This document shows positions 1-64,000 of a stretch of 64,000 nucleotides of DNA, one piece after another (the first letter of the stretch is position 1; each line of letters begins with the position of its first letter). The stretch comes from Mesorhizobium sp. Root554 (lineage in GTDB: Bacteria; Pseudomonadota; Alphaproteobacteria; Rhizobiales; Rhizobiaceae), in assembly GCF_001427025.1 (NCBI RefSeq), contig NZ_LMGA01000001.1, positions 1,773,884 to 1,837,883 of the forward strand. Direction: 5' to 3'. The notes beneath the pieces are model-generated. The model did no database searches. It was not told the DNA's origin and saw only the letters and a list, made by a program, of their open reading frames with translations. The translations under genes were made by a program, and so were the position numbers.

Positions 1-718
1 GGAGTCTGCGCACGGCATCCCGCGCCGCGTCGGGCTGCCGCAGGCGAATGTGCTTCTCGATCCGCTCATGCAATTGCTGCGCCTGCTCGATGTCGTCGCC
101 GGCGCGCGTTGCATAGACGAAAAGATGGTTGAGCGCGGACTCGATCAGCACGCCAAGCGGCACCAGCAGATCGTTTCCGGCGGCCCGCAAGATCGCCAGA
201 TGAAAGCGCGTATCGGCATGGGTGCGCATCTCCAGCGATGCGGCCTGGCGCATGTCACGGCACGCCTGGCTGATTTCCGCCATCTGCTCGTCGCTGCGGC
301 GCAGCGCGGCATAGGCCGTGGCCTCCGGTTCGATGATGTGGCGAAACTCCTGCACCGTGCGCAGAAATGTCTCGCTGCCGGGCGACGTCGCGTACCAGGC
401 CAGCACATCGCGATCCAGAAGGTTCCAGCGCTCGCGTGGCTCGACCCGGCTGCCGACCTTCGGCCGTGACGCCAGCAGCCCCTTGGCCATCAGCATTTTG
501 ATCGCTTCACGAACGGCCGAGCGACTGACATCGAAGATTTGCGCCCATTGCGCTTCGTTGGGAAGGACCGCGCCAGGCGCATAGTCGCCGCGCACAATCC
601 GCGATCCGATTTCGTTGGCCACGGTCGCATGTACGCTGGTGCCCCGCTCTCCCATGGAAGCGAGCGGTTTGAGACCGCCCGTCCTGGTCGATGCCGCCGT
701 TGGTTTTCTGCCTGCCAT
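1..718 (-). CDS. GntR/FadR-family transcriptional regulator (3' end outside window)
   Basis: The frame opens at ATG 718 and runs off the left edge, so 239 codons are visible and the stop is missing. Residues about 30-90 form a GntR winged helix-turn-helix (NEIGSRIVRGDYAPG, then VSRSAVREAIKML). The rest is an all-helical FCD domain with the pattern EFRHIIEPEATA and the metal-ligand-like segment FHLAILRAAGN, typical of the FadR subfamily. Such proteins bind small carboxylates or sugar acids and usually repress transport and catabolic genes. It is divergent from the exporter gene at 912 and lies near a KDGal/KDPGal pathway, so a DgoR-like role is plausible but inferred. The 193-base gap upstream holds a long palindrome. 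Family call secure, ligand unknown. Confidence 0.9.
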   Translation of the reverse strand, partial: MAGRKPTAASTRTGGLKPLASMGERGTSVHATVANEIGSRIVRGDYAPGAVLPNEAQWAQIFDVSRSAVREAIKMLMAKGLLASRPKVGSRVEPRERWNLLDRDVLAWYATSPGSETFLRTVQEFRHIIEPEATAYAALRRSDEQMAEISQACRDMRQAASLEMRTHADTRFHLAILRAAGNDLLVPLGVLIESALNHLFVYATRAGDDIEQAQQLHERIEKHIRLRQPDAARDAVRRL

Positions 719-809
719 GCTTCCCCCATTGGCCGCGCCGGGTGGATCCATTCTAGCGGCTTGCGATGGCGGCGCTATCCCATCGCCGCTTCCTGCGAGC
801 ATCGAAGTA

Positions 810-832
810 CGTTCGTTCGATTGAAACGAACG
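810..832. promoter_or_regulatory. Palindrome in the GntR/yeiH divergent gap, candidate operator
   Basis: CGTTCGTT and AACGAACG form a perfect 8-base inverted repeat around a 7-base spacer. It lies 92 bases upstream of the GntR start and 80 bases upstream of the exporter start. Its symmetry and position suit an operator for the divergent GntR regulator, but binding is inferred. Confidence 0.45.
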
Positions 833-869
833 ATTCCACACATAAATTGCGTTGGAATTGGCCGGGATA

Positions 870-880
870 GAATGTCATTC
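870..880. promoter_or_regulatory. Short dyad upstream of yeiH
   Basis: GAATG-T-CATTC is a perfect 5-base dyad ending 32 bases before the exporter start, next to the AT-rich stretch CGATATACTG. It could be part of a LysR-type site for the regulator encoded downstream at 1963, but it is short and could occur by chance. Confidence 0.25.
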
Positions 881-911
881 CGATATACTGAAAATCAGAG
901 TACGTCTTTCC

Positions 912-1949
912 ATGACTTCAAGCGCCGCCAGCAACACGCTCCTCCCGCAAGCGCTCATTCTGCCGGATCGGCAGTCTCCGAAGACATTGCTGTCGGGCGT
1001 CCTGCTGGCATTGATCGTCTCCGGCGCGGCCTTTACCGCCCGCAATCTGCCGGGTCTCGGCTTCCTCAGCCCGATGATCCTGGCTGTGATCATCGGAGCC
1101 TTGTTCTCCAACATCGCCGGCCTGCCGGCGCATCTCAAACCCGGTGTGGGCTTCTGCCAGCGCAGCCTGCTGCGCCTTGCCATCGTGCTTCTGGGGTTTC
1201 AGCTCACTGTCGGCCAACTCGTCTCCGTCGGTGGCAAGGGCGTCGCCATCATCGCGGCGGCGCTGGTAGGGACATTCCTGTTCACCAGAACGCTCGGCCG
1301 GCTGCTCGGCGTCGACCGCAGGCTGGCCGAACTGATCGCCGCCGGCACCTCCATCTGCGGCGCCTCAGCCATCGTCGCCACCAACACCGTCACCAGAGGC
1401 TCGGAGGACGAGGTCGCCTATGCCGTCGCAGCCATCACACTCTTCGGCACGCTGGCGATGCTTCTGTTCCCGCTGCTCGGCCCCCATCTCGGACTGGACC
1501 AGCATCGGTTCGGCCTGTGGGCCGGCGCGTCGATCCACGAGATCGCGCAGGTGATCGGCGCCAGCTTCCAGAATGGCGCGCAATCCGGCGAGATCGGCAC
1601 CGTCGCCAAGCTGGCCAGGGTGGCGATGCTGGCGCCGGTGGTGATCCTGCTTGGCCTGTTTTCCCGGCGCGGCACCAAGGACGGCGTGACGGCCCGCCCG
1701 CCGGTGCCGTGGTTCATCTTCGCTTTCATCGCCGTCGTGGCCCTGAACAGCGCGGTGGAAATCCCAGCCAGCCTGACGACGGCAATCGCGCCGATAACCA
1801 CCTTGATGTTGACCATGGGCCTCGCCGCCATGGGCCTGCAGACACGGTTCTCGCAGATCCGCGCCCTTGGCTTTCGTCCCTTGCTGCTTGCATTTTCCGC
1901 ATCCGTCTTTATCGCAGGGTTCAGCCTCTTGCTGCTGAAGCTCGTGTGA
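912..1949 (+). CDS. yeiH: YeiH-family inner-membrane exporter (putative sulfate/sulfite exporter)
   Basis: This 345-residue protein is almost entirely hydrophobic, with about ten membrane segments, and matches the UPF0324/YeiH family. Diagnostic stretches are [19 protein letters not shown] near the start and the central [16 protein letters not shown] loop, followed by [13 protein letters not shown]. The ATG at 912 was chosen over an in-frame upstream ATG at 852 because the extra residues look non-membrane and atypical. In E. coli yeiH sits beside the LysR gene yeiE, and the same pairing is seen here with the LysR gene 13 bases downstream. YeiH has been proposed to export sulfate or sulfite. 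Substrate not proven by sequence. Confidence 0.88.
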
Positions 1950-1962
1950 TCAAGGGAACAGG

Positions 1963-2856
1963 ATGACGCTGGAGCAGTTGCGGATCTTCGTCGCCGTCGC
2001 CGAGCGCGAGCATGTCACCCAGGCGGCGCGCGACCTCAACCTGACGCAGTCGGCGACCAGCGCAGCCGTCGCAGCACTCGAAGCGCGCTACGCCACCAAG
2101 CTCTTCGACCGGGTCGGACGGCGCATCTCGCTGACGGATGCCGGCCGGCTCTTCCTTGTCGAGGCTAGGGCCGTGTTGGCCCGCGCCTCGGCTGCGGAAC
2201 TTGTCCTTGCCGATCTGGCCGGGTTGCGGATCGGCTCGCTGGCGCTGGCCGCCAGCCAGACAGTGGGCAATTACTGGCTACCCAAATTCATCCACCGGTT
2301 CCAGTCCGCCTATCCTGCCCTCTCGGTCACGCTCGCCATGGGCAACACCGAAACCGTCGCCGAACTGGTGCGGGATGGCGCCGCGACACTCGGTTTCGTC
2401 GAAGGAAAGGTCGAGGAGCCGGCGCTGACCGCCACCTCGGTTGGCGAAGACGAGATGCTGCTGATGGTGCCGACAACCCATTCATGGGCAAAGGCGAAAG
2501 CGTCCGACATCGATTTGCGCGACGCACGCTGGGTGTTGCGCGAACACGGCTCCGGCACGCGCGCCATCCTGGAAGGCATGTTCAGGCAGGCCGGAATTGC
2601 CTTGTCCGAGATGGACGACGCGCTTGTCCTGCCGACCAACGAAGCTGTGCGAACAGCGGTTGAAGCCGGCGCCGGCGTTGCCGTCCTGTCGAAACTGGTC
2701 GCCACCAATGCTTTGCAGGCGGGCAATCTGGTTGCCGTGGACTTTCCCGTTCCGCGCCGCGAGTTCTTCATGCTGCGCCACAAGCAGCACTACGTCACCG
2801 CCGTGGAACGCGAATTCGTCGCCATGGTCGGCCAGCAGCGCCCGGCGGGTGCGTAG
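1963..2856 (+). CDS. LysR-family transcriptional regulator (YeiE/CysB-like position)
   Basis: A 297-residue LysR protein. The N-terminal winged helix spans about residues 1-60 (QAARDLNLTQSATSAAVAAL), followed by a periplasmic-binding-like effector domain starting near residue 90 (GSLALAASQTVGNYWLPK). It follows yeiH by 13 bases with the purine-rich AAGGGAACAGG before the ATG, so the two are probably co-transcribed. The gene order matches yeiH-yeiE of enterobacteria, where YeiE responds to sulfite. That makes an anion-sensing regulator of the exporter the simplest role. It ends 3 bases before the convergent lactonase gene. Family call secure; effector inferred. Confidence 0.88.
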   Translation: MTLEQLRIFVAVAEREHVTQAARDLNLTQSATSAAVAALEARYATKLFDRVGRRISLTDAGRLFLVEARAVLARASAAELVLADLAGLRIGSLALAASQTVGNYWLPKFIHRFQSAYPALSVTLAMGNTETVAELVRDGAATLGFVEGKVEEPALTATSVGEDEMLLMVPTTHSWAKAKASDIDLRDARWVLREHGSGTRAILEGMFRQAGIALSEMDDALVLPTNEAVRTAVEAGAGVAVLSKLVATNALQAGNLVAVDFPVPRREFFMLRHKQHYVTAVEREFVAMVGQQRPAGA

Positions 2857-2859
2857 CCC

Positions 2860-3741
2860 TCAGGCGATCAGGACGCGGGGATCGAGCCGGCCGTTGAACG
2901 GCATATCGACCAGGAAGGTTTTACCGCCATCCGGATCGGCGGCCCGCTCCGCCTCGTTCATGCCTTTCCAGGCGGACGTGACGGCGAGGCGGCTGGCATC
3001 CTTGCCGAAGAATGCCGGGCATGAGGTCTGGCGGGCTGGAATGGCGATCGAGCGCAGCAACTTGCCCTCGGGCGAATAGGCGTTGACCGCATTGCCGCCC
3101 CAGGCAGCGTTCCAGACGACGCCGTCGCGGTCCACGACGGACCCGTCGATATATCCGGCGACTTCACCTTTGCGATTGTCGACGAACACCTGCGGCTCGC
3201 CGACCGGCAGGCCATTTTCCGGATCGCACGCCACGCGCATCAGAAGCGCCGTCTCGGTATCGGTATAGTAGGCTGTCCGGCCGTCTTCGGTAAAACAGAT
3301 CGAGTTCGGGATGCTGATCCGGTCGTACAGCTTGCGGACCTCGCCTTTGAAGAACCAGTATATCGCCCCCCTGCCCTTGGCCTCGGTCTTGGCCATGGTG
3401 CTGAACCAGAGTGCCCCGCTCGGGTGTACGCGCGCATCGTTCGAGCGGGTTTCCCGGTTCTCCGCCTCGACCGCCGTGTGCAGCGTCATCTTGCCGGTCG
3501 CCGCGTCGCGGACATGAAGCCCGGTCTCGGTGGCGATCAGCTGGCGCTTGTCGTCGATGATGGCGATGGCGCTGGCCATCAGGCCAAGGTCATGAACCTG
3601 CGTCTCGCCGCCGTCGCGCTGCGCAAGCATCCGGCTGTTGACGATATCGAACCAGAACAGCGTGTCGCTGCCCGGATCATAGCTCGGCCCCTCGCCAAGC
3701 TGGCAAACCTGCTGCGAAAGAACGGAGACCGTATAGCTCAT
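2860..3741 (-). CDS. SMP-30/gluconolactonase-family lactonase
   Basis: A 293-residue six-bladed beta-propeller of the SMP-30/regucalcin family. Metal-site features are visible: the N-terminal LGEGPSYDP (glutamate ligand), RSNDARVHPSGALWF, IPNSICFTEDG (asparagine ligand) and YIDGSVVDRDG (aspartate ligand). These enzymes hydrolyse sugar lactones. The gene overlaps the upstream aldolase gene by 4 bases and forms a leftward unit with dgoA and dgoK, so it probably opens galactono-lactone (or a related lactone) for the De Ley-Doudoroff route. A galactose dehydrogenase and galactonate dehydratase are not present in this window. Substrate inferred from context. Confidence 0.88.
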   Translation of the reverse strand: MSYTVSVLSQQVCQLGEGPSYDPGSDTLFWFDIVNSRMLAQRDGGETQVHDLGLMASAIAIIDDKRQLIATETGLHVRDAATGKMTLHTAVEAENRETRSNDARVHPSGALWFSTMAKTEAKGRGAIYWFFKGEVRKLYDRISIPNSICFTEDGRTAYYTDTETALLMRVACDPENGLPVGEPQVFVDNRKGEVAGYIDGSVVDRDGVVWNAAWGGNAVNAYSPEGKLLRSIAIPARQTSCPAFFGKDASRLAVTSAWKGMNEAERAADPDGGKTFLVDMPFNGRLDPRVLIA

Positions 3742-4379
3742 GCCGCTCCCCCGAATGCCGCATCCCAGGCTGCGACGGCGGCCTCGGCGCGGGCCTTGAC
3801 CTGCGCCACCGTCATGCCGGGCTTGAACAGGCTGCTGCCGAGACCGAACACCGAAACGCCGGCGGCCTTGTAGCCGGCGAAATCAGGCTCGGAGACGCCA
3901 CCGACGGCGCCGACGATCGCATCCTTCGGCAGCACGGCGCGCATGGCGTTGATGCCGGCGGGACCCAGCACGCTGGCCGGGAAGAATTTCAGCGCCGAAG
4001 CGCCGAGCCGTATGGCCTGGAAGGCTTCGCTGGGTGTGAAGACGCCGGGCATCGTCACAAGCCCATGCTTGGCGGCCTGCGTCATCACCTCGGCATCGAT
4101 GTTCGGGCTGACGAGCAAGCGACCGCCGGCCTTGGCCAGATTGTCGACGTCGGCTGCCGTCAGCACCGTGCCGGCGCCGACAAGCGCGCTGTCCGGCAGC
4201 GCCTCGACGATCCGGCCGATGGAAACGAACGGCTCCGGCGAATTCAGCGGCACCTCGATTGCCTCGATGCCGGCAGCGTGGATGGCGTGCGCCATGGCGA
4301 CAGCCTCGTCCGGCGTCAAGCCGCGCAAAATGGCGACGAGCCCGCGCCGCAACTTGGGGAATTCGGCTGTCTTGGTCAT
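3738..4379 (-). CDS. dgoA: 2-dehydro-3-deoxy-6-phosphogalactonate aldolase
   Basis: A 213-residue class I KDPG/KDPGal aldolase with the TIM-barrel signature RGLVAILRGLTPDEAV, the catalytic-base segment GIEAIEVPLNSPEP (Glu42) and the Schiff-base lysine in ALKFFPAS (Lys131). The short proline- and serine-containing EVPLNSP motif fits the DgoA branch rather than Eda. It cleaves 2-keto-3-deoxy-6-phosphogalactonate to pyruvate and glyceraldehyde 3-phosphate. It overlaps dgoK upstream and the lactonase downstream by 4 bases each, indicating translational coupling. The adjacent KDGal kinase supports the galactonate branch. Confidence 0.93.
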   Translation of the reverse strand: MTKTAEFPKLRRGLVAILRGLTPDEAVAMAHAIHAAGIEAIEVPLNSPEPFVSIGRIVEALPDSALVGAGTVLTAADVDNLAKAGGRLLVSPNIDAEVMTQAAKHGLVTMPGVFTPSEAFQAIRLGASALKFFPASVLGPAGINAMRAVLPKDAIVGAVGGVSEPDFAGYKAAGVSVFGLGSSLFKPGMTVAQVKARAEAAVAAWDAAFGGAA

Positions 4380-5314
4380 GCGCTCGCTCCTGCGATCATT
4401 CCATTCTGACGCGCCGCTTCGAACAGGCCGGCGCGCACGGCATCGTCGGCATCGACGGGATTGATGGCAATGCCGGCAAGGCCCAGTGCTGCACCGTAGA
4501 GAACGCCGAGCGGACCGGAGGCGACAAGCGTGACCTCGCTTCCCTCGATCCTATAACGCTGCCGCGCCGAAGCGATTTCGGCGCCGATCAGCAGCCCCGA
4601 CAGGGTGGCAGCGGCATCGGCAGCCCCAAGCCCGTGCAGCAGGCCGCCGGCGCGGATGCCAAACAGCCGGGAAAGGATGTCGCCGCCCTCCGAGAACGCG
4701 ATCTCGCAGGATTTACGGAACACGGGATCGTCGGCGGCAACGCTCGCCGGCTTTTCGCCGAGCGAATGGCGCAGGATCGAATGTTCGGCAAGCACCGAAT
4801 AAAGTTCACCGGTCGGCCAAGTGCCGAAACCCGCCACAGTGCCGTCCCTCACCGACACCCATTTGGAATGGGTGCCCGGCATGCAGACGGTGTGCGTCCC
4901 GGTGGCCGGCAGTCCAGCGCCCGCAAGCTGCGTTTCCTCGCCGCGCATGACGTCCGGCCGGTCGGCCAGGCGCTGCGCCAGGCCGGGCACGATGCGGATA
5001 TCCCGGCTCTCGCCCGGGATGCGGGCCGCGCCTTTCAGGATCGCCTTGATGGAAGACGGCACGTCGACATAGGGCGCTTCGATCCAGCCTTGCCGGGACC
5101 CGGCCATGCCGCAAATGACCACCGGCAGGTCGCCCGGCGCCTGCAACTGCGCGAGATGGCCTTCCAGTACATTGGAAAAGCCTGCCTTCTGCGCCGTGAT
5201 CAGGCCATCGTCGCCGCGCCTTTCGGCCAGCGGCGCGCCCGATCGATCGAGCAGCCAGACGCGCAGGCGCGTCGTGCCCCAGTCGACAGCTGCGACCGCA
5301 ACATTTCCGCTCAA
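4376..5314 (-). CDS. dgoK: 2-dehydro-3-deoxygalactonokinase
   Basis: A 312-residue DgoK-family kinase. The N-terminal phosphate-binding segment VAAVDWGTTRLRVWLLD is typical, followed by VVICGMAGSRQGW, the conserved VMRGEETQ near residue 125 and MPGTHSKWV near residue 148. It phosphorylates 2-keto-3-deoxygalactonate to give the substrate of the next gene product. It is the first gene of the dgoK-dgoA-lactonase unit. Upstream lies a 170-base gap containing the terminator of the ABC importer operon, so dgoK probably has its own promoter at about 5315-5433. Confidence 0.93.
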   Translation of the reverse strand: MSGNVAVAAVDWGTTRLRVWLLDRSGAPLAERRGDDGLITAQKAGFSNVLEGHLAQLQAPGDLPVVICGMAGSRQGWIEAPYVDVPSSIKAILKGAARIPGESRDIRIVPGLAQRLADRPDVMRGEETQLAGAGLPATGTHTVCMPGTHSKWVSVRDGTVAGFGTWPTGELYSVLAEHSILRHSLGEKPASVAADDPVFRKSCEIAFSEGGDILSRLFGIRAGGLLHGLGAADAAATLSGLLIGAEIASARQRYRIEGSEVTLVASGPLGVLYGAALGLAGIAINPVDADDAVRAGLFEAARQNGMIAGASA

Positions 5315-5433
5315 TCCAACTCTCCCTGCGACAGCTCGACCAGCCGCTGTTGACCCTATTCTTCAGACAATTGCAAGGATCATGAAAAGGGACCGCGTCC
5401 GGGCGCCGCCCACCGTCGCGCCTTCGAAGCCGC

Positions 5434-5463
5434 AAAAAGAAAGGGGCGCCTGGGCGCCCCTTT
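5434..5463 (-). terminator. Rho-independent terminator after the sugar-importer operon
   Basis: A perfect 11-base stem (AAAGGGGCGCC at 5440-5450 with its complement at 5453-5463, tight 2-4 base loop) is followed on the minus strand by TCTTTTTG. It begins 22 bases after the stop of the binding-protein gene and would separate the importer transcript from dgoK-dgoA. Confidence 0.85.
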
Positions 5464-5484
5464 CCGTGTCGACTCAAAGCCGGA

Positions 5485-6435
5485 TCAGAACGGCGAATCC
5501 GGGAAATAGAAGCTCTCGGCGTTTTCCTTGGTCACCAGCGTGGCGTCCAGGATGTAGGTGCCACTAACCGGAACCTGATCATAGAAATTGGAGGCAGTGA
5601 GCTGCATGGCGGTGCCGATCATTGCCGGCGGATAGAGAACGTCCACCGGGATCAGCTTGTCGCCGTCCATGACCTTCTTGACCATGTCCTTCGAGCCGGC
5701 GCCGGCGACGACATACTGGATGTCGGTGCGCTTGGCCTGCTCGATGGCCTGCAGCACGCCGACGGCCATGTCGTCGTCCTGGCACCAGACCACGTCGATC
5801 TTCGGATATTTGGTCAAATAGTCCTGCATGACCTTGAAGGCGTCGTCGCGGTTCCAGTTGCCGAACTGGCGGTCGAGAATCTTGACGTTCGAGCCTTCGA
5901 TGCCCTTGTCGAAGCCGTCCTGGCGCTGCTGGTCGATCGGGATCGGCAGGCCACGGATGACGACGACCTGCGCGTCCGGCGTATTTTCCTTGATGTACTT
6001 GCCGGCGACTTCGCCAAGCGCCGGATTGTTGCCGGCGATATAGATGTCACGGACGCTGTCGTCATTGGTGCTTGGCGCACGGTCGACCAGCGCGACGAAC
6101 TTGCCCTTGCCCTTGACTTCCTTGATCGCGTTGACCAGCGGGTCCGGATCGGAAGGAAGGATGACGAGGGCGTCGATGCCCTGCGTCGCCAGGTCCTGCA
6201 CCGCATTCGCCTGGCTGGCGGCATCCGGCGAGGTCTTGACGATGACATTGAGGCCCGGATGCTCCGCCATGAGCAGCTTGGCCACGCGCTCGGCGTGATA
6301 GACGACGCCCGCCGTCCAGCCATGGTCGGCGGCCGGAATGGAAACGCCGATCGTTACTTTCTTGTCCTGAGCGCTTGCCACGCCCATCAGCGCCGCCATC
6401 GCGACAGCGGTTAAACCCAATATTGCCTTGCGCAT
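5485..6435 (-). CDS. Ribose-type sugar ABC transporter, periplasmic substrate-binding protein
   Basis: A 316-residue periplasmic-binding protein of the RbsB/Peripla_BP_4 family. It starts with a Sec signal peptide (MRKAILGLTAVAMAALMGVASA, cleavage about residue 22). The mature part has the fold's typical beginning KKVTIGVSIPAADHGWTAG and the hinge segment VVWCQDDDMAVGVLQAIEQA. GGGAGGA sits 5 bases before the ATG on the minus strand. It is the last gene of an ATPase-permease-binding-protein operon and is followed by a strong terminator. The neighbouring KDGal pathway suggests galactose, galactonate or a related aldose as cargo, but the ligand cannot be read from sequence. Confidence 0.93.
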   Translation of the reverse strand: MRKAILGLTAVAMAALMGVASAQDKKVTIGVSIPAADHGWTAGVVYHAERVAKLLMAEHPGLNVIVKTSPDAASQANAVQDLATQGIDALVILPSDPDPLVNAIKEVKGKGKFVALVDRAPSTNDDSVRDIYIAGNNPALGEVAGKYIKENTPDAQVVVIRGLPIPIDQQRQDGFDKGIEGSNVKILDRQFGNWNRDDAFKVMQDYLTKYPKIDVVWCQDDDMAVGVLQAIEQAKRTDIQYVVAGAGSKDMVKKVMDGDKLIPVDVLYPPAMIGTAMQLTASNFYDQVPVSGTYILDATLVTKENAESFYFPDSPF

Positions 6436-6499
6436 TTAATTCCTCCCAGTGGTTGGGTCTGACTGACGTGAAGCCGGGCGACCCGGAAATTACCGGCCT

Positions 6500-7507
6500 C
6501 TATGATTTTCGCACCAGTGAACGTTGCACCAGCATCGCGATGATGATGATCGCGCCCTGTATGGCGCCGATCAGATATTCGCTGACGAAGTTCGACAGCA
6601 GCATGATGTTGCCGACAATCTCCAGAATGAAAGCGCCGCAGATGGTGCCCCATATCCGGCCGACGCCGCCGCGCAGCGCCGTACCGCCGACAACGACGGC
6701 TGTAATGGCCTGCAACTCCCACATCAGCCCTGTCGTGGCCGATGTCGAGCCCAACCTTGGTATGTAGAGCAGGCACGCGACCGCGACGCAAAGCCCCTGG
6801 ATGACATAGGTGATGGTGCGGACGCGGTTGACGGGAATGCCGGAATAGCGGGCAACGTCCTCGTTGGAGCCCACCGCCAGAACGTGTCGCCCGTAGCGCG
6901 TGCGGTATAGCACGAAGGCCGCCAGCGCCCCTGTTATGAAAATGGCGATGATGGGGAACGGCACGCCGAAAATCTCGCCGAAATAGACCGGCCGATAGAG
7001 CGACTGCACGTCTGGCGAGCGCAGCGTGATCGCCCCGCCCTGCGACAGCCACGTCGTCAGGCCGCGATAGATGCCCATCGTGCCAAGCGTGGCGATGAAG
7101 GGTTCTATGCGCCCGACCGTGGTGATCAGCCCGTTGGCGAGACCGCAGGCCGCGCCGATGGCGAGCGCCAGCACCATGGCGGCGACCAGCGTCATCATCG
7201 GGTCGGCCAGGGCGCCGCTGTTCATGAACATGATCGTCAGGCTGGCGACAAACGCCACCATGGAGCCGACCGAAAGGTCCAGCCCGCCAGCCGAGATGAC
7301 GAAGGTTGCGCCGACCGCGATGATGGCGATGAACGCGCTGCGGGTAATGACGTTGAGCAGATTGTCGATGCTGATGAAATTGGGATTGGCGAAGGCGCCA
7401 AGGATCAAAAGCAGCGCCAGCGCCACGAACGGCGCGACCGCTCTCAGATCGACGTCTTTCCACGACCGGCGGACCTTCGGACTTGCTGCTGCCGTGTCGG
7501 CCATCAT
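6500..7507 (-). CDS. Ribose-type sugar ABC transporter, permease
   Basis: A 335-residue RbsC/BPD_transp_2 family inner-membrane permease, almost wholly hydrophobic. Diagnostic features are FVISAGGLDLSVGSMVAF near residue 75 and the cytoplasmic coupling region YGRHVLAVGSNEDVARYSGIP split over residues about 225-250. Then comes VVGGTALRGGVGRIWGT. Two tandem ATGs (7507 and 7504) follow GGGGAGG; either could be used. It lies 19 bases after the ATPase stop and 64 bases before the binding-protein gene. The latter gap has a small CCGGG-CGA-CCCGG dyad. Confidence 0.92.
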   Translation of the reverse strand: MMADTAAASPKVRRSWKDVDLRAVAPFVALALLLILGAFANPNFISIDNLLNVITRSAFIAIIAVGATFVISAGGLDLSVGSMVAFVASLTIMFMNSGALADPMMTLVAAMVLALAIGAACGLANGLITTVGRIEPFIATLGTMGIYRGLTTWLSQGGAITLRSPDVQSLYRPVYFGEIFGVPFPIIAIFITGALAAFVLYRTRYGRHVLAVGSNEDVARYSGIPVNRVRTITYVIQGLCVAVACLLYIPRLGSTSATTGLMWELQAITAVVVGGTALRGGVGRIWGTICGAFILEIVGNIMLLSNFVSEYLIGAIQGAIIIIAMLVQRSLVRKS

Positions 7508-7526
7508 TCCTCCCCAGATCGCATGT

Positions 7527-9062
7527 TCAAGCCGCTTCGCCGGTCTTTACGCCGGTCGCCAGCACCACGATTTCATCTTCGGTCATGTGTTCGCCCGCCA
7601 CCTCGCCGACGATCCGCCCCCCGCGCATGACGATGATGCGGTCGCAGATACCGATGAGTTCCGGCATTTCGGAGGACACGACGATGGTGGAGCGTCCCTC
7701 CTGCGCCAGCTTGGCGATGAATTTGTATATCTGCTCCTTCGTGCCGATGTCGATGCCGCGCGTCGGCTCGTCGATGATGACGATGCCGGGATCGAGCATC
7801 ATCATCTTGGCCAGCAGGAGCTTTTGCTGGTTGCCGCCGGAAAGCTGCCCGGCCAGCAGATCCTTGCGCCCGGTGCGGATATCGAACTCGCTGATGGCCT
7901 GATCCAGCGCCGCGCGCTCGCGCGCCCGATCGACCTGCAGCCCCCGCACGAACTTGCCGAGCGAGGCCAGTGTGAGATTCTCGCGCAGGTCCTTCGCCAG
8001 CAGAAGGCCTTTGCCTTTGCGGTCTTCGCTGATGTAGGCGATGCCGGCCTTGAGGCTGGCATGGACATCGGAGAAATGCACCGGCTTGCCGGCCAGTCGC
8101 AAGGCGCCGCGCCCCGGCCGCAAACCGACGATGCCCTCCATCAGTTCGGTGCGCCCTGCCCCGACCAGCCCGGCAAAGCCGAGGATCTCGCCCTTCTTGA
8201 GCTGGAAGGAGGCGTGCTGCGCGTAGCCGGGGACGGAAAAATCATCGACCTCCAGCACGGTTTCGCGCGCCGCCACCGCTTCGCGGTCGGGATAGAGCTT
8301 GGCGACATCGCGCCCGACCATCAGCCGGGCCATATCGACCGGCTCGAGTTCACTGGCGGGCCGCGTCGCCACCAGCTTGCCGTCGCGCAGGACAGTGACC
8401 TTGTCGGCGATCTCCTTCACCTCCTGCAGGCGATGGGAAATGTAGAGCACGCCCGTGCCCTTGGCGCGGATATCGGCGATGACCTTCAGCAACGCGTCGG
8501 TTTCGACCGGCGTCAGCGATGCCGTCGGCTCGTCGAAGATGACGACGCGGTGGGGAACCAGCAGCACCCTGGCGATCTGCACCAGCTGGCGCTGGGCAAT
8601 GGAGAGCCTGCCGACGACAACATCGGGAGCGATGTCGCCGCCGAGATCGCGAACCGCCTGCCGCGCACCCTCGTTCATGGCGCGGTCGTCGACGACCAGA
8701 CCCTTGCGAAGCTCGCGCCCGAGATAGATGTTCTGCGCTACCGTCAAATCAGGCGCGAGCAGGATTTCCTGGTGGACGAGCACGATGCCGCGGCGCTCGG
8801 CGTCCACAGGTCCGGAAAAATGCACGGGCTCGCCGTCGATCCGCAGTTCGCCGCGTGTCGGCTGCAGATGCCCCGACAGCACCTTCATCAAGGTCGACTT
8901 GCCGGCGCCGTTCTCGCCGATGATGGCGTGGACTTCACCGGCGTTCACGCCAAGCGCAATATCCTTCAGAACCTCCACCGGGCCGAAAGACTTCGACAGG
9001 CCGATGGCCTGCAGAACCGGGCTGCCGGAGCTGACCGAAGCGGGCGTCGCGTCAGGGTTCAT
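7527..9062 (-). CDS. Ribose-type sugar ABC transporter, ATP-binding protein (two nucleotide-binding domains)
   Basis: A duplicated ATPase of the RbsA/XylG/MglA type, 511 residues from ATG 9062. Domain 1 has a full Walker A (GENGAGKST), signature LSIAQRQLV and Walker B VVIFDEPTASL. Domain 2 has the usual degenerate P-loop (GLVGAGRTELM), the signature QLSGGNQQK and IVIIDEPTRGID. A GTG at 9098 would add 12 residues, but the ATG is preferred because the extension overlaps a palindrome that looks like an operator. First gene of the leftward sugar importer operon; it powers uptake through the permease downstream. Confidence 0.93.
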   Translation of the reverse strand: MNPDATPASVSSGSPVLQAIGLSKSFGPVEVLKDIALGVNAGEVHAIIGENGAGKSTLMKVLSGHLQPTRGELRIDGEPVHFSGPVDAERRGIVLVHQEILLAPDLTVAQNIYLGRELRKGLVVDDRAMNEGARQAVRDLGGDIAPDVVVGRLSIAQRQLVQIARVLLVPHRVVIFDEPTASLTPVETDALLKVIADIRAKGTGVLYISHRLQEVKEIADKVTVLRDGKLVATRPASELEPVDMARLMVGRDVAKLYPDREAVAARETVLEVDDFSVPGYAQHASFQLKKGEILGFAGLVGAGRTELMEGIVGLRPGRGALRLAGKPVHFSDVHASLKAGIAYISEDRKGKGLLLAKDLRENLTLASLGKFVRGLQVDRARERAALDQAISEFDIRTGRKDLLAGQLSGGNQQKLLLAKMMMLDPGIVIIDEPTRGIDIGTKEQIYKFIAKLAQEGRSTIVVSSEMPELIGICDRIIVMRGGRIVGEVAGEHMTEDEIVVLATGVKTGEAA

Positions 9063-9097
9063 CCCTTCGCGGTCCACGCAGAAACGGTATGAGCGCA

Positions 9098-9114
9098 CCG
9101 GTATGGAATACCGG
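9098..9114. promoter_or_regulatory. Palindrome upstream of the sugar-importer operon, candidate GntR-type operator
   Basis: CCGGTAT-GGA-ATACCGG is a perfect 7-base inverted repeat with a 3-base spacer, 36 bases before the importer ATPase ATG. The GGTAT/ATACC core resembles operators of FCD-type GntR regulators such as UxuR, and a FadR-subfamily gene lies at 1-718. The link is inference. Confidence 0.5.
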
Positions 9115-9260
9115 CTGGTTCATGGTTCATCGTCCGATATCTCCTCCGCACGGACCGTGCAGCGCCGCTTTCGGCGTTCGCTGACACGAAAACTTATGCA
9201 AGGCGGAGGCGTTAGCCAAGTCCGTTGAGGGAAATTGGCAATAATTATTTTTGGTCTCGG

Positions 9261-9291
9261 AAAAAAGCCTGCGCCGATCAGTCCTTGGCGC
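9261..9291 (-). terminator. Weak candidate terminator of efp
   Basis: GCGCC and GGCGC (5-base stem, 11-base loop spanning the efp stop codon) are followed on the minus strand by AGGC and a run of six T. The stem is short, so it may be inefficient. Confidence 0.35.
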
Positions 9292-9844
9292 GCTCGACAT
9301 AGGAGCCATCCGCGGTCATGACGACGACGCGCGTGCCCACGGTGATGTGCGGCGGCACCGCCGACTTGACGCCGTTGGAAAGCAGCGCCGGCTTGTAGGA
9401 AGAAGAGGCTGTCTGCCCCTTGGTGACCGGCTCGGTATCGACCACTTCGAACGTGGCGCGCTGCGGCAGCACCAGTGCGATGCCGACGCCTTCATAGACC
9501 GACAGCGAAACCGACATGCCTTCTTGCAGATAGGGCGCCTGGTCGCCGACCACATCGGTGGAAACAGCGATCTGGTCGTAGCTTTCCGGGTTCATGAAGT
9601 GGAACCCCTCGCCGTCGCTGTAGAGGAAGGTGTGCTCGCGGTCCTCGACATGGGCGCGCTCGACCTGCTCGGTTGTGCGGTAGCGTTCCGATACCTTCAC
9701 CCCGTCGGAGATACGGCGCATGTCCAGTTGCGTGACCGGAGTGCCCTTTCCGGGATGGATGTTCTCGGCGAACAGGATCACGTAGAGCTTGCCGTCCTTC
9801 TCGACGACGTTGCCTTTGCGGAGGGAACTGGCGATGACTTTCAC
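9278..9844 (-). CDS. efp: Translation elongation factor P
   Basis: A 188-residue EF-P, full family length. Domain I carries the exposed loop HPGKGTP, whose Lys33 is the position beta-lysylated in EpmA-type systems. Domains II and III follow, with [15 protein letters not shown] and [15 protein letters not shown] at their usual places and the C-terminal [19 protein letters not shown] relieves ribosome stalling at consecutive prolines. The gene is divergent from epmA, separated by 107 bases, so modification enzyme and target are likely expressed together. Confidence 0.97.
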
Positions 9845-9951
9845 GGGCTGATTCCTGAAGCGAGCGTTGCGGCTCTCGATTGCAAAACGGTTTGGAAGCG
9901 CTCTATCTCATCTTTCACGCAACCGCCAGTCGCCTAAGCAAAGTGATCCAT

Positions 9952-10992
9952 ATGACTGAAGCCTCACCCTGGTGGACCCCGCATGTTCATGCCGACCGCC
10001 GGCCGCGCCTCCTGCTGCGCAATAGGATCACGGCGGCGACGCGCGAATGGTTCGGCCGCCGCGATTTCGTCGAGGTGGAGGCAGCGGCGTTGCAGATTTC
10101 GCCGGGCAACGAGACGCATCTGTCCGCTTTCGCCACCGAAGCGATCCTGCCGGACGGCGAGCGGAAGCCGCTCTATCTGCACACCTCACCGGAATTCGCC
10201 TGCAAGAAGCTGATCGCGGCGGGCGAACAGCGGATTTTCTCCTTCGGCGCCGTCTATCGCAACCGCGAGCGGGGTCCGCTGCATCATCCCGAATTCCGGA
10301 TGCTGGAATGGTACAGGGTCGGTGAAACATACGACCGGCTGATGGACGATTGCGCCGCGCTGCTTACGCTGGCGGCGGAGAAAGCCGGCGCGAGGCGCTT
10401 CACTTTTCGAGACGGCGAGGCCGACCCGTTTGCCGAGCCGGAGCGCCTGACGGTGGCGGATGCCTTCCTCCGTTATGCCGATATCGACCTGCTCGCCACT
10501 GTCGCAGCGGACGGAACGACCGACCGCGACGCTCTCCACGCCGCGCTTGTCGAGACCGGCCTGCGCACCGCACCCGACGACAGTTGGACCGACCTGTTCA
10601 GCCGCGTGATGGTTGAAAAGATCGAGCCGGTTCTGGGCGCCGGCCGCGCCACCATCCTCTACGAATATCCGGTTTCTGAAGCGGCGCTCGCCCGCCCCAG
10701 CCCGCGCGATCCGCGCGTGGCCGAACGCTTCGAACTTTACTGCTGCGGCGTGGAACTGGCGAACGCCTTCGGCGAACTGACCGACCCGGTCGAGCAGCGG
10801 CGGCGCTTCGAGGCCGACATGGAGGAGAAGCAGCGCATTTACGGCGAGCGCTATCCGATCGACGAGGATTTCCTGCGGGCTCTGGCCATCATGCCGGAAA
10901 CCAGCGGCGTCGCGCTTGGCTTCGACCGGCTTGTCATGCTCGCTGCCGGCGCGCAGAAACTGGACGATATTTTGTGGACGCCCGTGGCTTAG
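9952..10992 (+). CDS. epmA: EF-P--(R)-beta-lysine ligase
   Basis: A 346-residue class II aminoacyl-tRNA-synthetase-like protein (EpmA/PoxA/GenX), resembling the catalytic core of lysyl-tRNA synthetase without its anticodon-binding domain. Motif 2 is seen as FSFGAVYRNRERGPLHHPEF, motif 3 as TSGVALGFDRLVMLAAG, and the start is DFVEVEAAALQISPGNETHL. The ATG at 9952 was chosen over an upstream in-frame ATG at 9880 because the extra 24 residues do not match the family start. It attaches beta-lysine to EF-P Lys33. No lysine 2,3-aminomutase gene (epmB) is present in the window. Confidence 0.95.
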   Translation: MTEASPWWTPHVHADRRPRLLLRNRITAATREWFGRRDFVEVEAAALQISPGNETHLSAFATEAILPDGERKPLYLHTSPEFACKKLIAAGEQRIFSFGAVYRNRERGPLHHPEFRMLEWYRVGETYDRLMDDCAALLTLAAEKAGARRFTFRDGEADPFAEPERLTVADAFLRYADIDLLATVAADGTTDRDALHAALVETGLRTAPDDSWTDLFSRVMVEKIEPVLGAGRATILYEYPVSEAALARPSPRDPRVAERFELYCCGVELANAFGELTDPVEQRRRFEADMEEKQRIYGERYPIDEDFLRALAIMPETSGVALGFDRLVMLAAGAQKLDDILWTPVA

Positions 10993-11219
10993 TGCGCCCT
11001 TCCAGTGTCGAGGCACTTTCCAGTCGCTGAACCGGTCTCCGGTTCAGTCGCATAGTCTTGCGTACCGGAACCATATAGGCCCTTCTCGTCCTGCACCCGC
11101 CAGACCGCGTCGGCCTCCTCGGGCGCGGGCGTATGCGTCGCGCCAGTATGCTCCCACCGGCTCCGCCGAGGCCGCTTCAACCACTGGGGCGACAATTCGT
11201 TCAACAGTTTTCCGAACAT
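10989..11219 (-). CDS. Small hypothetical protein downstream of otsB
   Basis: A 76-codon frame starting at ATG 11219, 16 bases after the otsB stop, with a purine-rich AGAACGAG just before it (a TTG at 11246 would overlap otsB). The product is basic at the start (FGKLLNELSPQWLKRPRRSR), then polar with DAVWRVQDEKGLYGSGT; no membrane segment or known domain is recognised. Its stop overlaps the convergent epmA end by 4 bases. It fills the only space between epmA and otsB, which argues mildly for a real gene, but it could be noncoding. Confidence 0.4.
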   Translation of the reverse strand: MFGKLLNELSPQWLKRPRRSRWEHTGATHTPAPEEADAVWRVQDEKGLYGSGTQDYATEPETGSATGKCLDTGRAH

Positions 11220-11235
11220 CGTTCGTTCTCGTTCT

Positions 11236-11985
11236 TTATGCGTCAAGTTGACGGTTCAGCCAGACTATCGCCTCGCCCACATTCGCCAGCGTATAAGACG
11301 CCTCTGTCGCCCCGTTGGGCTTGATCCGTATCGACATGCCGCCGGCTTCATTTATCGCGGTGAAGCCGTTTTCGTCGGCGGTGTCGTCACCGAGGAAGAC
11401 CGCACGCCGGCCTTGGAAATCTGGCGTTTCCATGAAGCGGCGGATGGCCGCGCTCTTGGCGGCCTCGAGCGGCATCAGTTCGACGCCGGCATTGCCGGGT
11501 AGCACGCGATAGCCTGCGGGAAGACGGGCGAGCGCCTGCTCGACCATTTCGGTCGCCCGCGCCAGCAGATGCGGAGCGGCGCGTGTATGGATTGCCAGGA
11601 TCGGCCCTTTGCGCTCGACATAGACCTTGTCCCTGGAAAGCTCGCTTTCGATCTCGTCGGCGAGCGCGGTCATGTCGGCCGGCGTGCCGGCCGCCTCGAC
11701 CGGGCCATTCGCCTCCATCCGGTGCTCGAGCCCGTAGAGGCCCGCGGCGCGCAGCCGCAAAGGCTCGAACAAGGTATCGGCCGCGGCGATGGAACGACCG
11801 GTGATGAAGGCCAGCGCGCCGTCGAGCTTGCGTTCAAGCGCCACCAGCAGATCGCGCAGTTCGGCACTGACCACCACGGCATCAGGATGATCGGCATGTT
11901 CCAGCAGGGTGCCGTCTATATCGAGGAACAGCGCCCACTTTTCGTCGGTCACATCCGGCGCGGTTTTGCGAAACATATCATTCAT
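11236..11985 (-). CDS. otsB: Trehalose-6-phosphate phosphatase
   Basis: A 249-residue HAD-family phosphatase. Motif I is LFLDIDGTLLE near residue 20 (nucleophile and acid aspartates), motif II LAFITGRS near residue 60, and motif IV AVFLGDDTADENGF near residue 195. Lys and Glu residues in GVELMPLEAAKSAAIRRF are typical of OtsB. It dephosphorylates trehalose 6-phosphate to trehalose. It overlaps otsA by 4 bases and is transcribed after it, so both steps of trehalose synthesis are coupled. Confidence 0.95.
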   Translation of the reverse strand: MNDMFRKTAPDVTDEKWALFLDIDGTLLEHADHPDAVVVSAELRDLLVALERKLDGALAFITGRSIAAADTLFEPLRLRAAGLYGLEHRMEANGPVEAAGTPADMTALADEIESELSRDKVYVERKGPILAIHTRAAPHLLARATEMVEQALARLPAGYRVLPGNAGVELMPLEAAKSAAIRRFMETPDFQGRRAVFLGDDTADENGFTAINEAGGMSIRIKPNGATEASYTLANVGEAIVWLNRQLDA

Positions 11986-13760
11986 AAGGCAGCGACTCCC
12001 TTGCGGTCGAAAATGCGCACGACATTGCCTTCGACGGGCGGGTCATAGTCGGACGCGTCATCGGGGACGGCGCGCTTGCGCAGCCGTGCCGCGTCGAGCA
12101 GCATCGAACCGGCCCAGCGATAGACATTGTTGTCGCGCACGATTTCTCGCATGCGCCGCATGCGGTTGGACTGTTCCTGTTCAGACATGGTCAACGCCTG
12201 CAGCAGGGAATCGCTGGTTGAGGCGGCATCGTAGGGATTGACGATCAGCGCTTCCAGAAGCTCCTTCGAAGCGCCGGCGAACGTCGACAGCAGGAGCACG
12301 CCTTGCTCGTCGTCGCGCGCCGCGACAAACTCCTTCGCCACCAGATTCATGCCGTCGTGGAGGCTGGTGACGAGGCAGACGTCGGCTGCGCGGTAGATTT
12401 CATAGACCTGACGCTGGGTATGATGCTCCGCCACCATCAGCACAGGCTTATAACCGTCGCGGCCGAAGCGCCGATTCAGCTCATCCGCGTAGCTGTGGCA
12501 TTCCTCGTAGAGTTGCCGGTAGGCCGGAAGCGCCCCCCGGCTTGGCGCGGCGATCTGCAGGAACGTCACCCGTCCGATCCACTCCGGATGATTTATGAAC
12601 AACTCTTCGATGGCCTGGAACCTGTCGACGATGCCCTTGGTGTAATCCAGCCGCTCGACGCCGACGCAGAGCTTCACCTCGTCGGACAGACCATGTTTAC
12701 GGCGTATCTTGGACCGACATTCGGCCACGCCGGGCATCGTCTCGAGCAGGGCAGACGGCCACTCGATCGAAATCGGGTAAGCGTGAACAAGGCTGGTCTC
12801 GCCGCCGTAGGAAATGGATGAATCCTCGCGCTCGATCCGGGTTTCCAGAAACCGGTCGACGCTTTCGATGAAATTGTTGCAGTGAAACTGCGTGTGGAAC
12901 CCGATGATGGAGCTGCCGAGCAGCCCGTCGAGGATCTTCTCTCGCCACGGGCAGATGCTGAACACTTCGGAATTCGGCCACGGAATGTGCCAGAACGTGA
13001 TGATGATCGCGCCTGGCAGGCGTTCGCGGATCATGCGCGGCAGAAGTGCGAAATGATAGTCCTGCACCAGCACGATTGGCCGGTCGTTGGTCGCTTCCGC
13101 CACCACGGTGTCGGCGAACTTGCGGTTGACGGCCTCGTAGGTCTCCCAGTCGGAAGCCCGAAACGCGGGCCGGGTGAACGCGATATGGCAGAGCGGCCAC
13201 AGCCCTTCATTGGCGAAGCCGAGATAGTAGCCTTGATGCTCCTCATCGCTCAACCAGACACGCCGCAGCGTGTAGGAAGGATCGTCGGGGGGAACGGCAA
13301 CGCGATCATTTTCGTCCACGGTCTGGCGGTCTGCCGATCCGCCGCCATAGGCGATCCAGGTGCCGCCGCAGGCTCGCGTGATCGGCTCCAGCGCCGAGAC
13401 CAGCCCGCTCGCCGGAACGACAAGCTCCACCTCGTCATTGTCGTCCAGATTGTGGATGTACGGTTCACGGTTGGAGACGACGATGACCTGCGCGCCCGGC
13501 ATTTCGTCCGTGAGGATTTTCTTCAGCGTTCCCGACGTCCAGTTGACCATGCTGGCATTGGCGGATTGTCCGTTCTTCTCGAATTCCCGCAACAGTTTCC
13601 GGGCGGTTTCCGAAAGATCGGTGGGCGGGCTCACAGGCGCATGTTTTCGCGACCGCATGAGGGAGACCGCAACCGCAACAACTGAAAGGATCAGGCTTGC
13701 CAGGATCAGGAGCCAAATGGCGGGAAGGGAATTCAGGACGTCCAAGCTGCCGCTTGTCAT
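11982..13760 (-). CDS. otsA: Trehalose-6-phosphate synthase with N-terminal membrane anchor
   Basis: A GT20 synthase of 592 residues from ATG 13760, about 100 residues longer than E. coli OtsA. Residues about 14-38 form a hydrophobic segment ([20 protein letters not shown]) followed by RSRKH, then a linker, before the catalytic domain begins at [13 protein letters not shown]. Catalytic features are [32 protein letters not shown] and [12 protein letters not shown]. It joins glucose from a nucleotide sugar to glucose 6-phosphate. A TTG at 13787 after GAGGTG is an alternative start adding nine residues. The anchor suggests membrane-associated synthesis. otsB overlaps its end by 4 bases. Confidence 0.93.
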
Positions 13761-13833
13761 GGAAGAAAAATGCTCCTCAGCCGTCAAAGCGGCTGTTCAC
13801 CTCGTTTTTTTCTCGAAATCGGGCGCGGAATTC

Positions 13834-13861
13834 ATCCGGTCCGGATTTGTGCAACGCACAA
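13834..13861. promoter_or_regulatory. Two abutting palindromes upstream of otsA
   Basis: ATCCGG-T-CCGGAT (13834-13846) is directly followed by TTGTGC-AAC-GCACAA (13847-13861), both perfect inverted repeats, in the 97-124 base gap between the glucosidase stop and the otsA start. They may be operators for otsAB or RNA hairpins ending the upstream transcript; there is no T-tract in the right place. Confidence 0.35.
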
Positions 13862-13884
13862 GCGTGGGATCGGTTCCGGCTTTT

Positions 13885-16053
13885 TTAGCTGAGCACGCTC
13901 AAGGGCGCCAAGCCTTCATGTTCGTCGGCCAGATAGGCGACGACCCTGTCGCCAATCCGCTGGAAGGTAATATCCACCGTCACCGTTCCCACCTGAAGAT
14001 GCCGTATTGTCAGCTTGTCGATGCCGATCGGAAGGCCGGGGCGCCTGACGCTGATCTCGCCTTTCCAGCCGTCTATCTCCAGGCCGAGGCAACCCTGCAA
14101 CAGCATGAAGGCGGCGCCCGCCGACCATGCCTGCGGCAGGCAGGCGACCGGATAGGCGATCGGCGCCTCGCCGGGCGAACGGGTGAAACCGCAGAACAGC
14201 TCGGGCAGGCGCATGTTGAAATGGACCGCCGCCTCGAACATCGCGCTGGTCAGGCGCACGACATGGTCGTGCGCTCCATAGCGCGCAAGGCCGGCGGTGC
14301 AGATGGAAGTGTCATGCGGCCAGATCGAGCCGTTGTGATAGGACATCGGATTGAAGAAAATGGCATCGTCCGCGAGCGTCCGGATACCCCAGCCGGACTG
14401 GAACGACGCCGACAGCAACTGATCGGCCACCAGCTTCGCGCGTTCCGGCGCGGCGAGCCCGACATAGAGAAGATGGCCGGCATTCGAGGTGCGCACGTCG
14501 CACGGCTTGTCCTCGCCGTCTATGGCAAGGGCGTAAGTGCCAAGCTCCTCGCGCCAGAACCTGTCTTCGACGCGCTGCCGCATGGCTTCGGCCAAACGCT
14601 CCCAGTGCCTGGCGCGCTCGTCATCGCCGCGCCGCTTCGCCAGCTTCGCCAGCCCGCTGAAAGCCGCGAACACATAGCCCTGAACCTCGACCAGGGCGAT
14701 CGGCCCCTTGGGGATGCGCCCGTCGGCATGAAAGACGGAATCGGAACTGTCCTTCCAGCCCTGATTGGAGAGACCTGAATCCGCCGCCCGCTGGTAGGTC
14801 ACGAATCCCGTGGCCCGGCTGGTCTCCTCGATCCACTGCGCCGCCGCGCAAAGCGAACCCCACAACCCGTCTATGAAAGCCATGTCTCCGGTGCGGTCGG
14901 CATAGGCGCAGGCGAGATGGATATAGAGTGGCGTCGTGTCAACGCCGCCGTAATAGCGGCCGAAGGGAAGCTCGGCCAAAGCCACCATTTCGCCCTTGCG
15001 CGTCTCATGCATGATCTTGCCAGGCTCGGCGTCGCTGAACGGGGAAGTCTCGGTCGCCTGGTGCTGCGCCAGGAATGAGAGCACGCCGCGCGCCAGACCG
15101 GGATTCAGCCACAGCATCTGCAGGGCCGAAATGACGCCGTCGCGGCCGAACGCCGTGGAGAACCACGGTATCCCGGCATAGGGATAGGGCCCCGTCTCCA
15201 GTTCGGTGGTCAACAGCGCCACGTCGGCCCGCGCCCGTTCGATCCAGTCGTTGAACACCCGGCCGGAACTGTGCAGCGTCGCGCCGTGCCGGCGCTTTGC
15301 CCGCATGGCGAAGCGCGCGCGGGCATTGGCCGCGCGAAAGCGTTCGCGGTCCGGCCGGTCGGCGACTTCCGCCCCCACTTCGATGTAGAGCGTCCGGCTG
15401 CTGCGCTTGGTTATGGCGATATGGAAATCGGCGCGGTCGGACAGCATCTCGTCCGGCGCCTGCGAGAAGGAAAGCACCGAGGTCCGCACCAGCTCGTCCA
15501 ACCCCTGATAGCGCAGGACGGCCGAATGGTCGTCCGTCTCGACTGCCCGGACGACGCCGCGCTTGGCACGCGTCGAGCCGCGCACCTCGAACATGTCGCG
15601 GAAATCGGCGGCGAACTGGAGCGACACCAGCACCGTCGAATGTACCTGACTGTAATTGGACAACGTGATGCGCTCATAGAGCCTGTCCTCCCACAACAGC
15701 CGCACCCGTTCGATGTGGATCGCCCCTTGCGGGATATCGCGGCCGCCTAGGCTCTTGATCGGCAGGTTCGTCAGATTGGCGGTGAACAGCACATTGTCCC
15801 GGCTGAGCGACGCGCCGAGCAATGAAGTGGCGCGCCCGCCGATGCTCAATCGGTACTCGGACAGCACGCGCGTATCGTCGCGGAAGAAACCGTCGCCGGC
15901 GCCGCGGATATCGCCATAGGCGTCGGCGACCGCGAAACAGTCGCCATGCTTGAGCGCAAAGAGGCGATGCGGTTCGCGCGGCGCCGTATCGTCGAGCGAC
16001 GCCAGCGCGACCGCCGGATCGAGTGTGCGCTCATCGAGGGGGACAATGTTCAA
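13885..16053 (-). CDS. Amylo-alpha-1,6-glucosidase-like glycoside hydrolase
   Basis: A 722-residue cytoplasmic protein with two recognisable parts. One is an N-terminal glycogen-debranching-type beta domain (about residues 30-230, KHGDCFAVADAYGDIRGAGDGFFRDDTRVLSEY). The other is a C-terminal (alpha/alpha)6 glucosidase-like barrel (YAGIPWFSTAFGRDGVISAL, GVDTTPLYIHLACAYADRTGD, YHNGSIWPHDTSI). Start is TTG 16053, supported by AAGGAGA five bases upstream. It probably hydrolyses alpha-glucosidic bonds in storage or osmolyte glucans. It lies in a leftward cluster between a family 4 glycosyltransferase and otsAB, an arrangement common in rhizobia. Exact substrate unknown. Confidence 0.88.
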   Translation of the reverse strand: MNIVPLDERTLDPAVALASLDDTAPREPHRLFALKHGDCFAVADAYGDIRGAGDGFFRDDTRVLSEYRLSIGGRATSLLGASLSRDNVLFTANLTNLPIKSLGGRDIPQGAIHIERVRLLWEDRLYERITLSNYSQVHSTVLVSLQFAADFRDMFEVRGSTRAKRGVVRAVETDDHSAVLRYQGLDELVRTSVLSFSQAPDEMLSDRADFHIAITKRSSRTLYIEVGAEVADRPDRERFRAANARARFAMRAKRRHGATLHSSGRVFNDWIERARADVALLTTELETGPYPYAGIPWFSTAFGRDGVISALQMLWLNPGLARGVLSFLAQHQATETSPFSDAEPGKIMHETRKGEMVALAELPFGRYYGGVDTTPLYIHLACAYADRTGDMAFIDGLWGSLCAAAQWIEETSRATGFVTYQRAADSGLSNQGWKDSSDSVFHADGRIPKGPIALVEVQGYVFAAFSGLAKLAKRRGDDERARHWERLAEAMRQRVEDRFWREELGTYALAIDGEDKPCDVRTSNAGHLLYVGLAAPERAKLVADQLLSASFQSGWGIRTLADDAIFFNPMSYHNGSIWPHDTSICTAGLARYGAHDHVVRLTSAMFEAAVHFNMRLPELFCGFTRSPGEAPIAYPVACLPQAWSAGAAFMLLQGCLGLEIDGWKGEISVRRPGLPIGIDKLTIRHLQVGTVTVDITFQRIGDRVVAYLADEHEGLAPLSVLS

Positions 16054-16082
16054 CGGTGTCTCCTTGTGATGGCAAGGGCCGG

Positions 16083-17144
16083 CTAGGAAGCCTGAACCTC
16101 GGGGGTTCCACCCAGCATCCGGGCGTAGGCGGCGAGATAGTCTCGAGCCATGCGTTGCGCCGAGAACCGCGCTTCGAAAGTCGAGCGAACCGCCCGCCGG
16201 TCAAGTTGCAGCATGTCGGGCACCCGCGCGACCGCCTCATCGACACTGTCGACGACGAAACCGGTCACACCGTTGTCAATGACTTCCGGAACCGCCCCAC
16301 AATTCCAACCGATCACCGGCGTGCCGAAGGCCATGGCTTCGATCACCACCAGCCCGAACGGTTCGGGCCAGTCGATGGGAAACAGCAAACCGGCTGCATT
16401 GCCAAGGAACACCGCCTTTTCGCCTTCCGCGATCTCCCCGACATATTCGACGTTTTCACCGTCGAGCAGCGGTTCGACCACCTCGTGAAAATAAGCCTTG
16501 TCCGCATCGCCGATCTTCGCGGCGAGCTTGAGCTTCAGCCCGGTTCGCCTGGCGATCTCGATGGCGCGGTCGGGGCGCTTGTCACGCGAGAACCGTCCGA
16601 GGAAGGCCAGATAACCGCCCTGCCCCGGCTGGCTGAATTCCGGCTGGTACAAGCCGGCAGGCAAACCATGGTGGACCGTGCCAACCCAGTTGGCGTCGGG
16701 CAGCCGCGCCTTCTGGCTTCGCGAAATCGAGATCATCGGGAAGCGCGGAAAGCGCGCATAGGCTGAAGCGAGGTCGGCATAGTCGAGCCGTCCGTGCGGC
16801 GTCGTGACGGTCTTGCCGGCCATCTGCTCGAAGAACGGGAAATGCAGGAAATGGCTGAGATGGAAATGGACGACATCGAAATCGGCGGCCCGCTGCCGCA
16901 CCTCGTCGAGCATCGAAAGATGCGCCGCTATCTCCGACTTCAGCGGCTGCGGGTCGAGCCGCAGGGCGCGCTCACGGCACGCCACCAGCTTGGCCGATGT
17001 CTCGGTGTCGCCGCTGGCAAACAGCGTCACGTCATGGCCGAGGTCGACAAGGGCTTCGGTCAGATAGGAAACGATGCGTTCGGTGCCGCCATACATCCGC
17101 GGCGGTACGGATTCGTAGAGCGGCGCGACATGCGCGATTTTCAT
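16083..17144 (-). CDS. Family 4 glycosyltransferase
   Basis: A 353-residue GT-B glycosyltransferase. The N-terminal domain has KIAHVAPLYESVPPRMYGGTE and the acceptor-side segment VVHFHLSHFLHFPFF. The C-terminal nucleotide-sugar domain begins near GYLAFLGRFSRDKRPDRAIE and contains the donor-binding motif PEPFGLVVIEAMAFGTPVIG. ATG 17144 was chosen because GAGGG lies five bases upstream; an ATG at 17156 lacks such a site. It precedes the glucosidase gene by 29 bases and probably shares its transcript. Acceptor and donor not deducible. Confidence 0.9.
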   Translation of the reverse strand: MKIAHVAPLYESVPPRMYGGTERIVSYLTEALVDLGHDVTLFASGDTETSAKLVACRERALRLDPQPLKSEIAAHLSMLDEVRQRAADFDVVHFHLSHFLHFPFFEQMAGKTVTTPHGRLDYADLASAYARFPRFPMISISRSQKARLPDANWVGTVHHGLPAGLYQPEFSQPGQGGYLAFLGRFSRDKRPDRAIEIARRTGLKLKLAAKIGDADKAYFHEVVEPLLDGENVEYVGEIAEGEKAVFLGNAAGLLFPIDWPEPFGLVVIEAMAFGTPVIGWNCGAVPEVIDNGVTGFVVDSVDEAVARVPDMLQLDRRAVRSTFEARFSAQRMARDYLAAYARMLGGTPEVQAS

Positions 17145-17242
17145 TGTATCCCTCATATTGGCTTATGAGGGCGAAAATGCGTGGGGCGCGGTATCGTTCC
17201 GACCGAACCGGAGCGGCAGTTTCCATTCGAGACCCGAAACCC

Positions 17243-18031
17243 CTACAAAGTGTAGCGGATCGCCTGGCTCGCCGCCTTCAGCACCGGCAGGAAGCGCTCC
17301 ACCATTTCGGTTGCTTCGAAACGCGCCGCCTGGGTGCCGACATTGATGGCGATCCGCACGGATCCATTCTCCTGCTGGACCGGGACAGCGATGGAGCGCA
17401 GGCCGATTTCCAGCTCCTCGTTGATGGCCGCGTAGCCCTGTTCGTGAACCTCGCGCAGCGCCGCCAGCAATTCTTGCTTGCCGGTGATGGTGAAACGCGT
17501 TCGGGCATCGAGATGAACCCGTTCGAGATAAGCTTCGATGTCGGCCTGCGGCTGGTAGGCGAGAATGGCGCGGCCGAGCGAGGTGCAGTAGGCAGGCAGC
17601 CGCGTTCCGACGCCGAGCCCTACCGACATGATACGCCGGGTCGCGGAACGGGCGATATAGATGATCTCATCGCCGTCCAGCATCGCCGCCGAACTCGATT
17701 CCCCCGTTTCCTCCGATATCTTTTCCAAAAAGGGTTGCAGCCGCGCGGGCATCGGGGCCGAAGCGAGATAGGCATAGCCCAGTCGCAGGATGCGGGGCGT
17801 CAGGCTGAAGAAGCGGCCGTCAAACTCGGCGTAGCCAAGCTTGACCAGCGTGCGCAGGTAGCGCCGCGCGCCTGCCCGCGTCGTCCCGGTGAGCTTGGCA
17901 ACATCCGTCAGCGTCAGCCGCGAACGGTCGGCGTCGAAGGCCTCGATCACCGCCAGTCCCTTTTCAAGACTGCCGACGAAATCCCGATCCTCTCCCGCCC
18001 GTTCCGGCGATGCAGGAATTTGACTGCTCAT
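17243..18031 (-). CDS. pcaR: IclR-family regulator of the pca/pob operon (PcaR/PcaU type)
   Basis: A 262-residue IclR protein. The N-terminal winged helix (GLAVIEAFDADRSRLTL, then DVAKLTGTTRAGARRYLRTL) is followed by the effector-binding GAF-like domain (SVGLGVGTRLPAYCTSLGRAI, then GYAAINEELEIGLRSIAVPV), which is characteristic of the PcaR/PcaU/PobR group. ATG 18031 has GGAG eight bases upstream. It is divergent from the aromatic importer and pca operon, and the gap contains a long palindrome. It most likely activates, or regulates, aromatic uptake and catabolism in response to a pathway intermediate. Many rhizobia use the LysR regulator PcaQ instead; none is seen here. Confidence 0.88.
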   Translation of the reverse strand: MSSQIPASPERAGEDRDFVGSLEKGLAVIEAFDADRSRLTLTDVAKLTGTTRAGARRYLRTLVKLGYAEFDGRFFSLTPRILRLGYAYLASAPMPARLQPFLEKISEETGESSSAAMLDGDEIIYIARSATRRIMSVGLGVGTRLPAYCTSLGRAILAYQPQADIEAYLERVHLDARTRFTITGKQELLAALREVHEQGYAAINEELEIGLRSIAVPVQQENGSVRIAINVGTQAARFEATEMVERFLPVLKAASQAIRYTL

Positions 18032-18096
18032 TCGGCACGCTCCAAGCCGCCAAGCCCCACTCCGGCGCTTGACTCGACAGGTCACCATAGTACAAC

Positions 18097-18134
18097 ATGT
18101 TCGTATTGGCTATCAATGTTCACAATACGAACAT
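18097..18134. promoter_or_regulatory. Long inverted repeat, probable IclR/PcaR operator
   Basis: ATGTTCGTATTG (18097-18108) and CAATACGAACAT (18123-18134) are perfect 12-base arms around a 14-base spacer. The spacer carries a partial third half-site, ATGTTCACAAT (18116-18126). Two inverted repeats plus a direct one resemble the three-repeat site known for PcaU. It lies 66 bases from the regulator start and 74 bases from the importer start, so it could serve both. Confidence 0.7.
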
Positions 18135-18149
18135 TTCGGCAGCCGAAAT
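18133..18149. promoter_or_regulatory. Second palindrome abutting the IclR operator
   Basis: ATTTCGGC-A-GCCGAAAT is a perfect 8-base inverted repeat with a single central base, touching the previous palindrome. It could be a second operator or a hairpin near the 5' end of the importer mRNA. Confidence 0.45.
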
Positions 18150-18207
18150 GGGGAAGAACGAACAATCCAGTTGCCGCTCTTGTGGCAGCCTGTGGGAGGT
18201 AACGACA

Positions 18208-19386
18208 ATGAATGTAAGGAAGCTGCTCGGCGCCGCGCTCGGCGCGCTGCTACTGGGATCCGGCGCTGCCGCTGCCGATACCGTGAAGGTCGGCATCATC
18301 GGCCCGTTTTCGGGTCCGTTCGCCCTACAGGGCAAGAATTTCCAGGCCGGCGTCGAGGCTTACATGGCCCTCAACGGCAAGACGGTGAAGGGCAACGATG
18401 TCGAGGTGATCTACCGCGACCTGCCGGCCGCCAACCCCGCACAGGCCCGCGCCCTGGCGCAGGAACTGGTCGTCAAGGACAAGGTCCAGTATCTCGGCGG
18501 CGTCTATTTCACGCCGGACGCCATGGCCATCACGCCGCTGCTCGAGCAGGCGAACACGCCGCTCGTCATCTTCAACGCCGCCACTTCGGCCATCATGAAG
18601 ACCTCGCCGCTGGTGGTGCGCACCTCCTTCACCACGGCGCAGACCACGACGCCGCTTGGGAAGGTCGTCATCGACAACGGCGTGAAGAAGGTCATCTCCG
18701 TCGTCAGCGACTACGGTCCGGGCATCGACGCCGAGGGCGCCTTCAAGAAGGCCTTCGAGGCAGCCGGCGGCCAGGTCGTCGATGCGATCCGCATGCCGAT
18801 GAACACCAATGATTTCAGCCCGATCATGCAGCGCGTCAAGGATTCCGGCGCCGAGGCGGTGTTCGCTTTCCTGCCCTCCGGACCGACGACGCTGGGTTTC
18901 GTCAAGGCCTTCAACGAGACCGGCCTGAAGAAAGCCGGCACCAAATTGTTCGCGCCTGGCGACCTGACGCAGGAATCGGACCTTCCGGCGCTGGGCGACG
19001 CGGCGGCCGGCATGTTGACGACCTTCCATTACGCGGTCTCGCACGACTCGCCTGAGAACAAGACCTTCGTCGAAGCCGCGAGCAAAGCCATCGGCAATCC
19101 GGCCGAGCTTTCCTTCCCATCGGTTGGCGCCTTCGACGGCATGCATGTCATCTACAAGATGATCGAGGCGACCGAAGGCAAGCAGGACGCGGCGAAAGCC
19201 GTCGATGCGGTCAAGGGCCTGTCATGGACGAGCCCGCGCGGCCCGGTCTCCATCGATGCCGACACCCGTCATATCACCGAAAACATCTACCTGCGCGAAG
19301 TGACCAAGCAGGCCGACGGTACCTACATCAACAAGGAAATACAGACCTTCGAGAACCAGAAGGATCCGGGGCTGGCTGCCAAGTAG
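18208..19386 (+). CDS. Aromatic-acid ABC transporter, substrate-binding protein (branched-chain amino-acid type)
   Basis: A 392-residue type I periplasmic binding protein (Peripla_BP_6). A Sec signal peptide is visible (KLLGAALGALLLGSGAAAA), followed by DTVKVGIIGPFSGPFALQGK. The ATG at 18208 follows GGGAGGT by seven bases; longer in-frame starts would run into the operator region. It is the first gene of a 12-kb operon whose later genes degrade protocatechuate. The ligand is therefore probably 4-hydroxybenzoate, protocatechuate or a related aromatic acid, as in the S. meliloti PcaMNVWX importer. A strong stem-loop separates it from the permease genes. Confidence 0.92.
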   Translation: MNVRKLLGAALGALLLGSGAAAADTVKVGIIGPFSGPFALQGKNFQAGVEAYMALNGKTVKGNDVEVIYRDLPAANPAQARALAQELVVKDKVQYLGGVYFTPDAMAITPLLEQANTPLVIFNAATSAIMKTSPLVVRTSFTTAQTTTPLGKVVIDNGVKKVISVVSDYGPGIDAEGAFKKAFEAAGGQVVDAIRMPMNTNDFSPIMQRVKDSGAEAVFAFLPSGPTTLGFVKAFNETGLKKAGTKLFAPGDLTQESDLPALGDAAAGMLTTFHYAVSHDSPENKTFVEAASKAIGNPAELSFPSVGAFDGMHVIYKMIEATEGKQDAAKAVDAVKGLSWTSPRGPVSIDADTRHITENIYLREVTKQADGTYINKEIQTFENQKDPGLAAK

Positions 19387-19398
19387 CCGGTAACGGAC

Positions 19399-19428
19399 GG
19401 AGTATGCGGTCGGGGGGCCGCATACTCC
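19399..19428 (+). other. Intercistronic stem-loop between binding protein and permease genes
   Basis: GGAGTATGCGG (19399-19409) pairs perfectly with CCGCATACTCC (19418-19428) over an 8-base G-rich loop. No T-tract follows and the operon continues, so it is probably a 3' stabiliser or partial attenuator that keeps binding-protein mRNA more abundant than permease mRNA. Confidence 0.75.
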
Positions 19429-19450
19429 AACCCAGGGATTTCACCTAGTC

Positions 19451-20314
19451 ATGCAGACGATCCTCAGTGTCGCGACCGATGCCTTTGCCTACGGCATGGT
19501 GCTGTTCATCATCTCGATCGGCCTGTCGATGACGATGGGGCTGATGCGGGTGGTGAACCTCGCCCACGGCGCCTTCGCCATGATCGGCGGTTACATCGCC
19601 TCCTATGTGGCGCGTGACCTTGGCTGGGGCTATGCGCCTGCGATCGTGCTGGCCGTTGCCGGCACCATCCTGCTCTGTGCCCCGCTGGAGCGGTTCCTGT
19701 ACCGCCGCATCTATGGAAAACCCGAGCTTCTGCAGGTCCTCCTGACCATCGGCATCACCTTCTGCGTCATCGGCATCACCAACTACTTCTTCGGTCCGAC
19801 GCTGAAGACCATCCCGCTGCCCTCGGTGCTGGCGCAGCCCGTGGATATCGGTTTCCGCACGCTGGCCGGGCACCGCATCTTCGTCATCGCCTGCGGCATC
19901 GCGGTGGCAGCGGCGCTGTGGTTCCTCATCGAGCGCACCGCCTTCGGCATCAAGCTGCGCGCCACGGTCGACAACGCCGCCATGACCGATGCACTCGGCG
20001 TCCGCACGCCGACCATCTACGCGGTCGCCTTCTCCATAGCCGTCGGCCTCGCAGCTTTCGGCGGCGTGATCGGCGCTGAATTCCTGCCGGTCGAGCCTTA
20101 CTACGCGCTGCGCTACATGGTGCTGTTCCTGGTCGTCGTGACGGTGGGCGGCGCCGGCTCCATCCTTGGTACGGTCGTCGCCTGTCTGGCTCTCGGCGCC
20201 ATCGACACGGTCGGCCGCTACCTGATGCCGGAGTTCGGCAATTTCTTCTTCTACGCGGCGGTGATCGCCATCGTCAGTGCATTTCCGCGCGGCTTCTTCG
20301 GGAGGGCGCAATGA
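19451..20314 (+). CDS. Branched-chain-type ABC transporter, permease 1 (LivH family)
   Basis: A 287-residue LivH-type inner-membrane permease with about eight membrane segments. Typical features are GLSMTMGLMRVVNLAHGAFAM near residue 30 and the coupling-helix region FGIKLRATVDNAAMTDALGV near residue 170. It overlaps the next permease gene by 4 bases. Part of the importer for an aromatic acid inferred from the pca genes downstream. Confidence 0.92.
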   Translation: MQTILSVATDAFAYGMVLFIISIGLSMTMGLMRVVNLAHGAFAMIGGYIASYVARDLGWGYAPAIVLAVAGTILLCAPLERFLYRRIYGKPELLQVLLTIGITFCVIGITNYFFGPTLKTIPLPSVLAQPVDIGFRTLAGHRIFVIACGIAVAAALWFLIERTAFGIKLRATVDNAAMTDALGVRTPTIYAVAFSIAVGLAAFGGVIGAEFLPVEPYYALRYMVLFLVVVTVGGAGSILGTVVACLALGAIDTVGRYLMPEFGNFFFYAAVIAIVSAFPRGFFGRAQ

Positions 20315-21324
20315 CACAATCCGCCCCCCTGCCCGCCACCGTTGCCGCCTCGTTCGGCAAACGCCATCCCTTGCGCGATCTTGCAGGCTTCGCCGCCATT
20401 ATTCTCGCCGGCGCGGCGGGCTATTTCCTGTTTCCCGACAATCTCGCTTTGCTGACCCGCATCATCGCGGTCGCGCTGCTGGTGCTGTCGCTCGATCTCG
20501 TCACCGGCTATTGCGGCGTCGCATCGCTCGGCCAGGCGACCATGTTCGGCGCCGGCGCCTATGCGGCGGGCTTCGCCTGCGTTCATGGCGGCGTCACCGA
20601 ACCGCTGACGCTGGTGCTGGTCGGGGCTATCGCCGGGGCCGCGGCCGGTCTGGTGATGGGCGCGATCATGCTGCGCGCCCATGGACTGGCGCAGCTGGTG
20701 CTCTCCATCGCCATCGTCCAGCTCGGCCACGAGGCGGCCAATAAATTCTCGAGCTATACCGGCGGCAGCGACGGTCTCGCCGGCCTCTCGGTCAGCCCCC
20801 TGTTCGGGGTCTTCGAATTCGACCTGTGGGGACGCACCGCCTATCTGTTCGGGCTGGTGCTGCTTGTCGTCGTCTTCGCGCTGCTTCGCTTTGTCGTCTC
20901 CTCGCCTTTCGGCGTGCTGTGCCGAGGCATCCGCCAGGACCCGGTGCGGGTGAAGGCCATGGGCGCATCGGTCTTTCCGGTCATGTTGAAGATGTTCGTC
21001 ATCTCCGGAGCCGTGGCCGGCGTCGGCGGCGCGCTCGCGGCCATCTCCACGCAGGTTGTCGGGCTGGACAGCATCAGTTTCGAACTATCCGCCAACGCGC
21101 TTGTCATGCTCGTGCTGGGCGGGCTCGGCTCGCTTTACGGCGCGCTCATCGGAGCGGTCATCTTCATGGGCTTCGAACACACCGTCTCGGCCTACAACCC
21201 GTTCCACTGGCTGACCATGGTGGGGGCCTTGCTCGTCGCCGTCGTGCTGGTGGCGCCGGGCGGGCTCGCCAGCCTTCTGGACAAGGTGCCCGGCCTCGGT
21301 CGCCGCGAGGGAGGCAAGCCATGA
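20311..21324 (+). CDS. Branched-chain-type ABC transporter, permease 2 (LivM family)
   Basis: A 337-residue LivM-type permease. The conserved DLVTGYCGVASLGQATMFGAG lies near residue 65, and FGVLCRGIRQDPVRVKAMGA gives the coupling segment near residue 205. Its start overlaps the LivH-type stop by 4 bases and its stop overlaps the ATPase start by 4 bases. It pairs with the preceding permease to form the membrane channel. Confidence 0.92.
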   Translation: MTQSAPLPATVAASFGKRHPLRDLAGFAAIILAGAAGYFLFPDNLALLTRIIAVALLVLSLDLVTGYCGVASLGQATMFGAGAYAAGFACVHGGVTEPLTLVLVGAIAGAAAGLVMGAIMLRAHGLAQLVLSIAIVQLGHEAANKFSSYTGGSDGLAGLSVSPLFGVFEFDLWGRTAYLFGLVLLVVVFALLRFVVSSPFGVLCRGIRQDPVRVKAMGASVFPVMLKMFVISGAVAGVGGALAAISTQVVGLDSISFELSANALVMLVLGGLGSLYGALIGAVIFMGFEHTVSAYNPFHWLTMVGALLVAVVLVAPGGLASLLDKVPGLGRREGGKP

Positions 21325-22085
21325 GCGATCTCTTTCGCGTCGAGGGCCTCGTCAAATCCTTCGGTGGCCTTGCCGTCAGCAACAACATCACGCTTGCCAT
21401 GAAGCCCGGCGAGCGGCTGGCCCTGATCGGACCGAACGGCGCCGGCAAGACGACCTTCGTCAATCTGGTGACCGGACTGCTCAAGCCGGATGCCGGCCGT
21501 GTTCATCTGGGCAGCGAAGACGTTACCCAGCTTGGCTCGGTCCGGCGCGTCCGCAAGGGGCTGGTGCGGACCTTTCAGGTGACGCGCCTGTTCCAGGAGA
21601 TGACCCCGGAAGAGCATGTCACGCTCGCCATCCTGCAGCGCGAGGGAAAGGCCACCGCAATCCTGGCGCGCTTCCTCGGCAACCCGACCGTGTCCGACGA
21701 AGTCGAGGATGTGCTGACCGTACTCGGACTGAGCGAAGTGGCCCGCCGCCCCGTCAGCGAAATCGCCTACGGCCAGCAGCGGCTGCTCGAAATCGCCATT
21801 GCGCTGGCGCTTAAACCCAATGTGCTTCTGCTCGACGAGCCCGCCGCCGGCGTGCCTTCAGCCGACACGCCGCGCATCGAACAGGCGCTGGCGCGCCTGC
21901 CGGAAGATCTCTCCGTGCTGATGATCGAGCACGACATGGATTTGGTCTTCCGCTTCGCCCGCCGCGTCGTCGTGCTGGCGGCCGGCGAGATCATTTTCGA
22001 AGGCCTGCCTTCGGCCGTCGCCGCCGACGCCAGGGTGCGCGAAGCCTATCTGGGGAGCTATGCCGATGCCCGCCGCGTCGCTTGA
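21321..22085 (+). CDS. Branched-chain-type ABC transporter, ATPase 1 (LivG family)
   Basis: A 254-residue LivG-type ATPase with Walker A GPNGAGKTT, Q-loop region FQVTRLFQEMTPEEHV, a degenerate signature EIAYGQQRLLEIA and Walker B VLLLDEPAAG. The usual H-loop is IEHDMDLVF. ATG 21321 overlaps the permease stop by 4 bases. The open frame extends further upstream inside the permease gene, but that part is out-of-frame shadow sequence. It powers the aromatic-acid importer together with the LivF-type protein. Confidence 0.92.
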   Translation: MSDLFRVEGLVKSFGGLAVSNNITLAMKPGERLALIGPNGAGKTTFVNLVTGLLKPDAGRVHLGSEDVTQLGSVRRVRKGLVRTFQVTRLFQEMTPEEHVTLAILQREGKATAILARFLGNPTVSDEVEDVLTVLGLSEVARRPVSEIAYGQQRLLEIAIALALKPNVLLLDEPAAGVPSADTPRIEQALARLPEDLSVLMIEHDMDLVFRFARRVVVLAAGEIIFEGLPSAVAADARVREAYLGSYADARRVA

Positions 22086-22782
22086 GGTGAAGGGGCTGAG
22101 CGCCGGCTACGGGCCGACGGTCGTTCTGGAGGACGTGTCCTTCGCCGTGCCATCGGGTTCGCGCATGGCGGTGCTGGGTCGCAACGGCATGGGCAAGACG
22201 ACGCTGCTGGCAAGCCTCATGGGCATGAACCGGCGCTATGGCGGCGCCATCCTGCTCGAAGGCGACGACGTCGCTGCATTGCGCAGTTCCGAACGCGCGC
22301 GGCGCGGTCTCGGGCTGGTGCCGCAGACGCGCGACATTTTCAGGTCGCTGACCGTCGAGGAGAACCTCCTCGTCGGCATCAAGGACAGGCCGCGCAGCGC
22401 TATCGCCGAAGCCTACAAAATGTTTCCGAGGCTCAGGGAGCGCCGCCGCAATCTCGGCTGGCAGCTTTCAGGCGGCGAACAGCAGATGCTGTCGGTCGCC
22501 CGCACCATTCTCGGCCGTCCCTCGGTCCTACTGCTCGACGAGCCGCTGGAAGGGCTGGCGCCGGTGATCTGCGAGGAGCTGATGGCGGCATTCACGCAGC
22601 TGGCCGCCGGCGGCGAGATGACGATCCTGCTGGTCGAGCAGCGGCTGGAAAGCGCGCTGGAGTTTGCGCAGACCGTTCTCATTCTCGAGCGCGGAACCAT
22701 CGCCTGGCAAGGCAGGGCCGAAACATTGCGCGCCGATCCCACGCTGGTCGAGCGCTATATCGGCGTAGGTGAGCTGCATTGA
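22066..22782 (+). CDS. Branched-chain-type ABC transporter, ATPase 2 (LivF family)
   Basis: A LivF-type ATPase of 238 residues from ATG 22066, with Walker A GRNGMGKTT, Q-loop VPQTRDIFRSLTVEENL, signature QLSGGEQQ and Walker B VLLLDEPLEGLA. GGGGAG lies eight bases before ATG 22066 but only two before the in-frame ATG 22060, so the inner start is preferred. It overlaps the LivG-type gene by 20 bases. The stop overlaps the pcaD ATG by one base (TGATG), which couples the importer directly to the catabolic genes. Confidence 0.92.
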   Translation: MPAASLEVKGLSAGYGPTVVLEDVSFAVPSGSRMAVLGRNGMGKTTLLASLMGMNRRYGGAILLEGDDVAALRSSERARRGLGLVPQTRDIFRSLTVEENLLVGIKDRPRSAIAEAYKMFPRLRERRRNLGWQLSGGEQQMLSVARTILGRPSVLLLDEPLEGLAPVICEELMAAFTQLAAGGEMTILLVEQRLESALEFAQTVLILERGTIAWQGRAETLRADPTLVERYIGVGELH

Positions 22783-23585
22783 TGGCCAAAACGCAATTCA
22801 TACGCGCCAACGGCATCGTGCTCCACACCCGCCTCATCGGCGCGGCTGACGGACCGGCACTGGTCTTCTCCAACTCGCTGGGCAGCGATTTCCGCATCTG
22901 GGCAGAGGTGGCTGCCCGGCTCGCCGGCCGCTACCGCATCCTGCTCTACGACAAGCGCGGCCATGGCCTGTCGGACGCACCGCCTGGGCCTTACACGATC
23001 GACGACCATGCCGACGACTTGCTGGCGCTGCTCGACCATTTCGGCATCGCCAGCGCCGCGATCGTTGGCCTCTCCGTTGGCGGCATGGTCGCGCAGCGTC
23101 TTGCCGTGCGCGCGCCGGAACGCGTCGCGGCAATGGTTCTCTGCGGCACCGCCGCCCGCATCGGCACGCCGGAAAGCTGGGCCAATCGGATCGGCGCGGT
23201 CGAACGCGGCGGCATCGCCTCCGTGGCGGAGTCCATTCTCGAACTCTGGTTCACGGCGGACTTCCGCCAGCGCCGCGCCAACGAGTTCGCCGGCTGGCGC
23301 AACATGCTGGTGCGGATGCCGGCGGACGGCTATGTCGCAACCTGCGCCACGGTGCGCGACACGGATTTGCGGGCCGACGCCGCCAGGATCGCTACGCCTG
23401 TCCTGTGCGTGGCGGGCGATCAGGACGGCTCGACGCCGCCGGACCTCGTGCGGGCCACGTCCAGGCTCATCCCCGGCTCGCGCTTCGCCCTCATCAAGGA
23501 CGCCGGCCACATCCCCTGCGTGGAGCAGCCGGAAGTCCTGGCGAACCTTGTCCGGGAACATCTCGAAGGATCGTCGCATGGCTGA
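22782..23585 (+). CDS. pcaD: 3-oxoadipate enol-lactonase
   Basis: A 267-residue alpha/beta hydrolase. The nucleophile elbow is GLSVGG near residue 98, the acid lies in CVAGDQDG, and the histidine in KDAGHIPCVEQP. The PcaD-like start ANGIVLHTRLIG and the oxyanion segment SNSLGSDFRIW fit the family. It hydrolyses 3-oxoadipate enol-lactone to 3-oxoadipate. Gene order pcaD-pcaC-pcaH-pcaG is the alphaproteobacterial pattern. It overlaps pcaC by 8 bases. Confidence 0.94.
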   Translation: MAKTQFIRANGIVLHTRLIGAADGPALVFSNSLGSDFRIWAEVAARLAGRYRILLYDKRGHGLSDAPPGPYTIDDHADDLLALLDHFGIASAAIVGLSVGGMVAQRLAVRAPERVAAMVLCGTAARIGTPESWANRIGAVERGGIASVAESILELWFTADFRQRRANEFAGWRNMLVRMPADGYVATCATVRDTDLRADAARIATPVLCVAGDQDGSTPPDLVRATSRLIPGSRFALIKDAGHIPCVEQPEVLANLVREHLEGSSHG

Positions 23586-23973
23586 AGAGAGCGACCGCTA
23601 CCGGACCGGCATGAAGGTTCGCCGCAAGGTGCTGGGCGACGCCCATGTCGATCGCGCCAGCGCCGCCATCGGCGACCTCGACCGCGATTTCCAGACCTTC
23701 ATCACCGAAGGCGCCTGGGGCTCGGTGTGGTCACGGCCGCATTTCTCCGCCCGCGAACGGTCCATCGTCACCCTCGCTCTGCTGGCGGCGCTCGGTCAGG
23801 ATGAGGAACTCGCCATGCATATCCGCGCCACCCGCAACACCGGCGCGACGATGGAGGATGTGCGTGAGCTTTTGATGCATGTGGCCGTCTACGCCGGCGT
23901 TCCGGCGGCCAACCACGCCTTCAAGATCGCCAAGAAAACCTATGCGGACATGCAGTCCGCACCGAAGGAATGA
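23578..23973 (+). CDS. pcaC: 4-carboxymuconolactone decarboxylase
   Basis: A 131-residue single-domain PcaC with the AhpD-like fold. Conserved features are [11 protein letters not shown] at the start, [17 protein letters not shown] in the middle, and the active-site region [13 protein letters not shown] plus [16 protein letters not shown]. It decarboxylates gamma-carboxymuconolactone to the enol-lactone used by PcaD. It overlaps pcaD by 8 bases. It is a free-standing PcaC, not the PcaD-PcaC fusion seen in some actinobacteria. Confidence 0.95.
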
Positions 23974-24008
23974 GAGGCGGGGTACACCCGTCCGAACAAG
24001 GAAACGAT

Positions 24009-24734
24009 ATGTCCGACCAACCGACCTTTACGCCGCGCGACAGGAGCTGGCACCCGCCGGCGCTGACGCCGCAGTACAAATCCTCGGTGCTGCGTTCCCC
24101 GAACCAGCGGCTGCTGTCGCTCGACACGACATTGTCCGAAATGACCGGCCCCCGCTTCGGCCACGACCTGATCGGCCCGCTCGATAACGACCTGATCCGC
24201 AATTACGCTCAAACCGGCGATGCGATCGGGCAGCGTATCATTGTCTATGGCCGCGTGCTGGACGAGGACGCACGCCCCGTCCCCAACGTGCTGCTGGAGT
24301 TCTGGCAAGCCAATGCCGGCGGACGCTACCGGCACCGCAACGAAGGCTATGTCGCCGCGCTCGACCCCAATTTCGGCGGCTGCGGCCGCACCGTCACCGG
24401 CGCCGACGGCGGCTACCGCTTCCGCACCATCAAGCCCGGCGCCTATCCCTGGCCCAACGGCCCCAACGACTGGCGCCCGGCCCACATCCATTTCTCGGTG
24501 TTCGGATATGCCTTCGCGCAACGGCTGGTCACCCAGATGTACTTCGAGGGCGACCCGATGATCTGGCAATGCCCGATCGTCTCGGCCATCCCCGACCGCG
24601 CCGCCATCGAACAGCTCGTCGCCGCGCTCGACCGCGACAACACGCTGCCGATGGATGCGCTGGCCTACCGCTTTGACATCGTGCTGCGCGGTCGCCACTC
24701 GACCCTGTTCGAGAATCGTCTGGAGGGCAACTGA
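24009..24734 (+). CDS. pcaH: Protocatechuate 3,4-dioxygenase beta subunit
   Basis: A 241-residue intradiol dioxygenase subunit. The four iron ligands are present: Tyr107 (GGRYRHR), Tyr146 (PGAYPWPN), His159 and His161 (RPAHIHFS). The N-terminal domain [15 protein letters not shown] is typical of the beta chain. AAGGAAA lies before the ATG. With PcaG it opens the ring of protocatechuate to 3-carboxy-cis,cis-muconate. Its stop overlaps the pcaG start by one base. Confidence 0.96.
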
Positions 24735-25357
24735 TGACAAGGCCCAATACGCTGGAGGAAACGCCGTCGCAGACCGCCGGGCCATACGTGCATATCGGCC
24801 TGACGCCCAACTGGTGCGACATCGAAGGCGTATACCCCGAGGACCTTGGCCGCACCATGGTCGACGCCGAAACGGCCGGCGAGCGCATCATTGTCAGCGG
24901 GCGCATCTTCGACGGCAGCGGCGTGCCGTTGAAGGATGCGCTGATCGAGATCTGGCAGGCCGACGCGAACGGCCTGTACAACAGCCCGCTGGAAAAGCGC
25001 GGTGAGGCCGATCCGCATTTCACCGGCTGGGGACGGCAGGCGACAGACGGCACGACCGGCGAATACCGCTTCGAGACGATCAAGCCCGGCCGCGTTCCCT
25101 GTCGGGATGGCCGCCTGATGGCGCCCCACATCTCCTTCTGGATCGTCGCGCGCGGCATCAATCTCGGCCTCCATACCCGGATGTATTTCGCCGACGAGGA
25201 CGCCGCCAATGGCGAATGCCCGGTGCTCTCGGGCATCGGGTCGAAGGCGCGCGCCGCGACGCTCATCGCCTCGCGCGGCGAGGTAGACGGCGCCGCCACC
25301 TACACGTTCGACATTCACCTGCAGGGCGACGGGGAAACGATCTTCTTCGACGTCTGA
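24734..25357 (+). CDS. pcaG: Protocatechuate 3,4-dioxygenase alpha subunit
   Basis: A 207-residue alpha subunit homologous to PcaH but lacking the full set of iron ligands (the His-His pair is replaced around PHISFWIVARG), as is normal for this non-catalytic chain. The start TPSQTAGPYVHIGLTPNWC is diagnostic. It forms the dioxygenase with PcaH, translated immediately upstream with a one-base overlap. Confidence 0.95.
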   Translation: MTRPNTLEETPSQTAGPYVHIGLTPNWCDIEGVYPEDLGRTMVDAETAGERIIVSGRIFDGSGVPLKDALIEIWQADANGLYNSPLEKRGEADPHFTGWGRQATDGTTGEYRFETIKPGRVPCRDGRLMAPHISFWIVARGINLGLHTRMYFADEDAANGECPVLSGIGSKARAATLIASRGEVDGAATYTFDIHLQGDGETIFFDV

Positions 25358-25386
25358 CCACAACAAGAGAGAACCGAAAGCAGACC

Positions 25387-26232
25387 ATGGCCAAGTTCCA
25401 GAGCCTCCGCGAGGCCGTTGCCGAAAACCTCCGCGACGGCGATACCGTTGCCTTCGAGGGGTTCACCCATCTCATTCCGCACGCGGCGGCGCATGAGGCG
25501 ATCCGCCAGGGCCGCAAGGATTTGACGCTGATCCGCATGACGCCGGACATCATCTACGACCAGATGATCGGCATGGGCCTGGCCAAAAAGGTGGTGTTTT
25601 CCTTCGCCGGCAACCCGGGCGTCGGCCTGCTGCGGCGGATGCGCGACGCCATCGAAAACAGCTGGCCGCGGTCCATCGAGATCCTGGAGCACAGCCATTC
25701 CGCCATGGCCAATGCCTATGCGGCCGGCGCCGCCGGCCTGCCCTGCGCCATTTTCCGGGGCTATGTCGGCTCGGACCTGCCCAAGGTGAACCCAGACATC
25801 AAAAGCATCATCTGCCCGTTCACCGGCGAGAAGTTGGCGGCCATCCCGGCGCATCGGCCCGATGTCGCCTTCATCCATGCCCAGAAGGCGAGCCGGCGCG
25901 GCGACATCCTGATCGAGGGCATCGTCGGCGTGCAGAAGGAAGTGGTGCTGGCGGCCAGGCGCGCGGTGGTGACCGTCGAGGAAATCGTCGATGATTTCAA
26001 CGATCTGCACCCCAATCTTTGCGTGCTGCCGCATTGGGCGGTGACGTCCGTCGTCCATGTGCAGGGCGGCGCGCATCCCTCCTACACGCACGGCTACTAT
26101 GCCCGCGACAACGCCGCCTATCTCGACTGGGACAAGGTCTCCGCCGACCGGGCGCTGTTCACCGAATGGATGCAGAAAAACGTGCTCGATGTCGGGCCGG
26201 AAGTGTTCGCAGCGCGCGTGGAAGGACTTTAA
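25387..26232 (+). CDS. pcaI: 3-oxoadipate CoA-transferase subunit A (GctA-like)
   Basis: A 281-residue class I CoA-transferase alpha subunit with the SREAVAENLRDGDTVAFEGF-like start and the coenzyme-A binding glycines FAGNPGVGLLRRM. It is longer than classical PcaI (about 230 residues) and looks more like glutaconate CoA-transferase subunit A. The position between pcaG and pcaF makes succinyl-CoA:3-oxoadipate transfer the probable reaction. It is followed after 3 bases by the beta subunit gene. Confidence 0.88.
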   Translation: MAKFQSLREAVAENLRDGDTVAFEGFTHLIPHAAAHEAIRQGRKDLTLIRMTPDIIYDQMIGMGLAKKVVFSFAGNPGVGLLRRMRDAIENSWPRSIEILEHSHSAMANAYAAGAAGLPCAIFRGYVGSDLPKVNPDIKSIICPFTGEKLAAIPAHRPDVAFIHAQKASRRGDILIEGIVGVQKEVVLAARRAVVTVEEIVDDFNDLHPNLCVLPHWAVTSVVHVQGGAHPSYTHGYYARDNAAYLDWDKVSADRALFTEWMQKNVLDVGPEVFAARVEGL

Positions 26233-26235
26233 GCC

Positions 26236-27021
26236 ATGACCGTTTCCGATTTCACGCCCAACGAGATGATGACGATCGCCGCCTCGCGCGCGCTGTCCAA
26301 CGACGATGTCTGCTTCGTCGGCATCGGCGCGCCGTCGGCCGCCTGCAACGTCGCGCGTCTCACTCACGCGCCGGACATCACGCTGATCTATGAAAGCGGC
26401 ACCATCGGCACCGCCCCGGAGGTGCTGCCACTCTCCATCGGCGACGGCGAACTGTGCGAGACGGCATTGACCACGGTTCCGGTGCCGGAGATGTTCCGCT
26501 ACTGGCTGCAGGGCGGGCGCATATCGATCGGTTTCCTCGGCGCGGCCCAGCTCGACCGCTTCGGTAATCTCAACACCACCGTCATCGGCGACTACCAAAA
26601 GCCGAAGGTGCGGCTGCCCGGCGGCGGCGGCGCCCCCGAGATCGCCACCTCCTGCGGCGAAATCTTCCTCACCATGAAGCAGGCTCCACGCGGCTTCGTG
26701 GACAAGCTCGACTTCTACACATCCTTCGGCCACGGCGATGGCGGCGACCACCGGCAGCGGCTCGGTCTCACCACCAAGGGACCGACCCTGCTCATCACCG
26801 ATCTTGCCGTCTGGAAACCGGACCCGGAAACGAAGGAGTTCACCGTGGTCTCCATGCATCGCGGCGTCACCCGCCAGATGGTGCAGGAGACCTGCGGCTG
26901 GCCGGTCCGCTTCTCCGACAAGGTGGATGAAACCCCTGCCCCGACCGAGCTTGAACTGACCACCCTGCGCGACCTGCAACGGCGCACCGAACTCGCCCAC
27001 GGCAGCAAGAAGGGAAATTGA
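26236..27021 (+). CDS. pcaJ: 3-oxoadipate CoA-transferase subunit B (GctB-like)
   Basis: A 261-residue beta subunit. The probable catalytic glutamate is in LIYESGTIG (Glu53), and GGRISIGFLGAAQLDRFGNLN is the conserved CoA-transferase segment. Like its partner it is of the glutaconate-CoA-transferase type rather than the shorter classical PcaJ. Spacing of 3 bases from pcaI and 1 base to pcaF indicates a coupled operon. Confidence 0.88.
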   Translation: MTVSDFTPNEMMTIAASRALSNDDVCFVGIGAPSAACNVARLTHAPDITLIYESGTIGTAPEVLPLSIGDGELCETALTTVPVPEMFRYWLQGGRISIGFLGAAQLDRFGNLNTTVIGDYQKPKVRLPGGGGAPEIATSCGEIFLTMKQAPRGFVDKLDFYTSFGHGDGGDHRQRLGLTTKGPTLLITDLAVWKPDPETKEFTVVSMHRGVTRQMVQETCGWPVRFSDKVDETPAPTELELTTLRDLQRRTELAHGSKKGN

Positions 27022-27022
27022 A

Positions 27023-28228
<1,206 letters not shown>

Positions 28229-28237
28229 GGTGGCAGC

Positions 28238-30501
<2,264 letters not shown>

Positions 30502-30549
30502 GAACATCGCTTCATGCCGGACGTTAGGCCTTCTCATCAGGAGAAGACC

Positions 30550-31029
30550 ATGCCCGACAACAAAGAGTTCGAAACGAAGTTCTGGAAATCGATCCGCTCA
30601 GACATGACAGCGATGGTCGGCCTGTCCGACGTCCACCCGCGCCCGCTGACGGCGCAGTTCGACGGCGACGCCAAGGTGATCTACTTCTTCACCGCCAGCG
30701 ATACGGAGCTTGCCGAAAGCCTGTCACAGGCGAAGGAAGCGACACTGGTTTACGCCGCGAAGGGCCACGATCTGTTCGCTACCGTCCAGGGCACTTTGGC
30801 GGTCGACAACGATCGCGCCTTGATCGACCGGCTGTGGAACCGCTTTGTCGCGGCCTGGTTCGAAGGCGGCAAGGACGACCCAAAGCTCCGCCTGTTGCGC
30901 TTCGATCCGGCCGAAGCCGAAATCTGGCTGGACGCCTCCAGCCTCGTCGCCGGCGTCAAGATGTTCCTCGGCATGGGTGATCCGAAAAAGGACTATGAAG
31001 ACCACGTGGCGACCGTCGATCTGAAATAG
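30550..31029 (+). CDS. Pyridoxamine 5'-phosphate oxidase-like general stress protein
   Basis: A 159-residue split-barrel flavin-binding-like protein of the general stress protein 26 type (FWKSIRSDMTAMVGL, DAKVIYFFTASDTELAESL, WLDASSLVAGVKMFLGMGDP). AGGAGA lies five bases before ATG 30550. Family members bind FMN or are stress-induced, with no agreed reaction. It follows pobA by 48 bases but is probably a separate unit, ended by a GC-rich hairpin. Confidence 0.85.
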   Translation: MPDNKEFETKFWKSIRSDMTAMVGLSDVHPRPLTAQFDGDAKVIYFFTASDTELAESLSQAKEATLVYAAKGHDLFATVQGTLAVDNDRALIDRLWNRFVAAWFEGGKDDPKLRLLRFDPAEAEIWLDASSLVAGVKMFLGMGDPKKDYEDHVATVDLK

Positions 31030-31043
31030 GCGATCAACTTCAG

Positions 31044-31085
31044 GCCGGCAGGCAGGCAGGGGCTTCGTTCCTGCCGCCTGCTGGC
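31044..31085 (+). terminator. GC-rich hairpin after the stress-protein gene
   Basis: GCCGGCAGGCAGGCAGG and CCTGCCGCCTGCTGGC form a long imperfect stem (one bulge, one mismatch) around GGCTTCGTT. No T-tract follows, so it may be a Rho-assisted stop or an mRNA 3' stabiliser. Confidence 0.45.
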
Positions 31086-31159
31086 TGGCCCGACGCGCGG
31101 GGCATTGCCTACCGCCGACAAGTCTGCTGTTGTGGCCGACATTGTTCAGGAGCGGCGGA

Positions 31160-31633
31160 ATGCGCATCGCCTTATCAATCCTGTTTGCCGCCACAGCGGT
31201 GTTTCCATCCCATGCCGAGGACCGGCTGCAGGTCCGGCCGGGCATGTCGCTGGCCGAGGTTACCGAACTCCTCAAGCCGAAATGCCGGGAGTATATCGTC
31301 GACGGCAAGGGCGAAAAGTATGTGACCTGCATCCTGGGCGAGGGTCATGTCCCGTCGGTCATAACGGCGACGATCACCCGCAAGGATCGGACCGAATACG
31401 TCCAGTGGCGTGACCTGCTGGCCGACCTTCCGGCAAAAGATCATGCCGACAAGGCCGCCGCCGATCTGGGATTTACGTCGGCCAGTTCCACTTGCACCCT
31501 GTTTGAGAAAGAGCTGCCTTGCTGGGCGGGCGAAGCGGGGACGATCCTGTACGACGGCGGCTACGATGCCGGGTCCGGCATCTACACGCTTTATCTGGAC
31601 AATGACGAAATCCGCAAAGACGGCGCGCAATAG
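31160..31633 (+). CDS. Small secreted protein of unknown function
   Basis: A 157-residue protein beginning with a Sec signal peptide (RIALSILFAATAVFPSHA, cleavage about residue 19). The mature part has four cysteines (KPKCREY, VTCILG, SSTCTLF, LPCWAG), suggesting two disulfides, and the motif LQVRPGMSLAEVTELLKP resembles small outer-membrane-assembly-like (SmpA/BamE) repeats. AGGAGCGG lies before ATG 31160. No enzyme function is recognised. It converges on the epimerase gene 24 bases downstream. Confidence 0.75.
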   Translation: MRIALSILFAATAVFPSHAEDRLQVRPGMSLAEVTELLKPKCREYIVDGKGEKYVTCILGEGHVPSVITATITRKDRTEYVQWRDLLADLPAKDHADKAAADLGFTSASSTCTLFEKELPCWAGEAGTILYDGGYDAGSGIYTLYLDNDEIRKDGAQ

Positions 31634-31657
31634 CGCTCCGCCGGTCTTCGAAATCCG

Positions 31658-32941
31658 CTACGCTCCATCTCCAACCGGCAGGCCTTTCAGCAAGCCGCGC
31701 GTGATGCTGCCATCGGCCGGCAGGAGCGGGATCAGGCACGCCTGAAGCGCGTGGTAGAGGTCGGGCTTGCCGCGGAACACCCGATTGACCGGCTTCAGGT
31801 CGGAGTCGAGCTCCGGGAACCAGCCCCCATTGTCGTGGTCGATCAGATGATTGGCCGAAAAATCCCAGATCCGCCGGTACCATTCCTCGAAGCGTGGGTC
31901 GGGATCGACGGCGCCGAGAACCGCGGCAGCGCCTATGCCCTCCGCGCAGGGCCACCAGAAGCGGTCCGAGCGCGCCGGACGGTCCTGCCAGTCGAGCGTG
32001 TAGTAGAAGCCGCCGGCGGCCTTGTCCCAGCCGATCGAAACCGTCTTGAAGAAGAGTTGCCGCGCGGCGTCGATCAGCCAGTCATGCTTGCGGTTGCCGA
32101 GGCTCCAGAGTTGCACCAGCAGCCGGCTCCATTCGAGCGCATGGCCGGGCGTCGTGCCCGCCGGACGAAAGGTCGGATCGCCCTCATAGTCCAGGTCGAC
32201 CTGCCAGCCTTCGGTGAAATGCTCGGCGACGCGCCAATCCTGCTCGCGCGCATGGCGGCCGATGATCAGCGAGGCGATGCTTTCGGCCATGGCCAGATAG
32301 GCCCGGTCGTCGGTCGCTTCATAGGCGGCCATCAGCGCTTCGGTCAGGTGCATATTGGAGTTCTGGCCGCGATAATTTCCGAGCGGCGACCAGTCGGCCG
32401 CGTATTCCTCACTCGTTGCTCCGACGTCCGCCTCCCAGAACCGGTTGTTGAGCACATCCGAAACATCCGCCAGCAGCCGGTCGGCGTCCGGATGGCCGAC
32501 CACCTTGGCTGAAGATGCGGCAAGCAGGACGAAAGCGTGTCCATAGGCCTGCTTGGTCGGATTGGTCGCCCTGTCATCGTCAACGCCCCAGAAGTAGCCA
32601 CCCCTGTCCGCATCGCGGTGACGCTTCCACAGAAAATCCATGCCGTGGTCGATCATCCGGTCAGCGCCCGGCAGGCCGAGCAGATGAGCAATGGCAAAGC
32701 AGTGAACGGTGCGGGTGGTGTCGTGGATCTGCCGCTCGACGCCGCGTCCGTCCTTGGCGGGAAACGGCAAACCGACATCGTCCAGCGGCGAAAACCCGCC
32801 AGCCGGGTTGAAGGCGCGGTAGTGGAAGAAATCGAGCAGGCCCATCGCCTGGCCGAGCAGCCAGCGCCGATGCGCCGGGCGTTGGACGAAGCGCGGGCCT
32901 CCCGTGCCGACCCAGCTCTGCTGGCTTCCTTGACTTGCCAT
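31658..32941 (-). CDS. N-acylglucosamine 2-epimerase-family aldose-ketose isomerase
   Basis: A 427-residue (alpha/alpha)6-barrel protein of the AGE/YihS/mannose isomerase family. Conserved features include HDTTRTVHCFAIAHLLG, NSNMHLTEALMAAYEAT with the active-site histidine, TTPGHALEWSRLL with a second, and CAEGIGAAAVLG. It probably interconverts an aldose with a ketose (mannose-fructose-like) without phosphorylation. It is the last gene of a leftward operon with two SDR dehydrogenases and a GMC oxidoreductase, so it likely handles an oxidised or epimerised free sugar. Substrate not deducible. Confidence 0.85.
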   Translation of the reverse strand: MASQGSQQSWVGTGGPRFVQRPAHRRWLLGQAMGLLDFFHYRAFNPAGGFSPLDDVGLPFPAKDGRGVERQIHDTTRTVHCFAIAHLLGLPGADRMIDHGMDFLWKRHRDADRGGYFWGVDDDRATNPTKQAYGHAFVLLAASSAKVVGHPDADRLLADVSDVLNNRFWEADVGATSEEYAADWSPLGNYRGQNSNMHLTEALMAAYEATDDRAYLAMAESIASLIIGRHAREQDWRVAEHFTEGWQVDLDYEGDPTFRPAGTTPGHALEWSRLLVQLWSLGNRKHDWLIDAARQLFFKTVSIGWDKAAGGFYYTLDWQDRPARSDRFWWPCAEGIGAAAVLGAVDPDPRFEEWYRRIWDFSANHLIDHDNGGWFPELDSDLKPVNRVFRGKPDLYHALQACLIPLLPADGSITRGLLKGLPVGDGA

Positions 32942-32959
32942 GAATCCCGTTCCCGATTT

Positions 32960-33733
32960 CTAGCGCACACCGATGCCGGCGATCAGCCCGCCATCGATGA
33001 CATGATCCGAACCCGTAATGAAGCCGGCGCGCGGCGACGCCAGGAAAGCGACCAGTTCCGCCACCTCCTCCGGTTCGCCGATGCGCCCCAGCGGGTGCGC
33101 CGCGCCGAAGCGCGCGAAGGCGGCGTCGATATCGGCATCCGGCCCGTCGAATGTACGCGCGGCGATCTCGAGGATCGGCGTTCGCACCGAGCCGGGGCTG
33201 ACCGAGACGACGCGGATTTTATCGCCGGCGAAATCGAGCGCCATCGCCCGCGTCAGCGCATGGATCGCGCCCTTCGAGGCGACATAGGCCGCGACGCCCG
33301 GCTGGCAGGCGTGACCCTGCACGCTTGAGATGTTGACGATAGCGCCGCCGCCGCGCGCTCGCATCAGCGGCACGCCCCAATGCGCGGTCAGGTGGATAGA
33401 GCCGACATTGACGGCGAGGCAGCGCAGGAAGGTTGCCGGATCGGTGGAAACCGCGTCGCCATAGGGATGGATCGCTGCCGAATTGACGATCACGTCGAGG
33501 CCGCCGAACCGGCGCTCGATCTCCCGGAAGGCCGCCTCGACCTGCGAGGGATCGGCGACATCGGTCTTGCGCACATGGATGGCACCGTTCGCGTCCGCCA
33601 GCGCGGCGTTTCCAGCATCGTCGATGCCGAGCGCCATGACCGACGCTCCACCCTGCGCGAGCCGCAACGCGGCGGCCCGGCCGATGCCCGTCGTTCCGGT
33701 GACGAGCGCTACCTTGCCGGTGAAATCCGCCAT
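32960..33733 (-). CDS. Short-chain dehydrogenase/reductase
   Basis: A 257-residue classical SDR with the cofactor motif TGTTGIG (residues 12-18), NSAAI near residue 86, and the catalytic pattern ISSVQGH plus YVASK. It lies 12 bases downstream of the GMC oxidoreductase gene and 18 bases before the epimerase gene. It probably oxidises a sugar or polyol hydroxyl with NAD(P). Precise substrate unknown. Confidence 0.88.
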   Translation of the reverse strand: MADFTGKVALVTGTTGIGRAAALRLAQGGASVMALGIDDAGNAALADANGAIHVRKTDVADPSQVEAAFREIERRFGGLDVIVNSAAIHPYGDAVSTDPATFLRCLAVNVGSIHLTAHWGVPLMRARGGGAIVNISSVQGHACQPGVAAYVASKGAIHALTRAMALDFAGDKIRVVSVSPGSVRTPILEIAARTFDGPDADIDAAFARFGAAHPLGRIGEPEEVAELVAFLASPRAGFITGSDHVIDGGLIAGIGVR

Positions 33734-33745
33734 GCCATCCTCCTC

Positions 33746-35461
33746 TCAGGCTGCCTTGGCGACGGCCTTGTCAGCCGCCCTGATCAGGTCCGCGCCCTTT
33801 TCCGCCAGGCAATAGGTCGCGCCCACCGTGTTGCCGGAAACGATCGTCGGCATGATCGAGGCATCGACCACGCGCAATCCATCGACGCCATGCACCCGCA
33901 GCGTCTCCGGATCGACCACCGCCTGCTCGCCGCGACCCATCGCACAGGTGCCGACAGGATGGAACAGGGTGCCGACGCGCTCGCGGATGAAGGCGTCCAG
34001 CGCGCCGTCGCCCTGCGCTTCGGGGCCGGGATCGATCTCGGCGTCGAGATGCGGTTCGAACGGCTTCTGCGCCATGATCTTGCGGGCAAGCCTGATGCCG
34101 TTGCGCAGCACGTCCATGCTGCTGTCGCCGCGAAAGAAATTGTAGAGGATCGACGGCTTGTCGTTCGCGTCGGCGCTTTTCAGCGTCAGGCGGCCGATGC
34201 TGCCGGGGCGCAACTGGCAGACATGCATGAGGAAGCCGTGGCCCCCGAAACCGGAGGCGGCCTGCGTGTTGGCGCGCCCGGTGCAGAAAAAGAGCTGGAT
34301 GTCAGGCCGCTCGCTTGCCGGGTCGGTCGAGACGAACCCGCCCCCCTCGCCCGTCGTCGAGGAAAACAGGCCGCGCCGGCGAAACAGCCAGTCGGCGAGA
34401 TGGAGGGCGTTGCGCGGCATCGCCTTCAGCGACAGGCCATAGGGCGCGATCGATTTCGACCGGTACTCCAGGGTGACGTCGAGATGGTCCTGCAGGTTTT
34501 CGCCGACGCCCGGAAGGTCGCGGATGACGGCGATGCCATGACGGACAAGTTCGCGCGCCTTGCCGACGCCGGAAAGCATGAGCAGGTGTGGCGACACGAA
34601 CGAACCGGCCGCGAGAATGACCTCCCGCGCCTTCAGTTCGCCGGTCTCGCTGCCTCGGCGCCACGCGATCCCGGTTGCAGTGCGGCCTTCGAACAGAACC
34701 CTGGTGACCTGCGTTTCCGCAATCACGGTCAGGTTCGGCCGGTGACGCACGGGATCGAGATAGGCGCCCTCGCCGGTAACGCGCTCGCCGTTCTTCTGCG
34801 TGAAAGTGTATAGCCCGACGCCGTTCTGACGCTCGCCGTTGAAGTCGGGATTGAGCGTGTAACCGGCAAGCTGCGCCGCCTCCAGATAGGCGAACGCCAT
34901 CGGGTTGACGCTGCGCAGCGGCGCGATGTTCAGCGGTCCGTCGATGCCATGATAGGCTGAATCGACGCTTTCGTAGAACGAGCGGCCTCCCACTCGTATC
35001 CGCCGGGCGGTGGCAGGGTCGGCCAGCGGCTCAAACCGCTCCAGCTTGCGGAAATAGGGCAGCAGGTCGTCGAAACCCCAGCCAGGATTGCCAATGTCGC
35101 GCCAACCGTCGAAATCCTCGCGCTGGCCGCGAATGAAAATCTGCCCGTTGACATTGGTGCTGCCGCCCGTGCCCCTGCCCCGCGGCAGCGCCATCGAACG
35201 CCCCTGCAGGCCGGGCTCCGGCTCGGTTTCGAACCACGACATGAATTTCGGTCCACCGAGAAAGGCCAGCGCCGGCGCCATGAAGGTGACCATCGCCAGC
35301 GGGATGCGCACGATCGCCTTGCGCGCATTGCGGTCGGATCCGGCCTCCACCAGCGCGACCCGCACAGACGGGTCTTCGCTGAGGCGATTGGCAAGCACGC
35401 AACCTGCGGCGCCCGCTCCGACGATCACATAGTCGAATGGCGCGTGGTCGGGCGGTCTCAC
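33746..35461 (-). CDS. GMC-family FAD oxidoreductase (choline/polyol dehydrogenase-like)
   Basis: A 571-residue glucose-methanol-choline oxidoreductase. The FAD motif GAGAAG is at residues 15-20, followed by signature 1 PRGRGTGGSTNVNGQIFIRG near residue 90 and signature 2 GSFVSPHLLMLSGVG near residue 285. The active-site histidine is in LFHPVGTCAMG and the asparagine in SGNTVGATY. It oxidises a primary or secondary alcohol. Context with sugar SDRs and an aldose isomerase suggests a sugar or polyol rather than choline. Confidence 0.9.
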   Translation of the reverse strand: MRPPDHAPFDYVIVGAGAAGCVLANRLSEDPSVRVALVEAGSDRNARKAIVRIPLAMVTFMAPALAFLGGPKFMSWFETEPEPGLQGRSMALPRGRGTGGSTNVNGQIFIRGQREDFDGWRDIGNPGWGFDDLLPYFRKLERFEPLADPATARRIRVGGRSFYESVDSAYHGIDGPLNIAPLRSVNPMAFAYLEAAQLAGYTLNPDFNGERQNGVGLYTFTQKNGERVTGEGAYLDPVRHRPNLTVIAETQVTRVLFEGRTATGIAWRRGSETGELKAREVILAAGSFVSPHLLMLSGVGKARELVRHGIAVIRDLPGVGENLQDHLDVTLEYRSKSIAPYGLSLKAMPRNALHLADWLFRRRGLFSSTTGEGGGFVSTDPASERPDIQLFFCTGRANTQAASGFGGHGFLMHVCQLRPGSIGRLTLKSADANDKPSILYNFFRGDSSMDVLRNGIRLARKIMAQKPFEPHLDAEIDPGPEAQGDGALDAFIRERVGTLFHPVGTCAMGRGEQAVVDPETLRVHGVDGLRVVDASIMPTIVSGNTVGATYCLAEKGADLIRAADKAVAKAA

Positions 35462-35464
35462 GGC

Positions 35465-36193
35465 TCAGATATCCTGGTTCTGCGGCAGGATGACGAGATC
35501 GCGGATGGTGACGTTGGCCGGCCGCGTCAGCATGTAGAGCACGGCGTCGGCGACATCCTCCGAGCGCAGCCCCTCGCGCGTTTCCACCTTGGCGGAGATA
35601 GCGGCGGGGTCGTTGTAGCCCCACAATTCGTTGAGTACGACGCCGGGCGCGACCTCGCCGACGCGGATGTTGTGCCTCGCCACCTGCCGCCTCAGCCCAT
35701 GTACGAAAGACTGGATCGCATGCTTGGAGGCCGAGTAGATCGGCTCCCAGTGGATCGCCTGATGGCCGGAGACCGACGAGGTGATGACGATGTGCCCTCC
35801 GGCGCGCTCGATCATGCCCGGCAGCACGGCGCGCGCCAGCCGGAACACGCTGTTGACGTTGATCGCCATGAGTTCGTCCCATGCATCGGGATCGCCCTCG
35901 GCGACCTCGCCCGGAATGTAAAGCCCGGCATTGGGAAGAAGAATGTCGATCCGGCCAAAGCGCGCAACCGTCTCGGAAACAACCCGGTCGACTTCACCCG
36001 GTTTGGTCAAGTCCGCGGCAAGGGCAAGGGCATCCTCACCGATATCCGAAGCGACGGCCTGAAGCCGCTCATCCGACCGGCCGACGAGCGCGACTTGCGC
36101 TCCGGCGGCCGCCACGGCGCGGGCCATCGCCCGCCCGATGCCGGAGCTGGCCCCGGTGACAAGCACGACCTTGCCTGAAAGCTGCTCCCCCAT
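35465..36193 (-). CDS. Short-chain dehydrogenase/reductase
   Basis: A 242-residue SDR of the YdfG-like group: cofactor motif TGASSGIG (residues 13-20), LPNAGLYIPG near residue 88, the serine in TSSVSGHQ and YSASKHAIQSF for the Tyr-Lys pair. It is the first gene of the four-gene leftward operon and lies 98 bases from a LacI-type palindrome. It starts 4 bases before the GMC gene. Substrate unknown, probably a polyol or sugar. Confidence 0.88.
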   Translation of the reverse strand: MGEQLSGKVVLVTGASSGIGRAMARAVAAAGAQVALVGRSDERLQAVASDIGEDALALAADLTKPGEVDRVVSETVARFGRIDILLPNAGLYIPGEVAEGDPDAWDELMAINVNSVFRLARAVLPGMIERAGGHIVITSSVSGHQAIHWEPIYSASKHAIQSFVHGLRRQVARHNIRVGEVAPGVVLNELWGYNDPAAISAKVETREGLRSEDVADAVLYMLTRPANVTIRDLVILPQNQDI

Positions 36194-36290
36194 CGCATTC
36201 CTCCTCTACGATGCCTGCCATAATTGGCTTCGATCAGACTATGAACAAGGCTTCTGCTCGTCAACGAAGATATTGTCTCGCGTAAAAATT

Positions 36291-36302
36291 ATCACGCGTG
36301 AT
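36291..36302. promoter_or_regulatory. LacI-type palindrome upstream of the SDR-GMC operon
   Basis: ATCACGCGTGAT is a perfect 12-base palindrome with the central CG typical of LacI-family operators. It sits 98 bases before the first SDR start, in an otherwise AT-rich gap. Part of it overlaps a larger CGCGT/ACGCG repeat at 36279-36297. The LacI gene at 42101 is the obvious candidate binder. Confidence 0.5.
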
Positions 36303-36311
36303 CGTCTCGTT

Positions 36312-37001
36312 TTACACGGCGTGCAGCCAGCGCATGCGGGCAGTGAGATCGTCGGCGCCGAACGCCAGCGATCCCATCACGACCGTCTCCGCGCCGGCGG
36401 CGCGCAACAGCGGCACGGTGTTCTCGCGGATGCCGCCATCGGCGGCGAGGACGATGCGCCGCCCGCTTGCCGCGATCAGCGACGCAGCCTGGCGCAGCCG
36501 GTCGCCGGCTGTGGCATCGAGCCCCTGCCCTTTCACGCCAATGGCGGTGCCGAGCAGGGTCAGGAAATCGACCCGGTCGAGATAGGGCCGGCAAGCCGCG
36601 ACCTCCGTTTCGACGCGCAGCACGATTCCCGCCGCGACGTTGCGGCTTCGGATCAGCGCCAGCGCCTCGTCGGCAACGGCCGCGTTCTCGGCATGGATGC
36701 TGATGAGATCGGCGCCGGCATCGGCGAACTGCGCTGCCTGCTCGACCAGCACCGCATCGGCGACCATGAGATGGACGTGGATCGGCAGCGTGCTGGCGCT
36801 CCGCATCCGGGCGACGAGGTCCGGGAAGAACAGCAGCGCCGGGGCGAAATGTCCGTCCGCGACATCGACATGCAAGACGTCCGCATGACCTTCGATGCGG
36901 GCAAGGTCTTCGGCCAGGCGAAGGAGATCGGCCGACCACATCGAATATTCGGCAATCAGCCGGTTGCGTGGAAGCTCGGCGAGCCAGTTCGGGCTTGGCA
37001 T
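36312..37001 (-). CDS. Ribulose-phosphate 3-epimerase-family protein (possible ketohexose-6-phosphate epimerase)
   Basis: A 229-residue TIM barrel of the RPE/AlsE family. Expected metal ligands are kept: His44 and Asp46 (LHVDVADGHFAP), His77 (HVHLMV) and Asp188 (LAADGG). Family consensus residues around them vary (MDG becomes ADG, VDGG becomes ADGG), so it is not the housekeeping Rpe. An epimerase acting on allulose 6-phosphate or a similar ketose phosphate fits the neighbouring PfkB kinase and KbaZ-like genes. It follows the hydrolase gene by 2 bases. Confidence 0.82.
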   Translation of the reverse strand: MPSPNWLAELPRNRLIAEYSMWSADLLRLAEDLARIEGHADVLHVDVADGHFAPALLFFPDLVARMRSASTLPIHVHLMVADAVLVEQAAQFADAGADLISIHAENAAVADEALALIRSRNVAAGIVLRVETEVAACRPYLDRVDFLTLLGTAIGVKGQGLDATAGDRLRQAASLIAASGRRIVLAADGGIRENTVPLLRAAGAETVVMGSLAFGADDLTARMRWLHAV

Positions 37002-37003
37002 TT

Positions 37004-37816
37004 TCAGAATCCTTTCAGGAAGGCGCGCAGCGCCGCTTGGAAATCCGCCAGATAGGCGGATTTGTCCGCGCCCTTCGGCGTGATTTCCGTCAAAGTTGCG
37101 CCCGGGATCAGGCGCGCCAGCCGTTCGGCATGAACGAGCGGATGGATGAAATCCTGCCGGGTCGCCAGAATGGAGACAGGCATCTCAAGCCCGGCCAACT
37201 CAGCTTCGGAAACGCCCGGGCTGTCGGCCGAGATGGCGGTCAGCAATCCGGCCGTCACGGCAATCGGCTCGCGCTCGAAGAAACCGAGAAGGGACTTCAG
37301 ATTGTCCGGCGCTTCGCGGGCGAGCAGCGCGTGCGTTTGGCTCGCCAGGAATTCGGCGCGCGCTTCGGCCGGCGGCAGGCGCGACAGCAGCGCCCCGATC
37401 TCGGCATTGGGGCGGATGTTGTCGGGACCGGGAGCAGAAACCCACGCCGGCCGCGCGAGCACCAGCCCGCGCACGAGGTCCGGCCGGCGCACCGCGATGC
37501 GGCTCGAAATGGCCGCCCCCATCGAAATGCCGGCCAGCACCCCCGGAACGCCAAGATGTTCGATCAGGGCGACGACGTCGTCGGCAAACATCGGGATGGA
37601 AAAGGCGGAGCCGGCTTCGGATGCACCGTGCGCCCGGCACTCCAGTCCGATCAACCTGAACCTGCCGTCATCCGGAAAGGCTTCCGCCACCTGGCCGATA
37701 TCGCCGCACAGCCCGTGCTGGAACACCACGGGCAGGCCAGCGCCGCCGGAATCGTAGGCCGCCAGCGAAAGACCGTCTCGTTCCAAAAGACGACGTTTGA
37801 GATCGGCGAGGTTCAT
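37004..37816 (-). CDS. Alpha/beta hydrolase lacking an obvious catalytic histidine
   Basis: A 270-residue alpha/beta-hydrolase-fold protein. The start resembles PcaD-type lactonases (FQHGLCGDIGQVAEAF), the nucleophile elbow is AGISMGAA near residue 97 and the acid aspartate may be ATRQDFIHP. Where a GH motif is expected the sequence reads ITPKGADKSAYLADF, with no histidine, so activity is doubtful or uses another residue. It overlaps the isomerase gene by 4 bases. A sugar-lactone role is possible from context. Confidence 0.8.
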   Translation of the reverse strand: MNLADLKRRLLERDGLSLAAYDSGGAGLPVVFQHGLCGDIGQVAEAFPDDGRFRLIGLECRAHGASEAGSAFSIPMFADDVVALIEHLGVPGVLAGISMGAAISSRIAVRRPDLVRGLVLARPAWVSAPGPDNIRPNAEIGALLSRLPPAEARAEFLASQTHALLAREAPDNLKSLLGFFEREPIAVTAGLLTAISADSPGVSEAELAGLEMPVSILATRQDFIHPLVHAERLARLIPGATLTEITPKGADKSAYLADFQAALRAFLKGF

Positions 37817-38634
37817 TGCAGATGGCCGCGCAGGAAATCGGCGACGCCTTTCGCCTCGCCCGCCGCCAGCCCGTGGGCGACGAGATCGCCGTCGAAACCG
37901 GCACGCCGCAGGCAGGCGAGATAATGCGCATAATCCAGCACGCCCTTGCCCGCCGTCGCGAAGGAGCCGTCCGCCGCGCGGTCCTTGGCATGACCCATGG
38001 CGATGTCCGGTCCGAGAAGGTCTATCGCCTCGGCGACGATCCGGCGCTGGGTGGACGGGTCAACTTTCTCGAAAAGATTGGCCGGGTCGAGCACGATCGC
38101 CAGCCTGTCGCTGCCCATCTCGTCGAGCAGCCGCCGCGCCTTGGCGGCGGAATCGACGATGTTGGCCAGTTCCGGTTCGATGCCGAGGCGGATGCCATGG
38201 CGCATGGCAACCGCCACGGCCTTCTCCATTTCGGCGCGCATGTCGCGCCATGCCTCGGAAGAACCGTTGTCGGGATGATGCCGCCACTGATCGTCCCGAT
38301 CCCGCGTGCCGGTGCACAACGTGACAAGGCGGGTGCCAATGGTAGCGCAGGAGCCGGCGATCACCTCCAGCCGCTGCAAGCCGTCTGCACGAACCGCCGG
38401 GTCGGGATGCGCCATGTTGTAGGTGCCGGAAACCGCGCAGAGCGGTACGCCCTCGGATGTCGATGCCCGCGCAATCGCAGCGGCCGCCTCAGACGGGATG
38501 CTGTCCGGCATTGCCGGCAGGCCGGAACAGGCGAAATTGTACTGCGCGGTGTCGAACCCGGCTGCTGCGACTTCCGACAGGATGGAAGCGGGATCGGTTC
38601 CGGGAAAGGTCTTGGCGAAGATTCCAAGCCGCAT
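37813..38634 (-). CDS. Sugar phosphate isomerase/epimerase-like TIM-barrel protein
   Basis: A 273-residue AP_endonuc_2-type TIM barrel (xylose-isomerase-like). Features: IFAKTFPGTDPASILSEV at the start, GIRLGIEPELANIVDSA with a metal-binding glutamate near residue 155, AIVLDPANLFE near residue 185 and AMGHAKDRA near residue 220. ATG 38634 is preferred over GTG 38637 because GGGGAAG is five bases upstream. Such proteins isomerise or dehydrate sugars and inososes. It is translated right after the Gfo/Idh/MocA gene, a common pairing in inositol- and sugar-catabolic clusters. Confidence 0.85.
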   Translation of the reverse strand: MRLGIFAKTFPGTDPASILSEVAAAGFDTAQYNFACSGLPAMPDSIPSEAAAAIARASTSEGVPLCAVSGTYNMAHPDPAVRADGLQRLEVIAGSCATIGTRLVTLCTGTRDRDDQWRHHPDNGSSEAWRDMRAEMEKAVAVAMRHGIRLGIEPELANIVDSAAKARRLLDEMGSDRLAIVLDPANLFEKVDPSTQRRIVAEAIDLLGPDIAMGHAKDRAADGSFATAGKGVLDYAHYLACLRRAGFDGDLVAHGLAAGEAKGVADFLRGHLQ

Positions 38635-39710
38635 CACACTTCCCCGCAGACCTGATCGAGCCGGACCGGCTTGCCGGTCTCGGCCGAACGCGCGATCGCC
38701 ACCATCACCCGCACGCAGGCGATGCCGTCATCGATGTCCGCGCCGGTCATCGGGGCGCCGTCGAGGATGACCGAAGCAAAACCTTCGAGCTGGCGCCGGT
38801 AGAAATGACCGTCGGCGCCGAGCACGCGGCGCGACGCGCCTTCCGCCTCGTCGAAAATATCGACCTCGCTCGATTTGTAATACCAGGGATTATAGGTCTT
38901 GCCGACGACCGAGCCGTTGGCGCCGTAGATCTGGAAACCCTCGTGCCAGTCCATCCGCACCGCCACGGTGAGGTCGAGATGGCCGAGCACGCCATTGGCG
39001 AATTCCACGTCGACGAACCAGCAGCGCATGCCGCCGCGGTGGCTGAGCCGGGCGTCGACAGCGACGATGTCACCCGCGAAGAAGCGAGCTGTGTCGACCA
39101 GATGGCTGCCATGGGCGAGCATGTAATAGCGTTCGAGGTTGGCCTTCGGGTCTTCCGCCGGCTTCCGCGCGCGGGCGCTGGTCACCATCAGCGGCTGAAC
39201 AGCGTCGGTCATCGGGTAGCGGTGGGTGGAATCGCAATACCACGCTTTCAGCGCCACCATCTCGCCCATGCCGTCGTCGATGAAGGCGCGCGCCGCCTGC
39301 AGCCCGGCATCGAAGCGCTTCATGTGCCCGACCTGCAGGACCTTGCCGCTGGCGGCCACGGCGGCTTTCAGCTCGTCAACCGCCTCGACGCTGGTCGCCA
39401 CCGGCTTCTCGCACAGGACATGCTTGCCCGCCTCCAGCGCACGGATGGCGGCGGGAACATGGAAGGCGTCGGAGGTCGCGATGATCACCGCCTCAAGGTC
39501 CGGATCGGCCAGCATGGCGTCGTAGTCGGCAAAGGATTTTGCCGGCGCATGGGTCGCCGCCATCCGCTCGCGCAGATCGTCGGCCACGTCGCAGATTGCA
39601 TAGAGATCGGCATTCGCTGCCTTGTTGCAGCTTTCGAAATGCGCCGCCTGCGCGATCGGTCCGCATCCCAGCACGCCGACGCGCAGTCTCCGATCGGCTT
39701 TCTTCGGCAT
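38634..39710 (-). CDS. Gfo/Idh/MocA-family oxidoreductase
   Basis: A 358-residue NAD(P)-dependent sugar dehydrogenase. The Rossmann motif VGVLGCGPIAQAAHF is near the start and CEKPVATSVEAVDEL near residue 98 gives the catalytic lysine region. ATG 39710 has GGAG seven bases upstream; ATG 39716 is too close. It belongs to a leftward operon running from the PfkB kinase to the RPE-like epimerase and probably oxidises a sugar or cyclitol carbon. Confidence 0.88.
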   Translation of the reverse strand: MPKKADRRLRVGVLGCGPIAQAAHFESCNKAANADLYAICDVADDLRERMAATHAPAKSFADYDAMLADPDLEAVIIATSDAFHVPAAIRALEAGKHVLCEKPVATSVEAVDELKAAVAASGKVLQVGHMKRFDAGLQAARAFIDDGMGEMVALKAWYCDSTHRYPMTDAVQPLMVTSARARKPAEDPKANLERYYMLAHGSHLVDTARFFAGDIVAVDARLSHRGGMRCWFVDVEFANGVLGHLDLTVAVRMDWHEGFQIYGANGSVVGKTYNPWYYKSSEVDIFDEAEGASRRVLGADGHFYRRQLEGFASVILDGAPMTGADIDDGIACVRVMVAIARSAETGKPVRLDQVCGEV

Positions 39711-39759
39711 TCTCATACTCCTTCACCGGACGCCGCCGGCGATCAACGGTCGTTGGTGA

Positions 39760-41007
39760 CTACTCGCCCGCCGCCGCGCGATATTTCCGCACGACGTCGC
39801 CCACCATGCGGCGGACGATGCGGTCGGACAGGTCGGCGGAGGCAGGCACGGGATCGACCAGGCCTCCAACCGCCTGCGCGACAATTCCCGGTTCAGGCTT
39901 TGCCGCCCTGACATTGGCATAGAGGTTCGCCAGCGCCGCCTGCACCGCCGGTCGCGGCCAGTAATAGCGAACCCGGTCGGAGAGGCCGTAGAGCATCATC
40001 TCCCGCTCGCGCGGCCCGGGCGCAACATAGGCGCGCCAGTCGCCATGGTTCGCCCGCATCTCCGACAACAGCACATCAACGATGTTGGAAGGGTTGGCGA
40101 CATTCATCAGGGATTCGATCTCAGCCAGCGCCATGACCGCCTGCCGGAAGGCAAATGTCAGCTCAGGCCCGACCTTGAGGATGGCGAAATGGCCCTGAAC
40201 GAGATCGCTCAGCGCTTGCTGGCTCTGGTAGTCCGTGGAATGCGCCTCGAATACCATGCCGGGCAGCCGGGTCACGGCGGCGGAGAGGTCTGTGGCCTTC
40301 GATGCGTCGAAGGCAAAAACCGTATCGTTGCCGAAATCGACGCCGGGTTGCACGACGATGCCGATGACACGCGTCAGCGCGTCCGCCAGGCCACGCGCGA
40401 CGAAGGCGCGCTCGTGCAAGGCCCAGGTCTCGGCCACCGATGCCGGATCGGTCAGCGCCAGTGCGTCGAGCGCTTCCGTCTCGCCACCGGGGATCGGCAC
40501 TTCGGTTCCGATGACATAGACCAGATCGGCGCGGCCCCGGCTTTCGGCTACCGCGCAAAGCTCGGCGGCTCGTTCGGCGATTTGCCCTTCCGAGAGGTGG
40601 CCGTCATCGGCACAAGCCATCGAGGCATCGAGATGGATCTTGGTGAAACCGGCATCGACAAACGCCGCGACCAGGTCCCGCGCCTTGGCCATGGCGGCCT
40701 CGGCCGGTTCCGACTTCCACGGGTTGGGGCCGAGATGGTCGCCGCCGAGGATCAGCCGCGCCGGTTCGACGCCCTCGGCCTTGGCCAGGTCCTCGACGAA
40801 GGCGCGGAAACCGGCAGGGGTCATGCCGGTATAGCCGCCGAACTGGTTGACCTGGTTGCACGTCGCCTCGATCAGGATCGGCGCTGTGTCGTCCCGGTAT
40901 GCGGCGAGGATCGCCCGCAGCGTCTGCGGGTGCGCCGTGCAATAGGACGGGATGCCCTGCCCCTTGCCGGCTTGATTGGCCGCGACGATGTCAAGCAGCG
41001 CGCTCAT
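39760..41007 (-). CDS. KbaZ/GatZ-type protein (tagatose-bisphosphate aldolase non-catalytic subunit family)
   Basis: A 415-residue member of the AgaZ/GatZ/KbaZ family, with GIPSYCTAHPQTLRAIL, EATCNQVNQFGGYTGMTP, RLILGGDHLGPNPW and KIHLDASMACADD in family order. In E. coli such proteins support the catalytic subunit KbaY/GatY, and relatives are sugar-acid epimerases. No KbaY/GatY-like class II aldolase gene is in the window. The start at ATG 41007 overlaps the kinase gene by 4 bases; the frame continues upstream but only as an antisense shadow of the kinase. Confidence 0.88.
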   Translation of the reverse strand: MSALLDIVAANQAGKGQGIPSYCTAHPQTLRAILAAYRDDTAPILIEATCNQVNQFGGYTGMTPAGFRAFVEDLAKAEGVEPARLILGGDHLGPNPWKSEPAEAAMAKARDLVAAFVDAGFTKIHLDASMACADDGHLSEGQIAERAAELCAVAESRGRADLVYVIGTEVPIPGGETEALDALALTDPASVAETWALHERAFVARGLADALTRVIGIVVQPGVDFGNDTVFAFDASKATDLSAAVTRLPGMVFEAHSTDYQSQQALSDLVQGHFAILKVGPELTFAFRQAVMALAEIESLMNVANPSNIVDVLLSEMRANHGDWRAYVAPGPREREMMLYGLSDRVRYYWPRPAVQAALANLYANVRAAKPEPGIVAQAVGGLVDPVPASADLSDRIVRRMVGDVVRKYRAAAGE

Positions 41008-41969
41008 GCCTGTCGCTCCAGAAAAGCCTCTATGTCCGCCAGCGAGGAATTGCCTTCCATCGGCCCGACCTTGCCGACCGCCAGCGCCCCGGCGGCGTTG
41101 GCGAGGCGCATGGCCTCGCTGAAGGAAAAGCGGCCGGCCAGCGCGACGAAAGTGGCGCAGAAACAATCGCCGGCGCCGGTCGGGTCGATGACCTCGACCT
41201 TGTGCGCGTCGAAACTTTCGACCTGCCCGTCGGATGCCGCGCCGATGCAGCCCGCATCGCCGCGTTTGAGCACGACATAGCGCGCGCCGGCGCCGAGCAG
41301 ACGTTGCGCGAAAGCCTCGAACGGCTCGCCCGGAAACAACACCTCGGCATCCTCCGTGCTGGGGAGGATGAAGGAAGCGATATCGAGAAGCGCGCGCACC
41401 GTCTCCATGTAGGACGGGTCGGCGACGAGCTCCTTGCGGATGTTGGGGTCGAAGGAGATCGCCACGCTCTTTTCATGCAGCGCCCGGCAGACCTGCAGCG
41501 CCGCCGCCGCCATTTTCGGGTCGCCCAGCGTCGATCCCGAAATGTGAAAAGCGTCGAGGTCGAACCCCGCGAACTCTTCGATGGCGGCGTCGCCCACGGG
41601 AAGCTGAGCAGCCGCTGAATGGGCGATGTTGAAGACGAAATCGCGGCTGCCGTCGGAATTGTAGGAAACGAAGGCAGATCCGGTCGGGATGCCCGCCACG
41701 GTGCGCACCAGCGCATCGGAGACGCCGACCGCCGCGAAACGGTCGAGCAACACCTCGCCGAACGCGTCGCTGCCTACCGCGCCGGAGAAGATCGTGCTTG
41801 CGCCGACCCGCGCGGCCTGATCAATGAAGATGCCCGGCGCTCCGGAAGGATAAGGCCCGGCATAGGTCGAGGCGCGCCGGTTGCCGCCATCCTTGTCGGC
41901 GCAGATGAACTCGACCAGAAGTTCTCCCATCGAGCCGATCCGGCCGGCTTTTGGCTCCGCCGCGTTCAC
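41004..41969 (-). CDS. PfkB-family carbohydrate kinase
   Basis: A 321-residue ribokinase-type kinase. Substrate-side GSMGELLVEFI and PSGAPGIFIDQAARVGA lie near the start, and the anion-hole/catalytic-base motif IDPTGAGDCFCATFVALAG near residue 255. It phosphorylates a sugar, ketose or sugar acid. It is the first gene of the leftward operon facing the LacI gene, and is coupled to the KbaZ-like gene by a 4-base overlap, which hints at a tagatose- or sorbose-like intermediate. Confidence 0.9.
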   Translation of the reverse strand: MNAAEPKAGRIGSMGELLVEFICADKDGGNRRASTYAGPYPSGAPGIFIDQAARVGASTIFSGAVGSDAFGEVLLDRFAAVGVSDALVRTVAGIPTGSAFVSYNSDGSRDFVFNIAHSAAAQLPVGDAAIEEFAGFDLDAFHISGSTLGDPKMAAAALQVCRALHEKSVAISFDPNIRKELVADPSYMETVRALLDIASFILPSTEDAEVLFPGEPFEAFAQRLLGAGARYVVLKRGDAGCIGAASDGQVESFDAHKVEVIDPTGAGDCFCATFVALAGRFSFSEAMRLANAAGALAVGKVGPMEGNSSLADIEAFLERQA

Positions 41970-42030
41970 AGGGAGAAGCTCCTATATTTTATGTGCGGCA
42001 AGATTTTCCTTGTCCCGCGATAATTTGATT

Positions 42031-42044
42031 GATCCGAACGGATC
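42031..42044. promoter_or_regulatory. Palindrome between the kinase operon and the LacI gene
   Basis: GATCCG-AA-CGGATC is a perfect 6-base inverted repeat in the 131-base divergent gap, 62 bases from the kinase start and 57 from the regulator start. A good position for autoregulation and operon control by the LacI protein, but the sequence differs from the palindrome at 36291. Confidence 0.45.
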
Positions 42045-42100
42045 GCGATGGCACTTTGCCGCCGGACCGGGCGATTGCGCCCCGGGCGGCATGAGCGGCG

Positions 42101-43144
42101 GTGACAGTGAAACAGATCCGGACGATGGAGGAATTTGCCGAGGCGATCGGACTGTCGCGGCCGACCGTCTCCAAATATTTCCAGAATCCGGACTCCGTCC
42201 GCCCCAAGCTGCGCGAGAAGATCGAGATCGGCCTCAAGGAAACCGGCTTTCGCCCGAACCTGTTTGCCGTCAACCTCAACCGCCGGCGCACCAAGATCAT
42301 CGGGTTGATCTTCCCGAACTCGCTCGACCCCTTCTATATGGGCCTGCGGCGTCGCATCGAATCGCAAGCGACGGCGCTGGGCTACCTGCCCTTCGTCTTT
42401 TCCTCGGACGGCAAGGCCGAACTCGAGGCCGAGGCGCTCGAAACCCTGTCCTCGATGAACGCCGCCGGCGTCATCATGGCCCCGGTCGGCGGCGACGCCA
42501 GCCACCGCAAGAAGGTCAAGGCGCTGGCGCGGAACATTCCGGTCGTCTTCATCGACGCCCCGTTCGACGAGGAGGAGGACTTCGTCGGCACCAACAACGG
42601 CCAGTCCATGGCGCTGATCACCGACTATCTCACCCGCTTCGACGACCCGCCCTGCTATTTCGACATGCCCTGGGTCAACTCCAACGCACCCGACCGGCGC
42701 GACGCCTATGTCGCGACGATGCAGCGGCGCGGGCTTACGCCTATCATCATACCGCTGACGCCATCCAGCGATTGGGATTTCGAACGCTACGCCTTCGGCG
42801 AGGCCACGCGAATCCTGAATGAAGGCGGCTTCCCGACCCGCGTCGTGCTGTGCGGCAACGACCGCGTCGCCTTCGGCGTTCTGGCGGCGCTGCATCAGGC
42901 CGGCCGAAAGGTCGGCATCGGCCCGGATTGCGACCTGCGCGTCGCGGGCCACGACAACCAGCCGCTGTCGGAATACATCTGTCCGCCGCTGACGACGGTC
43001 CAGCAGAACACCGCCGAAATGGGCCGGCGGGCGCTCGACATGCTGCTGGCGCGCATCGACATGGCCCATGGCGCGAAGAAGCCGCGGCCGCGTGGCGAGC
43101 ATGTGCTGGTCGATGGCGATTTGATCCTGCGCTCCTCCGCCTGA
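42101..43144 (+). CDS. LacI-family transcriptional regulator
   Basis: A 347-residue LacI/GalR regulator. Helix-turn-helix EFAEAIGLSRPTVSKYFQNP (residues about 11-30) with hinge RPKLREKIEIGLKETGFRPN, then a periplasmic-binding-like domain starting TKIIGLIFPNSLDPFYMGL. Start GTG 42101 is uncertain; GTG 42107 and ATG 42125 are alternatives. It is divergent from the kinase-KbaZ operon and convergent with the sugar importer ATPase gene. It most likely represses the leftward sugar-processing operons. Confidence 0.9.
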   Translation: MTVKQIRTMEEFAEAIGLSRPTVSKYFQNPDSVRPKLREKIEIGLKETGFRPNLFAVNLNRRRTKIIGLIFPNSLDPFYMGLRRRIESQATALGYLPFVFSSDGKAELEAEALETLSSMNAAGVIMAPVGGDASHRKKVKALARNIPVVFIDAPFDEEEDFVGTNNGQSMALITDYLTRFDDPPCYFDMPWVNSNAPDRRDAYVATMQRRGLTPIIIPLTPSSDWDFERYAFGEATRILNEGGFPTRVVLCGNDRVAFGVLAALHQAGRKVGIGPDCDLRVAGHDNQPLSEYICPPLTTVQQNTAEMGRRALDMLLARIDMAHGAKKPRPRGEHVLVDGDLILRSSA

Positions 43145-43220
43145 CGACGAGGCGTCCGGCGTCAGAGCAGACCGCGGGCTGAACCCCGCCGAGCGATAGG
43201 ACTGTCCGGCGCGCAAGGCC

Positions 43221-43967
43221 TCAACCGCCGACCATGAGCTTGACCACTTCGTCATGGGTCGTTTCGGAAATCTTGCGCTCGCCGGCGGTGACGCCCCGGC
43301 GCAGCACGATGATGCGGTCGGACACGGCAAAAATGTCCTGCAGATTGTGCGAGATGAAAATGACGCCTCGCCCCTGCGCCTTGAGCTGGTGGATCAGCGA
43401 GATGACCTTGCGCTGCTCGGGCACGCCGAGCGCCGCCGTAGGCTCATCCATGATGAGGATTTGCGCGTTCCAGTAGACGGCCCGGCCGATGGCCACCGCC
43501 TGCCGCTGGCCGCCGGAGAAGTTGGACACCGGCGCTTCCATGCGCGAGACATGGAAATCCAGCATCGCCATGGTCTGCCGCGCCGCCTGGGCCATCTTCT
43601 TGCGGTCGAGCACCGGCAGGAAGCCGAACGCCCGCCGCATCGGCTCCCGGCCAAGGAAGATGTTGCCGCCGATGGTCAGATTGTCGGCCAGCGCGAGATC
43701 CTGGTAGATCGTCTCGATGCCCTTGTCGCGGGCTTCCTGCGGCGTGCCGAAACTGACCGGTTCACCCTTCAGCTTCACTTCGCCGGAGGTCGGGCGGAAC
43801 ACGCCGGAGATAGCCTTGATCAGCGTCGTCTTGCCGGCTCCGTTGTCGCCGGCAAGCGCCACGACCTCGCCGGGGCGCACCACCAGCGACACGTCGCTGA
43901 GCGCACGGACGGCGCCGAAATATTTGGAAAGATTGCTGACTTCCAGAAGCGGGGCGGTATCATTCAT
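43221..43967 (-). CDS. Sugar ABC transporter ATP-binding protein (single domain)
   Basis: A 248-residue ATPase of the ribose/fructose-import type with one nucleotide-binding domain: Walker A GDNGAGKTT, signature NFSGGQRQAVAIG, Walker B ILIMDEPTAALG and H-loop FISHNLQ. GGAGG lies eight bases before ATG 43967, which decides the start over a GTG at 43982. It overlaps the permease gene by 8 bases and is the last gene of the importer operon. A single-domain ATPase, like FrcA, presumably works as a homodimer. Confidence 0.92.
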   Translation of the reverse strand: MNDTAPLLEVSNLSKYFGAVRALSDVSLVVRPGEVVALAGDNGAGKTTLIKAISGVFRPTSGEVKLKGEPVSFGTPQEARDKGIETIYQDLALADNLTIGGNIFLGREPMRRAFGFLPVLDRKKMAQAARQTMAMLDFHVSRMEAPVSNFSGGQRQAVAIGRAVYWNAQILIMDEPTAALGVPEQRKVISLIHQLKAQGRGVIFISHNLQDIFAVSDRIIVLRRGVTAGERKISETTHDEVVKLMVGG

Positions 43968-45039
43968 CCTGGCGGCCTCCACTGAACCGGCGCTGTGCCT
44001 GATCGATCAGCACCGAAATGATGATGACGACGCCGACGCTGATGAACTGCCAGAACGGCTCCACATTGACGAACACCAGCCCGTACTGGATCACCGCGAT
44101 GACGAACGCGCCGGCGACGGTGCCGATGATGGTGCCGGAGCCGCCGAACAGGCTGGCGCCGCCGATCACCACCGCCGCCACGCAGTCGAGCAGCAGCGGC
44201 TCGCCGGCCTGGGCAGCGCCGGCATTGAAGCGCGCCGAATAGAGCACGCCGGCCAGGCCCGCGCAGCAGGCTGAGAGAATGTAGAGGCGCAGCAGATGCG
44301 ACCTGATGTCGATGCCGGCGCGCCGCGCCGCCTGGACATTGGCGCCGATGGCGTAATTGTGCTGGCCGAAACGCGTCTGGCTGAGCAGGTAGTGCATGGC
44401 CAGCACGAAGATGGCGGCAATGATGACGATGTACGGCACGTTCATGATGCGGCCGTTGCCGATGGTGGCGAAGAAGGAGTTGTTGACCGGAACCGTGGTG
44501 CCGCCGGCGAGCAGGAAGGCGACGCCGCGCGCCACGCCGAACATGCCGAGCGTGCCGATGAACGGCGGAACCCGCAGGCGCGATACCAGCAGGCCGTTGA
44601 TGATGCCGGGAACGGCGGCCACCAGCACGGCAATCAGGAAGCCCAGCAGCACCGCCATCGGCATGCCGAGGCCGGGCGTGAAGGCGTTGATGGCATGGGC
44701 CGCGACGACCGCAGCCAGCCCCATGATGAAGCCCAGCGACAAATCGATGCCGCCGGAGATGATGACGAAGGTCTGCCCGGTGGCAAGCAGCAGCGGCGCC
44801 ACGGCGAAGATCGTGATCGATTGCAGGTTGAACGGATTGAGGATGAACGTGCCGCCGAAGCTGATCCGCGCCCAGGCCTCGAAGCCGAGGATCAGCGCCA
44901 GCAGGAACAGCCAGGCCCGCAGGTCGGCTATGCGTTGAACCAGTGTCTTGGCGCGATCGGCATGATCCGCCTGTGGCCGGCCATTGGTGTCGGCGCTCGC
45001 TGCGCCGGCCGCCGGGCCATGGCTATCGGAAGTTGTCAT
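43960..45039 (-). CDS. Sugar ABC transporter permease (RbsC/FrcC type)
   Basis: A 359-residue BPD_transp_2 permease with an extra hydrophilic N-terminus (about 35 residues). Family features: FVIISGGIDLSLGFIMGLAA near residue 110, FGQHNYAIGANVQAARRAGI near residue 235 and VVIGGASLFGGSGTIIGT near residue 290. Translated from ATG 45039, 100 bases after the binding-protein stop; that gap holds two hairpins. It forms the membrane channel of the importer. Confidence 0.92.
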   Translation of the reverse strand: MTTSDSHGPAAGAASADTNGRPQADHADRAKTLVQRIADLRAWLFLLALILGFEAWARISFGGTFILNPFNLQSITIFAVAPLLLATGQTFVIISGGIDLSLGFIMGLAAVVAAHAINAFTPGLGMPMAVLLGFLIAVLVAAVPGIINGLLVSRLRVPPFIGTLGMFGVARGVAFLLAGGTTVPVNNSFFATIGNGRIMNVPYIVIIAAIFVLAMHYLLSQTRFGQHNYAIGANVQAARRAGIDIRSHLLRLYILSACCAGLAGVLYSARFNAGAAQAGEPLLLDCVAAVVIGGASLFGGSGTIIGTVAGAFVIAVIQYGLVFVNVEPFWQFISVGVVIIISVLIDQAQRRFSGGRQDE

Positions 45040-45059
45040 GGGCGCGCCTCTTCGAGGTG

Positions 45060-45079
45060 CCTGCGGTCAGGGCCGCAGG
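45060..45079 (-). other. Intercistronic hairpin (proximal to permease)
   Basis: CCTGCGG (45060-45066) and CCGCAGG (45073-45079) form a perfect 7-base stem with a 6-base loop in the binding-protein to permease gap. It lacks a T-tract. Confidence 0.6.
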
Positions 45080-45103
45080 AAGACCATAGATCGGGGAAGA
45101 AAC

Positions 45104-45129
45104 GGCCCCCCGCTTTTGCGCGGGGAGCC
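45104..45129 (-). other. Intercistronic stem-loop after the binding-protein gene
   Basis: GGCCCCCCGC (45104-45113) and GCGGGGAGCC (45120-45129) form a 10-base stem (one G-U pair on the transcript) with loop GCAAAA, starting 11 bases after the binding-protein stop. No T-tract; the operon continues to the permease. Likely a 3' stabiliser of the binding-protein message. Confidence 0.65.
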
Positions 45130-45139
45130 TGTCTCGCAA

Positions 45140-46132
45140 TTATTCCGAATAGATGTATTTCGCGACGTTCGGGTCCGCGACATTGGTCTTGTCGATGACC
45201 GTGAAGCCGGTGCCGATCGAAACCGGGATCGACTGGCCGGTCAGGTGCGCAAAGGCCGAAACCACGCCGTAATAGCCGATTTCCGCCGGATGCTGGGCGA
45301 TGGCCACATCGACCAGGCCGGACTTGATGTTGTCGACGATCGAGCCCGGCGCATCGAACGCAACGACCTTGATGTTGCCCGTCTGGCCGGCCTGCTGCAC
45401 GCCGTTGCCGGCGCCGAGCGCCGAGAACAGATTGGCGCCGAACACGCCCTTCAGGTCGGAATTGCGTGCGAACACCGCCTGAAGCTGGCTCGCCGCCTTG
45501 TTGGCGTCGTTTTCGTTGAACTGGGTTTCGAGCACGGCGACCTTCGGGAAGGCCTCTTTCATCTCGGCCTTGAAGCCTTCCTCGCGCTGGTCTGTGGTGG
45601 AAATGCCCGGCTTGACGTTGGACACATAGACCTTGCCTTCACCGCCCATCGCATTGGCGAGCGCGCGGGCCGCCATGCGGCCGCCAAGCACGTTGTCCGA
45701 AGCGATATAGGAAAGCGGGAAGTCGGCATCACCGGCGCCGGTCTGGTATTTGCCGGTGCCGATGAAGGTATCGACGGTGATCACCGGAATGCCGGCGTCG
45801 TTGGCCTTGCGCAGCGGCTGGACCAGCTGGGTCGTGTCGGTCGGCGCGATCAGGATAGCGGAAGGCTTGCGCGCGATGATCGCGTCCAGCACCGGCACCT
45901 GGACGACGGGGTTGAACTCCGGCCCGCCCTGGAAGACCAGTTCGACGCCGAGAGCATCGGCCGCGGCCTGGGCGCCCTTGCGCATGGTGATGTAGAAGGC
46001 ATCGGTGGTGAGGCCCGGAATCAGCGCGATGGAATATTTCTTCTCCTGCGCGAAAGCCGTGCTGGCCGGTATCCCGACCGCTGCGACGGCAGCCATTGCC
46101 ATCGCGGATTTGAGAACTGAACGACGCTCCAT
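45140..46132 (-). CDS. Sugar ABC transporter, periplasmic substrate-binding protein
   Basis: A 330-residue RbsB/Peripla_BP_4 protein. The signal peptide (LKSAMAMAAVAAVGIPASTAFA) ends near residue 27 and the mature part begins EKKYSIALIPGLTTDAFYITM. GGGAGGAG lies five bases before ATG 46132, which excludes the longer frame start at 46180. First gene of the leftward importer operon (binding protein, permease, ATPase). Cargo unknown; neighbours point to a sugar that is phosphorylated and cleaved by the aldolase at 47478. Confidence 0.92.
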   Translation of the reverse strand: MERRSVLKSAMAMAAVAAVGIPASTAFAQEKKYSIALIPGLTTDAFYITMRKGAQAAADALGVELVFQGGPEFNPVVQVPVLDAIIARKPSAILIAPTDTTQLVQPLRKANDAGIPVITVDTFIGTGKYQTGAGDADFPLSYIASDNVLGGRMAARALANAMGGEGKVYVSNVKPGISTTDQREEGFKAEMKEAFPKVAVLETQFNENDANKAASQLQAVFARNSDLKGVFGANLFSALGAGNGVQQAGQTGNIKVVAFDAPGSIVDNIKSGLVDVAIAQHPAEIGYYGVVSAFAHLTGQSIPVSIGTGFTVIDKTNVADPNVAKYIYSE

Positions 46133-46444
46133 GGAACTCCTCCCTTTCGTGAGTTTTGTGCCGACCGGCGGTCGGCCCATTTATCGAACCTGGCGATTGG
46201 CCAAGGTCCTCCCGGCCACTAATTTCGTCTGAAACGATTCCTCATCATGCGTGTCCGCGAGTCCGAGGTGGATGCGCGGGGTTGTGGACGATGATTGTCG
46301 TTTTCCTCTTCCCGCACCCTCCGGCGCGGACGTCTCAGCATCCTCCGCTCGACGTCTTCGAATTAAGACGCAGACCCGCCATCCCTGTCAATAGATTAGT
46401 GCGAGCAAATAACAAAATTTCCGCGCCGAAAAATTGATGAACTG
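46133..46444. other. 312-base noncoding region upstream of the sugar importer
   Basis: No convincing gene is seen. It holds the importer promoter region and several dyads: CCGACC-GGC-GGTCGG (46161-46175), CGTCTT-CGAATT-AAGACG (46353-46370) and an AT-rich stretch AAATAACAAAATTTC (46407-46421) just after the SorC-family stop. The last resembles, on the other strand, a sequence in front of the aldolase gene. Confidence 0.6.
46353..46370. promoter_or_regulatory. Palindrome in the importer upstream region
   Basis: CGTCTT-CGAATT-AAGACG has perfect 6-base arms, and the centre contains TTCGAA. It is a candidate operator for the importer operon, about 220 bases before the binding-protein start. Confidence 0.4.
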
Positions 46445-47335
46445 TCATGCGGGCAGCTCCAGCAGGATTTCCGCCGTGCGCGCGTCGGTGACGAGCGCCG
46501 AGATCAAACCGGCCTTTGCGGCGCCGCGGATCGCCCGCGCCTTCGCCTCTCCCACCGCCACGCCGATCACCAGCGACGCGCGACGCAACTGCTCCACCGA
46601 CATGGCGATCATGCTTTTCGCATCTTCGGGATCGAGCAATGCGCCCTCCGCATCGAAATAGTGGCGCATGACGTCGCCCGCGGCGTCGGGATGATGTTCC
46701 GTACCGGCGTCGGCGGTCTCATGGGGAAGGCCTATGCCGACGATCGCGGCCTCGACCCGGTCCCAGAGCGCTACATGGTCGGCCACGACGGGATCGGCCA
46801 GAAAAGCCTGGCGTGATGCCGGCGACGGCAGATACGGGGCATGGACGAAACGCGGCGAGCCGCCGAACTGCAGTGCCGCCAGCCGCACGAATTCATTGAT
46901 CTGGAAATGCGGCTGGTGCTGTTGCATACCGCCCGTCGCCGGAACGGTCAGCACGCCGGAGATTTCCGGCAGCCCCGCTTCGATAACGGCCCGCACGGCG
47001 CGCCCCCAGCCGATCGCCACCACCGACCCTTCGGACAATCCGGCCTTTTGCAGAAGACTGCCTACGGGCGGCCCGAGGAAAGCCAGAGCGCCCACGCCGG
47101 TGGCTTCCACGACCGCAGCGCTCTTCAGGGAAAGCCTCTCCGCCAGCGCCGCCGCCAGTTCCTCCGGCGCCGCCAGATCCCGCACCTCGATGCGGACAAT
47201 GCCTTCGGCGCGCGCCCGCTGCAGCAGCCGCGAGATGGTCGCCGTCGACAGGCCAACCTGCCGGGCGACATCGACCTGGCTCATGTCGTTCTCGTAGTGC
47301 AGCTTCGCGACCGTATGCAGAAGAGCACGCGACAC
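46445..47335 (-). CDS. SorC/DeoR-family sugar-binding transcriptional regulator
   Basis: A 296-residue SorC-type regulator. N-terminal helix-turn-helix MSQVDVARQVGLSTATISRL near residue 20, then a sugar-binding domain of the SorC/DeoR effector-domain family with VVAIGWGRAVRAVIEAG near residue 110 and VVGDVMRHYFDAEG-like phosphate-sugar loop (AAGDVMRHYFDAEG). The start codon is GTG 47335. It is divergent from the aldolase gene and precedes the sugar importer on the same strand. It probably responds to a phosphorylated sugar made by the nearby kinases. Confidence 0.87.
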   Translation of the reverse strand: MSRALLHTVAKLHYENDMSQVDVARQVGLSTATISRLLQRARAEGIVRIEVRDLAAPEELAAALAERLSLKSAAVVEATGVGALAFLGPPVGSLLQKAGLSEGSVVAIGWGRAVRAVIEAGLPEISGVLTVPATGGMQQHQPHFQINEFVRLAALQFGGSPRFVHAPYLPSPASRQAFLADPVVADHVALWDRVEAAIVGIGLPHETADAGTEHHPDAAGDVMRHYFDAEGALLDPEDAKSMIAMSVEQLRRASLVIGVAVGEAKARAIRGAAKAGLISALVTDARTAEILLELPA

Positions 47336-47477
47336 GGCCGGGGTTGGAGACGATGGCGACGACAGCTTGCAAGTCCTTTCAGAAATATGTTACATCCTAG
47401 ACCGAAATTTGCTGGCGCGCAATCACTTCCATCCAGATACGTATCAGGCCAGCATGGTGCGCAGGAGACCTTGACCA

Positions 47478-48389
47478 ATGGCACGCATGACCACAGCCGA
47501 ACGCCGCGGCTATCAGCAGATTTGCGGCGACAACGGCGCCATGATGGTGATCGCCTGCGACCAGCGCGGCGGTATGCGCACGCTGCTGGCCGCCGATCCG
47601 GCTGAACAGGCCAGGATCGGCAACGATGTTCTGGGGCTTACCAAGGCCGACATCGCAAAATACCTCGCCCGCCACGCTTCCTGCGTGCTGGTCGATCCGG
47701 TCTGCGCCGTTCCGCAGCTGGTGGATGACGGCACGCTCGACCGCGGCACCGCGCTTCTGATCGGGCTGGACGCTTCCGGGTGGGACACGTCCCCCGAAGG
47801 CTACCGCATTTCCAAGCTGGTCGAAGGCATCGGCGCGCGGCAGGTGCGCGCCTTTGGCGGCAATGGCGGCAAGATCATGGTCTACCTTCGCTCCGACACG
47901 CCGGCTGCGAATGACCGGAACATCGCGACGCTGAAAAAGGTCATCGACGATTTCGCCCGGGAAGATCTGCTGCTGGTGGTCGAATTCCTCACCTACCGGC
48001 TGGAGAACGAAAGCCCGGAGGCCTACCAGGCCAAGATACCGGAACTGATCCAGGGCGGAACGCAGATCTGCCTGGATGTCGGTTCGAAAGTGCTGAAGCT
48101 GCCTTATCCCGGCTCGGCCGAGTCCTGTGCGGCGGTCACCAAACTCGCCGGGGACGTTCCCTGGGCTGTGCTGTCGGCCGGCGTCGATCATGAAACCTTC
48201 CTTGGACAGGTCGAGACCGCTATGGCCAATGGCGCGTCAGGCGTCATCGCCGGCCGCTCCCTGTGGAAGGACTGCATCTCCCTCGACCGCGACGTGACGC
48301 GCCAGCGCCTCGAGACGATCGCCGTTCCGAGGCTGCGCGAAATACAGGCGATCATCGCCCGGCACTGGGCACCGGCGAAAGCCGCCTGA
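47478..48389 (+). CDS. Class I aldolase of the LacD/YihT (tagatose-1,6-bisphosphate aldolase) family
   Basis: A 303-residue DeoC/LacD-family TIM barrel. The start MMVIACDQRGGMRTLLAAD is diagnostic, LVVEFLTYRL near residue 160 and DVGSKVLKLPYP near residue 200 include the likely Schiff-base lysine, and WAVLSAGVDHETFL and GASGVIAGRSLWKD close the phosphate site. Members cleave tagatose 1,6-bisphosphate or 6-deoxy-6-sulfofructose 1-phosphate. AGGAGA precedes the ATG. It is followed by a ROK kinase fusion, and the pair looks like a kinase-aldolase unit. Confidence 0.85.
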   Translation: MARMTTAERRGYQQICGDNGAMMVIACDQRGGMRTLLAADPAEQARIGNDVLGLTKADIAKYLARHASCVLVDPVCAVPQLVDDGTLDRGTALLIGLDASGWDTSPEGYRISKLVEGIGARQVRAFGGNGGKIMVYLRSDTPAANDRNIATLKKVIDDFAREDLLLVVEFLTYRLENESPEAYQAKIPELIQGGTQICLDVGSKVLKLPYPGSAESCAAVTKLAGDVPWAVLSAGVDHETFLGQVETAMANGASGVIAGRSLWKDCISLDRDVTRQRLETIAVPRLREIQAIIARHWAPAKAA

Positions 48390-48404
48390 TTGAAGCCGCT
48401 CGAC

Positions 48405-49829
48405 ATGATCCGCACCACCGTCGGCGTCGACATCGGCGGCACTAATATACGCGCCGCGCGCGTAGGAGCCGATGGTAAAATCCTTGCTCGGGCACGCGCC
48501 GCCAGTTCGACCGACCCGACGGTGGTCATCGAACGGGTCGAGGCGCTTGTTGCCGGGATCGATGACGAAACGGTGCAAGGCATCGGCATTGGCGTGCCGG
48601 GTCAGGTGCATTTCGCCAGCGGACGCGTCCTCTCGGGCGGGTATGTCGACTTATCCGCGGTTCCCGTGCGCGAACGGCTCGAAGCGCGCTTCGGTCGCAA
48701 CGTCGTCATCGACAATGACGGCAACATGGCGCTGGTGGCCGAAGCGCGATGCGGAGCCGCGGTCGGCCGTTCTCATGCCGCGATGCTGACCATCGGCACC
48801 GGCATCGGCGGCGCGATCCTTGTGGACGGGAGCATCTTCCGGGGCGCCGGCGCCGCTGGACAACTCGGCCACATCGTCGTCGATCCTCAGGGTCTGCCCT
48901 GCAAATGCGGCCGCAATGGCTGCGTCGAAACCATGAGTTCGGGCACGGCGCTCGGCCGGCATATCGCGGAGGCCGGTCTTCCGGCAGCGACCACGGCGGC
49001 CAGCCTGCTGGAACGGCGCGCTTCCGGCGACGCGCTGGCGGACAAGGTGCTGCGTTCATGGGCGCAGCCGCTGCGTGCCGCAATCGACAGTCTTGCCGCG
49101 ACGCTTCATCCACAGACGATCGTCCTCGGCGGCGGGCTGGGCAGCGAGGCCGTCGCCGCGCTGTCGCCCTATCCGGACAAGTCGTCCTGGTTCAGCTACG
49201 AACTCGTCGCGGCCAGTCTCGGCGACGATGCCGGCGTCATTGGCGCCGCCCTGACGGCCCTGCCCTCCAGGCGGGCAGGAAAACGCCTCGTCATGGTCAA
49301 TGGCGTCCCGGCCAGCGGCAAGAGCAGCGTTGCCGCCGGCTTGGCCAAGGCAACAGGCTGGCCGGTGCTGTCGCTCGATACGATCAAGAACCCGTTCCTT
49401 GAAGAGATCGAAACCGTCGATCGACCGTTCAACCGCAAGCTCGGCCGCGCCAGCCTCAAGGCGATGTTCGCGGTGCTGGGCGAGGCGCCTGACGGAGCCA
49501 CATTCATCATGGATGCATGGTTCGGCTTCCAGCCGCGCGAATTCGTACAGGACCTGATTGACGCCGCCGGCATCGACACGATCGCCGAAATCTGGTGCTC
49601 GGCGCCGCCGGAGCTCATCGGCGACCGTTACAGCACCCGGACGGCCAGCCGGCTACCGGGGCACCCCGGCCCCGAATACGTCCCGGAACTCGTCGCGCTC
49701 GCATCCCGCGCCGAGCCTTCCCGCTTCGGTCCCGTTCACGAGGTCGACACGACGGCTGCCTTGGATACGATCACTATCCGCAAGTTTCTCGAACAGGTTT
49801 TCGACGGCCCGCGAGCTTGCGGCCCTTGA
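48405..49829 (+). CDS. ROK-family sugar kinase fused to a P-loop kinase domain
   Basis: A 474-residue two-domain protein. Residues 1-290 are a ROK kinase: phosphate loop VDIGGTN (9-14), catalytic Asp105 (IDNDGN), LTIGTGIGGAIL, and the zinc motif with His156, Cys166, Cys168 and Cys173. Residues 295-474 are a separate P-loop kinase: Walker A GVPASGKSS (300-308), LSLDTIK (Asp325) and a lid-like RTASRLPGHPGPE, resembling zeta-toxin/AAA_33 small-molecule kinases. ATG 48405 is chosen; a TTG at 48390 touches the aldolase stop. It is co-transcribed with the aldolase. The fusion is unusual; a double phosphorylation feeding the aldolase is a hypothesis. Confidence 0.85.
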   Translation: MIRTTVGVDIGGTNIRAARVGADGKILARARAASSTDPTVVIERVEALVAGIDDETVQGIGIGVPGQVHFASGRVLSGGYVDLSAVPVRERLEARFGRNVVIDNDGNMALVAEARCGAAVGRSHAAMLTIGTGIGGAILVDGSIFRGAGAAGQLGHIVVDPQGLPCKCGRNGCVETMSSGTALGRHIAEAGLPAATTAASLLERRASGDALADKVLRSWAQPLRAAIDSLAATLHPQTIVLGGGLGSEAVAALSPYPDKSSWFSYELVAASLGDDAGVIGAALTALPSRRAGKRLVMVNGVPASGKSSVAAGLAKATGWPVLSLDTIKNPFLEEIETVDRPFNRKLGRASLKAMFAVLGEAPDGATFIMDAWFGFQPREFVQDLIDAAGIDTIAEIWCSAPPELIGDRYSTRTASRLPGHPGPEYVPELVALASRAEPSRFGPVHEVDTTAALDTITIRKFLEQVFDGPRACGP

Positions 49830-50163
49830 TTGACATGCCTTCGCACAGCCCAATCCAGTTCTGCCGATAAGGCGTCGCTTCTACAGCTTTCAGCTTTAGG
49901 GAACGCCGAACAGACTTCGCACCACCGCCGCCGCCGCCGCGCAACGGTCCGGAATCGGTCAGCACACCGATCGTCGAGGCCTGTCACATGAAGGACCCCA
50001 GAAACTTAAATCCTTGATAAAACAGCCGCTTGTAGTCGTCTCCCGATTCACTTTCGAAAGCTGCAGCCGCATACCCTCAAAGATTCCCCAATGGATATTT
50101 CGCATCCGCTTGACCGCTTCGTAATTACTTTCTAAGGTTTAGAAATTAATTAGGGAGAAAGCA
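49830..50163. other. 334-base noncoding region upstream of the ROK regulator
   Basis: No supported gene. From left: an imperfect inverted repeat CTACAGCT-TTC-AGCTTTAG (49881-49899) nested inside GGCGT/ACGCC arms, which may be a transcript end for the kinase gene; then a less GC-rich stretch to 50163 that should contain the promoter of the ROK-importer-sulfatase operon and the palindrome at 50129-50145. Confidence 0.6.
50129..50145. promoter_or_regulatory. Palindrome before the ROK regulator, candidate operator
   Basis: TTTCTAA-GGT-TTAGAAA is a perfect 7-base inverted repeat with a 3-base spacer, 18 bases before the TTG start of the ROK repressor. The position, overlapping the expected promoter and leader, suits autorepression of the whole downstream operon. 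Confidence 0.6.
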
Positions 50164-51288
50164 TTGGGCGCGCATCACGGCCAGATTCTGCGCATCCTGC
50201 GCGATGAAGGCCCGCAATCGCGGGCGGCGCTGGCGCGGCGCTCCAAACTGTCCGCAACCACCCTCACCCATGTCACGGCGCATCTCCTGCGCGACGGGTC
50301 TGTCCTCGAGAGCGAGACGAGCGGCTCGATCGGCGTCGGCCGGCCGGCGCAGGCCGTGCGCCTGGTGCCCGACGCGCACAGCGTCGCCGGCGTGCATATC
50401 GGCGCCGGCCATGTCCAGGTCGCGATTACCGACCTGAAGGCGGCCCCCAAAGCGACCGCATCCTTCGAGTTCGATGTCCACGGGGCCGATCCTGACCGCG
50501 TGGTCAGCGACGTCGCGGCCATGGTCATGAAACTGGCAGCCGAGGTGCAGATCGACACCGGCAAATTGCTCGGCATCGGCGTCGGCGTGCCAGGCCCGGT
50601 GGATTTCGAGCGGCGCACCGCGCTGGCCTCGATCAATGTCGGCTGGCGCAATGTCCCCATTGCCGGCAAGCTGGAGCGCGCCATCCGCCTGCCGACCGTG
50701 GTCGAACACAACGTGACGGCAATGGCGTTGGCCGAAAGCTGCTACGGCATCGGCAGGCAAGTGCCGGCGCTGCTGTTTGTCTATCTGAAGACCGGCCTTG
50801 GCGCTGGGCTGGTGGTGGACGGCGTGCCGTTCCGTCCCGGCGGCCACGGCGCCGTCGAACTTGGCCATATCCAGATTACGCCTGACGGTGCGCGCTGCGC
50901 CTGCGGCAACCGCGGTTGCCTGGAAACATTCCTTTGCGAAAAAGCGCTCATGGCGGCGGCGGGCGTTATAGGTTCCGCGCCTGCCGATCTCATGGCGAGG
51001 GTCGAGCAGAACGGTCCGGCCTGGGATACCGTCATCGAGCATCTCACCACCGCCCTCGCCAGCGCGGTCAATCTCTTGACGCCCGATCTCATCGTCTTCG
51101 GCGGCTATCTCGGCCAGGCACCGGAAAGCCTGTTCGAGCGCCTTCGCGCCGACGTGCCGCCGCGTGTCATGCCGCATATGCGCGAAATCCTGAAATTCGA
51201 ACGCACCAGCTTCGGCGCGCAGAGCGGCGCTATCGGCGGCGCTGCCGTGGCGCTGGATCATTTCTTCTATTCGGGGGCACTGCATTGA
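50164..51288 (+). CDS. ROK-family transcriptional regulator
   Basis: A 374-residue NagC/XylR-type ROK repressor: N-terminal winged helix ([20 protein letters not shown], then [14 protein letters not shown]), then a ROK domain with [20 protein letters not shown] and the zinc motif [10 protein letters not shown] near residue 245. The kinase phosphate loop is degenerate, as expected for a sugar sensor. Start TTG 50164 is supported by AGGGAG six bases upstream. Its stop overlaps the permease start (TTGA), so it leads the importer-sulfatase operon and probably represses it until the sugar ligand is present. Confidence 0.9.
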
Positions 51289-52085
51289 GCACCGCTGCGA
51301 CGCCGCCCGAGACCGAATTGCGGGAACGGCCATCCAACCGGCTGCTGCCGCTGGCGTTGAACATCTTCGCCTTCGCTGTCGGCATCGCCGTCTGGTGGGC
51401 CATCACCGCCACCGGCGCGGTCGTCCTGCCGGGGCCGCAGGAGGTGTTCTGGAAAGCCCTCGAGCTGATCCGGAGCGGTCAGCTCTTCATCGACATCTTT
51501 GCCAGCCTGCGCCGCGTGCTGACCGGCTTTGTGCTGGGCGCCGCGCTGGCGATACCGGTCGGCTTCCTGATGGGCTGGTACAAGGTCGCCCGCGCGCTGA
51601 TCGAACCCTATGTGCAGTTCTTCCGCATGATCCCGCCGCTGGCGGTGATCCCGCTCGCCATCGTCACCATGGGCATCGACGAAGCGCCGAAGATCTTCGT
51701 CATTTTCCTCGCCTCGTTCCTGTCCTGCGTCGTCGCCACCTATCAGGGCGTCATCAGCGTCGACCGAACCCTGATCAACGCCGCCCGGGTTCTCGGCGCG
51801 AAGGATTCGACCATCTTCCCGCGCGTCATCATCCCGGCCTCGATCCCCTTCATTCTGGTCGGCGTACGCATCGGCCTTGGCTCCGCCTGGGCGACGGTCG
51901 TCGCCGCCGAACTGATCGCGGCGCAATCCGGCCTCGGTTTCCGCATGCAGCAGGCGCAGCTCTACTACGACCTGCCCATCATCTTCGTCAGCCTCATCAC
52001 CATCGGCATCCTCGGTCTCCTCATGGATCGCCTGTTGCAGGCGACCGAACGCCGCCTCACCCAATGGCAGGAACGCGCGCAATGA
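51285..52085 (+). CDS. Nitrate/sulfonate/taurine-type ABC transporter permease
   Basis: A 266-residue SsuC/TauC-type permease with about six membrane segments. Coupling motif [20 protein letters not shown] near residue 160 and [17 protein letters not shown] near residue 195 are typical. The start is TTG 51285, overlapping the ROK stop; longer in-frame starts would lie inside the ROK gene in a wrong frame. It overlaps the ATPase gene by 4 bases. The family imports sulfonates, taurine, nitrate and thiamine precursors. Here a sulfate ester is plausible because a sulfatase follows. Confidence 0.9.
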
Positions 52086-52876
52086 CGGCCGGGACGCAAC
52101 CGAAAATCTCGTTCCAGAACGTCACCCGCCGCTTCGGCGAGGGCGACAAGTCGTTTCTGGCGCTGGACCGGCTCAACCTCGACATCGCCGACGGCGAATT
52201 CGTCACCGTCGTGGGCCCTTCCGGCTGCGGCAAGTCGACGGCAATGAACATCGCCGCCGGCCTGACCGACGCATCCGACGGCAAGGTGCTGGTCGATGGC
52301 AGATCCGTTTCCGGTCCCGGACCGGAGCGCGGCGTGATCTTCCAGCAATATGCGCTGTTTCCCTGGCTGACGGTGCGCCAGAACGTCGAGTTCGGCCTGC
52401 GCATCAAAGGCATGCCGAGGGCCGAGCGTCGCCGCGTCTCCGACCATTTCATCGATCTCGTCGGCTTGAAGGATTTCGCCGACGCGCTGCCCAAGACGCT
52501 ATCCGGCGGCATGAAGCAGCGCTGCGCCATCGCCCGCGCCTATGCCGTCAACCCGACCATGCTTTTGATGGACGAGCCGTTCGGCGCGCTCGACGCGCTC
52601 ACCCGCGTCAACATGCAGGACCAGCTTCTGGACACATGGAGCCGCGAGCGCCGCACCGTCATCTTCATCACCCACGATGTCGACGAGGCGGTCTACCTCG
52701 CCAACCGGGTCATCGTCATGGCCGCGCGTCCCGGACGCCTGCACAAGATCATCCCGGTCGACCTGCCCTATCCGCGCACCGAGGAAATGCGGCTGTCGCC
52801 CGAGTTCGCGGCGATCCGCAATCAGGTCTGGCACGCCGTCTATCACCAGAAACCACAAGTCGAAGCAAAACACTGA
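52082..52876 (+). CDS. Nitrate/sulfonate/taurine-type ABC transporter ATP-binding protein
   Basis: A 264-residue SsuB/TauB-type ATPase: Walker [11 protein letters not shown]-loop [12 protein letters not shown], signature [14 protein letters not shown], Walker [13 protein letters not shown] and H-loop [10 protein letters not shown]. It overlaps the permease gene by 4 bases and is followed 18 bases later by the binding-protein gene. Confidence 0.93.
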
Positions 52877-52894
52877 CAGGGAGGAATTTTTGAG

Positions 52895-53881
52895 ATGAAC
52901 GTCACGAGAAGAAGCTTTCTCGCGCTCTCGGCAGCCGCCGGCGTAGCCGTTCCGGCTGTGCTGTCCGCAACGAGCCCGGTATTCGCGCAGGCAAAGCCGG
53001 TGCGGGTCGGCTATATCGCCGATTATTTCGGCACCAGCCTGACCGCCATCGCCAGCGACCAGGACCTCTGGGCCAAGCACGGGCTGGAGCCGGAGCTGAA
53101 AGTCTTCACCAACGGCCCGATCCAGATCCAGGCGCTCGGCGCCGGGTCGCTGGATTTCGGCTATGTCGGTCCGGGCGCCCTGTGGCTGCCCGCGTCGGGC
53201 AAGGCGAAGCTGATCGCCATGAACGCGCTTGGCCTGTCCGACCGCGTCATCGCCCAGGCCGGCTTCAGCACGATGGCGGACCTGAAAGGCAAGAAGATCG
53301 GCGTCCCGGAAGGCACGTCGGGCGACATGCTGCTGCGTCTGGCGTTGGCCAAGGCCGGAATGCAGATCGGCGATGTGGAAGTGATCAAGATGGATCCGCC
53401 GACCGTCGTTTCCGCCTTCGCTTCGAAACAGATCGACGGCGCCGGCATCTGGTATCCGCTGGTCGGCGTCATCAAGAAGACCGTCCCGGACCTCGTCGAA
53501 GTGGCCAAGAGCGCCGATTTCTATCCCCAGAACTCTTTCCCGTCGGCCTTCGTCACCCGCAACGATGTGGCCGAGAAGGACCCTGACCTCGTCAAACGCA
53601 TGATTGCGGTGCTGAAGGACGCCAACGACTACCGCGCCGCCGACGTGCCGCGCTCGGTCGAGATCACCGCCAAATTCCTCGGCGTGCCGGCCGACCCGCT
53701 GGTCACCGAAAGCCAGAACGGCAAATTCCTGACATCGGCCGAGTTCGTCGCCGCGACTAAGGACGGTTCGGTGGCCGGCTGGCTCAAGGGCCTGAACGAC
53801 CAGTTCGTCGGCTTCGGCAAGCTGAAGGATCCGCTCGATCCCAAGGACTACTATCTCGGCGACCTCTACGCCGGCGGCTGA
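52895..53881 (+). CDS. Nitrate/sulfonate/taurine-type ABC transporter substrate-binding protein
   Basis: A 328-residue NMT1/SsuA-like binding protein. The signal peptide has a twin-arginine start (TRRSFLALSAAAGVAVPAVL) and a cleavage-like site at PVFAQA (about residue 31), so Tat or Sec export is possible. Mature sequence KPVRVGYIADYFGTSLTAIA and the ligand-cleft segment GYVGPGALWLPASGKAKLI fit the family. AGGGAGGA precedes the ATG by nine bases. It ends 101 bases before the sulfatase gene. Ligand probably carries a sulfate or sulfonate group; inferred. Confidence 0.9.
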   Translation: MNVTRRSFLALSAAAGVAVPAVLSATSPVFAQAKPVRVGYIADYFGTSLTAIASDQDLWAKHGLEPELKVFTNGPIQIQALGAGSLDFGYVGPGALWLPASGKAKLIAMNALGLSDRVIAQAGFSTMADLKGKKIGVPEGTSGDMLLRLALAKAGMQIGDVEVIKMDPPTVVSAFASKQIDGAGIWYPLVGVIKKTVPDLVEVAKSADFYPQNSFPSAFVTRNDVAEKDPDLVKRMIAVLKDANDYRAADVPRSVEITAKFLGVPADPLVTESQNGKFLTSAEFVAATKDGSVAGWLKGLNDQFVGFGKLKDPLDPKDYYLGDLYAGG

Positions 53882-53982
53882 TGCCCGATGACGCAAAGAC
53901 CGCGTCGGCCCATGCGGCCGGCGCGGCTCTCCGGATTTGAAAAGCGCGCCCCCCATGCCGCGTCGATGGACCAGAATTGCAC

Positions 53983-55542
<1,560 letters not shown>

Positions 55543-55549
55543 GGCGCGC

Positions 55550-56485
55550 GTGAGCTGCTGCACGATATCGCGCGGCGACGAACTGCCGGCTGCCGCCCCC
55601 CGGGCCGGCGACGCGCCGGCACCGGCTGGGGCGGTCGCAACGGTGCCGAGGGTTCGTTTCGACCCGGCCCGGACATTCGTGGGCACCAACGAACCCTTCA
55701 TCGCCGGTGACGGCGAAGGCCCACGACGCCCGGTCCGGCTTCGCGCCTTTGAGTTGGAAACGACGACCGTCACCAACGCCAGGTTCGCGGCCTTCGTCGC
55801 CGCCACAGGATATGTGACGGAAGCCGAACGGTTCGGCTGGTCGCCTGTGTTCAGGCTTCTGCTGCCGCAAGGCGCGCGCTATATGCCGACCACCGGCCCG
55901 ACGCCATGGTGGGTCCGCGTCGACGGCGCATTCTGGAAGGCACCGGAAGGTCCCGGCAGCGACCTCTCCGGGCGCGAGGATCACCCGGTCGTGCAGGTCT
56001 CGTGGAACGATGCCAACGCCTTTGCGAAGTGGTGCGGCGGCAGACTGCCCGGCGAAGCGGAATGGGAACATGCCGCGCGTGGCGGCCTGCCCGACCCCCG
56101 CTTTCCCTGGGGCGACGACGAACCCGGCGACGACAATGTTTTGTGCAATATCTGGCAGGGCAGCTTCCCCCGCTTCAACACGCTGGCCGACGGCTATCTC
56201 GGCACCAGCCCCGTCACTGCCTTCCAGCCCAACGGCTCGGGACTTTACGGCATGGCCGGCAATGTCTGGGAGTGGACGGTCGACGCCTACCGCATCCACT
56301 CAGTTGGGCGGGAAGCCAAGGAGCGTAACGAACAGGCCCTTCGCGATGGTGACAAAGTGGTCAAGGGCGGGTCGTTCCTCTGCCACAAAAGCTACTGCTA
56401 CCGCTACCGGATCGCCGCGCGCTCCTTCATGAGCGCCGACTCCTCCACCAGCAATGCAGGCTTTCGCGTCGCGTATGACGGGTAA
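55550..56485 (+). CDS. Formylglycine-generating enzyme (sulfatase-maturing, aerobic type)
   Basis: A 311-residue SUMF1/FGE-sulfatase-domain protein. Unlike many family members it keeps both active-site cysteines, Cys278 and Cys283, in GGSFLCHKSYCYRYR, the motif equivalent to human Cys336/Cys341, plus GMAGNVWEWTVD near residue 235. It has the short N-terminal MSCC start seen in bacterial FGEs and no signal peptide. Start codon GTG 55550. It oxidises the sulfatase cysteine to formylglycine with copper and oxygen. Direct adjacency to sulfatase 1 makes that its partner; sulfatase 2 is a second likely client. Confidence 0.95.
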   Translation: MSCCTISRGDELPAAAPRAGDAPAPAGAVATVPRVRFDPARTFVGTNEPFIAGDGEGPRRPVRLRAFELETTTVTNARFAAFVAATGYVTEAERFGWSPVFRLLLPQGARYMPTTGPTPWWVRVDGAFWKAPEGPGSDLSGREDHPVVQVSWNDANAFAKWCGGRLPGEAEWEHAARGGLPDPRFPWGDDEPGDDNVLCNIWQGSFPRFNTLADGYLGTSPVTAFQPNGSGLYGMAGNVWEWTVDAYRIHSVGREAKERNEQALRDGDKVVKGGSFLCHKSYCYRYRIAARSFMSADSSTSNAGFRVAYDG

Positions 56486-56491
56486 GCCACA

Positions 56492-56644
56492 CTACGCCTT
56501 GCCTTGGCCAGAACCCTGTTTGCGGTCGTGGGCCGGACCCGGGCCACGCATATAATACCGTTCCGGATGGTAGCGATCTTTGTGGATCGCGTTGACCAAG
56601 CGAGACAGGCGGCGCGCGATGATGATCCTGATCGAGCGTTTCAT
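56492..56644 (-). CDS. Small basic protein (50 codons) after sulfatase 2, unrecognised
   Basis: An ATG-initiated 50-codon frame 21 bases downstream of the sulfatase 2 stop, with AAGGAGAGG in the gap (11 bases before the ATG). The product is strongly basic: residues 1-20 are RSIRIIIARRLSRLVNAI-like, possibly an amphipathic helix, followed by a YHPERYYMRGPGP segment and a polar tail. The stop sits 7 bases from the convergent FGE stop. No family is recognised. A ribosome-binding site and the fit in the gap favour a real gene, but length and lack of homology keep it uncertain. Confidence 0.45.
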   Translation of the reverse strand: MKRSIRIIIARRLSRLVNAIHKDRYHPERYYMRGPGPAHDRKQGSGQGKA

Positions 56645-56665
56645 CTCGGCACCGCCCTCTCCTTC

Positions 56666-58042
56666 TCAGTTCTTGACCGCGTCGACGTCACGTTCCTGAT
56701 CCTTGAAGCCAAGCAGGTCGGTTGCCTTCAGACGGTACTGGCGCGAATAGCGCGGGGCAGCGTCAAGCACGGTTGGCGTTGCGCCCTCGATCTCGTCGAT
56801 CCAGGCTAGCAGCCGCGCCTTGAGCCCATCGGCGACTTCGCGGAAGGCATCCATGCCGACGAGATTGACCATCTCGTAGGGATCGTTGTCGAGATCGTAG
56901 AGGTAGCTCTCGCGGTAGACGTCCGAACTGGCCAGATCCTTGTCATATTCGGAGGTGACGCCGTATTTCCAGCGGTGCGTGCGCAACGCCCGCCCCGTCT
57001 CGGTCTCGCTGATCTGGAAGAAGACATCCTGCCGCCAGGGGAGCCGCGCGTCGCGGACCACCGGCATAATCGACTGACCCGTCATCGAATCGGGTACCTC
57101 CAGCCCCGCCGCATCGATCAGGGTCGGCGCGACATCGATGGTGCTGAACAGCGCCTTCACCTGGCCGCCGGCCATGAAGCCCGGACCGGTGATCATCGTC
57201 GGCACGCGCACAGCGCTTTCGTGGCAGGAGCGCTTGTACTCGCTGTTGCGCGTCTTGAAGTGGCAGGCATGGTCGGAGGTGAACATGACGATCGTGTTGT
57301 CGAGCATGTCGAGGCTCTTCAGCGCGTCGATCAGCCGGCCGAATGCTTCGTCCAGACGCTTCACCATCCCGTAATAGCCGCCCAGATGCCAGCTGCTGGT
57401 CCCCTTCAGCGTCGCAAGGTCCGGCGGCGTCCACTGCGTGGCCGTCATCGCCTCGCGATAGCCGTCCGGTGGCGGATAATCATCGACATGGTTCTGGTGA
57501 TGCGGCTCAAGGAACGACAGGAACAGGAAGAACGGGTCCTCCTGATGCTGGTCGCAATAGCGGATCGCCGCGTCTGTCAGCGCGTCGACCCGGTAGCCCG
57601 GCAGCTTCTTTTTGTTATCGTTGTCGTCGAACAGCACGGCATCATAGGAATCCGAGACGAACTCGGCCAGATTGGCGCCGAGCCAGCTTTGATAGCCGCC
57701 GCGCTGGTGCTTGCGCACCGGATCCTCGCTGCCGAGATGCCACTTGCCGATATAGCCGGTTGAGTAGCCGTTGCGCGCGAACACCTTGGCGATCGTCTCG
57801 GCATCGTCCGCCAGCGGGATGCCGTTGCGGAACACGCCGGTCTGCGTGGCGAACTGGCCGGTCTGCATGGACGAGCGCGCCGGGCCGCAGAGCGGCTGGC
57901 TGGTGAAGGAATGGAACAGATGCGTGCCGCCACGCGCCAGCCGGTCGAAATTCGGCGTCAGCCCCATGGGATTGCCATGCACCCCGGTGGTGTCGTGCCG
58001 CTGCTGATCGGTGAAGAAGACGATGACGTTGGGTTTTTTCAT
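56666..58042 (-). CDS. Formylglycine-dependent sulfatase 2 (cytoplasmic)
   Basis: A 458-residue type I sulfatase. The modification motif is CGPAR (cysteine 52), with alanine instead of the usual serine. FFTDQQRHD near residue 10 and MFTSDHACHFKTRNSEYKRS near residue 285 supply metal ligands, and YIGKWHLGSED the active-site Lys-His. It starts directly with KKPNVIVFF, with no signal peptide, so it is cytoplasmic. ATG 58042 was chosen because residues upstream in the open frame do not resemble the family. A 15-base motif shared with the CUT1 importer promoter lies 84 bases upstream. Confidence 0.93.
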   Translation of the reverse strand: MKKPNVIVFFTDQQRHDTTGVHGNPMGLTPNFDRLARGGTHLFHSFTSQPLCGPARSSMQTGQFATQTGVFRNGIPLADDAETIAKVFARNGYSTGYIGKWHLGSEDPVRKHQRGGYQSWLGANLAEFVSDSYDAVLFDDNDNKKKLPGYRVDALTDAAIRYCDQHQEDPFFLFLSFLEPHHQNHVDDYPPPDGYREAMTATQWTPPDLATLKGTSSWHLGGYYGMVKRLDEAFGRLIDALKSLDMLDNTIVMFTSDHACHFKTRNSEYKRSCHESAVRVPTMITGPGFMAGGQVKALFSTIDVAPTLIDAAGLEVPDSMTGQSIMPVVRDARLPWRQDVFFQISETETGRALRTHRWKYGVTSEYDKDLASSDVYRESYLYDLDNDPYEMVNLVGMDAFREVADGLKARLLAWIDEIEGATPTVLDAAPRYSRQYRLKATDLLGFKDQERDVDAVKN

Positions 58043-58126
58043 GGCTTGCGTCCTGGCACATCGCGGTGCGGACGCCTGTCCGCCGCCTTTATGCGGGCCA
58101 CCATAATCGGACGGGTCGGGCAGAAA

Positions 58127-58141
58127 AAATGATATTAATTC
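58127..58141 (-). promoter_or_regulatory. Shared 15-base motif, site 1 (upstream of sulfatase 2)
   Basis: Read on the minus (coding) strand it is GAATTAATATCATTT, identical to the sequence at 59095-59109 in front of the CUT1 importer and in the same orientation relative to the gene it precedes. It ends 84 bases before the sulfatase ATG. Probable binding site of the LysR regulator encoded between the two. Confidence 0.65.
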
Positions 58142-58167
58142 CGGTCCGCCATTCCTGCCAGGAATAG

Positions 58168-59064
58168 TCAATCGATCTCGGCGCTGGCGATCTTTGGCAA
58201 AAGCTCGAGTGCGCGCCGCATGATGGGGATGCGCTGCGAGGACTGCCGGAACCATGCCCCTGAGGTGAAGTTCCAGATCGGCTGGCTCAGCGTCAGCCTT
58301 TCGATCCCCACCTTCGCCGCCACGCTCTTGAGCGAGGTCGGCGCCAAGGCCAGAAGATTGGATTTGCGGATGATGGAGAAGCTGGAATCGACATCGTCAA
58401 CCGCCGCCACGATGCGCGGCGTGGCCAGTTTGAAACGGCCGAAATAGGCATCCAGATACTGGGTGACCAGCGCATCACGCTTGAAGATCACCCACGGCTT
58501 CCCCTCCAGCGCGGCAGGCGGCACGACGCCTTTGCCGGCAAGCGGGTTGGTGGCGCAGCAATAGGCCGTCAGTTCCACTTCGAACACCTCGCGCCTGTCG
58601 ATGCCCTCCGGCGGGTTGCTATGGAAGGCGCCCAGCATCAGGTCGACCTCGCCATCGACGAGCTTCGCCAGCGTCGAGCCGGCGACATCGAAGTCGAGCG
58701 TGAAGGCGGTCTCGGGAAATTCGGCAATCAAATGCCGGACCAATGAGGGAGCGACGAGCATGTGATAGGCCGCCCCGGCGCTGATATGGAAATTCGAGAC
58801 CGAGCCGGCGCTGATCGCCTGCGCCTCCTCATGCGCTTGACGGTAGTGCATCTCGATCGTCTGCGCCCTTGCGAACAGGGCCTGCCCTACCTCCGTCAGC
58901 ACCATGCCCTTGGTGCTTCTTTCGAAGAGAGTGGCCTTGAAGGTCTGCTCCAGCCTGCGGATGGTTTTGGTCAGGGCCGGCTGCGTCAGCCCGATTCGGC
59001 CGGCGGCTGAGGTGAGGTTTCCAGCCCGGGCAACAGCCAGGAACGCGCGCAGTTCTCTATCCAA
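58168..59064 (-). CDS. LysR-family regulator of the sulfatase 2/CUT1 importer unit
   Basis: A 298-residue LysR protein. N-terminal helix-turn-helix NLTSAAGRIGLTQPALTKTI (residues about 16-35), effector domain from about residue 90 (SNFHISAGAAYHMLVAPSLV). Start is TTG 59064 with a GGGGGG run about nine bases upstream; no ATG fits. It is divergent from the importer and lies upstream of, and on the same strand as, sulfatase 2. The shared 15-base motif occurs on each side of it, so it probably controls both. Effector unknown. Confidence 0.9.
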   Translation of the reverse strand: MDRELRAFLAVARAGNLTSAAGRIGLTQPALTKTIRRLEQTFKATLFERSTKGMVLTEVGQALFARAQTIEMHYRQAHEEAQAISAGSVSNFHISAGAAYHMLVAPSLVRHLIAEFPETAFTLDFDVAGSTLAKLVDGEVDLMLGAFHSNPPEGIDRREVFEVELTAYCCATNPLAGKGVVPPAALEGKPWVIFKRDALVTQYLDAYFGRFKLATPRIVAAVDDVDSSFSIIRKSNLLALAPTSLKSVAAKVGIERLTLSQPIWNFTSGAWFRQSSQRIPIMRRALELLPKIASAEID

Positions 59065-59094
59065 AATAATATTCCCCCCGGTTATCGCAATGTA

Positions 59095-59109
59095 GAATTA
59101 ATATCATTT
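59095..59109 (+). promoter_or_regulatory. Shared 15-base motif, site 2 (LysR/importer divergent gap)
   Basis: GAATTAATATCATTT lies 31 bases from the LysR start and 55 bases before the importer ATG, the classic position for a LysR recognition site. The same 15 bases occur at 58127-58141. It has an imperfect dyad and T-N11-A character. Confidence 0.65.
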
Positions 59110-59164
59110 CTAATCGCGAACGTAAGCCGGTAGCCTTGCGGTTTCATGGGAGGAGAAACACACA

Positions 59165-60517
59165 ATGGCCTGGAAATCCAAGCTCGCTTTAGCAGCCACG
59201 ACTGCCCTGATCATATCCGCCTGCCCGGCCTCGGCGCAGGACAGTTTCGCCGATGTCGGCAAGCAGGAGCCGATCACCATCCTGATCAACGCCTCACCCT
59301 GGTACAACGGTTTCGAAAAGGTTGTCGGCCTCTATGAGGAGCAGACCGGCAACAAGGTCAATCTCGAGGTGACACCTTTCAACGGCATGCTGGAAAAGGC
59401 GCGATCGGCGGTCCGCAGCGGCACCAGCCCGCTCGACCTGATCAACGTCAACGCCACCAACTCGACCGAATTCTACCAGGCCGGCTACATCGAGCCGATG
59501 AAGGAGATCGACCCGTCCTTCGAAGTGCCGAAAGAGGTTCTCGGACTGGACGACGCCGGCTGCTGGGACGAAGCCAAGAAATACCGCATCTGCTCGAGCG
59601 GCAAGCTGATGGGCTATACGCCCAACGGTAATGTGCAGCTGTTCTACTACCGCAAGGATGTGCTGGATGAAAAAGGCCTGAAGGTGCCCGTCACCTTCGA
59701 TGACATCATCAAGAACTGCGCCGTTTTGCAGAACCCGCCGGAAAGCTATGGCTATCTGCAGCGCGGCGAGCGCGGCGATTCCATCCAGTACGACTTCATG
59801 GCCTACCTGCTCGCCTATGGCGCCAAGCCGGTCGCCGATCCCGCCAACGGCGACTATACCGTGACGATCAACAGCCCCGAAGCCAAGGCAGCGCTCGACA
59901 AGTTCATCGAAGTCGCCAAGAAGTGCAGCCCGCAGAACTATGGCACGCTCGGCCAGGGTGAACTGATCCAGCTCCTGCAGACCGGCAAGGGAATGCAGGC
60001 GCACGCCGTCGTGGCCGCTTTCCCCAATTTCGACAATCCGCAGAAGTCCGCCGTGGTCGGCAAGATAAACGCCGCGCCGCTGCCGCGTGCCACGCCTGAG
60101 GGGAAGCCCGGCGTTGCGATCGGAAGCTGGGTCTTCATGATCCCCAAGAACGCTTCCGATGCGGGCAAGAAAGGCGCTGTCGCCTTCTCAAAATGGTTCC
60201 TGACCTACAAGGCGCAGTATGAATATGCCCTTGGCGGCGGCATCCCGGTGCGCACCGACGTCTTCACCTCGGATCTGAAGGACAAGCCGGAATTCCGCTG
60301 GATGCCGGCCTATCTGGACGAGATCGAATATGGCGTGCAGGTCTATGGCTATGTCGAGGCGCCGGCGGTCAGCGAGGCTGTTGGCCTTCGGCTCAACCAG
60401 GCCCTGGTCGGCGAGATGACTCCCGCCGTCGCCTTGAATACGCTGGCCGAGGACATGAAGGCGATCTTCGAAAAGGGCGGCCGCAAGACAGGCACCTTGC
60501 CGCCTCTGGCCGACTGA
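59165..60517 (+). CDS. Carbohydrate ABC transporter (CUT1), extracellular substrate-binding protein
   Basis: A 450-residue SBP_bac_1-type protein. Signal peptide KSKLALAATTALIISACPASAQ, cleavage after residue about 22; the cysteine in SACPA is not a clean lipobox. Mature features: DKFIEVAKKCSPQNYGTLGQ, and VAIGSWVFMIPKNASDAGKK, the usual CUT1 hinge. AGGAG lies upstream of the ATG. First gene of a binding protein, two permeases, ATPase operon. The LysR motif upstream links it with sulfatase 2, so its cargo may be a sulfated sugar. Confidence 0.92.
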   Translation: MAWKSKLALAATTALIISACPASAQDSFADVGKQEPITILINASPWYNGFEKVVGLYEEQTGNKVNLEVTPFNGMLEKARSAVRSGTSPLDLINVNATNSTEFYQAGYIEPMKEIDPSFEVPKEVLGLDDAGCWDEAKKYRICSSGKLMGYTPNGNVQLFYYRKDVLDEKGLKVPVTFDDIIKNCAVLQNPPESYGYLQRGERGDSIQYDFMAYLLAYGAKPVADPANGDYTVTINSPEAKAALDKFIEVAKKCSPQNYGTLGQGELIQLLQTGKGMQAHAVVAAFPNFDNPQKSAVVGKINAAPLPRATPEGKPGVAIGSWVFMIPKNASDAGKKGAVAFSKWFLTYKAQYEYALGGGIPVRTDVFTSDLKDKPEFRWMPAYLDEIEYGVQVYGYVEAPAVSEAVGLRLNQALVGEMTPAVALNTLAEDMKAIFEKGGRKTGTLPPLAD

Positions 60518-60525
60518 TCTCTCCC

Positions 60526-60549
60526 GGTGGCCGCCGCGCGGCGGCCACC
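60526..60549 (+). other. Intercistronic stem-loop between binding protein and permease genes
   Basis: GGTGGCCGCC (60526-60535) and GGCGGCCACC (60540-60549) form a perfect 10-base stem with loop GCGC, 8 bases after the binding-protein stop. No T-tract follows; the operon continues at 60581. Probably a 3' stabiliser or partial attenuator. Confidence 0.75.
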
Positions 60550-60580
60550 CTCTCATTCCAGCTTTGCGGAGGGTCCCGTC

Positions 60581-61495
60581 ATGAGTCTATCGACGCCATC
60601 TGCCCGCAGACAGGGCCTCAGCGATTTCATCGATCGCCATTTCAAGCTGCTGACACTGGCGCCCGCGCTGATCGTGCTGGTCGCCCTGACCCTCTACCCG
60701 ATCGCCAACCTGTTCGTCATGGCGGTCTCGACGATCCGTTTCGAGTCCGGCGGTGAGATCTGGGCCTTTACCCCGCTGATCAATTTCAAGCAGTTGCTGA
60801 ACGACCAGATCTTCCGCATCGCCTTGTGGAATACGCTCCTGTTCGCCATCGCGTCGGTGGCCATCGAGATGGTTCTCGGTCTCGGCCTTGCCATCCTGGT
60901 CGGCTCGATGACGGCCTTCAAGGGCGTCATGCGGACCGCGCTCATCATCCCCATCCTGATGCCGCCGGTCGCCATCGGCTCGATGTGGAAGCTGATGTAC
61001 AGTTTCGATTTCGGCGTCCTCAACCAGATCGTCACCGGCATCGGCTTCGCGCCCGTCAACTGGACAGGATCGCCGTCGCTGGCGCTGTGGTCCGTCGTCA
61101 TCGTCGATGTCTGGCACTGGACGCCGTTCGTTTTCCTCATTCTTTTCGCGGCCGTCGAGGGGCTGCCCAAGGAAGTCATCGAAGCGGCGCGCATCGACGG
61201 CGCCAGCAACCGCGACCTGATCTTCAAGATCATCATACCGCTGATGATGCCGGCTATCGTCGTGGCGCTGCTGTTCCGCACCATCCTCGCCTTCAAGGTC
61301 TTCGACGAGGTGTTCCTGCTCACCTCCGGCGGGCCGGGCACGTCGACCGAGGTCGTCAGCCTGCATTTGAACAAGGTGTTCTTCCAGCAGAACGACCTCG
61401 GCTACGGCGCCATGCTGTCGCTCGCCATCATCGCCGCCACCATCGCTTTCCTGTGGGTGGCGCGCAGCGCCAGCGCCGCGCTGGAGAAACGCTGA
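60581..61495 (+). CDS. Carbohydrate ABC transporter (CUT1), permease 1
   Basis: A 304-residue MalF/UgpA-type permease with about six membrane segments and the EAA coupling motif EVIEAARIDGASNRDLIFKI near residue 205. ATG 60581 follows GGAGGG by about seven bases. Its stop overlaps the second permease start by one base. Together they form the membrane channel of the importer. Confidence 0.93.
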   Translation: MSLSTPSARRQGLSDFIDRHFKLLTLAPALIVLVALTLYPIANLFVMAVSTIRFESGGEIWAFTPLINFKQLLNDQIFRIALWNTLLFAIASVAIEMVLGLGLAILVGSMTAFKGVMRTALIIPILMPPVAIGSMWKLMYSFDFGVLNQIVTGIGFAPVNWTGSPSLALWSVVIVDVWHWTPFVFLILFAAVEGLPKEVIEAARIDGASNRDLIFKIIIPLMMPAIVVALLFRTILAFKVFDEVFLLTSGGPGTSTEVVSLHLNKVFFQQNDLGYGAMLSLAIIAATIAFLWVARSASAALEKR

Positions 61496-62325
61496 TGCTG
61501 GTTCTGCGCGGTTATTCGCGGCTGGCCGGCATCGCCCTGCTCAGCCTTGGCGTCTTCGTCATCCTGGCGCCGTTCCTGTGGGTGGCGCTGCAATCGTTCA
61601 AGTACGAGATCCAGATCCTGCAGGGATCGTGGAATTTCGAACCGACGATGTTCAACTATGTTGACGTGCTCTACTCGCGCCGTTCCGACTTCCTGAGCAA
61701 CATCTGGAACAGCCTGATCGTCGCCGGCGTCTCGACCCTGTGCGTGCTGGTGGTGGGAACGCTCGCCGCCTATTCGCTGAGCCGGCTCGCCTGGAGCGGC
61801 TGGATACGCAACCTCTTCCTCGGCTGGACGCTGATCTTCAACATGATCCCGCCGCTGACGCTGGTTGGCCCCTGGTATCTCATCTTCCGCCAGATCGGCA
61901 TGTTCGAAACGCTGGGCTCGCTCATCCTCACGCACATCACCCTGCATCTGCCGATGACGGTGTGGATGATGATGGCCTACTTCAAGGAATTGCCGAAGGA
62001 GATCGAGGAAGCCGCGATGGTCGATGGCTGCCGCCGCATCGATGCCTTCTGGCGCATCTCGCTGCCGCTGGTGACGCCGGGCCTCATCGCCGCCGGCGTG
62101 CTGGCGTTCGTCTTCTCGTGGAACGAGTTCTCCGTGGCGCTCAACCTCACCGGCCGCGACACCGCGACGGTTCCGGTCGCCATCGCCCGGTTCGCCCAAC
62201 AGTACGAGGTACAGTACGGCCAGATGGCCGCCGCCTCGATCCTGTCCACCATCCCCGCGCTGCTGCTGATGTTCTTCGGCCAGCGTTTCGTCGTCCAGGG
62301 CCTGACCATGGGCGCGGTCAAATAG
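61495..62325 (+). CDS. Carbohydrate ABC transporter (CUT1), permease 2
   Basis: A 276-residue MalG/UgpE-type permease. The EAA motif EIEEAAMVDGCRRIDAFWRI lies near residue 170, after ITLHLPMTVWMMMAYFKEL, and FVFSWNEFSVALNLTG near residue 205 is characteristic. It starts at ATG 61495 (TGATG with the permease 1 stop) and ends 13 bases before the ATPase gene. Confidence 0.93.
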   Translation: MLVLRGYSRLAGIALLSLGVFVILAPFLWVALQSFKYEIQILQGSWNFEPTMFNYVDVLYSRRSDFLSNIWNSLIVAGVSTLCVLVVGTLAAYSLSRLAWSGWIRNLFLGWTLIFNMIPPLTLVGPWYLIFRQIGMFETLGSLILTHITLHLPMTVWMMMAYFKELPKEIEEAAMVDGCRRIDAFWRISLPLVTPGLIAAGVLAFVFSWNEFSVALNLTGRDTATVPVAIARFAQQYEVQYGQMAAASILSTIPALLLMFFGQRFVVQGLTMGAVK

Positions 62326-62338
62326 GAGGAAAGCGCAG

Positions 62339-63394
62339 ATGGCCGAAGTCCAGCTGAGGAATGTGCAGAAGCGCTATGGCACCGTCGATGTGATCCGCGG
62401 CGTCGATCTGACCATCGCCGATGGCGAGTTCGTCGTGCTGGTGGGTCCCTCCGGCTGCGGCAAGTCGACCCTGCTGCGGATGATCGCCGGGCTGGAGGAA
62501 ATCTCCGGCGGCGAGATCGCCATCGGCGGGCGCGTCGTCAACGACCTCGAGCCGCGTGAGCGCGACATCGCCATGGTGTTCCAGAGCTACGCGCTCTATC
62601 CGCACATGAACGTGGAGAAGAACATGGGCTTCTCCATGGCGCTGCGGAAGGAAAGCACAGACAGCACCCGCGCCGCCGTCGAGGACGCGGCCACTTCACT
62701 GGCGCTGAAGCCTTACCTCGACCGCCTTCCGCGCGCTCTCTCCGGCGGCCAGCGCCAGCGCGTCGCCATGGGACGCGCCATCGTGCGGCGGCCTAAGGTG
62801 TTCCTGTTCGACGAGCCGCTGTCGAACCTCGACGCACAGCTTCGCGTGAAGATGCGCACGGAAGTGCGCAAGCTGCACCAGCGCCTCGAGGCGACCTCGG
62901 TCTACGTCACCCACGACCAGGTCGAAGCCATGACCATGGCCGACCGCATCGTCATCCTCGACAAGGGCAAGATCGCGCAGGTCGGTTCGCCGCTGGAACT
63001 TTACGACAGGCCGGCCAACCGCTTCGTCGCCGAGTTCATCGGCTCGCCCGCCATCAACGTCATCCCGGCCGAGACCGACGGCAACCGCGCCGCCATCTCT
63101 TCGGGCGACGAGCGCTTCGAGATCAGGCTGCCCTCTGCGCCGTCCGAAAAGGCAATCGATGTCTGCATCCGCCCCGAACATCTGCGGCGGGTGGACAGCG
63201 GCGGTATGCCGGTCACCGTGCAGGTTATCGAGAATCTGGGGGCCGAAACCTATGTCTTCGTCGATGTCGACGGCCTCGATGTCTGCTGGCGCATCGCCGG
63301 CCGGCCCGATGTGGCGATCGGCGACCGGATAAGGCTCGGTTTCGATCCGGAGCGCGTGCATCTGTTCAGCCGCGAAACCGGCGCGCGGCTGTAA
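62339..63394 (+). CDS. Carbohydrate ABC transporter (CUT1), ATP-binding protein (MsmK/UgpC type)
   Basis: A 351-residue ATPase: Walker [11 protein letters not shown]-loop VFQSYALYPHMNV, signature LSGGQRQRVAMGRA, Walker B VFLFDEPLSNLD and H-loop YVTHDQVEAM. A C-terminal TOBE/OB regulatory domain starts near residue 240 (EFIGSPAINVIPAE). AGGAGG-like sequence precedes the ATG. Such ATPases can serve several sugar importers. Confidence 0.94.
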   Translation: MAEVQLRNVQKRYGTVDVIRGVDLTIADGEFVVLVGPSGCGKSTLLRMIAGLEEISGGEIAIGGRVVNDLEPRERDIAMVFQSYALYPHMNVEKNMGFSMALRKESTDSTRAAVEDAATSLALKPYLDRLPRALSGGQRQRVAMGRAIVRRPKVFLFDEPLSNLDAQLRVKMRTEVRKLHQRLEATSVYVTHDQVEAMTMADRIVILDKGKIAQVGSPLELYDRPANRFVAEFIGSPAINVIPAETDGNRAAISSGDERFEIRLPSAPSEKAIDVCIRPEHLRRVDSGGMPVTVQVIENLGAETYVFVDVDGLDVCWRIAGRPDVAIGDRIRLGFDPERVHLFSRETGARL

Positions 63395-63423
63395 ACCGCT
63401 TCCCCCGGCAGAGCGGGCCTGGG

Positions 63424-63456
63424 CGCGGCAGGGCCATTCTTCTCAGCCGTGCCGCG
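63424..63456. terminator. Weak hairpin in the convergent gap
   Basis: CGCGGCA (63424-63430) and TGCCGCG (63450-63456) can form a 7-base stem with a 19-base loop between the ATPase stop and the convergent LysR stop. No T-tract; possibly a bidirectional transcript end. Confidence 0.3.
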
Positions 63457-63457
63457 G

Positions 63458-64000
63458 CTAGCCATCCACCAACGCGCCTCCCATAAATTCCCGGCGGGCG
63501 CTCCCGGCCTCCGTCTTGATGAAGTCAATCAGCGCGCGGATACGCGCCGCTGACGACAGGTCCCGATGGCAGACGCACCAGTAATCCCGCTCGAGACAGA
63601 TATCCTTCGCCAGCACCGGCACGAGTTCAGGGTGCGCGGACGCCATGAAGTGCGGCAACACACATAATCCAATTCCGCGCAGCACGGCATGAAGCTGCGC
63701 ATGTATGCTCGAGCTTTGGTAGGTTGCGCGCAGGCCCGGCAGAATTTCCCGGTGATAGTCGAGCCCCGGCGTGAAGATCATGTCTTCGATGTAGCCGATC
63801 ATGCGATGCGCCAGGAGATGCTCGCGTTTCAGGATCGGCGTATGCTGCTCCAGGTAGCTCCGCGTCCCATAGACGAACAGCCGATAGGTCGCGATCTTTT
63901 CATAGTGGTAGAAATCCGCCCGTGGCGAGGTCAGGGTGATGGACATGTCCGCCTCGCGGCGCGACAGCGACACGATCTGCTGGATCGTCACGAGTTCGAT
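63458..64000 (-). CDS. LysR-family regulator, C-terminal part (5' end outside window)
   Basis: The frame continues past the right edge and lacks its start. About 181 codons are visible, corresponding to the effector domain of a LysR regulator (MSITLTSPRADFYHYEKIATYRLF, GLDYHREILPGLRATYQSSS, then GIGLCVLPHFMASAHPELV). The closing helix ALIDFIKTEAG is typical. The DNA-binding part lies beyond base 64000. It is convergent with the CUT1 importer and need not regulate it. Confidence 0.88.
   Translation of the reverse strand: MELVTIQQIVSLSRREADMSITLTSPRADFYHYEKIATYRLFVYGTRSYLEQHTPILKREHLLAHRMIGYIEDMIFTPGLDYHREILPGLRATYQSSSIHAQLHAVLRGIGLCVLPHFMASAHPELVPVLAKDICLERDYWCVCHRDLSSAARIRALIDFIKTEAGSARREFMGGALVDG

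Follow-up and report, generated by a model that had tools for sequence, protein, structure and literature searches.

A ROK sugar kinase fused to a P-loop kinase beside a LacD-type aldolase in Mesorhizobium: a candidate bifunctional kinase of rare-ketose breakdown

The locus and its predicted enzymes

The window, as the whole stretch of 64,000 nucleotides analysed here is called, comes from Mesorhizobium sp. Root554. An aldolase gene and the gene of a predicted bifunctional kinase follow one another on the plus strand, and the regulator, the sugar importer and the optional genes of the locus are encoded on the minus strand. The genes and features are listed below, with numbers of rows referring to the alignments described in the text.

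36312..39716, minus strand: optional genes for a Gfo/Idh dehydrogenase, an AP_endonuc_2 isomerase/epimerase, an alpha/beta hydrolase and a ribulose-phosphate-3-epimerase-like protein
39760..41013, minus strand: optional GatZ/KbaZ-like protein of ketose-6-phosphate 4-epimerase type (PF08013, 9.9e-146)
41004..41969, minus strand: optional PfkB kinase, tagatose-kinase-like, below the NCBIfam cut-off (273 of 420 bits)
43221..43982, minus strand: sugar ABC ATPase, single-domain (ABC_tran, 2.3e-33)
43960..45039, minus strand: sugar ABC permease (BPD_transp_2, 6.2e-39)
45140..46180, minus strand: RbsB-type sugar-binding protein of an ABC importer (Peripla_BP_4, 6.7e-57)
46445..47335, minus strand: divergent SorC/DeoR-type regulator with a sugar-binding domain (Pfam Sugar-bind, 1.2e-43)
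47478..48389, plus strand: LacD/YihT-type class I aldolase (Pfam DeoC PF01791, E 1.8e-15), ending 15 bp upstream of the kinase
48405..49829, plus strand: predicted ROK / P-loop bifunctional kinase, 474 aa (open frame, Pfam, alignment, AlphaFold2)
48405..49259, plus strand: ROK sugar-kinase domain, residues 1-285 (Pfam PF00480, residues 5-284, E 5.4e-54)
48429..48443, plus strand: DIGGT nucleotide loop, residues 9-13 (D9, G11, G12 and T13 invariant in 65 ROK rows)
48717..48719, plus strand: putative catalytic Asp105 (invariant in 65 ROK rows)
48861..48863, plus strand: Gln153, replacing the usual Glu of E-x-G-H (Q in 65/65 ROK rows)
48900..48923, plus strand: zinc motif CKCGRNGC, residues 166-173 (C166, C168 and C173 invariant)
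49281..49805, plus strand: P-loop kinase domain, residues 293-467 (Pfam AAA_33, AlphaFold2, match to 2rhm)
49302..49328, plus strand: Walker A motif GVPASGKSS, residues 300-308 (G300, P302, G305 and K306 invariant in 112 rows)
49377..49388, plus strand: DTIK motif with Asp325 and Lys328 (both invariant in 112 rows)

The kinase frame encodes 474 residues from an ATG, or 479 if an upstream TTG at 48390 is the start. A short linker connects a ROK kinase (residues 1-285) to an adenylate-kinase-like P-loop domain (293-467). The earlier note, made from the letters alone, had described a single chain with a ROK active site and a separate Walker-A domain, encoded behind a LacD/YihT-type aldolase; the open frame, the Pfam matches and the positions of the motifs bear this out, as do the DeoC match of the aldolase, its shared strand and the 15-bp gap. 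Full-chain AlphaFold2 prediction from an alignment of 27 fused sequences gave two confident domains whose mutual placement is unsure (mean pLDDT 91.1, pTM 0.67). About seven residues separate the last ROK helix from the first P-loop strand in the model of the window protein, and the L062 protein is longer by 44 residues, chiefly in the linker. A frameshift or assembly artefact was rejected as the source of the fusion because 32 distinct fused proteins exist, the window protein included. When the window protein was aligned with its 31 fused homologues (50-74% identity to it), the residues of both active sites were invariant: D9, G11-T13, N104, D105, H156, C166, C168, C173 and E175 in the ROK half, and N299, G300, P302, G305, K306, D325, K328, R340, R344, R408, R412, R416 and H420 in the P-loop half. 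At the level of sequence both sites look intact and conserved, and the dead active site that the earlier note had named as fatal to its proposal is not seen. Public records label the fusion 'ROK family protein'.

Pfam, Foldseek and the alignments all place the first half within the ROK family, with the fold, the DxGGT motif, the catalytic Asp and the glycine-rich loop present; the best Foldseek match is the ROK glucokinase 3vgk (E 1.3e-25). Across 65 ROK rows, fused and split (64 of them distinct), D9, G11-T13, D105, G131-G136, H156, C166, C168, C173 and E175 never vary. By its role in the family Asp105 is presumably the catalytic Asp, and we take CKCGRNGC to be the zinc-binding motif; the zinc site, presumably one His and three Cys, is represented by H156, C166, C168 and C173. 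The position of the invariant Gln153 is occupied by Glu in four of the five solved ROK chains shown aligned and by His in 2aa4, so this ROK group appears to have a variant sugar site of its own. The complete ROK active site claimed earlier therefore stands for catalysis and zinc but not for the sugar site. None of the 13 NCBIfam models listed for a named ROK specificity (glucokinase, NanK, AlsK, fructokinase) was matched at its cut-off, the best reaching 153 of 260 bits. The window domain thus resembles the ROK hexokinases (GlcA/GlkA, NanK, AlsK) in fold, catalytic Asp and zinc motif, but differs from them in Gln153 and in falling below every listed NCBIfam ROK cut-off.

Because the full chain gave only ROK-type hits among the 50 Foldseek matches listed, the P-loop domain was modelled on its own. 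The resulting kinase fold is confident (mean pLDDT 92.8, pTM 0.88) and provides the structure prediction that the earlier note had proposed. Its best solved relative is 2rhm (Caur_3907; Z 20.8, rmsd 2.6 over 180 residues, 25% identity), which is also the top match by sequence (E 1.4e-9). This stand-alone chain of 193 residues is named only 'putative kinase' and has the D..K, DR...R..G and R-x-PGH stretches in common with the P-loop domain. Next come O-phosphoseryl-tRNA kinase (Z 15.2), adenylate kinases (about 14 to 14.7) and gluconokinase 3t61 (13.8), the last level with many other kinases. The top place of 2rhm, a protein without an assigned function, and the kinases ranked after it are counted against the explanation favoured below. 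The Foldseek list also contains the sugar kinase 4eun and the 6-phosphofructo-2-kinase PFKFB3 (E about 5e-6). PFKFB3 is a human P-loop kinase that acts on a ketose phosphate and makes a regulator, not an aldolase substrate; both it and the present domain are P-loop kinases by fold, but PFKFB3 is distant (13-15% identity). The existence of P-loop kinases acting on a ketose phosphate is counted in favour of the same explanation.

Membership of the P-loop kinases is indicated by the Walker A motif together with the kinase fold, and by an AAA_33 match at residues 295-416 (E 1.9e-7, 31.9 bits, cut-off 27). A weak Pfam match to isopentenyl transferase (20.4 bits, cut-off 20), confined to residues 295-329, was taken as shared Walker A. 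Over 112 P-loop rows, with residue numbers converted to the window protein, N299, G300, P302, G305, K306, D325, K328, R344, R408, R412, R416 and H420 never vary; 110 of these rows are distinct, L133 repeating L040 and L239 repeating L143. A free-standing P-loop relative, that of L127, matched no NCBIfam profile, and public records label such kinases 'AAA family ATPase' or 'ATPase AAA'.

The aldolase matches the DeoC/LacD profile, carries the Lys/Glu/Lys set of that family and was aligned to 3kao and 7ag7. None of Lys132, Glu169 and Lys207 varies over 90 rows; we take Lys207 to be the Schiff-base lysine. Lys132 and Glu169 align, via 3kao, with Lys126 and Glu164 of LacD, which are given as its catalytic residues in an excerpt of PMC9007349. 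The nearest solved relative is YihT (1e-19), followed by a DUF2090 protein and LacD-type tagatose bisphosphate aldolases. The YihT substrate is a ketose that carries one phosphate and a distal sulfonate, according to an excerpt of PMC12890257, and the fact that the nearest solved relative by sequence is a monophosphate enzyme is a further observation counted against our favoured explanation. The LacD equivalog score was missed (55 of 432 bits), as was that of the PRK12858 subfamily (152 of 184 bits). In the NCBIfam search no model reached its cut-off for either the window kinase or the aldolase, and the aldolase therefore appears to be a branch of its own; public records label it 'tagatose-bisphosphate aldolase'. 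Two sites that we presume to be related to the distal phosphate were tried and set aside. The DQRG motif is common to LacD and the window-type aldolases (DQRE in YihT), and at the KbaY Arg position the class II enzyme has Asn, with Gln or another residue in other solved enzymes; neither site discriminates.

The optional neighbours (PfkB, GatZ-like protein, epimerases, isomerase and dehydrogenases) would be compatible with ketohexose phosphates. GatZ/KbaZ activity is described as that of an epimerase in an excerpt of PMC11907403. The SorC regulator and an LsrB-like transporter score had raised the thought of an Lsr-like (AI-2) system, which was set aside with the Lsr models far below their cut-offs.

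Distribution and splitting in alphaproteobacteria

The P-loop domain was found in 24 of 297 genomes of the window's family. A separate search for the close aldolase returned exactly the same 24 genomes (64-100% identity, the next copies being at 31-32%), an overlap that chance would produce with a probability of about 1e-35 under the assumption, not valid here, of independent genomes. The fused form is present in 18 of the 24, the window included, and the split form in six. In the order and phylum samples, which overlap, the domain occurs in 33/397 and 11/398 genomes respectively; for the 33 of the order sample, the wider loci of G580, G608 and G674 and a second match in G570 were left out. 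A further 24 plasmid records cover most of the query, and five of those were examined. Named carriers include Aureimonas, Rhizobium, Agrobacterium, Mesorhizobium and Rhodobacterales; the gene is also present in the symbiont Rhizobium tropici CIAT 899. Several genome matches span one stop codon (e.g. G267, G127, G381, G340 and G1048). A closer look at such matches where translated (G1048 not included) showed a frame open through the domain, with the stop at the domain end.

In all 63 distinct alphaproteobacterial loci fetched, the aldolase lies beside the P-loop domain. Thus the search for the same fusion and its gene neighbours, proposed in the earlier note, found that the fusion recurs and that the aldolase is its constant partner. 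Within 9 kb a SorC-type regulator is present in 53/63 loci and all three ABC genes in 51/63, some loci being cut by contig ends. PfkB together with GatZ lies within 9 kb of the kinase in 11/63 loci and all four genes of the Gfo/Idh set in 9/63; both figures are undercounts, since most or all of each set in the window itself falls outside that distance. Optional further kinases also occur in these loci (PfkB in 18/63, a second ROK in 8/63), and their presence is counted against the explanation favoured below.

ROK and P-loop are encoded as separate genes in 32 loci, in the same order as in the fusion, with -7 to 34 bases between the ROK stop and the start of the P-loop match. In a P-loop tree of 110 rows all split forms group in a single clade (100/93) that lies within the fused ones, and the format labels as a whole need three changes in total, against a shuffled mean of 51.5. 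The tree is midpoint rooted and has one very long branch, so that its root is uncertain. Given that uncertainty, the nesting of the split clade makes fission of an older fusion within the alphaproteobacteria the simplest account.

PTS-fed operons of enterobacterial type

In a second family, judged to be of enterobacterial type from the Klebsiella and Sodalis records with the same operons, the P-loop kinase is present in 43/246 genomes. The 46 PTS-type rows analysed (45 distinct) include one from another family, one Klebsiella and one Sodalis record. EIIA, EIIB and EIIC of the ascorbate-like GAT group are present in all 46. No ROK gene was found inside the operon by tblastn in any of these rows, nor by Pfam and NCBIfam in L126, L127 and L131; in L232 a ROK gene lies about 6 kb away on the opposite strand. 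The L127 operon was not found in the E. coli collection by megablast.

Three layouts were observed: SorC-LacD-P-loop-EIIA-EIIB-EIIC (13 rows), PfkA-like-EIIB-EIIC-class II aldolase-small protein-EIIA-P-loop (21 rows) and PfkA-like-EIIB-EIIC-small protein-EIIA-P-loop-LacD (12 rows). LacD is replaced by a class II aldolase of ketose-bisphosphate type in 21 of the 46, and the L127 enzyme of this class scores above the cut-off of TIGR00167, a model for ketose-bisphosphate aldolases (261 bits, cut-off 215.6). A LacD-type aldolase at 61% or more, nearly full length, was found in 24 of the 246 genomes, every one of them among the 43 with the P-loop kinase; the remaining 19 of the 43 have the class II aldolase in the operon. 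In G1125, where there is no P-loop match, the aldolase match covers only residues 1-72 (57%) and has a stop inside.

A PfkA-like gene is present in 33/46 PTS rows, or 34 including a distant copy in L212. IDND is kept in all 34 (the L212 copy included), R159, R248 and R257 are kept as well, and the MGR stretch of E. coli PfkA reads LGG in the proteins of L127 and L131; all of these we take to be functional positions of PfkA. By tblastn with reference queries, no homologue of PfkA, PfkB or ROK was found close by in 12 of the 13 SorC-LacD-P-loop rows. For L126, a Pfam scan of ten out of 13 additional called genes showed no sugar kinase among them and one gene without a match. In those 12 rows the PTS and the P-loop kinase are the only local phosphoryl donors found before the aldolase.

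P-loop kinase and aldolase occur together in 111 of the 112 rows examined. The exception is L144 from Cryobacterium, whose P-loop relative (34%) does not belong to a sugar operon: its neighbour is an aminoglycoside adenylyltransferase gene, and a recombinase gene lies a few kb off. This locus was kept as 'other' in the 112-row residue counts and in the P-loop tree. The constant core is the P-loop kinase plus an aldolase, whichever the aldolase class.

Proposed function and its alternatives

With moderate confidence, we favour the view that the window protein is the bifunctional kinase of a rare-ketose breakdown module, in which the first phosphate comes from ROK or the PTS and the second from the P-loop domain before the aldolase cleaves the bisphosphate. 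The RbsB-type ABC importer would bring in a free monosaccharide, which the ROK domain would phosphorylate; the ROK hexokinases suggest, by analogy, that the phosphate probably goes to the terminal hydroxyl at the end away from the carbonyl. The P-loop domain would then phosphorylate the resulting ketose phosphate at its other end. Cleavage of this ketose 1,omega-bisphosphate by the LacD-type aldolase would yield dihydroxyacetone phosphate together with an aldose phosphate. SorC-type regulators habitually sense phosphorylated intermediates, and the one encoded here would probably do the same.

By homology, two phosphoryl-donor genes stand beside the aldolase in all 111 aldolase-linked rows, either ROK and P-loop or PTS and P-loop. 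Since the phosphorylating PTS takes the place of ROK, and in keeping with the genomic context, ROK (or the PTS) most likely adds the first phosphate. The minimal SorC-LacD operons and the TIGR00167 match of the L127 aldolase favour the P-loop kinase as the source of the second phosphate, in which case the aldolase substrate would be a bisphosphate; the proposed positions and order of the phosphates would follow the same scheme. The strongest evidence against the P-loop domain as second kinase is the PfkA-like gene of the 33/46 PTS rows, which, if its product is active on the ketose phosphate, would make the P-loop kinase redundant for making a bisphosphate. The earlier proposal that one protein adds both phosphates therefore fared unevenly: the exchange of ROK for PTS and the constant aldolase speak for it, but we only infer that the P-loop domain provides the second.

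A different job for the P-loop domain, which the earlier note had allowed for, deserves to be weighed in two forms. The aldolase could cleave a ketose 1-phosphate delivered by ROK or the PTS, with the P-loop domain phosphorylating the released aldehyde in the manner of a triokinase, so that both halves enter glycolysis. A P-loop kinase acting downstream of cleavage would keep its purpose even where the PfkA-like gene is present; YihT, the nearest solved aldolase, is a monophosphate enzyme, and a kinase-aldolase fusion for a monophosphate substrate is known in IolC-DUF2090 (excerpt of PMC9007349). However, the class II aldolase of L127 passes a model for ketose-bisphosphate enzymes, and the PfkA-like genes, if they act on the ketose phosphate, themselves point to a bisphosphate. 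We regard this arrangement as unlikely, though it deserves serious attention. Less likely still is that ROK and the aldolase form the main route and the P-loop domain acts, like a gluconokinase, on a different intermediate, such as a sugar acid or a second sugar from the Gfo/Idh, isomerase and epimerase genes. Gluconokinase 3t61 (Z 13.8) and sugar kinase 4eun are among the structural relatives and further kinases coexist in many loci, but the optional genes are inconstant (Gfo/Idh set in 9/63 loci within 9 kb), whereas P-loop and aldolase stay together in 111/112 rows.

That the P-loop domain leaves the sugar untouched and serves instead in regulation, as a scaffold or as a nucleotide kinase is very improbable: adenylate, APS and tRNA kinases are indeed structural neighbours, but Lys306, Asp325, Lys328 and Arg 344, 408, 412 and 416 are invariant over 112 rows, and the link to the aldolase persists without ROK. 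The earlier suggestion that the second domain merely senses is likewise unlikely, because the catalytic residues are kept in free-standing copies too.

The favoured explanation, two phosphorylations followed by LacD-type cleavage, is the scheme of the LacC-LacD tagatose 6-phosphate pathway. In that pathway a PTS or kinase yields ketose 6-phosphate, a second kinase, the PfkB-type LacC, makes the 1,6-bisphosphate and the class I aldolase LacD cleaves it. Here, by contrast, the second kinase would be a P-loop protein and the first a ROK protein fused to it, and the aldolase reaches only 55 of 432 LacD bits. The sulfo-EMP pathway of sulfoglycolysis (YihV-YihT) provides the closest solved aldolase, YihT (7ag7, 1to3), but to our knowledge uses one kinase, adds one phosphate only and has no P-loop kinase. 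It is like the present module in swapping class I and class II aldolases, which serve the same step in different bacteria according to an excerpt of PMC12890257. In myo-inositol breakdown, IolC-DUF2090 joins a sugar kinase to a LacD-related aldolase (excerpt of PMC9007349), a precedent for joining a kinase to a pathway partner, although as kinase-aldolase and not kinase-kinase. The parts of the module are thus of known kinds. For their combination, whether as ROK/P-loop fusion or as operon, and for the place of the P-loop family in a sugar pathway, no description was found in the open-licence literature searched, which omits most subscription papers.

Taken together, the results offer a testable function for a P-loop family named only as AAA ATPase and for a fusion named ROK, and they direct attention to a so far unassigned pathway of sugar use in rhizobia, Aureimonas, Rhodobacterales and enterobacteria. 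The module comes in three natural formats (fused, split and PTS-fed), and the same P-loop domain should accept the products of both ROK and PTS; as it is common to both feeds, the shared sugar phosphate should be deducible. More tentatively than the reading of the window protein itself, and at slightly less than even odds, one chain may perform every energy-investment step in the glycolysis of a rare sugar by means of two active sites of unrelated origin, and the P-loop family may be a ketose-phosphate kinase, exchangeable between ROK and PTS feeds and between aldolase classes, which marks an uncharacterised sugar of rhizobium-type and enterobacterial Proteobacteria. If so, the equivalents of hexokinase and phosphofructokinase would sit on one chain. 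The module also bears on why enzymes that act one after the other become fused and later separate again.

A sulfatase gene with its neighbours, and a compact gene set, in the window

Adjoining the kinase module, the genes at 50164-56485 on the forward strand look like a sulfate-ester scavenging operon. The repressor and sulfatase were assigned with Pfam, and the importer and the last gene were recognised by eye only.

Within 50164-56485, +, ROK-type repressor
Between this repressor and the sulfatase, +, taurine/sulfonate-like ABC importer
53977-55542, +, SGSH-type sulfatase
55550-56485, +, gene resembling formylglycine-generating enzymes

A second group of genes forms a compact set on the reverse strand.

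36312-39716, -, Gfo/Idh, AP_endonuc_2, alpha/beta hydrolase and Rpe-like genes

This set is seen again near the kinase module in several loci, where its place and strand differ from one locus to another.

Other neighbours in alphaproteobacterial loci

A PdxJ-like gene lies close to SorC regulator or ABC genes in four (L028, L032, L035 and L062) of the 63 distinct alphaproteobacterial loci analysed here that carry the P-loop domain, accompanied in some of the four by a HAD phosphatase.

L028, 12173-12919, PdxJ-like gene, above NCBIfam pyridoxine 5'-phosphate synthase cut-offs
L032, 8780-9529, PdxJ-like gene

In Agrobacterium rubi (L032), a YvcK-family gene (13455-14549) is found immediately 3' of the kinase. 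The optional cluster of L028 contains a second ROK protein (23327-24319) reading GHIGH, i.e. with His where the kinase has Gln153.

Small protein and PfkA-like branch of the PTS loci

Two genes are described from L127, an enterobacterial-type PTS locus.

L127, 4700-5680, PfkA-like gene
L127, 8237-8533, small protein of 98 aa

The small protein of L127 had no Pfam match above cut-off. It belongs to a conserved group whose members are located directly ahead of EIIA in all 33 PfkA-containing PTS rows that have one of the two main layouts. The PfkA-like branch, comprising the L127 gene and its homologues, retains IDND, and LGG replaces MGR in the proteins of L127 and L131, another PTS locus. This branch is perhaps a phosphofructokinase relative acting on another substrate.
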